Shown here piece after piece: positions 1 to 33,206 of a stretch of DNA of 33,206 bases. Within the stretch, counting starts at the first letter, position 1, and each line of letters starts with the position of its first letter. The notes under the pieces are model-generated. The model did no database searches, was not told where the DNA came from, and saw only the letters and a list, made by a program, of their open reading frames with translations. Made by a program: the position numbers and the translations under genes. Source of the stretch: Phycisphaerae bacterium (lineage in GTDB: Bacteria > Planctomycetota > Phycisphaerae > UBA1845 > PWPN01); assembly GCA_018003015.1 (NCBI GenBank), contig JAGNEZ010000063.1, positions 1 to 33,206 of the forward strand, given 5' to 3'.

Positions 1-559
1 AATCGCCCGGGCTTCACGGCCATGCGGGGTGTCCTCTGGTCGCTTGTGTATGGCCCCTGTTCGCTTCTGTATGGCCCCGGCGCGCCTGTCGGGTCCGCTT
101 GACCCGATTCGGGGTTCGCTTCCGGCTGTTCTGGTCTTGTGGTCGCCCCCCGCGGGCGGGCAGGCCTGGGATCGCACGGAACAACACCGCGCCCGTTCCG
201 GCAAAGATGAGCCTCCCGGAGCGGGATGAAGAGAGGCCGCTGGCCGGCTCGGTTGAGGGGGCGGGAGATCGGGGAGTTTGAGCCGGGGGGGGGTTTGGAG
301 TGGGTGACGAGGGGAGTCGGTCGGCGTCGAGCGTTCCGGTAACGGATCGGGCGGGGTGAACGGCTCGGGGGCGTGGACCGGATCGAACGGGGTGGGAGTG
401 CCCACGGCGGGGCGAGATTGGGGGGCATTCGCTCGGGGCGTCGGGCCGGACTCAACGCGATGCGGAAGCTCGGTGCGGAAGCTCGACCTGGAGCGGTCGC
501 TTGGTCCGTGCGGTCGTCCACGCAAGCGGAGAAGTGGCGGTTGACCGGAGAAGAGGCGT
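1..559. other. Left-edge stretch without a recognisable gene
   Basis: No open frame here has a convincing start, ribosome site or recognisable protein; the short frames are typical of GC-rich noncoding DNA. Visible structure is a two-copy 21-nt tandem repeat at 40-81 and a G-rich run on the plus strand around 255-320, including nine consecutive G at 285-293. It lies beyond the terminator of the leftward operon, so it is probably intergenic. A gene starting left of the window cannot be excluded. Confidence 0.5.
40..81. repeat. Two-copy 21-nt tandem repeat
   Basis: Positions 40-60 and 61-81 match at 18 of 21 positions by eye (core CTGTATGGCCCC / GTGTATGGCCCC). The period is a multiple of three, so it would encode a 7-residue repeat if translated, but no real gene is evident around it. 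Confidence 0.5.
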
Positions 560-584
560 TCGAAATAAACGGGACTGTCCCGTT
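560..584 (-). terminator. Hairpin terminator of the leftward operon
   Basis: Positions 568-584 form a perfect inverted repeat, AACGGGA-CTG-TCCCGTT. Read on the minus strand it overlaps the TAA stop of the symporter gene (583-585) and is followed by a T-rich TATTTCG. A GC-rich 7-bp stem with a 3-nt loop and a T-rich tail fits an intrinsic terminator for the whole leftward operon. The T tract is short, so efficiency is uncertain. Confidence 0.65.
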
Positions 585-3069
585 ATCTCGTCCCGCGTCG
601 GCCGAAGGGCAGGATGCTGAAGGCGGCACTGATCAGGATCTGGACGAGGAGGGCGAGCGGCAGGGCCCACACGAAGCTAATCCCCGGGGTTCCGGTCAGT
701 TCCTGCCAGTAGCTGATGCCGATGACGGTGGCGAGCCCGAATACCAGTCCGGAAAGGGCGCCCAGCGGGGTAGCCCAGCTGATGAACATCGCGGTGAAGA
801 ACAGGCCGAACAGCGGGGCCACGCACAGGTTGACCAGTTTGAATGCGACCTCAAGGAGGTTGCCTCTCACGATGCCGACATAGGAGCTCAGGACAATCAC
901 GACCCCGCCGATGATGGCCGAAACGAGCCGGGCGAGCCGGATGGGCGAACCCTGCTCACCCTCCGCTCCCTCGGCCCGGCCGAGGAAGTCGCTCATGACC
1001 ACGGAGCATGAGGCATTCACGCCGGAAGAGAGGCTCGACATGGCCGCGGCCAGCAGGCCGGCGATGACCAGTCCGGTGATGCCGGCGGGAAGCCCGAAGA
1101 CAATGAACTGCGGAAACAGTGTGTCCGCATTGCTGGTCAGGGTCTGGCCATCCGGGATCATCTCCGGATGGGCCTGGAAGAACGCCATTAAGGGCAGCCC
1201 GAGGAGGCCGAGGAAGAGAGTCGTCAAGCCGTCGGCGAGCAATGAGGTGATCAGTACCCGCCGGGCTGCTCGGGCGTCGCGGGTTGCGAGGTAGCGCTGG
1301 ACGGCGATCTGATCGGATCCCGAGGTGCAGATGTACCAGGTGAACATGGCGATCATGATCCCGGCGAATGTTGTCCGGGCATGCCCGTCGTATCCCCACA
1401 CGACCTCCGGCCAATGGGCGGGCCATGCCGTTGGCCACCATGCTCCGATGCCGCCCATTCGTACCGTGATCACCGCGAACACGAGGATGGCCCCGCCAAA
1501 CAGGATCGCACCCTGCACCACGTCGGTCAACACGACCGCCCTGAGGCCGCCCATCGACGTGTACACCAGGACGATCAGGCCCATCAGCAGGCAGACGTAT
1601 GGAGCGATCGCTTCGGGAAGCCCGGTGAGCGGGATCAGCACCTTGTTCACTGTCGCGTAGATGATGACGGCCATCCACAGGAGCCGGATGGTCAGGAACA
1701 TGGTTGAGCCGAGCAGGCGGACACCATGTCCCAGATTAGCCTCTAGGATCTGGTATGCGCTGGTCACGCGCAGCTTCATGATGAAAGGGATCATGAACCA
1801 GCCGACCACAAGTGCCACGAACGGATAGGCCGCGACCGCCCCGCAGACCATGATCGGGCCGTAGCGGATCACCTCTCCGGGCCACGAGAGGTAGGAGATG
1901 GTGCTCATGAGTGTGGCAAACAGCGAAATCCCGACAATCAGCGGATTCATCCGGCGGCCACCGAGCAGGTAGTCCTCGGTGGTTTTCGAGCGGCGAGCGT
2001 AGTACCAGCCAATGGCGAGCATCCCCAGGCAGTAGGCGCCGATGACCGCCCAATCCAAGGAACTCATGCGATGCGGAGCGCGCCGGCCGATCCTGAGAAT
2101 GGCGTTGGCGGCCGCGACCCGCGTATCGAGTTCGGCGGCGGAGAGCAACTCGGCGAGGACCCGCACCTCTGCTTTCGTTCCCATGGATGCGAGAGCTGCA
2201 CAGGCTTCGTAGGCCTCATCTGGTTTGCCGGCGATGGCGTAGTGCACGAGCGGTGCCGCCCAACGGCCGTTCTCCCCGAGGCCAGCTTGAACCGCCGCTG
2301 TGCCGAGCAGGTAGACCCTGGCCGGCGAATCGGCTGGTTCGTTCTCCGCGGCCGCGGTCAGTGTTTGGCGGGAGGCCGGAGAGAGCTTGGTCAGATGGCG
2401 CAGGGCGTACGCGGCGTTGATACGCACGTCGGTTCTGTCCGACGAAAGGGACTCGAGCAAGGGGCGTTCAGCCTCGGGCTGGCCCGCGTTGGCCAGGGCC
2501 CATCGGGCATTCACCGAGAACGGGCCGGTCGTATGTGCAGCCACCCGCGCGAGTTCGTCGCTCACTTCGGCAGAAGGCACATATTTCAGCTTGGCCAGGG
2601 TTTCTGCGGCGTGGTTACGGTCTGGCGCAGCCTGGTCCATGAAGACGTCGACGATTCTGTTGACCCACTGCTGTTGCTGGCGATCGTTCGTGCTCGCCCG
2701 GGCGAGCACGCGCCAGATGCCGATGCGGTACTCGGGCTGGTTTCCGGCGGTCCGAAGTTCCTGCTGAAAGATGGGGAGGATGTCTTGCGGGTAGTCGAGG
2801 GCCAGCAGGCTCTCGGCCGCATGGACCTTCACCCATCGGGGCGCATCGCGCAGCGCGGCACGAAGCGTTGAGACTGCTTGTTCCCGGTAATCGCGCTCAC
2901 GGATAGCGGGACCGTCTGCTGCAGCCGAGCACGCCGCCCAGCTGCAGAATGCTCCGACTACGAGCGTCAACCGGACGAAGCTGCGATGTGCGAGCCCGGC
3001 GCTGACAAGGCGGAGGAACGCGGGCTTCCTCACCCCATGGGTGCCCCGTTCGTCTTGGTTGTTCCGCAT
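583..3069 (-). CDS. HEAT-repeat / sodium:solute symporter fusion
   Basis: This 828-residue protein probably imports a sugar or sugar acid using a sodium gradient. Residues about 20-51 contain a hydrophobic export or anchor segment. Residues about 60-330 are alpha-helical repeats resembling HEAT/PBS repeats, presumably outside the cytoplasm if the first segment is a signal peptide. Residues about 335-828 are a complete SSS-family (SLC5-like) transporter with about a dozen membrane segments, including the motif SYLSWPGEVIRYG and GGLRAVVLTDVVQ, typical of the family. Ordinary SSS proteins are about 500 residues, so the helical domain is an extra. It is the last gene of the leftward cluster, 51 nt after the oxidoreductase. 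The start is the ATG at 3069 with only a weak GGTGGG upstream. Transport fold is secure; substrate is inferred from the sialidase and aldolase upstream. Confidence 0.88.
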   Translation of the reverse strand: MRNNQDERGTHGVRKPAFLRLVSAGLAHRSFVRLTLVVGAFCSWAACSAAADGPAIRERDYREQAVSTLRAALRDAPRWVKVHAAESLLALDYPQDILPIFQQELRTAGNQPEYRIGIWRVLARASTNDRQQQQWVNRIVDVFMDQAAPDRNHAAETLAKLKYVPSAEVSDELARVAAHTTGPFSVNARWALANAGQPEAERPLLESLSSDRTDVRINAAYALRHLTKLSPASRQTLTAAAENEPADSPARVYLLGTAAVQAGLGENGRWAAPLVHYAIAGKPDEAYEACAALASMGTKAEVRVLAELLSAAELDTRVAAANAILRIGRRAPHRMSSLDWAVIGAYCLGMLAIGWYYARRSKTTEDYLLGGRRMNPLIVGISLFATLMSTISYLSWPGEVIRYGPIMVCGAVAAYPFVALVVGWFMIPFIMKLRVTSAYQILEANLGHGVRLLGSTMFLTIRLLWMAVIIYATVNKVLIPLTGLPEAIAPYVCLLMGLIVLVYTSMGGLRAVVLTDVVQGAILFGGAILVFAVITVRMGGIGAWWPTAWPAHWPEVVWGYDGHARTTFAGIMIAMFTWYICTSGSDQIAVQRYLATRDARAARRVLITSLLADGLTTLFLGLLGLPLMAFFQAHPEMIPDGQTLTSNADTLFPQFIVFGLPAGITGLVIAGLLAAAMSSLSSGVNASCSVVMSDFLGRAEGAEGEQGSPIRLARLVSAIIGGVVIVLSSYVGIVRGNLLEVAFKLVNLCVAPLFGLFFTAMFISWATPLGALSGLVFGLATVIGISYWQELTGTPGISFVWALPLALLVQILISAAFSILPFGRRGTR

Positions 3070-3120
3070 GCCGAGTTCCCACCGTATGCCGCTCGTCCCG
3101 GATCCGGCTGTGTACAGGGA

Positions 3121-4119
3121 TCACACCGTGACGAGCCGGCCTTCCTTGTTGCTGAGTCGAGCCGCTTCAAGGCACTTGAGTACGTGGATTCCGGCCTCCA
3201 GCGGGTGGTGCCAGGGGGTCCGTTTCTCGATCGCCTGGAGAAAAGCGCCAAACTCGTCCACGTAACATTGCTCGTACTGATAGCCCTTGGGCGGCAGGTA
3301 CACCTCGGACAGGCCGGTTGCGTTCAGGTATCGCTCGGCGCGGCAATCCGGGAACAACCGGATCTCGATCACGCCGTTCTGGCATACGATCCGGTAGACC
3401 GTCTGCTGCAGATCCTGCAGGAGGTCGAACTGAAACGTGACCACGGTGCCCTTGCGTGTCCGCCCGAGGAGTTGGAAGCAGTCGCAGCCGTCGATCTTGA
3501 GATCGCCGAGCTTGTGAGTCCTGCAAGACAGCTCGGCAAGCGAGTCATCAAGCAGCGAGTAGAGCTGTCCGAGGTCCTCCACGAAGACACCCTCAAACTG
3601 GGTGGGGTCGTAGAAGGCGGTATAGTTTTCCCATGGATGCCAGTTGGGCAAGTAGTTGCCCCACTCGAAGTGGTAGATCAGTGGGCGACCCATGGCCGGT
3701 TCGGCGAGCCACCGTTTGGCCCGCTGGACGACCGGGTGATAGGGTGTCTGAATGCCGAGAGCGGCCACCAGCCCGCTTTGCCTGACCAGGGCAGCGAGTT
3801 CTTCGGTACCGTCGAGGCGGTCAGAGAGAGCGATCTCGCAGAAGAAGTCTGTATTGGCCCGTGCCGCCGCCGCGCAGCATTCCACATGAAAGCGGGTTGG
3901 CGTTGAGACGACCAAGGCGTCCGGTTTCCACTTCAGGGCCTGCTCCAGGTCCGGCAGGCTCTCGACGCCATGCCGGGAGAGGCACTCCGCCCGCCGGTCC
4001 TGGCGGACGTCGACGAGGCGGATGGCCGAGGCTGGCACGCCGTGAGCGAGCAGGCAGCGAATCCGACGCCTGCCCATGGAGCCTCCGCCCAGCACGACGA
4101 AACTCTTGTGTGTTCCCAT
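3121..4119 (-). CDS. Gfo/Idh/MocA-family NAD(P)-dependent oxidoreductase, variant EKP motif
   Basis: A 332-residue cytoplasmic protein without a signal peptide. The N-terminus has the Rossmann dinucleotide-binding motif VVLGGGSMG (residues 8-16), followed by the family STPTRFH segment near residue 73. The usual Glu-Lys-Pro motif is replaced by Glu95-Ile96-Ala97, so the conserved lysine is absent. The family oxidises or reduces sugar derivatives. In this operon it may act on the sugar released by the sialidase and cleaved by the aldolase, but that is inference. The ATG at 4119 is chosen over an upstream in-frame one at 4374 because GGGGG (in CTGCAGGGGG) precedes it and the longer form would run into the sialidase gene. 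It follows the sialidase stop by 41 nt and precedes the symporter by 51 nt. Confidence 0.85.
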   Translation of the reverse strand: MGTHKSFVVLGGGSMGRRRIRCLLAHGVPASAIRLVDVRQDRRAECLSRHGVESLPDLEQALKWKPDALVVSTPTRFHVECCAAAARANTDFFCEIALSDRLDGTEELAALVRQSGLVAALGIQTPYHPVVQRAKRWLAEPAMGRPLIYHFEWGNYLPNWHPWENYTAFYDPTQFEGVFVEDLGQLYSLLDDSLAELSCRTHKLGDLKIDGCDCFQLLGRTRKGTVVTFQFDLLQDLQQTVYRIVCQNGVIEIRLFPDCRAERYLNATGLSEVYLPPKGYQYEQCYVDEFGAFLQAIEKRTPWHHPLEAGIHVLKCLEAARLSNKEGRLVTV

Positions 4120-4160
4120 GTTGTCCCCCTGCAGGAGCCTGATCCTCGCACCGGCCAGCC

Positions 4161-5876
4161 TCATCGGCTTGCGGCGGGCACGTCCTTCAGTGTCCAATGG
4201 GTGCCCATCAGGGCCGGCGGCTCGCCCGGCCGTTCTGCCTGGTAATAAACCGTCCAGATCGATCCATCCTTCAACTGCACCGATGCAGGATATCCCATAT
4301 CGCCCTCGAAGGCGGCCGCGAGCTTGATCTCCTTCTTGACGTCCCATGTTCTCCCAAGGTTGCGGCTGATGCACGCATGCTGGCCGAACGGTGGGCGTCG
4401 TCGGGCGTACACCGCCAGCAGCCAGCCGTTCGTCAATCGGATCACGTGCGGTGGATGACCTTGCATCGGTGTCGTGTGTGGCGCCGACCAGGTCGCGCCG
4501 CCGTCGACGCTCTCAGACTGGCGGAGCTGATCCGGTGGATTGCAGTCCCGGAACAAGGCCACGAGCGTACCAGGCGATGCTTCCACCACATGGACTTCGT
4601 CGTAGGAGAGCATGCGGTCCCCCGCAGGTACGGGGAAGTCCGCGATGATCTTCCAGGTCTGACCGTCGTCGCGCGACTCGGAAATCGAGACCTTGTGAGG
4701 CGAGCCATCCGGCGTGCCGTTGTAGTCCTTGGGTGTCGTGTGCGAGGAATGCGGCCGCTGGCCCATGAAGAGGAGTCGGCCGTCGCTCAGTTGGATAGGG
4801 CCGTGCGGCGTCGTGACCGGCGTACGAATCGGCTGTCCCCAGGTCTTGCCGCCGTCAGTGGAACGAACCACGTAGTGGCCCTGCAGGTCCGTCCCATAGG
4901 GAGGCCCGGTGAACCAGCTCACCAGCATCGTCCCCTTGGCGGTGCAGATGACACCGGCATCGCGATCGTCGATGCGGAGGTCCTGGATGGTGATGGCTGG
5001 ACTCCACGTCTTGCCACCGTCAGAGCTCCGGCTGATCTGCGTCTTGCCGTCCTCGGAGATATGCCCCGTGCGGTCACCGGAGAAAGCGGCGATCAGATCA
5101 CCGTTGGGGGCCAGGGCGATCGAGGGCCATCCGATGTAGCGCTGCCTGCACAGGACGCGTTGTGGTTCGAGGATGGTGGCCATTTCCTGGTCGGTGGCGA
5201 CGTCCGTGCCGGTGGACTTGATTTCCCAGCGGCTGGCAATGGCCGCGCGTTTCCCGGTGATCTTCAGGTTTGAGAACTCGACGGCTCCTTGGCTGGTGTA
5301 CACGCCGACAAGTCCCTCGGCATAGGTGCGGTCGTTTGCGCTGAGCACGAGTTTGTCGTCCAAGTAGACCTCGACACGGCCGGTGCGGGTCTGGGCCCGA
5401 GCGGTGTACCAGCGGCCGGGTTCCATGGCGATCTGGTTCTTTCGGGTGATCTCGTTGCCGTCGGCCATGATGTCGCCGCGGAAGAGGATGACCTGGTCGA
5501 AGCGGGTATCGAAGTGGATGAAGTATCCGCGGGCCGAGTCTTGGGCGTTCAGGATCAAGCCTGCCGCCTGCACGCCGTTGCCGCCGGGACTCACCCGGAA
5601 ACGCAGCTGCAGGGTCGGATCGGCGACCGTCGCGCCGCGGTGGACTGCCTGCGGCTGGCCGGAATTGTCGGTCTGCTCGAGGCGCCCATCGCGGATCGTC
5701 CAGGCGCCGCCCACGAACGTCCAGGCGGCGGGGGGGGGAATGAGCGGTGCATCGCTGAGTTCCTCAGCCCGCAGAGCGCGAGGCGGAATCGCAAGGCTTG
5801 CCAGAACCAGCAAAAAGGGACCTAGCCATCTCCTTGATCTGTCCGCGTTCCGATCGTCGCGTCTGAAGCCGGTCAT
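4161..5876 (-). CDS. Secreted Asp-box (BNR) sialidase-like protein with N-terminal LamG-like domain
   Basis: This 571-residue exported protein probably releases terminal sugars from glycans. Residues about 1-38 are a signal peptide ending ALRA. Residues about 45-200 resemble a concanavalin/LamG-like (DUF1080 type) domain. Residues about 215-560 form a beta-propeller with five Asp boxes: SSDGGKTW, STDGGKTW, SRDDGQTW, SVDGGATW and SRNLGRTW. Asp boxes are typical of GH33 sialidases but also occur in other propellers. The classical RIP motif is represented only by RYIGWPS, so sialidase activity is likely rather than certain. The start is ATG 5876, with GGAGG five bases upstream, not ATG 5888. Its propeller is clearly homologous to that of the protein at 14868-17534. 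It lies between aldolase and oxidoreductase genes. Confidence 0.85.
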   Translation of the reverse strand: MTGFRRDDRNADRSRRWLGPFLLVLASLAIPPRALRAEELSDAPLIPPPAAWTFVGGAWTIRDGRLEQTDNSGQPQAVHRGATVADPTLQLRFRVSPGGNGVQAAGLILNAQDSARGYFIHFDTRFDQVILFRGDIMADGNEITRKNQIAMEPGRWYTARAQTRTGRVEVYLDDKLVLSANDRTYAEGLVGVYTSQGAVEFSNLKITGKRAAIASRWEIKSTGTDVATDQEMATILEPQRVLCRQRYIGWPSIALAPNGDLIAAFSGDRTGHISEDGKTQISRSSDGGKTWSPAITIQDLRIDDRDAGVICTAKGTMLVSWFTGPPYGTDLQGHYVVRSTDGGKTWGQPIRTPVTTPHGPIQLSDGRLLFMGQRPHSSHTTPKDYNGTPDGSPHKVSISESRDDGQTWKIIADFPVPAGDRMLSYDEVHVVEASPGTLVALFRDCNPPDQLRQSESVDGGATWSAPHTTPMQGHPPHVIRLTNGWLLAVYARRRPPFGQHACISRNLGRTWDVKKEIKLAAAFEGDMGYPASVQLKDGSIWTVYYQAERPGEPPALMGTHWTLKDVPAASR

Positions 5877-6118
5877 TGAAGCCTCCATCTAACGACCCTC
5901 ATGTTGTCGATGGCAACAAACCTCTCGAGCACCTGTGGTGCCAAATGCTGAGTCTGGGCGACACTCGGCGTGTGAAGAAGCAGTACTACAACCGCGAGGG
6001 CCCGTGCACCCTGCACGGCGAGGGAGCCAAGGCAACAACCGCCCCCGTTGCGGGCGAGCACCGGCTGCGGCGGCTCAGTCCGATTCCGGGACGTATCTGC
6101 CGGTTCAGCCTCCTTCAT
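5873..6118 (-). CDS. Possible small ORF bridging aldolase and sialidase genes
   Basis: An 81-codon frame, not recognised. Support is positional: its ATG at 6118 overlaps the last codons of the aldolase gene, GGAGG lies about 10 nt upstream, and its TGA overlaps the sialidase ATG as ATGA, as in translationally coupled genes. A hydrophobic stretch (ALAVVVLLLHTPSVA) in the middle could be a membrane or export segment. Composition is otherwise unremarkable and it may simply be a chance frame filling a 228-nt gap. Confidence 0.3.
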   Translation of the reverse strand: MKEAEPADTSRNRTEPPQPVLARNGGGCCLGSLAVQGARALAVVVLLLHTPSVAQTQHLAPQVLERFVAIDNMRVVRWRLQ

Positions 6119-7022
6119 CCGTCGAGGTCCTCCAGTTCGCCGGTATTCGTCGCCGAAAGGTCTCCATGCAGGTGTCTCCTGCGAAGGTGTACGGCGGCAG
6201 AAGCCGCAGGGGAAATCGCGGCAGCTGGAGCTTGATCAGCACCTTGTCGAAGGCGCCGTCGATGTGCCCCGCTCCCCCGACCGCCTGCTCGAGGGCCTTG
6301 CCCAGGATAGCCAGTTCTTCGCCCATTCTTCTCAACTCACCGCCGCGGGCGTCGAAGAATTGCCTGGCCTTTGCGAAATGGCAGAGTGCCAGTGAGATCA
6401 AGAGGCCGCACTCGGCCTCATCCCGGCATTCGGCGTAACCCGGCTCGGTGAAGAAGAACTGCAGGTCGGGGGCTTTGCGAAGCATGTCCACGCGGCCGGT
6501 GCGGTCCGGACCTCCGCCATATTTGACTGCCACGAGATTGGGGTGATCCGCCGACAGCCTGGCGTAGTCACCACCGGTTAAGACTCGTCCGCTTCTCGAC
6601 AGGTTGTAGTGCATAAAACGGCAGGTGGGAAAACGGTCACAGACCTCGTGGAATGAAACAGCGACCTCGCGGTCGGTCAGTCGCCCCCAACTCGGCAGGG
6701 AGATCTGAAACGTTGCGATGCCCAGGTCGCGGCATCGCTCGATGCGCTCGATCACGGTGGACAGCGAGAGGCTGATGATTCCGACCATGGGGTGGTTTTC
6801 GGGCTTGGGCATCTCCTGCCGGAACAACTCCACGATCGCGTCGAATTGCCGGTCGCTGACCGCGTACCCTTCGCCGGCGGTGCCGAACACGTACAGGTGG
6901 CGGGTCAGATTGTCGCGCAGGAGCCTGATTTCCTGGCGGAAAAGCACTTCGTCCGGTGTCCAGTCCGGTTTCCAGGGCACCACGCAGGTGGCGAGGATGG
7001 CGGGCGGATAGCGCTTGGCCAC
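6105..7022 (-). CDS. DapA/NanA-superfamily class I aldolase (N-acetylneuraminate lyase-like)
   Basis: A 305-residue cytoplasmic TIM-barrel enzyme of the dihydrodipicolinate synthase / N-acetylneuraminate lyase superfamily. Visible family landmarks are GTAGE at residues 47-51 (substrate carboxylate loop), Tyr139 in MHYNLS (proton relay) and Lys167 in LVAVKYGG (Schiff-base lysine). Length matches the family. Enzymes of this group cleave or form pyruvate-containing compounds. Neighbouring sialidase and symporter genes favour sialic acid or keto-acid sugar cleavage over lysine synthesis, but specificity cannot be read from sequence by eye. The start is GTG 7022, because AGAGAAAGG lies 8 nt upstream; a longer ATG frame from 7064 overlaps the lipoprotein gene. 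Start and lipoprotein stop are only 4 nt apart, suggesting translational coupling. Confidence 0.85.
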   Translation of the reverse strand: MAKRYPPAILATCVVPWKPDWTPDEVLFRQEIRLLRDNLTRHLYVFGTAGEGYAVSDRQFDAIVELFRQEMPKPENHPMVGIISLSLSTVIERIERCRDLGIATFQISLPSWGRLTDREVAVSFHEVCDRFPTCRFMHYNLSRSGRVLTGGDYARLSADHPNLVAVKYGGGPDRTGRVDMLRKAPDLQFFFTEPGYAECRDEAECGLLISLALCHFAKARQFFDARGGELRRMGEELAILGKALEQAVGGAGHIDGAFDKVLIKLQLPRFPLRLLPPYTFAGDTCMETFRRRIPANWRTSTDEGG

Positions 7023-7026
7023 AGAA

Positions 7027-7425
7027 TCAGCCTTTCTCTCTCCCGGGCGGGTTGGGGGAAGCACGCTTGCGGGTCAAATGCGTGGGAACCTCGTCATTTC
7101 CGAAGGAAAACTCCTCCTCGCTCAATTTGCGAATGCTCAGCGGCGGATTCTTACCGAGGATGATCTTTCCCCCTTCAATACGCCACTTGCCTGTCTGGGT
7201 TTTGTCGCCCACTCGGGAGGCACACGTTCCGTTGGCTTTGAACTCGATCACTTCCTCGCGGCCCTCGCCGGCACCCAGAGGCAGCGGTCTTGACCATGTT
7301 CCGACGACTTGGGCAGTGATCTTGCGGTCATTCGGGTCTGTCTTCCTGCAGCCCGCGAGGGGCGCGAGCCATGAGAGGCACAGCAGCCAGACGAGACAGG
7401 ACATCGCTGTTGGGAATGACCTCAT
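7027..7425 (-). CDS. Small lipoprotein, lipocalin-like beta-rich domain
   Basis: A 132-residue predicted lipoprotein. The N-terminus is a short positively charged start, a hydrophobic stretch and a lipobox LAGC with the lipidated cysteine at residue 26. The mature part has alternating beta-type segments (VVGTWSRPLPLG, EVIEFKANGTC, GKWRIEGGKIILG), reminiscent of the lipocalin-like copper-resistance/DUF families that describe a W-x-x-x-G-G-K-I motif. No function is assigned. It lies 9 nt after the pseudopilin stop and 4 nt before the aldolase start, so it is in the operon. It may be a surface or periplasmic accessory to glycan capture. Confidence 0.75.
   Translation of the reverse strand: MRSFPTAMSCLVWLLCLSWLAPLAGCRKTDPNDRKITAQVVGTWSRPLPLGAGEGREEVIEFKANGTCASRVGDKTQTGKWRIEGGKIILGKNPPLSIRKLSEEEFSFGNDEVPTHLTRKRASPNPPGREKG
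7031..7039 (-). promoter_or_regulatory. Ribosome binding site deciding the GTG start of the aldolase
   Basis: AGAGAAAGG on the minus strand sits inside the last codons of the lipoprotein gene and 8 nt before GTG 7022. It supports the GTG over the upstream in-frame ATG at 7064 and implies coupled translation of lipoprotein and aldolase. Confidence 0.6.
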
Positions 7426-7434
7426 GCTCGATCT

Positions 7435-8307
7435 CTAGTAACTGTAAGCTCCGGTGGCTTGACTACCGTATCCGCCGCGGCCCACGTAGTTCTTGATCTT
7501 CCGGCGCGTTTCGACATGGCCGTCACCGAAGCCTGCATTGCTATCCATGAATCGGGTTGCGGGGACGTCGAGCAACTGGTAAGGGGTCGGTTCGGGGTTC
7601 TCGGAATGGAAGCTGCGGTAGGGCTTCAGCGGTGTGGACCAACCCTCCGCGGGCCAGGACTCGTTGACGTCGGCCACAATGACGTCCTGGGAATAACCAG
7701 CGTCCTGGGGTTCGTGATCCCTGCTGCGATTGCCCGACTCGGCCCAGAAGTAGGGGCCGGAGTAATCGCCCGCCCGCATCCCTGCGAAGAGGTTGTAGCC
7801 CATCATGTAGCTGGGGTTGCCGCCGTAGCCTCGGGACACATCCGCGACGAAGAAGACCCTGGACCACAGGCTGCGATCCTCCTCATCCGGGAGATTTTCC
7901 GTGCTATTAGCCGGCTGGAAGTAGTATGTTGACTTGATGAGCGGACACCAGAGGATCGCTGCGTGCTTGTTGGCGGCCTTGACGTACAGGAACCTGCGTA
8001 TGTCCGGTTGAGCGGTGCGGTTGTACTGGACCTGGTTGGGGTAGTTCGCGCCGCGCGTAGGGTACTTGCCTTTGCTCTCTGCAGCGTAGACCATCAGGCC
8101 CTTGACGATCTGAGAGATGCCGCTGCTGCAGGTGACCACCCGTGCCTGGCGGCGCGCCCGGCTGAGAGAGGGGAGCAGGACGGTGATCAGGAGGGCGATA
8201 ATGGCGACCACCACCAAGACCTCAATCAGCGTGAAGCCCGTCCGGGCAGTGAAGCCGAAGTGCCGGGCAGCATAGCTCACGGTTGTTCTAGGGATGGATG
8301 GGTTCAT
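7435..8307 (-). CDS. Prepilin-type (pseudopilin-like) protein, first gene of the leftward operon
   Basis: A 290-residue protein with a type IV/type II secretion prepilin N-terminus: cleavage motif TG-FTLIEV followed by the hydrophobic helix LVVVAIIALLITVLLPSLSRAR. The C-terminal region ends with the FGDGHVE signature seen in the large planctomycete prepilin families (H-X9-DG/DUF1559-like). The protein probably needs prepilin peptidase processing and assembles at or spans the cell envelope. The start is ATG 8307 with GGGAGG seven bases upstream; an upstream in-frame ATG at 8406 would place the start too near the promoter. It is followed at 9 nt by the lipoprotein. A role as a substrate-specific surface capture or secretion component of the catabolic operon is inference. 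Confidence 0.88.
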   Translation of the reverse strand: MNPSIPRTTVSYAARHFGFTARTGFTLIEVLVVVAIIALLITVLLPSLSRARRQARVVTCSSGISQIVKGLMVYAAESKGKYPTRGANYPNQVQYNRTAQPDIRRFLYVKAANKHAAILWCPLIKSTYYFQPANSTENLPDEEDRSLWSRVFFVADVSRGYGGNPSYMMGYNLFAGMRAGDYSGPYFWAESGNRSRDHEPQDAGYSQDVIVADVNESWPAEGWSTPLKPYRSFHSENPEPTPYQLLDVPATRFMDSNAGFGDGHVETRRKIKNYVGRGGYGSQATGAYSY

Positions 8308-8431
8308 CGCAAGACCTCCCGCGGAAGCCCTCATTTGTCGACTGACGACATGTGCATGCCCGATCCCGCCTCGGTCGGAGACACCGGCCTGAGTGCGGGG
8401 GGGCACGTTGCTCCCACAAGCCTAGGCTCGT

Positions 8432-8443
8432 GTAGGCAACTAC
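8432..8443. promoter_or_regulatory. Candidate operator dyad at the leftward transcription start
   Basis: GTAG-GCAA-CTAC is a perfect 4-bp inverted repeat with a 4-nt centre, placed just downstream of the -10 of the leftward promoter, where a bound repressor would block initiation. The GntR/LacI-type regulator encoded next door is the natural candidate to bind here. The arms are short, so this could be chance. Confidence 0.35.
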
Positions 8444-8450
8444 GCAAACA

Positions 8451-8479
8451 ATGGTAATAGGACCTAGTTTCCGTGTCAA
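8451..8479 (-). promoter_or_regulatory. Sigma-70-like promoter of the leftward catabolic operon
   Basis: On the minus strand TTGACA (8479-8474) is followed by 17 bases and TACCAT (8456-8451). The -35 is perfect and the -10 matches 4 of 6. Transcription would start near 8444, giving a leader of about 137 nt before the pseudopilin ATG. Confidence 0.55.
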
Positions 8480-8621
8480 TGGCCTTGGCCACTGGTCCGG
8501 ATCGGGAAGTGTGCGCAGATCCATACATGCCTCTATAATAATCATAACCATTTTTTAAATAAATACTAACATCTAACGGAGTCTGCCTAGTAAGCCGGTG
8601 GGGAATCCGACGGTCGGGGCA

Positions 8622-8650
8622 TTGACAAGCATCTCGACTTTTGTTTAACT
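8622..8650 (+). promoter_or_regulatory. Sigma-70-like promoter of the regulator gene
   Basis: TTGACA (8622-8627), a 17-nt spacer and TTAACT (8645-8650). The -35 is perfect and the -10 poor (3 of 6). It would give a leader of about 85 nt before the ATG at 8741. Confidence 0.4.
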
Positions 8651-8740
8651 GAATACATGAAAAGCCAACGACTCGCTCACCCATGGAGATCGGGTGGCAC
8701 ATACAGGCTGGGTCGGTTGGCGGTTGCTCTGGGTTGAAGC

Positions 8741-9880
8741 ATGATCGACATTCCCAGACGAGAAGGTGCTGCGGCCTCGATGCGGCTGGTTCGGGAGCTT
8801 CGCCGACTGGTGGTTGTTGGCCATCTTGGGGTGGGTGATCCGCTTCCGTCGATTCGCGAGCTGATTGAAGAGAAAGGTGTTGGCCAGTTCGCCGTTCGCC
8901 AGGCTCTGAAGCAGATTGAGCGTGAGGGCTGGGCCGCTCGTCGGGCCAATGGAGGCAAGCTATGGATTGCCTCGGGTGCGGCCGAGTGTGCCCGGGCGCG
9001 GATGGCCGTCGAACCTCCGCCGATCATCTTCATGCTCACCTCGCTGGACCGCCGGTTTGGTGGCGAGGACCAAGTCCGCGAGTTGGAGCGAGGTTTCGCG
9101 GGTGCGTTCGGCGCGTGCGAGGTTCGGCAGGTGGCCATTGACGTGGATGCTGGCGTGCAGCGGGTGGAGCGTCTGCTTGAGGAACACGAGCAGTTGTCGT
9201 GCGAAACGGGCTATCTGTTAGCCGGCCTGCCTTCGCAATCCAAGCTTGTCTTTTACCAGAGACAAGTGGCGAGCGTGGTGCTTGGTCACGTCGACCCGGA
9301 GCTGAATCTGCCATCTGTCGACGAGGACATCAGGCATGTTGGCTACACGGCGGGTCGGCTGCTGTGTCACCGGAAGCGGGCCGTAGTGCTCTTTTCGCGC
9401 GGGCTGGTGGGCGGCGAAGCGGAGCTGATCAACGGTGTGCGCCAGGCAGCTCGCGAGCTCTGCGGGCGCTATCCTTCCTGGGACGAATGCACCTGCTCGG
9501 TCCCCAATGATCCGCGGGCCTACGAGACGGCGATCGACCAGCTGCTGCAGAACGCTTCTGGGCCAATCGGTATTCTGGCAGTGCGTCCGCCGCTGGCGAT
9601 GGCGGTAGTCAAGGTTGCTGCCCGACGTGAGATTCCCATTCCGGAGCAGGTCGAACTCATCGGGTACCACCATTCCTCAGCGTACACCCATGTTCACCCG
9701 GAGATCACCTCGGTTGGCGTGAAGTCCATCGAGGAGCTGGGTCGTCAGGCGGCCCAGTTGCTGGCCGAATCGATGATTCGGCCCAGGGTGGTCGCTCGCA
9801 GGGAGTTAGTCGAATCCAATCTGATCGAGAGAGAATCAACTCTGCCCTCCGATGAGGGTAGGGTCCGCGGCGGTTCATGA
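8741..9880 (+). CDS. GntR-type transcription regulator with LacI-like sensor domain
   Basis: A 379-residue DNA-binding regulator. Residues about 14-80 form a GntR winged helix (LPSIRELIEEKGVGQFAVRQ, then ALKQIEREGW). Residues about 95-360 resemble a LacI/periplasmic-binding-protein sugar sensor, as in AraR-like regulators, with segments such as VVLGHVDPELNLPSVDEDIR and EQVELIGYHHSS. Such proteins usually repress sugar-use genes until a sugar ligand binds. It is divergent from the pseudopilin-sialidase-symporter operon and is followed at 39 nt by the 1329-residue secreted protein, so it may control both directions. An in-frame stop at 8735-8737 fixes the ATG at 8741 as the earliest start; no strong ribosome site is visible. 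Confidence 0.88.
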   Translation: MIDIPRREGAAASMRLVRELRRLVVVGHLGVGDPLPSIRELIEEKGVGQFAVRQALKQIEREGWAARRANGGKLWIASGAAECARARMAVEPPPIIFMLTSLDRRFGGEDQVRELERGFAGAFGACEVRQVAIDVDAGVQRVERLLEEHEQLSCETGYLLAGLPSQSKLVFYQRQVASVVLGHVDPELNLPSVDEDIRHVGYTAGRLLCHRKRAVVLFSRGLVGGEAELINGVRQAARELCGRYPSWDECTCSVPNDPRAYETAIDQLLQNASGPIGILAVRPPLAMAVVKVAARREIPIPEQVELIGYHHSSAYTHVHPEITSVGVKSIEELGRQAAQLLAESMIRPRVVARRELVESNLIERESTLPSDEGRVRGGS

Positions 9881-9919
9881 GCCGCTGATCGACCATCGAA
9901 ACGAAGGAGGCCAAGGAAG

Positions 9920-12900
9920 ATGAATCCGCACCTGTTCTCGTGGAGGCGCGTCGTGCTGTGGGCCTGCCTGGGGGCCAGCACGATTTGCCCTGCGGCCGTC
10001 GTGATGTCACACGTGGGCTCGAGTGATCCGGCCGCCGAGGGCTGGACGTTCAACGATTACACTTTCATCGGTGGCACCGTCTCTCCTGGAAACGACTCCG
10101 AGCCTTTCTGGCATATCCAGGCCAACGCCGGGGCGGCGCAGCGCTATCTCTACGACCTTGCCTCGGCGGACGTCGCCGACCCGGACGGCTGGACTTACAC
10201 TGTGCGGGTGAAGGTCAACGCCGCCAACATGGTGTTTGAAGCGTCGTTTGGGGTCATTGAAGGTGGCGACTGGTGGAACCTGCATCTGGTAGTTGGCGCG
10301 CCCGAGCAGACCGGCGTTTGGGTGGTCGACACCAACGCCAACCCGGTCGAGCGGCTCAGCTCCGTTGATCCCAGTGCAGCCTACCACACCTACCAGACCG
10401 TCTATGATCCCTCTGCCAATGGTGGGCTGGGTGGGGTCACCTTCTATCTGAATGGCATCCCCATCGGGGCGCGGTCCCGCGGGCAGGGGTACCCGGTGCC
10501 CGGCATGCTGAGGTTGGACTTCGGCGACAACGACCGGGGCAACGCCCCATCCGATTCCCAATGGTCGCTGGTTCGTTTTGAAACCGGCCAGCACCCGTTG
10601 ACGAACGACGCGTGCAGCGGTGCAGACATGATCACGGACGGCCTTATGGCTTCCTCGACGTTGGGCGCCTCGCCCGACGGCAGTGCTTCCTGTGGCAACT
10701 CTGACGGTTCACCTGATTTATGGTACAGCTACGCGGCCACATGTACCGGGATTGCGACGATCAGCACATGCGGTTCTGGCTTTGACACAGTGCTGGCCGT
10801 CTATTCGGGAACCTGTGAAGGGCTTACTGAAGTGGCCTGCAACAACGACTGCGATGGTGTTCCGTGTGGCGGTTGGTCTTCATGCGTCAGCTTCGCCGCT
10901 ACAGAGGGGCAGACCTACCTGGTTCGCGTGGCGGGGGCCGATGGTCAGGGTGGCGACTTCAACCTGAAGGTGCAATGCGGCGTGCCGGACAACGACACGT
11001 GTGCCCTAGCCACGGCCGTCGGACTTGGCAGCGTCGTCGGGACCACTTTGGGGGCCTCTGCTGACGGCTCGGGCAGCTGTGGCGGCTCGAACGGAAGCCC
11101 TGATGTCTGGTACGCATACACCTCGCCGGTGAACGGCACGCTCAAGATCGACACCTGCGGTGCGACATTCGATACGGTGGTATCAGTGCTCGACGGGTGC
11201 GGCGGGGCCGAACTGGCCTGCAACAATGACTGCGAGGGGGCCCCGTGCTCCGGTCCTGGTTCCTGTCTGAGCGTGGCCGTCGCGAAGGACCGCACCTATC
11301 TGATTCGTGTTGCCGGCGCCGCGGGGGCGAAGGGGGACTTCACCCTTTCGCTCGAGGACGACTCCGCCCAACAGTGGGCAGTACTCTATCAGGAGGTTTT
11401 TGCCACTGCCGGCATCAAGCGCCCCCTGGACTTCGCGGGTTGGAGTTGGATCAATGAGTCCGGCGTCGAGTACATTCCGACACTCGACAGCAATCCTGGC
11501 ATATCGTACGTTGGCGGTGCCGCCTTGCCTCCGGAGGGCTCAGTGAACTCCGATCCCGCCCTGCCCGACGGGTTGAGCGGTTACATCTATGTCGGTGATC
11601 CGTATCCGGACACCTATGGCTTGCTGTATACCCAGGAGTATCTGGTTCGTCGTGGAGGCGAGGCCAGACTGCGGTTCAGCTGGGCCGGATTGTCGAGCCC
11701 GATCACCTCAGCCCGTCTTGCCCTGCGCGTCGGTTCCACATGGCACGCGTCCGATCCGGCCATTCCCGGCGAACTCGGCAACTGGTCGAAGATCGGGCCG
11801 CTGGACCCCGATGCTCTCCAGTGGCGCGCCCTGGACTACACGCCGGGTACCCGCATGGCGCTTGGGGCGGCAGTCATGCTGCCGGCCGGAGACATTACCG
11901 CGTTCGGACTGTTGATTGAAGGTGTTGACGCTACCACCCGTGGCGATTATCGCTTCGACAACTTCCGCGTCGAGGGCGTTCAGTATGCGGACGCGTGTGC
12001 GAGCGCCCTGCCGATCACTGACGGCACGACCTACGGCTCTACGGCGTTTGCCACTCCGGGCGGGACCGCCTCGTGCGGCAGTTCCGACGGCAGCGCGGAT
12101 GTGTGGTATGCCTATACCGCGGCTTCGACCGGCCCACTCACGGTCGACAGCTGTGGCTCGTCCTTTGACACCGTGCTTTCGGTCCGGACCTCATGCGACG
12201 GGGCGGAACTGGGCTGCAGCGACAATGCCTGCGGGAACGGCTCGCGGCTGACGCTACCTGTCCATAAGGACGCCACCTACTACATCCGGGTCTCTGGAGC
12301 GAGTGGTACGGGCGGAGCCTTCGTGCTCCACGTAGGCTCGGGTACGGTGCCCAACGATGAGTGTGGCCATGCCCAGGTGGTCGTCGATGGCTTGACGACG
12401 GGCACCACGCTCGCCGCCTCCAATGACGGCACCGCTTCCTGCGGCGACTCGAACACGTCTCCGGACGTGTGGTACTCCTACACGGCCATCTGTAACGCGC
12501 CGCTCGAGATCAACACCTGCGGATCCGACTTCGACACGGTGCTGTCGGTGCTGGACGGTTGCGGGGGGGCCGAGCTCGCCTGCGATGATGACGCCTGCGG
12601 CCGACAATCGCGTGTAGAGATCTCTGCCGCGACCGTGGGTACGCACTACCTGATCCGGGTCTCGGGCAATGGTTACAGTCAAGGCAACGTCAAGCTGAAC
12701 GTGATCTGCAAGACGCCACCTCCGAACGACAACTGCGTGGATGCCGTGGTTTTGACCGCCGTGGGCGTGACTCACGGCACCACGACGTATGCCACGTCCG
12801 ACGGCGACGCGAGCTGCGGCGACTCCTACGGCAGTCCGGATGTCTGGTACGGTCTGACCGTGCCCAAGTCTGGGCAGCTCAAGGTCAAGGTTACCAGTGC

Positions 12901-13909
12901 CGAGTTCAGTCCGGTCGTGTCGATCCACCAGCCGGCGACATGCCCCGGCGATCTGGAGAACGAGGTTGGCTGTGGGACGCCCGCTCTGTCTCTGCGGGTG
13001 ATCGAGGGCGCGTCCTATCTGATCCGCGTGGCCGGTGTGGGAGCAGGCCGCGGGGCATTCGAGCTGGATATCTCGTATGGCACGGTGATCATCGAGCACA
13101 TCGGGCTGTTCGATCCGGCCACCGAGGGCTGGACACTGAACGATTACACTGGCGTCGGCGGCATCACTGGGCCGAGCAGTGATGGCGAGGACAGCTGGCG
13201 TATCCGGGCGAATGCCGGGGCTGCTCATCGTTATCTATATGCGCTGGGTACCTCCGACGTGTCGGATCCTCGTGGCTGGACGTATACCGCCAGGGTGAAG
13301 GTGAACGCGGCCTCCCAGGTATGGGAGTCGGCGTTTGGCGTCATCGAGGGTGGCGACTGGTGGAGTCTGAGCCTGGTGCCGGGCAGCCCGGAAACCCGAG
13401 GCGTGTTCCTGGTCAACCCCAGCTACGGTGCCGGGCCGCGGGTGAGCGAGATCGATCCGAGTGCAGCCTTTCACACCTATCAGATCATCTCTGATGCGGC
13501 GGTGAACGGAGGTGCTGGAGGAGTCACTTACTACCTTGACGGGGTGCCCCTGGCCACGCAGGCTCGCGGAGACGTACCCCAGGTGGGAGGGATGACGCGC
13601 CTGGACTTCGGTGATAACGACAGCACCAGTGCGGCGTCGGATTCGCAGTGGTCGCTGGTGCGGTTCGAGATCGGCAACTCCGCGCTCTGCCCGCGGCCGT
13701 TCGCCGACACAGACGCGGATGGTGATGTGGACCAGCGGGACTTCGGCGTCTATCAAGTGTGCTATGCGGGTAGCGGCGGTGGGGTCCTCGAGGGTTGCCG
13801 GTGCCTTGACGCCGACGGCGATGGCGACGTCGATACCACCGACTTCGAGAAGTTCCAGGCTTGCTTCAGCGGCCCGGCGGTGCCGGCCGATCCCGCATGC
13901 AATGACTGA
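9920..13909 (+). CDS. Large modular secreted protein: module D, PPC-like repeats, module D, dockerin
   Basis: A 1329-residue secreted protein with a signal peptide ending about residue 26. Modules in order are: D1, LamG-like (28-224); PPC-like repeats 1-2 (226-478); a distinct beta-rich segment (480-690); PPC-like repeats 3-5 (691-1053); D2 (1056-1254); and a dockerin-like pair of calcium loops, DTDADGDVDQRDF and DADGDGDVDTTDF (1263-1315), with a Cys-rich tail. Each PPC-like repeat carries D-x-W-Y-x-Y, S/T-C-G-x-x-F-D-T-V and Y-L/I-R-V-x-G landmarks, many with paired cysteines. No catalytic domain is recognised, so a binding or scaffold role on the surface is likely. AAGGAGG at 9904-9910 fixes the ATG. 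It lies 39 nt after the regulator. Confidence 0.85.
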   Translation: MNPHLFSWRRVVLWACLGASTICPAAVVMSHVGSSDPAAEGWTFNDYTFIGGTVSPGNDSEPFWHIQANAGAAQRYLYDLASADVADPDGWTYTVRVKVNAANMVFEASFGVIEGGDWWNLHLVVGAPEQTGVWVVDTNANPVERLSSVDPSAAYHTYQTVYDPSANGGLGGVTFYLNGIPIGARSRGQGYPVPGMLRLDFGDNDRGNAPSDSQWSLVRFETGQHPLTNDACSGADMITDGLMASSTLGASPDGSASCGNSDGSPDLWYSYAATCTGIATISTCGSGFDTVLAVYSGTCEGLTEVACNNDCDGVPCGGWSSCVSFAATEGQTYLVRVAGADGQGGDFNLKVQCGVPDNDTCALATAVGLGSVVGTTLGASADGSGSCGGSNGSPDVWYAYTSPVNGTLKIDTCGATFDTVVSVLDGCGGAELACNNDCEGAPCSGPGSCLSVAVAKDRTYLIRVAGAAGAKGDFTLSLEDDSAQQWAVLYQEVFATAGIKRPLDFAGWSWINESGVEYIPTLDSNPGISYVGGAALPPEGSVNSDPALPDGLSGYIYVGDPYPDTYGLLYTQEYLVRRGGEARLRFSWAGLSSPITSARLALRVGSTWHASDPAIPGELGNWSKIGPLDPDALQWRALDYTPGTRMALGAAVMLPAGDITAFGLLIEGVDATTRGDYRFDNFRVEGVQYADACASALPITDGTTYGSTAFATPGGTASCGSSDGSADVWYAYTAASTGPLTVDSCGSSFDTVLSVRTSCDGAELGCSDNACGNGSRLTLPVHKDATYYIRVSGASGTGGAFVLHVGSGTVPNDECGHAQVVVDGLTTGTTLAASNDGTASCGDSNTSPDVWYSYTAICNAPLEINTCGSDFDTVLSVLDGCGGAELACDDDACGRQSRVEISAATVGTHYLIRVSGNGYSQGNVKLNVICKTPPPNDNCVDAVVLTAVGVTHGTTTYATSDGDASCGDSYGSPDVWYGLTVPKSGQLKVKVTSAEFSPVVSIHQPATCPGDLENEVGCGTPALSLRVIEGASYLIRVAGVGAGRGAFELDISYGTVIIEHIGLFDPATEGWTLNDYTGVGGITGPSSDGEDSWRIRANAGAAHRYLYALGTSDVSDPRGWTYTARVKVNAASQVWESAFGVIEGGDWWSLSLVPGSPETRGVFLVNPSYGAGPRVSEIDPSAAFHTYQIISDAAVNGGAGGVTYYLDGVPLATQARGDVPQVGGMTRLDFGDNDSTSAASDSQWSLVRFEIGNSALCPRPFADTDADGDVDQRDFGVYQVCYAGSGGGVLEGCRCLDADGDGDVDTTDFEKFQACFSGPAVPADPACND
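10001..10591 (+). repeat. Module D, copy 1
   Basis: First of four copies of an about 200-residue LamG-like module. Landmarks are SSDPAAEGWTFNDYT, GWTYTVRVKVN, SFGVIEGGDWWNLHLV, YHTYQ and DSQWSLVRFE. Confidence 0.75.
10595..11353 (+). repeat. PPC-like repeats 1 and 2
   Basis: Two about 125-residue beta modules in tandem, each with SPDLWYSY or SPDVWYAY, STCGSGFDTV or DTCGATFDTV, CNNDC and a YLVRVAG or YLIRVAG strand. They resemble bacterial pre-peptidase C-terminal domains. Confidence 0.7.
11990..13078 (+). repeat. PPC-like repeats 3 to 5
   Basis: Three further tandem copies of the same beta module. The third is the most diverged (it lacks the S/T-C-G-x-x-F-D-T signature) and joins directly to module D copy 2. 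Confidence 0.7.
13085..13681 (+). repeat. Module D, copy 2
   Basis: C-terminal copy in the 1329-residue protein, with DPATEGWTLNDYTGVGG, GWTYTARVKVN, AFGVIEGGDWWSL and SDSQWSLVRFEIG. The bases encoding its last 15 residues are nearly the same as in copy 4. Confidence 0.75.
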
Positions 13910-13968
13910 GCGTTTGTTTCAGTTGTGTTGGTTGCTGTGACTGTTGGCGGTGCGAAAGGAGAAAAGGA

Positions 13969-14715
13969 ATGCGCGCGCGGAACCTGATTCGAGGTGTTGA
14001 GGTTGTACTGGGCCTCTTGACAGTTGCCGCAGTCGCCGGTGCGGCTCCGTACCAGCATGCAGGATCGACCGACCCTGCGTCTGAAGGCTGGGTGCTCAAC
14101 GACTACACCGGTCTGGGGGGTGCGGTGGCTCCGGGCTGGGACAGCGAGGCGTTCTGGCAGACGCATGGCAATGCCGGGAGCGTTCAACGCTACCTTCAGG
14201 ACATCACCCCGGCAGACGTGAACGACCCGACCGGCTGGACGTACACCGCGAGGGTGAAGGCCAACCTGGCCACGGACATTCTCGAAGCCTCTTTTGGCGT
14301 CATCGACGGTCAGGAATGGTGGCAGGTTCACCTGCTGACCAGCGCCGCGGCGGGGGTTTATCTCATGAACCCCGACGCGTCCACGGGGCCGCAGCTCAGC
14401 GGAGTTGATCCCAGTCTCGAGTACCACACGTATCAGATTGTCTTCAACCCGACTGGCGCGGGCGGAGGAGGGGAGGCCACTTACTACGTAGATGGTATGG
14501 CGACTGGTTCGCGGATGCGTGGCCAGAACTTCAATGCCGGCGTTGCAGGGCTCTATCGGCTCGACTTTGGCGACAATGATCGGGGGGCGACAGAATCCGA
14601 CTCGCAATGGGCGCTGGTACGTTTTGAACTTGGGCAGCATCCTGTACCGGAGCCGGCCTCGATTCTGATGGTTGGTCTGAGTGGTTGGCTCCTGGTGAAA
14701 CGCCGCTCGAGATGA
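13969..14715 (+). CDS. Single-module D protein with PEP-CTERM anchor
   Basis: A 248-residue exported protein: signal peptide (about 1-25), one complete module D (26-223) and a PEP-CTERM sorting tail at 226-248 consisting of VPEPAS, a hydrophobic helix ILMVGLSGWLLV and a basic end KRRSR. PEP-CTERM proteins are processed by exosortases and routed to the envelope or outside. The protein is thus module D on an anchoring tail, while its neighbours carry the same module on dockerins. AAAGGAG precedes the ATG. It begins 59 nt after the 1329-residue protein. Function is unknown; binding of a glycan or cell-surface ligand is a reasonable guess for a LamG-like fold. Confidence 0.83.
   Translation: MRARNLIRGVEVVLGLLTVAAVAGAAPYQHAGSTDPASEGWVLNDYTGLGGAVAPGWDSEAFWQTHGNAGSVQRYLQDITPADVNDPTGWTYTARVKANLATDILEASFGVIDGQEWWQVHLLTSAAAGVYLMNPDASTGPQLSGVDPSLEYHTYQIVFNPTGAGGGGEATYYVDGMATGSRMRGQNFNAGVAGLYRLDFGDNDRGATESDSQWALVRFELGQHPVPEPASILMVGLSGWLLVKRRSR
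14044..14637 (+). repeat. Module D, copy 3
   Basis: The only copy that forms a protein by itself, with STDPASEGWVLNDYTGLGG, SFGVIDGQEWWQVHLL and SDSQWALVRFELG. Confidence 0.75.
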
Positions 14716-14867
14716 AAGGCAGACCCGTGCCCTGGATGACGTCGGGCGCGGGCCGCGCCGCCGTTCAGGCGTGCCTCGTTTTCCTCTGGCGGTTCATTGA
14801 TCCGACCGGAGTAGTTGTGCCATTGAAGCAGCGTAGTTCTGCACCGGTGGGAACAGAGGTGAAGGAT

Positions 14868-17534
14868 ATGCGCCCAAAGCACAGGCTTGTTGGATTTGTG
14901 GTCCTGGTTGCTGCCCTGGTTCCGAGTACGGCGGCAAGTGGCCAGGGTTCCGCCACGATCCTCTCCCGCAGAGTCCTGTGCAAGCAACCGGGCCGCTATA
15001 TTGGCTGGCCGAGTATTGCCGAGGCGCCCAACGGCGACCTGATCGTCGTGTTTTCGGGCGATCGCAGCGCACACGTCTCGCCAGACGGCAAGGTTCAGAT
15101 GGTGCGTAGCAGTGACCGCGGGGAGACATGGAGCGATCCGACCACCATCTACGACCTTCCGATCGACGATCGCGACTCGGGGATTCTCCGCACCGTGCGG
15201 GGTACCATGCTGGCCAGCTGGTTCACCGGTCCGCCCTACGGGACATCGCTTCAAGGTCATTACGTGGTTCGCTCCAGCGACAACGGGTACACCTGGGGTG
15301 TTCCTGTCCGTACGCCGGTGACAACGCCGCACGGGCCCATTCAGCTGCGCGATGGCCGACTGCTTTATCTCGGACTTGAGCCGCACTCCTCGCACACCGT
15401 TCCCATGGACTACAACGGTCCGCCCGCCGGTTCGCCCCACGCAGTCTCGATCGCTGAGTCGAATGACGACGGGCTTACCTGGCGGGTGATCGCGCATTTT
15501 CCTGTTCCTGCGGAGGCGCTCATGCTCTCGTATGATGAGCCTCAGGTGGTTGAGCTGCAGGGCGGACGACTCCTGGCCATGTTTCGGGACAACAACGCGC
15601 CGCAGCTGCTCATCCAATCGGAAAGCGATGACGGTGGTTGCACGTGGTCGACACCCCGCAGGACGGCGGTCCACGGTTATCCGCCGCATCTCCTTGAGCT
15701 CACGAACGGCTGGCTGCTCGTTTCCTATGCCAAGCGATGGGATCCGCTGGGAGAGTATGCCTGCCTCAGCCGGGATGGCGGACGGACTTGGGACGTTCAG
15801 CAGGAGATCCGGTTGTCCGGCGCCCTCAACGGCGATCTCGGCTATCCCGCATCGCTGCAGCTCGCGGATGGCTCGATCTGGACGGTCTATTATCAGGTGG
15901 ACCAGCCGGGCGAGAATCCCTGTCTGATGGGTACCCATTGGCGGATTGTTGCGGACGAATGCGTGCAGGCGGCAGAGGTGACCGATGGTTCGCTCGCGAG
16001 CACGACCGGGCTCGCGACCGCCGGTGGACCCGCGCTGTGCGGGTTGCCCAGCACGCTGGCCGACACCTGGTATGCTTACACCGCGACCTGTACTGGTACC
16101 GCCATCGTCGCGGCCTGTGGTGTCTCCGAGGGTGCCAGGATTGCGGTGTATGCCGGCACCTGTGACGCTGCCAGTGAGATAGTGTGCAGTGGGGGTTGTC
16201 CTGAGCGGGTCTGTGGGACCGGTCCGTGCGTGACCTTTCAGGCTACTGAGGGGCAGGTTTACCTCCTTCGTGTAGCAGCGGATGCTTTGCATGGCGCCAA
16301 CTTCAACCTGGAAATCGCCTGCGGGCCCCCGGTCAACGACACTTGCGCGAGGGCGATCCCCGTTCGTCGCGGGACCATCCGCGGAACAACGCTCGCCGCC
16401 TCCATCGACGACCCTAGTGGGGGATGTTCCGGTGCGGATGCGACTGGCGGAGTCTGGTATTCCTACACCGCGCTGCAGGATGGCCTCCTCCAACTGAGCA
16501 CCTGCGGTTCCGCGTTGGACACGGTCGTTTCCATCTACGATGGATGCCTCGGGACACGGCTGGCCTGCAACGATGACTGTGGCGGTGACCCGTGTGGCGG
16601 GTCGGCCTCGTGTCTTACCCTGAACGTACACAAGGGGCGAAGTTACCCGATCTGCCTCGCCGGCTCCCGGGGAGAGCGAGGCGGCTTCCAGTTGTCCTTG
16701 CGCGACGCGGTCATCGCGTTGCACGAGGGTTCGAACGATCCCTCCACGGAGGGCTGGCAACGAGACGATTTTACCGGCATCGGTGGGACCGTAGGCCCCG
16801 GGTTCGACCTTGAGGCCTACTGGCGGACCCAAGGCAATGCGGGCGGTGCTCAGCGCTACCTTTACAGCCTTGATCCGGCCGATGCCTCCGACCCCAGGGG
16901 CTGGACGTGCACCGCCCGCGTCAAGGTGAACACTGCCACCCAGGTATTCGATGCATCTTTTGGCGTGATCGATCGCAATGACTGGTGGAACCTGCATCTG
17001 GTGGCCGGAGGAACGTCGGGCGCCACCGGTGTATGGGTGGTGGACGGCAACGCGCATCCGAGCGAGAGGCTGAGCACCATCAACCCAAGCGCGGGTTACC
17101 ACACCTACCAAATCGTCTTCGACCCGCTAGCTCAGGGTGGCGCCGGCGGAGTCACGTACTACGCGGACGGCCGGATCATCGGGGTGCGATTCCGTGGCCA
17201 GCAGTATCAGGTGGGAGGAATGACTCGCCTGGATTTCGGCGACATCGATCGGGGCGACACCGCGTCGGATTCGCAGTGGTCGTTGGTACGGTTCGAAATC
17301 GGCAACGCGGCCCTGTGCCGGCGGCTGTTTGCGGACATGGATTCGGATGACGATGTGGATCTAGACGATTTCGGCGCGTTCCAGCGGTGTTACTCGGGTG
17401 CTGAAGCAGGCGTCCGGGAGAATTGCGTCTGTTTCGACCGAGATGGCAACGGGAGCATCGATGCTCAGGACTTCGCAGCCTTTGCGTCCTGTTTCAGTGG
17501 TCCGATGATCTCGTTCAAGCCGACATGTGATTGA
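14868..17534 (+). CDS. Secreted sialidase-like protein fused to PPC-like repeats, module D and dockerin
   Basis: An 888-residue secreted protein. Modules are: signal peptide (1-25), Asp-box propeller (30-360), two PPC-like repeats (363-486, 487-612), module D (616-814) and a dockerin-like pair of calcium loops (about 820-885). The propeller has five Asp boxes (SSDRGETW, SSDNGYTW, SNDDGLTW, SDDGGCTW, SRDGGRTW) and shares long identical stretches with the propeller at 4161-5876, such as SWFTGPPYGT and TPVTTPHGPIQL. It probably cleaves terminal sugars, possibly sialic acid, from glycans. The ATG at 14868 is chosen over in-frame ATG 14685 because GAGGTGAAGG precedes it and a signal peptide begins there. 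Reuse of module D and dockerin with its two upstream neighbours argues for a common assembly. Confidence 0.85.
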   Translation: MRPKHRLVGFVVLVAALVPSTAASGQGSATILSRRVLCKQPGRYIGWPSIAEAPNGDLIVVFSGDRSAHVSPDGKVQMVRSSDRGETWSDPTTIYDLPIDDRDSGILRTVRGTMLASWFTGPPYGTSLQGHYVVRSSDNGYTWGVPVRTPVTTPHGPIQLRDGRLLYLGLEPHSSHTVPMDYNGPPAGSPHAVSIAESNDDGLTWRVIAHFPVPAEALMLSYDEPQVVELQGGRLLAMFRDNNAPQLLIQSESDDGGCTWSTPRRTAVHGYPPHLLELTNGWLLVSYAKRWDPLGEYACLSRDGGRTWDVQQEIRLSGALNGDLGYPASLQLADGSIWTVYYQVDQPGENPCLMGTHWRIVADECVQAAEVTDGSLASTTGLATAGGPALCGLPSTLADTWYAYTATCTGTAIVAACGVSEGARIAVYAGTCDAASEIVCSGGCPERVCGTGPCVTFQATEGQVYLLRVAADALHGANFNLEIACGPPVNDTCARAIPVRRGTIRGTTLAASIDDPSGGCSGADATGGVWYSYTALQDGLLQLSTCGSALDTVVSIYDGCLGTRLACNDDCGGDPCGGSASCLTLNVHKGRSYPICLAGSRGERGGFQLSLRDAVIALHEGSNDPSTEGWQRDDFTGIGGTVGPGFDLEAYWRTQGNAGGAQRYLYSLDPADASDPRGWTCTARVKVNTATQVFDASFGVIDRNDWWNLHLVAGGTSGATGVWVVDGNAHPSERLSTINPSAGYHTYQIVFDPLAQGGAGGVTYYADGRIIGVRFRGQQYQVGGMTRLDFGDIDRGDTASDSQWSLVRFEIGNAALCRRLFADMDSDDDVDLDDFGAFQRCYSGAEAGVRENCVCFDRDGNGSIDAQDFAAFASCFSGPMISFKPTCD
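15954..16703 (+). repeat. PPC-like repeats 6 and 7
   Basis: Two beta modules between the propeller and module D, with DTWYAYTA and GVWYSYTA and the CNDDC signature in the second. Confidence 0.7.
16713..17309 (+). repeat. Module D, copy 4
   Basis: C-terminal copy in the sialidase-like protein, with NDPSTEGWQRDDFTGIGG, SFGVIDRNDWWNLHLV and SDSQWSLVRFEIG. It is followed directly by the dockerin. Confidence 0.75.
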
Positions 17535-17573
17535 GTTGGCCCCGGAACGGGCCTCACTTACAGGAGAAACAAG

Positions 17574-18932
17574 ATGAGTACAACTCGTGCACCGTCGGTG
17601 GCGTGCACATCTGGCAGTGGTCAACGGCTTTATCGACGCGCAAGGACTCTCATTCCGGGCGGCACCCAACTGCTCAGCAAACGGCCGGAGATGTTCGCGC
17701 CTGGCCAGTGGCCGGCGTACTATCGAGAGGCGAAGGGATGTGAGGTCATTGACCTGGACGGTCGGTCCTACGTGGACATGTCGATTATGGGTATCGGTGC
17801 CTGTCTGCTGGGCTATCAGGATCCCGACGTGACTTCCGCTGTAGTCCGTCGCGTTCAGAGCGGGTCCATGTGCACGCTGAACAATCCCGAGGAGGTCGAA
17901 CTCGCGCAGTTGTTGCTAGACATTCATCCTTGGGCCGAGAGTGTCCGTTACGCTCGTACGGGTGGAGAGGCCATGGCCGTTGCCGTGCGCATCGCGCGGG
18001 CCGCAACGAATCGGGATCTGGTGGCCTTCTGCGGATACCATGGCTGGCATGACTGGTATCTGGCCGCAAACCGCGCCGCGGGTGATGCATCGGCAGATGC
18101 CCTCGGTGGCCACCTGCTTCCTGGCTTGTCTCCTTGCGGTGTACCATCTCAGCTCGCGAACACGGCGATGCCTTTTGCGTACAACGACATCGATCAGCTT
18201 GCGGCGATCGTCGAGCAGCACGGTCGGCGTCTGGCCGCGGTGGTCATGGAGCCGACCCGCTCAGTCGAGCCCGCGCCGGGCTTTCTGGGCGGGGTGTGCG
18301 AGTTGTGCCAGAAGTGCGGCGCGGTTTTAGTGGTGGACGAAATCACCGCTGGCTGGCGCCTGGTGCTCGGTGGAGCTCATCTCAAGTATGGATGGCAGCC
18401 GGACATCGCGGTCTTTGCGAAAGCGCTTGGCAATGGTCACCCGATGGCCGCGGTCATCGGTCGCGCGGCGATCATGCAGGCAGCGCAGAGTTCGTTCATC
18501 TCCAGCACCTATTGGACTGAGGGCGTGGGTCCGGTGGCAGCTCTGGCCACGGTACGGAAGATGCAGCGTGTGGATGTACCCGCGCATATCGCCGCCATCG
18601 GACTGCGTTTCCGGAAGGGCATGCGTGAGATCGCCGATCGGCATGGTGTCGCACTGAGGCTCACGGGACATCCTGCGATCACGAGTCTGGTGTTTGAGCA
18701 TCCAAGCGCCTTGGCCCTTCAGACTCTGCTGACCGTTCGCATGCTGGATCGAGGGATCCTGGCTGGAGGCGGATTCTATGCCTCGCTGGCACACCGAGAG
18801 GAGCATGTGGAGGGCTACCTGGCTGCGGCGGATGAGATATTTGCTGAGCTCTCGGAGGCCACTCGCCTGGGGGATGCCGAGCGACGCATTGGCGGAGAGG
18901 TGCGGCACAGTGGATTCGCACGGTTGACCTGA
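17574..18932 (+). CDS. HemL-like class III PLP aminotransferase
   Basis: A 452-residue cytoplasmic PLP enzyme related to glutamate-1-semialdehyde aminomutase and class III aminotransferases. Visible landmarks are IPGGTQ near residue 27, HGWHDWYLA near 156, Asp255 in VVDEITAGW (contacts the pyridine nitrogen) and Lys283 in VFAKALGNG (Schiff base). Length matches the family. The gene sits 39 nt after the sialidase-like gene, with AGGAG as ribosome site, so it is in the same transcript. Heme synthesis is unlikely here; related HemL-like enzymes act on sugars or keto-sugars in nonulosonate and surface polysaccharide metabolism, so amination or deamination of the released sugar is plausible but inferred. 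Confidence 0.87.
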   Translation: MSTTRAPSVACTSGSGQRLYRRARTLIPGGTQLLSKRPEMFAPGQWPAYYREAKGCEVIDLDGRSYVDMSIMGIGACLLGYQDPDVTSAVVRRVQSGSMCTLNNPEEVELAQLLLDIHPWAESVRYARTGGEAMAVAVRIARAATNRDLVAFCGYHGWHDWYLAANRAAGDASADALGGHLLPGLSPCGVPSQLANTAMPFAYNDIDQLAAIVEQHGRRLAAVVMEPTRSVEPAPGFLGGVCELCQKCGAVLVVDEITAGWRLVLGGAHLKYGWQPDIAVFAKALGNGHPMAAVIGRAAIMQAAQSSFISSTYWTEGVGPVAALATVRKMQRVDVPAHIAAIGLRFRKGMREIADRHGVALRLTGHPAITSLVFEHPSALALQTLLTVRMLDRGILAGGGFYASLAHREEHVEGYLAAADEIFAELSEATRLGDAERRIGGEVRHSGFARLT

Positions 18933-19407
18933 ATAAACCTCTCAGCAGTTTTTAGGAGTTTTAGTATATTCATTTGGTCCCAATTGGGGGCAATGGAAGT
19001 TTGAACACTGGCAAGGCAATGAGCCGTGCCTTGGGCTCGCGGCTTCGACGGGCAGTGGCGCGGCAAAGGGGGTCCCGCTGAGGCCGGGGTGATGCTGGAA
19101 GCCGATTGGGGCTGGCGGAGTGGGTTGCCGGGCATCCCGGCCGCCGGCTGGAACTCGCCTGTTGGCAGGTTTCCTCGAGGACCGACTTGGATTGGCCGGA
19201 GGTTCACGCCCGGCCGGTCCAAGCCGTGGGATACGCATTGGAGTTTCGTTCGCTTTGTCTGCAGTACGAGACCGGCTTTTGCCGATTGCACTCAAGAACG
19301 CCCTTTCCTTGTGTTCAGGGCATGGGCATGGTGGTCATGTTACCACCCGGCCCAGGCAAACGCTCCGTGGGCGCTGTGTGCATGGTGAGGATCACGGAGG
19401 ATTTCGC
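18933..19407. other. Intergenic stretch with an AT-rich patch
   Basis: 475 bases with no convincing gene. The first part is AT-rich and carries TATATT at 18965-18970, a possible -10 without a clear -35, and the perfect palindrome CCCAATTGGG at 18979-18988. The frames that extend to the right across 19026-19388 lack recognisable protein and ribosome sites. It may hold the promoter of the DM13 gene. Confidence 0.4.
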
Positions 19408-19884
19408 ATGACGAGTGACAGCAACAGACTTCGCCTCGGGCTGCTCGCGGTTCTTGTCTGTGTAGGGGCTTGCTCTCAGGCTCTGCAACCAGCCCAGAGC
19501 CACTGTGGCTCCGACGACCCCCGCGTCGGCTACATCGCCGAGCTCAAGAATCGGTTCATTCACGGTGTATCAGGGACGGCCCGCATCGTTGACAACTGTA
19601 CCATCGTCATCGAGGACTTCACCTTCGACGGCCTTGGGGTACCGCCGGCCGTCGTAGGAATCAAGGACAACGACTTCGCACACCCCGTTGTGCTCCTAGA
19701 CAACATTTTCAGGTTAGGCGGCTACCACAACGAGACCTTGACGGTCCCGCTCCCGGAGGGTGTGACGCTGGATGATGTTCCGAGGATCAGCATCAGCTGC
19801 GTTGCGGGCACGAAACTGTTTGGCAACGGCAACTTTGGCGATGGTGTCTTTCACGCCCCGGGCACGCCGCAGCCCCGCCGGTGA
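19408..19884 (+). CDS. DM13-domain lipoprotein
   Basis: A 158-residue exported protein. A hydrophobic leader ends in VGAC, a loose lipobox. The mature part fits the DM13 domain in full: HGVSGTARIVDNCTIVIEDF, FDGLG, then ISCVAGTKLFGNGNFGDG, with conserved cysteines. DM13 domains occur in secreted and membrane proteins and have been proposed to take part in redox reactions, without firm function. GGAGG at 19396-19400 fixes the ATG at 19408 and excludes the longer in-frame form starting at 19120. It is separated from the aminotransferase by 475 nt and from the glycosidase by 319 nt, so it may be a single-gene transcript. Confidence 0.75.
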   Translation: MTSDSNRLRLGLLAVLVCVGACSQALQPAQSHCGSDDPRVGYIAELKNRFIHGVSGTARIVDNCTIVIEDFTFDGLGVPPAVVGIKDNDFAHPVVLLDNIFRLGGYHNETLTVPLPEGVTLDDVPRISISCVAGTKLFGNGNFGDGVFHAPGTPQPRR

Positions 19885-20203
19885 CGAACGAGGTCTATTC
19901 CCGGGGCTGCGCGGACAGGGCGGACTGGTGCTGTCGTACCACTCGCCCCCATACGCCAAGGCCTTTGAGAAGACCCTTGAAGTGGTCATCATGTCGTAAG
20001 CGGGCGGGCGGAATCAGCGCGCAACCCCAGTTTCTCGCTCGACCATTTCATCGAGGCATCGGCGCAACCGAGGCGGACTTGCGGTTGATGCTTCGCGGGC
20101 AATCGGATTACCGCGCGATATCCGGATGGAGGTCTTTCGTGATACACGATCCGGAGGCCTGGTGCACGGCGACAGGAGCCTGTTGGACAGGAGACCTGCA
20201 GTG
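19885..20203. other. Gap between DM13 and glycosidase genes
   Basis: 319 bases with no recognised gene. One frame ending at 19999 reads SYHSPPYAKAFEKTLEVV before a stop and looks more protein-like than its surroundings; it may be a gene remnant or chance. An AGGAGA ribosome site for the glycosidase gene lies near 20188. Confidence 0.3.
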
Positions 20204-21784
20204 ATGATACGTGCTTGTTGGTCGGTTTATGCGTTACTCGCTGCGACGGTGTGGGTACAGGCTGCGGCCTTTTCAGCGGTCACGGCCACGCCCGCGAGTG
20301 TCGATGACGTCGGAGTGTGGGTGATTGTCCCCAGCGGTGTTGGGGCGAACCCCGAGTGGCGATATACAACCGAAGTGCCGATCGAGGAATGGATCAAGCC
20401 TGATTTCGGCGATTCCGCGTGGAAGACCGGCTGTGGCGGTTTTGGCACGGCCTCGACACCGAATACGCATGTTCGCACCGAATGGAACACGAAGGAGATC
20501 TGGCTGCGCCGGGCGTTTGCCCTTGACCGTGGGCCAGAGGGTGAGCTCTTCCTCACGATCCACCATGACGAGGACACGGAAGTCTACCTCAATGGTATCT
20601 TGGCCGCGAGTAGCGGCGGGTACAATGTCGGGCACGAGCTTGTGCCGGTGGCTCCGGAGGCGGCCAACTCCCTCAGGCCGGGGCAAAACCTAATCGCGGT
20701 TCACTGCCGACAGACCAGCGGCGGCCAGTACATCGATATTGCTCTGGTTCATTCCACGTTGCCCCGGTGGTCGCGAGAGCGGGCCCGGGAGTGGTACCGC
20801 AGGCAGCCCTGGCCGTGCGGGTTCAATTACGTTCCGGCCAACGCGATCAGCTACACCGAGATGTTCATGGAGTACTGTCTCGACCCCGATCTGATCGACA
20901 AGGAACTGTCGTTGGCGGAGGACGTCGGTTTCAACTGCATGCGCGTGGTGTTGCCGTTCGTTGTCTGGGAGCACGATCCGTCGGCGTTCAGGAAACGACT
21001 GGACGCGCTCCTCGGCGTCAGCTGGCGACATGGCATTCGGCTGATGCCGGCGCTGTTTGATGATTGCAGTTTCGGACTGATCCGTGACCCGATCCATGGC
21101 AGGCAGCCGGATGTGGTTCTTGGGTGGTACGCGAACGGCTGGACACCGAGTCCCGGGCATACGTTAGGGCGCGACGTGGTCCAGTGGTCGCGGCTACGTC
21201 GTTACGTTCGAGACGTCATCGGTTCGTTTCGTGAAGATGAGCGTATTCTGGCCTGGGACCTGTACAACGAGCCGATCAACGGGACCAGCTTGTTGACTAC
21301 GGCGTTGGTCGATCGTGTCTTCGACTGGGCGCGGGAAATCAAGCCCGCGCAGCCGCTGACCGTCGGTCTGTGGTGCAACGATGCCGATCTCAATCGTCTG
21401 TGCTTGATGCGCAGCGACATTGTCACCTTTCACAACTACGGCTCTCCGGATGGACTGGAAGCGGAAATCAAGCGGCTTCTGGCTTTCGGCCGGCCGGTCA
21501 TTTGCACGGAGTGGCTCAACCGGCCTCTGAATTCGACGGTGGCCGGCTGCCTGCCGGTCTTTGAAAGAACCGGAGCCGGCTGCATGCACTGGGGGCTGGT
21601 GAACGGCAAGACGCAGACGCACCTCGGTTGGGGCTGGCGTCCAGGCAGGGGCGAGCCAGCCCAATGGCAACACGATCTCTACCGCAGTGACCACCGCCCA
21701 TATGACCCGAGCGAATTGGGGCTGTTCCGGGCAGCCATCAGGGCGAAGCGCGCGGCGGGGCGAGCAGTTCCCCCAGGCAAGTGA
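20204..21784 (+). CDS. Secreted clan-A glycoside hydrolase (GH5-like)
   Basis: A 526-residue exported glycosidase. The signal peptide covers about 1-24. Residues about 35-180 resemble a jelly-roll domain typical of GH2 and related proteins (WLRRAFAL, YLNGILA). Residues about 200-510 resemble the TIM barrel of clan GH-A: NEP at 355-357 supplies the acid/base Glu356 in AWDLYNEPIN, and Glu436 in VICTEWLNRP is the likely nucleophile. Such enzymes hydrolyse beta-linked polysaccharides or oligosaccharides; the exact GH family is not clear by eye. A GTG at 20201 is a possible start, 7 nt from GGAG; the ATG next to it was chosen. It is 319 nt after the DM13 gene and 405 nt before the UroD-like gene. 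Confidence 0.8.
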   Translation: MIRACWSVYALLAATVWVQAAAFSAVTATPASVDDVGVWVIVPSGVGANPEWRYTTEVPIEEWIKPDFGDSAWKTGCGGFGTASTPNTHVRTEWNTKEIWLRRAFALDRGPEGELFLTIHHDEDTEVYLNGILAASSGGYNVGHELVPVAPEAANSLRPGQNLIAVHCRQTSGGQYIDIALVHSTLPRWSRERAREWYRRQPWPCGFNYVPANAISYTEMFMEYCLDPDLIDKELSLAEDVGFNCMRVVLPFVVWEHDPSAFRKRLDALLGVSWRHGIRLMPALFDDCSFGLIRDPIHGRQPDVVLGWYANGWTPSPGHTLGRDVVQWSRLRRYVRDVIGSFREDERILAWDLYNEPINGTSLLTTALVDRVFDWAREIKPAQPLTVGLWCNDADLNRLCLMRSDIVTFHNYGSPDGLEAEIKRLLAFGRPVICTEWLNRPLNSTVAGCLPVFERTGAGCMHWGLVNGKTQTHLGWGWRPGRGEPAQWQHDLYRSDHRPYDPSELGLFRAAIRAKRAAGRAVPPGK

Positions 21785-22189
21785 TGAGCTCGGGTCTGAT
21801 CGCGGCCGTGGTTTTCCTGATGGCTGCACATCGGAGCAAGGAAAGTGACGATTGTCTCCTGGCTTGGCGGGCTCTGGCCCGGCGAGTCTCTGCCGGGTCG
21901 TTGCTCTCGCGTGTGGGCGCACTCCTGCCCGGGGTGCCGGCTGCATCGGCAACACTTCGTTTCCGTCCTTCGCGGCGGTTGGCTTTCGCTACCGGTGGGC
22001 GCTCGTTTTCGTCTCGCGTGCCCTCGCCGATGAGGTTTGCGACGAGACTGTGACGGCGTGCGCGCGCACACCGGATGGGGAGTTACTGATGTAGCTGAGG
22101 CGGTGGCGGTGGCTCTTCGGGTGGTGGAGCAGGATGGTTATACTGGTTGTCATCAGTCTGTGTATCCGCCTGCATTGAGAGGATATGGC
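21785..22189. other. Gap between glycosidase and UroD-like genes
   Basis: 405 bases with no gene recognised. Frames covering the region (such as one at 21781-22053) have Arg/Ser-rich composition without motif or ribosome site. GAGAGG at about 22177 is the ribosome site of the next gene. Confidence 0.45.
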
Positions 22190-23224
22190 ATGACCAAGCG
22201 AGAGGTCGTCCACGCTGTCCTGAGGCATGAGCGCCCGCCCTACGTGCCATGGTCCTTCCGGTTTACCAGGGAGGCCAAGGATACGCTCGCCCAGTACTTG
22301 GGTGTTCCGGATCCGCAGTGCATGCTGGACAATCATCTCGTCGAGTTGGGGAGTGACATCGGCTTCTTCACTGACTTGGGCATCGACCAGTTCCGCGACG
22401 TCTTCGGGGTTGTCTGGGACCGCAGCGTTGACAAAGACATCGGCATCGTCCGCGGCTGCGTGCTTCCCGAGCCGACCCTGCGGGACTATGATTTCCCCGA
22501 TCCCCTCGATCGACGCTTCTACGGGGACATACCGGACAAGCTGGCTCGTTATCCTGACTGCTTCCGCGTTTTCTGCCTGGGCTTTTCGCTCTTCGAACGG
22601 GCCTGGACTATGCGCGGCCTGGAAACGCTGCTTCTGGACTTCTACGACCATCCCGAGTTCGTGCGCGAGCTGCTCAACGCCATTGCGGACTACAACATTG
22701 CTCAGGTGAAGGAGGCGCTGGAGTACGATATCGACGCGGTCTACTTCGGCGACGACTGGGGCCAGCAGCACGGGTTGATCATGGGCTACCCGCTCTGGCG
22801 GGAGTATCTGTATCCCGTTCTGCAGCGTATGTACGACGCCGTGCGCGCCGCGGGCAAACGCGTCGTGATCCACTGTTGCGGAGACGTGGATGAGCTCTTC
22901 GATGATCTGGTCAAGCTCGGCGTTGACTGCTTCAATCCATTCCAGCCGGAGGTGATGGACGTCGAGTCCTTGCTGCCGAAGTATCGTCGTTGCCTATCGT
23001 TCTGGGGGGGGCTGTCCACCCAGCGGCTGTTGCCCTTCGCCACACCTGCGGAGGTCAGGCGCGCGACGCGCCGGCTGATCGAACTGGGGACGGATGGCGG
23101 CTACATCCTGTCTCCGGCGCACGCCGTGGAAGGGGATGTCCCTCTGGAAAACATGCTGGCCTTTATCGAGGTAGCGGGGCGACAGGCGGCATTCAAAGCC
23201 GTTTCGGGGCGCGGAATACGCTGA
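22190..23224 (+). CDS. Uroporphyrinogen decarboxylase-superfamily protein
   Basis: A 344-residue cytoplasmic TIM-barrel protein of the UroD superfamily. Motifs seen are YFGDDWG near residue 188 and HCCGD at 228-232, as in the UroD-like and MtaA-type corrinoid methyltransferase branch rather than in heme-type UroD. No other heme gene is present, so porphyrin decarboxylation is unlikely. UroD-like proteins are often found beside glycan-degradation genes in planctomycetes, where methyl transfer from a methylated sugar or aromatic is a possible role. GAGAGG precedes ATG 22190; a longer frame from 22037 has no support. A run of eight G at 23004-23011 codes for WGG. It ends facing the convergent oxidoreductase. 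Confidence 0.8.
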   Translation: MTKREVVHAVLRHERPPYVPWSFRFTREAKDTLAQYLGVPDPQCMLDNHLVELGSDIGFFTDLGIDQFRDVFGVVWDRSVDKDIGIVRGCVLPEPTLRDYDFPDPLDRRFYGDIPDKLARYPDCFRVFCLGFSLFERAWTMRGLETLLLDFYDHPEFVRELLNAIADYNIAQVKEALEYDIDAVYFGDDWGQQHGLIMGYPLWREYLYPVLQRMYDAVRAAGKRVVIHCCGDVDELFDDLVKLGVDCFNPFQPEVMDVESLLPKYRRCLSFWGGLSTQRLLPFATPAEVRRATRRLIELGTDGGYILSPAHAVEGDVPLENMLAFIEVAGRQAAFKAVSGRGIR

Positions 23225-23228
23225 GCCC

Positions 23229-23257
23229 GTGCTCTTCAGCCGGGGGCTTGAGGGCAC
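23229..23257. terminator. Stem-loop after the UroD-like gene
   Basis: GTGCTCTTCAGCC, loop GGG, GGCTTGAGGGCAC pairs at 10 of 13 positions and begins 4 nt after the UroD stop (23222-23224). There is no T tract, so it may be a weak terminator or an mRNA-end structure for the convergent pair. Confidence 0.4.
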
Positions 23258-23415
23258 ACTGACGCCGCCGGCGGGTGGGATCACCGGTTCACACGGCGTT
23301 TGGGTTGGTGGCTCCGCGGGGCGGGGAGCGCTGGCCGTGGTACGTGCGACCCGCTGCAAGCCTCTGTCGCAGCCGCACGTCTCGGGTGATTCTCCTGTCT
23401 GGTTGCCGGCATCGC

Positions 23416-24762
23416 CTAGACGTGCCAGGGGGCCCGTATCGGCCTTGAGAGCATTTTAGAGGCTTCGGGATCTCCGACAATCTGCTGCTTGGCCGCATCC
23501 CACTTCAGCGTCCGGCCGACCACGGAAGCGATGTAGCCCAGGTGCCCGGGCGTTGCGGAGCGATGGGCCACTTCCACCGGCGTGAGCGCCTTCTTGCGGG
23601 ACTTCACGCACTCGATGAACTCCCGCTGGTGGGCGCCGTGTGTGTCTTTGAGCAGCACCTTGAGGTCCTTGGCCTTCTCGCGCTGTTCGATCTCTTTCTT
23701 CCATTCGGGCTTGGAGGTCTCGAAGCCACTGCGATCGACCCAGACCCATCCCTCCTCGCCGATCCACTTCGCGCCGCTGCGGATCTCATTATAGCCACCG
23801 GCGATGATCAGTTCGATTCCCTTGGGGTACTTGCATTCCACGCGATACTTGGTGGCGGTATTCCAGTGCGCATCCCGGGGTGGAAACTCGGCGGTGGCGC
23901 TGACCTCCGTCGGTCCGATTTCGTCGTCCGGCCCCACGCCGTAGCTGGTGTTGGCAAGGCCCCAGTGGGCGATGTCGCAGTGGTGGCCGATCCAGTCCAT
24001 CAGCTGCCCGCCGCCGAAGTTGTAGTTCCATCGCCAGTTTTTGTGGAAGCGGCAGGGGTTGAACGGCACCATCTCGGATGGGCCGACCCAGAAGTCGTAA
24101 TCTACTTCCTTGGGAGGGTCTGAGTTGGGGCGGTTATTGCCGGTGTTCTCGAAATCGGCGTGGCCGGACGGCAGTCCGACTTCGACGCGTCGGACCTTGC
24201 CGATGTACCCGTTGAGGACCAGTTCAGCGGCTCTGCGGAAGTCGTTGCCGCTGCGCTGCCAAGAGCCGGTCTGCCAGATGCGGTGGTTCTGCTGGGCCGC
24301 CTGGACCATGGCGATGCCTTCGGCCAGAGTCTTCGACAGGGGTTTCTCGCAGTAGATGTCCTTCTTCGCCTTGGCCGCCGCGATCGCGGGGATGGAGTGC
24401 CAGTGGTCGGGCGTGGAGATGCACACTGCCTGGAGGTCGTCCTGACCGATCAGCTCCCGGAAGTCCTTGTAGGCTTTGCAGCCTTCGTCGCCATACTTGG
24501 CATTGACGCTCCTGACGGCTCCGGCGAGGTGGTTCTGGTCGACGTCGGCAATGGCCACCACACGGCACTCTTTCACCTCGAGGAAGGCGTTCAGGTTTTC
24601 GCCGCCCATCCAGCCCACTCCGATCATCCCGATGTGGATCTTCTCGGATGGGGCGTCAGCGCCCAGAAGGCGGGCGGGGATAAGCGATGGGGCGGCAATG
24701 ACGGCCGCCGCAGTACGCAGTGTCTGTCGGCGGGTGAGTGGGGTCGTCTGTTTCCGAGCCAT
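23416..24762 (-). CDS. Tat-exported Gfo/Idh/MocA-family oxidoreductase
   Basis: A 448-residue protein with a twin-arginine leader (LTRRQTLRTAAAVIAAPSL, cleaved near ARLLGA), then a Rossmann motif IGMIGVGWMGG near residue 44. It has STPDHWH near 117 and intact Glu139-Lys140-Pro141 in CEKPLSK. The C-terminal half has the usual substrate-binding region with HKNWRWNYNFGGGQ and MDWIGHHCD. The Tat leader exports the folded, cofactor-loaded protein, as is usual in this planctomycete group. The start is ATG 24762 with CAGGAG upstream; a longer frame from 25191 is rejected because the leader begins at 24762. It is convergent with the UroD-like gene and shows clear contrast with the leaderless homologue at 3121-4119. 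The sugar substrate is unknown. Confidence 0.88.
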   Translation of the reverse strand: MARKQTTPLTRRQTLRTAAAVIAAPSLIPARLLGADAPSEKIHIGMIGVGWMGGENLNAFLEVKECRVVAIADVDQNHLAGAVRSVNAKYGDEGCKAYKDFRELIGQDDLQAVCISTPDHWHSIPAIAAAKAKKDIYCEKPLSKTLAEGIAMVQAAQQNHRIWQTGSWQRSGNDFRRAAELVLNGYIGKVRRVEVGLPSGHADFENTGNNRPNSDPPKEVDYDFWVGPSEMVPFNPCRFHKNWRWNYNFGGGQLMDWIGHHCDIAHWGLANTSYGVGPDDEIGPTEVSATAEFPPRDAHWNTATKYRVECKYPKGIELIIAGGYNEIRSGAKWIGEEGWVWVDRSGFETSKPEWKKEIEQREKAKDLKVLLKDTHGAHQREFIECVKSRKKALTPVEVAHRSATPGHLGYIASVVGRTLKWDAAKQQIVGDPEASKMLSRPIRAPWHV

Positions 24763-25142
24763 GGTCTTTCGCTCCTGTATCCGATGTTGTCCGTGAAGCC
24801 CTGCCCGACTCTCCCGCCGGGCGTTGTTCTCGGCATTATAACGGCACTCTCCGTTACGCCCAGCCGTTTTCAGGCTCTTCCCTGTTTTCCGGGCCAACAG
24901 GGGCGTCCACCTGGGTGTGGAGGAAGCCTGTCGGTGTCGTTTCCCGTGGTTGCTGCCCAGCGTTTGTCTGGGTACCGGGAGACGAGTTTCCTCCCTGCCG
25001 GCGGCGCCTGGTACCCGAAGTCGTGATACCGTGCCGCGGCGCGGTTTGGCTGGGCGTCTTCGCATCCCGCCAGTTCCTCTCGAGAGCGATCGCCGATTCA
25101 GGTGCCGTCGGCCACGCCGCCCCGGGCTGCCTGCCGCGGAAG
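24763..25142. other. Gap between oxidoreductase and protease genes
   Basis: 380 bases, no gene recognised. It holds the oxidoreductase promoter (TATAAT on the minus strand at 24835-24840) and the region beyond the protease stop, in which no T-tailed terminator was found. Confidence 0.5.
24835..24840 (-). promoter_or_regulatory. Candidate -10 of the Tat-exported oxidoreductase gene
   Basis: TATAAT on the minus strand, a perfect -10 about 73 nt before ATG 24762. No matching -35 is visible at 16-18 nt, so an activator or a different sigma factor may be used. Confidence 0.35.
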
Positions 25143-28100
25143 TCAGTGGTCGCAGTCGGGATCGGCTGGCACACCGCTTCCGCTGTAGCACTGCTGGAGA
25201 ATGCCGAAGTCGGACTGGTCGACGTCGCCGTCCTTGTCGAAGTCAACGCTCTGGCACGCAGGGTCTGGCTGGCGGACGGTTGGCCCCAACGAACAGGATG
25301 TAAACCGATGGAGATCGGCAACATCGATGTCGCCGTCCCTGTCCAGATCCCCGGTCGCGAAGGCCAGGGTCACCGAGCCGTCCTCCGATGTGGCGCAGAC
25401 TGTGCCTTCGTCAATCTCAACCTGCTGAAAGACCACCGGAATGGGCGCGTTGCTGACGCCAATCACGGTGAAGCTGATGTTCAGCAGCGTGCCACTCCTG
25501 CTGACCGCCTGGGATCCTGCCAGGCCGATGCGAATGATCCCGGCGGGCAACGGATTCACGGCGAGCAGCATGTTTTCCGCCGCCGGACCAAGGACGACTT
25601 CGTCCAGGCTGAGCACGGCAGGGTCATGCGAGATATGCATGTTGGCCGCATGCATGGTCGCGTCGCCCACCGACAATGCCATACCGAGGCTCACCCGGCC
25701 GCCCAGCCTGCTGGTGACATTGGGCAAGCTGAGCGAGACCGATGCGGTGTTGTCCTCGCAACCTCGCCAGGCCAACAAGCCGGACAGCGCGGTCCAGTTG
25801 CCGGTTACGTCGCCGAGCAGGATGCCGACAAAATCCTGTCCGGCCTGATCATTGTTGAACAGTGGATAAGTCCGGTTCTCCGGGTCAAACGACCAGATTC
25901 GGCCGGAGCCGGGGAAGGGCACCTCGCGGAGGCCAACCGACTTTTCCAGGATGTACGCCGCGTCCATCGCCGAGACCGAACCATTGTGGTTCACATCGGC
26001 GGCGATAGCCTGATGGCTCGAGAGGGTACGTGAACCGACCGACGTCTGAAGCACATAGGATGCATCCAGGGCCGTGATTTCGGCGACGCGATCGGTTTTC
26101 GATGGCGTGAGCGTGTAACTTCCCGTGGGAATGTTGGTGATGGAGTAGGCCCCGGTTGCGGCATCGGAGACTGCCGCGTAGCTGCCGTCGCCCTGCATGA
26201 TCAGAGCGACGCCGGGCAGATGCCCACCGCTGTAGTAGCTCACCGTGCCTGCAATGGTGAAGAAGCCGTTGACGAGGAAGACGCCGTGGCTCGTCTCAAA
26301 GGTGAGGGCGCCGTCGTTGAGGGTGGCGGGAGCGATGGTCAAGTCGGTGGAAGCTGGCGGCGCGCCGATAACCTGACACTGCAGCCGGGCCAACGAACCG
26401 GAGCCGGTGACCTGGGTCGCGCTGGCCAGCGAGATTCGGATGATACCGAGCGGGGCCAGGTTGTAGGAAAATGCCCAACCGGCGGTCAACGTGCCGCATT
26501 CGACTTCCGAGACCGACAGCACGGCCGGATCGTAAGTGATGGTGATATCCGCCGCTCGCAGGCCCACGACATTTGAGGCGGTCAGATCGAGTGCCACCAT
26601 CGTGCCGTAGTCTCCGGAGGTTTGAGGGAGAGACAGCACCGCGCCGATGTTCTCATAGGAGTAGCCTTTGAGGCGGACAACCTGGGAGTCGTCCGGGTTG
26701 ACGACCTTGACATCGACCTCAGCGGGGAAGTGCGGTGGGGTGGTGCAAGTGATCTGGTTCGGGCTCACGACGACGATGTTGGATGCCAGGGTAGCATCAA
26801 AGAACACGCTCGCGCCCTGCTGGAAGAGCGTGCCGGCGATGGTGACCGACGTGCCGCCTTCCGCGGGCCCGTGGTTGGGTGTGATCGAGGTAAGCGACGG
26901 CTGATTGGTGACCACCACCTGGTGCGGGACGGCCGGGGTGGCGTGGTAGACCTGGCTTATCCCATCGGTCGCCAGGAGGTAGTACTCAACGCCGGGTGGC
27001 TGGACGGCCGAGCCGGCGATCGTGCTGGAATACTGGTTCCCGCTGATGCGGGTCATCAGCAGTGGCGTGTAGTCACCGGTGGAGCCGTGCGGCCGATAGA
27101 AGGCCTTCACGGTGCTCACTGACACGTTGTCGGTGGCCGTGGCGGTCAGACGCAGGCCTGCTCCCGGCGGCGCGATGGTCGGAGGCGTGTGGGTTAACAC
27201 GGGGGGAATGGTGTCCAGTGCGGCAGCGGAGGCGACGTTCGAGAAGCCCGACTCCAGCAGATCGGTCTGGATCACGGTGAACTTGTAGAACATGGGAACG
27301 GCCGGGGTGACATTGGCATCGGTGTAGGACTCCTGGCCGACGGGAATGATGGTCGCGTTGACCCGTTCGTAAGCGCCGTCGAGCGTGCTCGATCGGTAGA
27401 GGTGGTAGCCTGCCAGCAGGTCGAAATCGTCTTGTTGCCAGGACAGGTGTATGGCACCCTCCTCGCCGGCGGCTTGCAGGGTCATGGCGGCGATGCCCAT
27501 GGTTTTGATCTCAAAGCGGAACCGCCCGACGTCGTAGCCGCTGATCAGCCATGGGTCGCTGGCCGCCACCGCGCCGGAGATGCGCATCAGGTGGTAGCCT
27601 TCGCCGGTGACCGGTGTGATCCAGAAGGTACCTTCCCAGGTTCGGGGGCTGATCCAGCCGTCGCCGATGGGTTCCACGGTGAAGTCGGTATGCGGTGGGG
27701 TGGGACCGAACGTGACAAAAGGTTGAATCGCCGTGTTCATGTCGCGGTTGAAGGTGACGCTGAAGGTCGTCGGCCCGGCTCCGACTTCGGGGACCGTTTG
27801 AGCGGGGAGACCGGCGACGGATACGCTCTCCACGAAAGGATACGTGGTTTCATAGCCATGCTCGGGTGGCGTGCCGTAGTGGACCCGAGCGCTGGTGAAG
27901 TTGTCATAGTAGTCGACAATGGCGTGGTTAACAAGCGTGCTGCTCGTCGTCCCCCAATAGTTGTCGGTCATCAACGAATAATAGTTGGGCGCGCCGGGCG
28001 GCGCGTTGAGGCGCATCCAGTGGTTGACGTTAGGATCCCAGTACTTGCTGAGGAAGGCGTTATAGCGCATGTTTGACGGGCAGTTCTGCAAGACGTAATC

Positions 28101-31100
28101 GAGCACGTTGCCGCCATTAGGCAGTCCCATCGTGTCCAGAGTCCATTCGCCAGGGATGCGGAGGATGAACTCCCGATCATGGCCTGGATAGCCATCGAAG
28201 TAATGCCAGCCCGGGTGCGGGTTGCCACGATCGTCGAAGGAAAACAAAGGCACCACCCACCCCAACGGCGGCGGCGAGATCGCCAGCGAGCCCCAAGCCG
28301 TGAACGTCACCGGGGTGCCATCGACCCACTTGTAGGTGCCAGGCTCCTCCTCGTCCGTCAGGCCGATCAGATACTGGCGGTGCTTCCCGGGGAAAGTCGC
28401 TTGTGCCGCGACGACGTATGATCTGAGAAACGCGTCCTCCTCGGCGTCACGGACACAAGCCACGTGCCCGCCGTAGTAATTGGCGATCACCTCCGCAATC
28501 CGGAAGGAAGTGTAGTCATCCCAGTTGATCGTGGTATCCCAGCCATGAAACAGCACGTAAGTGCAGCCATTCCAAACCTGGAGATTGCTGAAGATCGTCC
28601 CTGCCGTGACCGGAGGCGTCGTCGGCATACGGACGGACCCAGGAGTAGTCATCGACAGAAAAACATTGTTCTCGTTGTCCTGGAGAAAGACGCAGTTGCG
28701 CCGGCCGTCGCCGACCAGGTAACTGGGCCAGGCTGACGGGCTGATCCAACCCGCGTCGAAAAGACACCCCTCGAAAACCATAGCTTGAATGCTGCCTCCT
28801 CCTCTGAACTTGTGGAAGATGCTGTTGGTCACGGCCGGCGCCACGACCGTGGAGGAGTAGGCATCCCATTCCAGGTAGGCATGATCGATGGAACGTAGAC
28901 CTGTGAGCCGCGGGTTTCGCACTTTTGCGTAAGTCATATCACACAGTCCGGCCCCCTCGACTCTGATATCCGTGGTCTGGCCCGAAACCATATAGGATGG
29001 GAACATATTGACTGGCTTGTCTACGGTGCCGGTGATGTCGAGTGTGCCACGGACAATGATGTAACCGGTTTGCGGCCCGGGGTTGTAGGGATCATCGCTT
29101 ATAGAGCCCCACTGGACCTGGGTTCCAGGCAGTATCTTCAGGGTCGCACCGGATTCGACAAGTACTGGACTGCCGACCATCCAGTACTCATCAGAAGTTA
29201 GTTCCATGGTCGTGCCGGAGGTGATGACCGTGGGAATATTCCGCCCTCGTTGAACGATGTACTGGAACTGGTCAACGCGGTAGTACGGGCCGGGCTCGTC
29301 CGGGTTCCATCCGTCCAAGAAATGCGTGGTCATGACGAAGTTGATGATGTGATCATTAGGCGCGTTCGGGTCCACGGTCACTACGAACGGATCAGTCACG
29401 CCAGTGATGACACCTTGCTGGTTGTAGATGAATCCGTTGTCTTTGGTGGTGAAGGGTCCCATGCTGCCGAAGTCGATCACCGGCAGGTCGATGCTGACAT
29501 AGGGATCATCCTGCACGGCTCCCGGCGCGCGCGCCTCCAGCGTGGCGATGACCATGTCGGCCTGCCCACCGCGATTGATGAGTTCAACGCCGATGTGAAC
29601 CGTCTCTCCAGCGTCGATTCGACCATCGCCATCGTTCGTGCTGCTAACACCGGAATCATCGAACAGCCAGTAGTCGAGAACGGAAACGCCTGGTTTTGGC
29701 GGCGTTGTGAGAGCCTTGTAGGCGTCCACCACACCTCCACTGCCCAAACGGCCCTCGCCCAGTTCCTCGGTCTTGTTTCCTACGATGCTGGCTGCAAGGA
29801 ACCTGGACGACCAGATCTCTCTTTGCCAGAAGTAGGAGCGCATCAGCGCGGCCACGCCGGAGACAACCGGGGTGGCCATCGATGTTCCGCTCCACTTCGC
29901 GTAGATGTTGCCGGGAAGCGTGCTGTAGATGGAATCGCCTGGGGCGCAGATGTTGTAGTAAGGGCCGTAGTTGCTGTACCAGGAGAGCGTGTCGGACGGC
30001 GTTGATGCCATCACGCCAATCACCCAGGGGAGAGCGGCCGGATAGAGCGGAGGATACGGGCGACTGTCGTTCCCTGCCGCGGCAACCAGCACAGCCTGGC
30101 TCAACGCAACCTCGATTGCGTCGGTCACAACCTGGGAGTACTGGTAGCCCCCAAAGCTCATGTTGATGACCTCAGCCCCGTTGTCCGTGGCGTAGGTGAT
30201 TCCCTCGGCGATATCGGTCGTGGTGAGAACGCCGGCGTAGTGGGCAGCCCGAATGGGCATGACTTGGCAGTTGAACGCGACGCCCACGCCACCGAGGTGG
30301 TTGAACGCCTGTGCGACGATGATGCCGGCGACGTGGGTGCCGTGCCCGTGGAGGTCGATGGGATCACCGCTGTGGCTTCGTCCGTCGGAAACGACGCAGC
30401 ATCCGTGGATATCATCCACGAAACCGTTGCCATCGTCGTCGATCTCGTTGTTCGGGACTTCGTCCGGATTGGTCCAGATATTGCCGACCAAGTCCTCGTG
30501 GTTGTAGTCCACACCGGAGTCAACGACGGCCACGACGACGCTATGCAATCCCCCTCCGTGGACACCGTTGGTGTTCAAGTGGTTCCAGGCTTGAGGGATC
30601 TTGGCATTGATGAAATGCCACTGAAGATCGAAAGCCGGATCGGTTGTTCCGTCGGGCAGGTTCTCAATTGGAGGATCGATGAAATCGGTCAGCCCCCATT
30701 CGTAGACCGGTTCGGCCGCCTCCACCAGTGTATCCCCCTTGGCCGCCGCCAGGGCTTCCTCGACCGTCATATCATCCGGTAGCCGCACACGGATCCACCG
30801 GAAGAGCGCTGCTCGTTTCTGGTCCATTTCGGCATTGGCCAGGGCGGCCGCCGGACCCTTCTTCCCAGGGGCAGCGTGCTTGCGAGGAACATGCTTCATG
30901 GCTGGTTCGGCTGAGCGGGCCTGGAGGCGGTTCAGCAAAACATCCACAACTTCGGTTGTTTCGGTTTTGCCTTTCGAGGCCTGGCGATCGACGCCCGCGC
31001 GGGCCAATGCGTCATCAGCTGCGGATTGCGTTCGGAGTTTGACCAGGATTTCGCTCGGCAGGTGTCTGTCCGCATCTTTAGGCACGGCGGGTGGCGGAGT

Positions 31101-31259
31101 GAGCATCTCCGGGAGGGGATGTTTGAGGCGCCTGACTTGGCTTTCCTGGGCTGCCTGTCGACCCGGCCGGCCATGCTGTCCGGTGGCTGGCGAGGTCTCA
31201 GCCAGGCAGAAGAGCAGAGCGCACATGGACAGCACGACGGGTTGTCTGCGAGACATCAT
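25143..31259 (-). CDS. Giant secreted subtilisin-like protease with C-type-lectin-like, cohesin-like and dockerin-like modules
   Basis: A 2038-residue secreted protein. After the signal peptide (about 1-28) and an about 200-residue prodomain comes an S8 catalytic domain (about 235-525) with a complete triad: Asp247 (VVDSGVD), His306 (HGHGTHVAG), Ser460 (SGTSMATP); Asn397 (AAGND) is the oxyanion residue. Downstream, in order, are: beta-rich regions, a C-type-lectin-like domain (about 905-1035, YLIGLTDEEE and WVDGTPVTFTAW), FnIII- and Ig-like domains, IPT/TIG (about 1455-1535), cohesin-like module (about 1540-1670), carboxypeptidase-regulatory-like plus dockerin-like segment (about 1670-1780), cohesin-like module 2 (about 1840-1970) and C-terminal dockerin-like loops (about 1970-2038). 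GGAGG six bases upstream fixes the ATG at 31259. Cohesin-like calls rest on repeated patterns, not alignment. Confidence 0.85.
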   Translation of the reverse strand: MMSRRQPVVLSMCALLFCLAETSPATGQHGRPGRQAAQESQVRRLKHPLPEMLTPPPAVPKDADRHLPSEILVKLRTQSAADDALARAGVDRQASKGKTETTEVVDVLLNRLQARSAEPAMKHVPRKHAAPGKKGPAAALANAEMDQKRAALFRWIRVRLPDDMTVEEALAAAKGDTLVEAAEPVYEWGLTDFIDPPIENLPDGTTDPAFDLQWHFINAKIPQAWNHLNTNGVHGGGLHSVVVAVVDSGVDYNHEDLVGNIWTNPDEVPNNEIDDDGNGFVDDIHGCCVVSDGRSHSGDPIDLHGHGTHVAGIIVAQAFNHLGGVGVAFNCQVMPIRAAHYAGVLTTTDIAEGITYATDNGAEVINMSFGGYQYSQVVTDAIEVALSQAVLVAAAGNDSRPYPPLYPAALPWVIGVMASTPSDTLSWYSNYGPYYNICAPGDSIYSTLPGNIYAKWSGTSMATPVVSGVAALMRSYFWQREIWSSRFLAASIVGNKTEELGEGRLGSGGVVDAYKALTTPPKPGVSVLDYWLFDDSGVSSTNDGDGRIDAGETVHIGVELINRGGQADMVIATLEARAPGAVQDDPYVSIDLPVIDFGSMGPFTTKDNGFIYNQQGVITGVTDPFVVTVDPNAPNDHIINFVMTTHFLDGWNPDEPGPYYRVDQFQYIVQRGRNIPTVITSGTTMELTSDEYWMVGSPVLVESGATLKILPGTQVQWGSISDDPYNPGPQTGYIIVRGTLDITGTVDKPVNMFPSYMVSGQTTDIRVEGAGLCDMTYAKVRNPRLTGLRSIDHAYLEWDAYSSTVVAPAVTNSIFHKFRGGGSIQAMVFEGCLFDAGWISPSAWPSYLVGDGRRNCVFLQDNENNVFLSMTTPGSVRMPTTPPVTAGTIFSNLQVWNGCTYVLFHGWDTTINWDDYTSFRIAEVIANYYGGHVACVRDAEEDAFLRSYVVAAQATFPGKHRQYLIGLTDEEEPGTYKWVDGTPVTFTAWGSLAISPPPLGWVVPLFSFDDRGNPHPGWHYFDGYPGHDREFILRIPGEWTLDTMGLPNGGNVLDYVLQNCPSNMRYNAFLSKYWDPNVNHWMRLNAPPGAPNYYSLMTDNYWGTTSSTLVNHAIVDYYDNFTSARVHYGTPPEHGYETTYPFVESVSVAGLPAQTVPEVGAGPTTFSVTFNRDMNTAIQPFVTFGPTPPHTDFTVEPIGDGWISPRTWEGTFWITPVTGEGYHLMRISGAVAASDPWLISGYDVGRFRFEIKTMGIAAMTLQAAGEEGAIHLSWQQDDFDLLAGYHLYRSSTLDGAYERVNATIIPVGQESYTDANVTPAVPMFYKFTVIQTDLLESGFSNVASAAALDTIPPVLTHTPPTIAPPGAGLRLTATATDNVSVSTVKAFYRPHGSTGDYTPLLMTRISGNQYSSTIAGSAVQPPGVEYYLLATDGISQVYHATPAVPHQVVVTNQPSLTSITPNHGPAEGGTSVTIAGTLFQQGASVFFDATLASNIVVVSPNQITCTTPPHFPAEVDVKVVNPDDSQVVRLKGYSYENIGAVLSLPQTSGDYGTMVALDLTASNVVGLRAADITITYDPAVLSVSEVECGTLTAGWAFSYNLAPLGIIRISLASATQVTGSGSLARLQCQVIGAPPASTDLTIAPATLNDGALTFETSHGVFLVNGFFTIAGTVSYYSGGHLPGVALIMQGDGSYAAVSDAATGAYSITNIPTGSYTLTPSKTDRVAEITALDASYVLQTSVGSRTLSSHQAIAADVNHNGSVSAMDAAYILEKSVGLREVPFPGSGRIWSFDPENRTYPLFNNDQAGQDFVGILLGDVTGNWTALSGLLAWRGCEDNTASVSLSLPNVTSRLGGRVSLGMALSVGDATMHAANMHISHDPAVLSLDEVVLGPAAENMLLAVNPLPAGIIRIGLAGSQAVSRSGTLLNISFTVIGVSNAPIPVVFQQVEIDEGTVCATSEDGSVTLAFATGDLDRDGDIDVADLHRFTSCSLGPTVRQPDPACQSVDFDKDGDVDQSDFGILQQCYSGSGVPADPDCDH

Positions 31260-31799
31260 GGTCCACCTCCAAGGCAGGGTGTGAAGGGACAAATGTGACC
31301 GAGACCCCGGCCCCTGGCACGGATACGCGGGAGACGGACTAGCAGACGGCGATGAGGTGAATGGCCGACATGCCGAGGCCGCCGTCAGGCAAGCATCCGA
31401 TGCCGGAGACGTACAGTCAGCAGTATAGCCGTGAGACGGTGGTCAATTCAAGGCCCAGAGGCAAGATAGACGCAACCGGAGGGCGCTGTACAATGGGCTG
31501 ACGTGGTCCGGCGGCGTAGCCGGGCAGGGGCATACGGGAGCCCGGGATGGTGAAACGCACGGCGTTCGGCTGACTCCAGTTGGTTTGTGTTCTTCGTGGT
31601 CAGGCCGTCGTGGCCCAGGTGCCGTGGTTGTTGATCGCCTTCACAAGCCGGGCTAGACGAGTTGTGTCGCGGGAGGTGCGTTGCGAAGGCCGGCCTTTCA
31701 GGTCCCGTTGGGTATGCGGGCAGCAGGGATAGTGTTTCGCCGGGCACGGCGGGTCCGCATTCTGACCGATGGTTCGGCGAACATGACCTGCACCGTACT
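31260..31799. other. Divergent gap between protease and ABC transporter genes
   Basis: 540 bases without a recognised gene. The leftward promoter is at 31422-31451. Rightward, no clear ribosome site or promoter precedes the ABC gene; the frame that extends its N-terminus back to 31662 is judged noncoding. Confidence 0.5.
31422..31451 (-). promoter_or_regulatory. Sigma-70-like promoter of the protease gene
   Basis: On the minus strand TTGAAT (31451-31446), an 18-nt spacer and TATACT (31427-31422); the -35 matches 4 of 6 and the -10 matches 5 of 6. The spacer contains the dyad CCGT-CTC-ACGG. Transcription would start near 31415, about 155 nt before the ATG. Confidence 0.5.
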
Positions 31800-32513
31800 A
31801 TGACCAACACCCAGCCGCTCATTCGCATCCAGGGTGCCAGCCGCATCTTCCGCATGGGAGAGGTGGAGGTGCCCGCATTGGCGGACGTCGATCTGGACAT
31901 CTCCGGCGGCGAGCTCATGGTGATTCTCGGCCCGTCGGGTTCTGGAAAGAGCACCTTGCTCAACCTGATCGGCGGTATGGACCGCCCGAGCGCCGGCCAT
32001 GTTTTCTATGGTGGCTTTGACCTCTCGCAAGCCGATGACGACGCTCTCACCCGCTACCGCCGGGAGAAGGTTGGTTTCATCTTCCAGTTCTACAACCTCG
32101 TACCCACGCTGACCGCGTATGAGAACGTCCAAGTGGCTACGGAGCTGGCCCGCGATCCACTTGAGCCAATCGAAGCTTTGAATATGGTCGACATGGGTGA
32201 TCGTGCCGGCCACTTTCCTGCCCAGCTCTCCGGCGGCGAGCAGCAGCGTGTGGCCATCGCTCGAGCTCTAGCCAAGCGACCGGAGCTGGTTCTGGCCGAC
32301 GAGCCCACCGGCGCGCTGGACCTTACCGCTGCCCGCATGGTTCTCTCCACCTTGCAGGAGCTGAACCGCACCCGCAACCTGACCGTGCTGATTATCACCC
32401 ACAACCCATCCATTGGGGCGATTGCCGATCGCGCCGTTCGCCTGGTGAGCGGCCGTGTTGCCGAGCTGCATGTCAATGAGAAGCCCATCCCAGCAATGGA
32501 AGTGGAGTGGTGA
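31800..32513 (+). CDS. ABC transporter ATPase, LolD/MacB-type
   Basis: A 237-residue cytoplasmic ATPase of the MacB/LolD group. Walker A is GPSGSGKST (44-52), the Q-loop lies in FIFQFYNL, the signature LSGGEQQRVAIARA begins at 143, and Walker B LVLADEP is at 163-169, followed by GALD. Length matches the family. It pairs with the FtsX-type permease encoded 3 nt downstream. The ATG at 31800 begins at the natural N-terminus; no strong ribosome site is seen, and the longer frame from 31662 has no homology-like sequence. Such transporters move lipoproteins, peptides or drugs from the inner membrane, or drive cell-envelope processes; the cargo is unknown. It may lack a functional partner because the permease is interrupted. 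Confidence 0.9.
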   Translation: MTNTQPLIRIQGASRIFRMGEVEVPALADVDLDISGGELMVILGPSGSGKSTLLNLIGGMDRPSAGHVFYGGFDLSQADDDALTRYRREKVGFIFQFYNLVPTLTAYENVQVATELARDPLEPIEALNMVDMGDRAGHFPAQLSGGEQQRVAIARALAKRPELVLADEPTGALDLTAARMVLSTLQELNRTRNLTVLIITHNPSIGAIADRAVRLVSGRVAELHVNEKPIPAMEVEW

Positions 32514-32516
32514 TTT

Positions 32517-33101
32517 GTGGCCGTGCTGAACCGCAAACTGTTGCGCGACCTGCGGGGAGGGCGGGGGGTTTTACTGACTGTTGTAGTCATCATCTCCGCC
32601 GGTACAGGCTCGTTCATCGCGATGGGTTCCGCCCAGCGCATCCTGATTGCCAGTCAGCGTGCCTATTACGATCGCTGTCGCTTCGCTGACTTCTGGGTGG
32701 ACGTCAAGAAGGCGCCGCTCAGCGCGGTTGAGCCTTTGGCCGAGCTTCGCGGCATCGCCGAGATCCAGCCGCGCGTCGTGTTCGACGTAATCTTGGATGT
32801 AGCCGGTGTGTCTCAGCCGCTGACCGGCCGGCTTATCTCTACGCCGGCGCGCGGGTTCGAGGACGCCATCAACGGTATCCACCTCGTTCGCGGTTCCGGT
32901 TTTTCTGACGACCGCAACGAGGAGGTCATCCTCGGTGAGTCCTTCGCCAGAGCCCACGGCTTGCAGCCCGGCGACCGTGTCGGTCTCATCCTCAACCGCC
33001 GCCGGCAGTCCTTCGTCATCGTGGGAACCGCCATCAGCCCGGAATACGTCTACGCGGTCCGCGGTCAAGGCGATATTACCCCCAGGGCCAGCGCACATTA
33101 A
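32517..33101 (+). pseudogene. FtsX/MacB-type permease, truncated by an insertion
   Basis: Open frame of 194 residues starting at GTG 32517 (GTGGAG about 9 nt upstream, within the ATPase gene). Residues about 15-40 are the first membrane segment, and the rest is the periplasmic core of an FtsX/MacB permease up to EYVYAVRGQGDIT. Complete family members have about 800 residues for the large form or about 400 for the short one, and three further membrane segments; here the frame ends in RASAH and a stop soon after the apparent boundary of an insertion sequence near 33083. The break therefore looks like disruption rather than a short functional protein. If the insertion is recent, the remaining part of the permease should lie beyond the right edge. 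Confidence 0.75.
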
Positions 33102-33206
33102 ACTCCTGTTCCGGTAATCACTTGCATGAGGAACTGGTTGTTCCAGCCCGCGATGCGGCTCTTGCACTTGATGCTATCCTTCGACGCGTGACGCTTCAGG
33201 AGGCTG
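33083..33206 (-). mobile_element. End of an ISAs1-family insertion sequence (partial)
   Basis: The sequence from CAGGGCCAGCGCACATTAA at 33083-33101 onward is unlike the permease. It begins with CAGGG, as terminal repeats of the ISAs1 family often do, and carries the 3' end of a transposase gene on the minus strand. Its other end, target duplication and inverted partner lie outside the window, so the boundary is an inference from where the permease frame is lost. Confidence 0.55.
33098..33206 (-). CDS. C-terminal fragment of an ISAs1-type (H-repeat) transposase
   Basis: The last 35 codons of a leftward gene that enters from the right edge. It ends in CKSRIAGWNNQFLMQVIT, GTGV and TAA. The K-x-R-x-A-G-W-x-x-x-F/Y-L-x-x-L/V-T pattern fits the C-termini of ISAs1-family transposases as remembered. 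The catalytic DDE residues lie beyond the window. The frame has no link with the permease frame on the other strand. Confidence 0.6.
   Translation of the reverse strand, partial: SLLKRHASKDSIKCKSRIAGWNNQFLMQVITGTGV

What the first reader, a model, noticed from the sequence alone, without database searches (positions are those of the whole stretch)
10001..17309. Module D: a recurring LamG-like domain shared by three consecutive secreted proteins
An about 200-residue module occurs four times (10001-10591, 13085-13681, 14044-14637, 16713-17309), with landmarks EGW..(N/D)D(Y/F)T, SFGVI(E/D), DWW, YHTYQ and SDSQW(S/A)LVRFE. It is fused to dockerins in two proteins and to a PEP-CTERM anchor in a third, in one transcription unit beside a sialidase-like enzyme. 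I do not recognise it as a named family. Same module on different anchoring systems suggests one ligand displayed or captured at the surface.
Basis: partly seen in the sequence, partly recalled or inferred. Interest (0 to 1): 0.7.

Follow-up and report, generated by a model that had tools for sequence, protein, structure and literature searches.

The report
Planctomycete lectins related to cholera-sialidase domain
[quoted passage not shown] this planctomycete carries 13 copies in three similar gene clusters, and the four copies in this window have lost the two arginines that grip sialic acid in Vibrio, so they probably bind a different sugar.

Summary
Four copies of a ~198-residue module (56-64% identical to the first) lie at the stated places in three consecutive secreted proteins. 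It is not an unknown family. A profile of 26 copies matches, in the whole PDB, only Vibrio cholerae sialidase NanH (2w68 E 2.5e-10). An AlphaFold model (pLDDT 94) matches its N-terminal lectin domain at Z 22.2, 2.3 A over 179 residues; the next entry is at Z 17.2. The module is a divergent Vibrio-type CBM40-like lectin.

The genome holds 13 copies in three paralogous clusters, which a genus-mate shares. Each has module + galactose-binding-like repeats + dockerin-like tail, module + PEP-CTERM, and propeller enzyme + module + tail, beside a prepilin found full-length nowhere else in 13 family genomes. Modules group mostly by cluster, not by host protein, and are under purifying selection.

In the window copies both arginines that hold the sialic acid carboxylate in Vibrio are replaced, and the fused enzyme lacks the RIP arginine of GH33 sialidases. 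I infer a glycan-binding module with a changed, probably non-sialic ligand. The ligand is not shown. New variant of a known kind.

The parts
9998..10591 (+). Module copy 1, first domain of the mature protein 9920-13909; the copy folded by AlphaFold2
13085..13678 (+). Module copy 2, near the C-terminus of protein 9920-13909
14044..14637 (+). Module copy 3, in the PEP-CTERM protein 13969-14715
16710..17306 (+). Module copy 4, in the propeller enzyme
9920..13909 (+). Protein 1: signal peptide, module, GBD_T9SS_assoc (PF23759) and PPC-like repeats, module, dockerin-like tail
10991..13036 (+). GBD_T9SS_assoc repeats between modules 1 and 2
13688..13906 (+). Dockerin/EF-hand-like tail, below the Pfam cut-off; genome-wide tag
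13969..14715 (+). Protein 2: signal peptide, module, PEP-CTERM sorting signal
   Evidence: TIGR02595 20.9 bits, cut-off 16; two exosortases in the genome
14868..17534 (+). Protein 3 from its probable ATG start (ORF listed from TTG 14685): sialidase-fold propeller, GBD repeats, module, dockerin-like tail
   Evidence: start codon inferred from the signal peptide
14952..15947 (+). Six-bladed Asp-box propeller without the RIP arginine
17316..17531 (+). Dockerin-like tail of protein 3
8741..9880 (+). GntR/LacI-type regulator next to the module genes; 40% identical relative at the C57 cluster
7435..8406 (-). Prepilin-type protein; full-length homologues only at the three module clusters of the genus
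4161..5888 (-). Second propeller enzyme of the same subfamily (66-68% identical propeller) with an N-terminal CBM66-like domain and no module

Best explanation
[quoted passage not shown] It most likely serves as the shared glycan-capture domain of a sugar-harvesting cassette: one copy holds a secreted sialidase-fold exo-enzyme near its substrate, two frame a multidomain secreted protein, and one is on a PEP-CTERM protein sorted to the cell surface (inferred). In the window's cassette the ligand has probably changed from sialic acid to another glycan, because both carboxylate-binding arginines of the Vibrio site are replaced in all four copies and the fused enzyme lacks the first arginine of the sialidase triad (inferred from alignments). 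Copies within a cassette are each other's relatives, so each cassette probably recognises one ligand (inferred).
For: Profile of 26 copies hits only V. cholerae sialidase in the PDB, E 2.5e-10 over positions 10-195 of 198; a single sister copy E 3.4e-9, window copy 1 E 3.2e-4, hhalign E 8.9e-11. AF2 model pLDDT 93.9; Foldseek best hit 2w68 E 3.7e-10; VIA Z 22.2, 2.3 A, 179 aligned, next entry Z 17.2. PF09264 passed by a sister protein. Fused propeller has the sialidase fold, Z about 34 to GH33 and 38.4 to 5hx0. The same pairing of module and Asp-box propeller occurs in a Kiritimatiellales contig. Within-locus clades; dN/dS 0.04-0.32. Arg74 and Arg118 equivalents replaced in the window copies; RIP arginine missing in the enzyme.
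Against: No ligand evidence of any kind. The contact residues come from a review, not from coordinates, and the Arg118 register is uncertain by one column. At C57 the module seems to keep the arginines while its enzyme also lacks a RIP motif by direct reading, so module and enzyme do not change strictly together. Surface location and co-expression are not shown.
Confidence: 0.62

Rival explanations
1. The window modules still bind sialic acid or another nonulosonic acid (for example Kdn, pseudaminic or legionaminic acid) through a rearranged site that uses other conserved arginines, and the locus harvests nonulosonates.
For: Window copies have an invariant Arg at residue 49, two residues along the same strand from the lost Arg74 position, and an Arg at the Ser198 position in three of four; residue 161 is Arg in nearly all copies. 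Neighbouring genes include a sodium:solute symporter, a DHDPS-superfamily protein and a Gfo/Idh oxidoreductase, a gene mix that would fit nonulosonate catabolism. The enzyme keeps the sialidase fold, Tyr and Glu.
Against: Both Vibrio arginines and the enzyme's RIP arginine are missing. The DHDPS-like protein is not a recognisable NanA (12.5 bits; best PDB match a dihydrodipicolinate synthase), and no NanA over cut-off was found in the genome.
Confidence: 0.22
2. The modules do not bind glycans; like the second, inserted lectin-like domain of VcNanH they act as structural or protein-contact domains (spacers) in large secreted proteins.
For: The profile also weakly matches the inserted lectin domain of NanH, and the Pfam family that a sister copy passes is named after it. 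Known contact residues are lost in the window copies.
Against: The full-length match is to the N-terminal, sialic-acid-binding domain. The module stands alone on PEP-CTERM proteins, where a spacer role makes little sense, and on different enzymes, under purifying selection.
Confidence: 0.13
3. The module is just another generic LamG/GH16-type jelly roll, and the match to NanH only reflects a common fold.
For: Nine of 26 copies weakly match Laminin_G_3 and five match Glyco_hydro_16.
Against: Sequence-only searches find NanH and nothing else convincing in the PDB, and the structural Z stands 5 to 8 units above generic jelly rolls.
Confidence: 0.03

Closest known systems
Vibrio cholerae NanH N-terminal lectin domain (Vibrio-type CBM40; PDB 2w68, 1w0o/1w0p)
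   Same: Homologous over almost the whole module, same fold (Z 22.2, 2.3 A), shared core W, GW, H, DG, WG positions, fused to a sialidase-fold enzyme.
   Different: About 18% identity; Arg74 and Arg118 replaced in the window copies; here also on non-catalytic and PEP-CTERM proteins; 13 copies per genome; Planctomycetota instead of Gammaproteobacteria (PMC5736709).
Pfam PF09264 Sial-lect-inser
   Same: A sister-cluster module protein passes its cut-off (37.9 against 25.8 bits); 6 of 26 copies match weakly.
   Different: The four window copies have no hit at all.
Canonical CBM40 (C. perfringens NanJ, R. gnavus NanH, S. pneumoniae NanA)
   Same: Beta-sandwich lectin on sialidases (PMC5736709, PMC4546082).
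   Different: The binding site of the canonical type differs from the Vibrio type (PMC5736709); no canonical member appeared in the profile search.
GH33 sialidases (for the fused propeller)
   Same: Six-bladed Asp-box propeller, Z about 34; Tyr of GYPAS, Glu of DEPQVVE and one Arg align with GH33-like genes of the same genome.
   Different: RIP arginine absent; nearest structure is 5hx0 (Z 38.4), of unknown function.

Membership tests
Vibrio-type CBM40 (VcNanH N-terminal lectin) | Significant full-length sequence homology to VcNanH lectin | tested here: met
Vibrio-type CBM40 (VcNanH N-terminal lectin) | Same beta-sandwich fold, clearly closer than to other jelly rolls | tested here: met
   Z 22.2 against 17.2 for the next entry
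Vibrio-type CBM40 (VcNanH N-terminal lectin) | Sialic-acid contacts Arg74, Arg118, Gln188, Gly196, Ser197, Ser198 | tested here: not met
   In the four window copies neither arginine is kept; in two C57 modules and one genus-mate ortholog both are, in the MAFFT register
Vibrio-type CBM40 (VcNanH N-terminal lectin) | Carried by a GH33 sialidase | tested here: not met
   Partner propeller lacks the RIP arginine, and most copies are on non-catalytic proteins
Vibrio-type CBM40 (VcNanH N-terminal lectin) | Measured binding of sialosides | not testable with these tools
   needs purified protein
GH33 sialidase (fused propeller) | Six-bladed Asp-box propeller | tested here: met
GH33 sialidase (fused propeller) | RIP motif arginine of the carboxylate triad | tested here: not met
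   IGWP in place of FRIP/YRIP
Dockerin type I tails | Score above the Pfam Dockerin_1 cut-off | tested here: not met
   15.4 and 12.6 bits against 22.9
PEP-CTERM / exosortase substrate | C-terminal sorting signal plus an exosortase in the genome | tested here: met
   TIGR02595 above cut-off; two Exosortase_EpsH genes

The most novel reading that the evidence does not exclude
A recurring planctomycete cassette pairs a dedicated pseudopilin, and in two of three clusters a GntR/LacI-type regulator, with a lectin derived from the Vibrio CBM40 lineage. The lectin is displayed in parallel on a sorted surface protein, on a multidomain secreted protein and on a sialidase-fold exo-enzyme. Lectin and enzyme have been retuned cassette by cassette to different glycans, so that one cell carries three matched capture-and-cut systems.
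Probability: 0.3. Interest if true: 0.62.

Novelty: new variant of a known kind. Interest (0 to 1): 0.42.

Why it matters
A 2017 survey found Vibrio-type CBM40 only in Gammaproteobacteria, in eight non-redundant sequences, all with a sialidase domain (PMC5736709). Here a related lineage has expanded to 13 copies in a planctomycete genome, sits on anchored and non-catalytic proteins, and in one locus has lost the sialic-acid arginines while a sister locus appears to keep them. That is a natural series for testing how a sialic-acid lectin changes its ligand, and it gives an annotation lead for planctomycete surface proteins that current libraries leave unnamed.

Tried and rejected
Pfam and NCBIfam gave no family for the window modules themselves. 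Generic LamG/GH16 assignment rejected on sequence and Z. Relaxed constraint rejected: dN/dS 0.04-0.32 against the genus-mate. 'Sialidase' as a name for the fused enzyme rejected for want of the RIP arginine. NanA-type identity of 6105-7064 not supported (best PDB match a dihydrodipicolinate synthase at E 1.1e-4; no NanA over cut-off in the genome). Dockerin-specific anchoring of this module rejected: similar tails occur at about 150 or more places. The viral structure library gave only generic phage jelly rolls. No relevant papers on CBM40 in Planctomycetes, on dockerin plus PEP-CTERM there, or on PF09264 in that phylum by title. Canonical CBM40 did not appear among the profile hits or in the rows shown by VIA, which does not exclude it.

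Full report
Observation. HMM boundaries are 9998-10591, 13085-13678, 14044-14637 and 16710-17306. They lie in three consecutive proteins on the + strand: 9920-13909 (module, repeated GBD_T9SS_assoc domains, module, dockerin-like tail), 13969-14715 (module, PEP-CTERM) and 14685-17534 (sialidase-fold propeller, GBD repeats, module, dockerin-like tail). In proteins 1 and 2 the module begins right after the signal peptide (direct reading).

How many and where. The genome (6.86 Mb, 144 contigs; the window is contig C63) has 13 clear copies: four here, four on C57 and five on C4. One other member of the family (G003) has a single copy, on an enzyme. Only 9 of 298 genomes sampled from the class and 6 of 392 from the phylum, the own genome included, have a match at the thresholds used, mostly remote; three of the remote proteins are a single module with a PEP-CTERM signal.

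The clusters. All three share a module-GBD-module protein with a dockerin-like tail, a module-PEP-CTERM protein and an enzyme-module protein with a tail. The PEP-CTERM assignment at C4 rests on reading the C-terminus (PEPVSIVTLLAGLAATTLRPRRR); the library score there is below cut-off. Next to them is a prepilin-type protein, 44-56% identical between clusters; a GntR/LacI-type regulator (40% identical) is present at C63 and C57 and was not found at C4. In G001 no module-PEP-CTERM gene was found in the C57-type cluster. Full-length homologues of the prepilin occur only at these clusters in both genomes; the other hits in 13 family genomes cover only the N-terminal part.

What the module is. A profile of 26 copies searched against all PDB sequences returns only V. 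cholerae sialidase: 2w68 E 2.5e-10, 1kit 7e-10, 1w0o 7.8e-10, over almost the whole module. A single sister copy finds 2w68 at 3.4e-9, window copy 1 at 3.2e-4, and hhalign gives 8.9e-11. The AF2 model of copy 1 (pLDDT 93.9, pTM 0.91) has 2w68 as best Foldseek hit (E 3.7e-10) and VIA Z 22.2, 2.3 A over 179 residues; the next entry, 6yp6, a phage carbohydrate esterase domain, has Z 17.2, and generic jelly rolls are at about 15 or below. The sister protein L016:11767-17223 passes Pfam PF09264. The module is therefore a divergent Vibrio-type CBM40-like lectin.

Is the sialic acid site kept? A review of the VcNanH complex lists Arg74 and Arg118 (carboxylate), Gln188, Gly196, Ser197 and Ser198 (PMC12355970). 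Three MAFFT modes agree. Arg74 corresponds to column 47: Arg in 14 of 26 copies, but Ala in three window copies and Val in the PEP-CTERM copy. Arg118 corresponds to column 92: Arg in three copies of the C57-type cluster, Trp in all window copies. hhalign shifts Arg118 by one, to an acidic residue in the window copies; no window copy has Arg in either register. At the Ser198 position three window copies have Arg. The Vibrio site is thus lost or rebuilt in the window copies and may be kept in three C57-type modules. This is an alignment result without coordinates.

The partner enzyme. The propeller 14952-15947 folds as a sialidase (pLDDT 83.8): Z 38.4 to 5hx0, a protein of unknown function, and about 34 to GH33 sialidases. 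It has five Asp boxes, but where GH33 enzymes have the RIP arginine it reads IGWP; two other genes of the genome (L071, L073) do have RIP. A second enzyme of the same subfamily without the module lies at 4161-5888 (-), with an N-terminal match to levanase CBM66. The C57 and C4 enzymes are 51% identical to each other and give no BLAST hit to the window enzyme. An independent pairing of the module with an Asp-box propeller occurs in a Kiritimatiellales contig (L066).

How it probably works (inference). The eight C63/C11 copies form one clade (97/100) and the seven C57/C56 copies another (91/97), across different host proteins; the C4 copies are more scattered, and the C4 enzyme copy groups with the G003 enzyme copy. 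dN/dS against the genus-mate is 0.04-0.32. This fits one ligand per cassette, with the same capture domain on the secreted enzyme, on a multidomain secreted protein and on a surface-sorted protein. Two exosortases are present. Shown: homology, fold, distribution, constraint, residue changes. Inferred: glycan binding, changed ligand, surface location, coordinated expression. The dockerin-like tails are a genome-wide tag below the Pfam cut-off, so I do not read them as cellulosome-type dockerins, although the only two cohesins found in the genome lie in this window.

Membership and novelty. Homology and fold of Vibrio-type CBM40 are met; contact residues and the tie to a GH33 sialidase are not met in the window. 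I place it as a related lectin family that probably works like a CBM40 but is not a proven member. The 2017 survey found Vibrio-type CBM40 only in Gammaproteobacteria, eight sequences in five genera, all with a sialidase (PMC5736709). The present family is a new variant of a known kind.

Noticed in passing
window 25143-31292 (-): 2049-aa subtilisin-like protein with a TIG domain, a C-type lectin match, two cohesin domains and above-cut-off dockerin domains; these are the only two cohesins found in the 6.86-Mb genome, which has about 150 or more dockerin-like tails.
   Followed up: partly
window 7435-8406 (-); L015:4915-5895 (-); L016:18360-19271 (+): A prepilin-type protein whose full length occurs only at the three module clusters of this genus; it could be a dedicated pseudopilin for export or assembly of these proteins.
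   Followed up: partly
L015:10065-10856 and L041: The module-PEP-CTERM gene at the C57 cluster has no counterpart found in the genus-mate; its module groups with the neighbouring D1, so it may be a recent tandem copy or a loss in G001.
   Followed up: no
window 583-7064 (-): Sodium:solute symporter with N-terminal HEAT repeats, Gfo/Idh oxidoreductase, propeller enzyme with CBM66-like domain and a divergent DHDPS-superfamily protein on one strand: looks like a sugar-acid uptake and breakdown cluster.
   Followed up: partly
L049:1426-2160 (-), L051:1342-2127 (+), L055:1360-2172 (+): Remote planctomycete proteins made of a single module plus PEP-CTERM, with the same 'GA(N/T)DP(T/V)TEG' start: an unnamed family of surface proteins.
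   Followed up: partly
L071 and L073 (contigs C5 and C2 of the own genome): Two Asp-box propeller genes with intact FRIP/YRIP motifs, candidate true sialidases, away from the module clusters.
   Followed up: no
L016:3221-4834 (-): Repetitive secreted protein beside the C4 cluster with a run of N between near-identical repeats; the assembly may be collapsed there.
   Followed up: no
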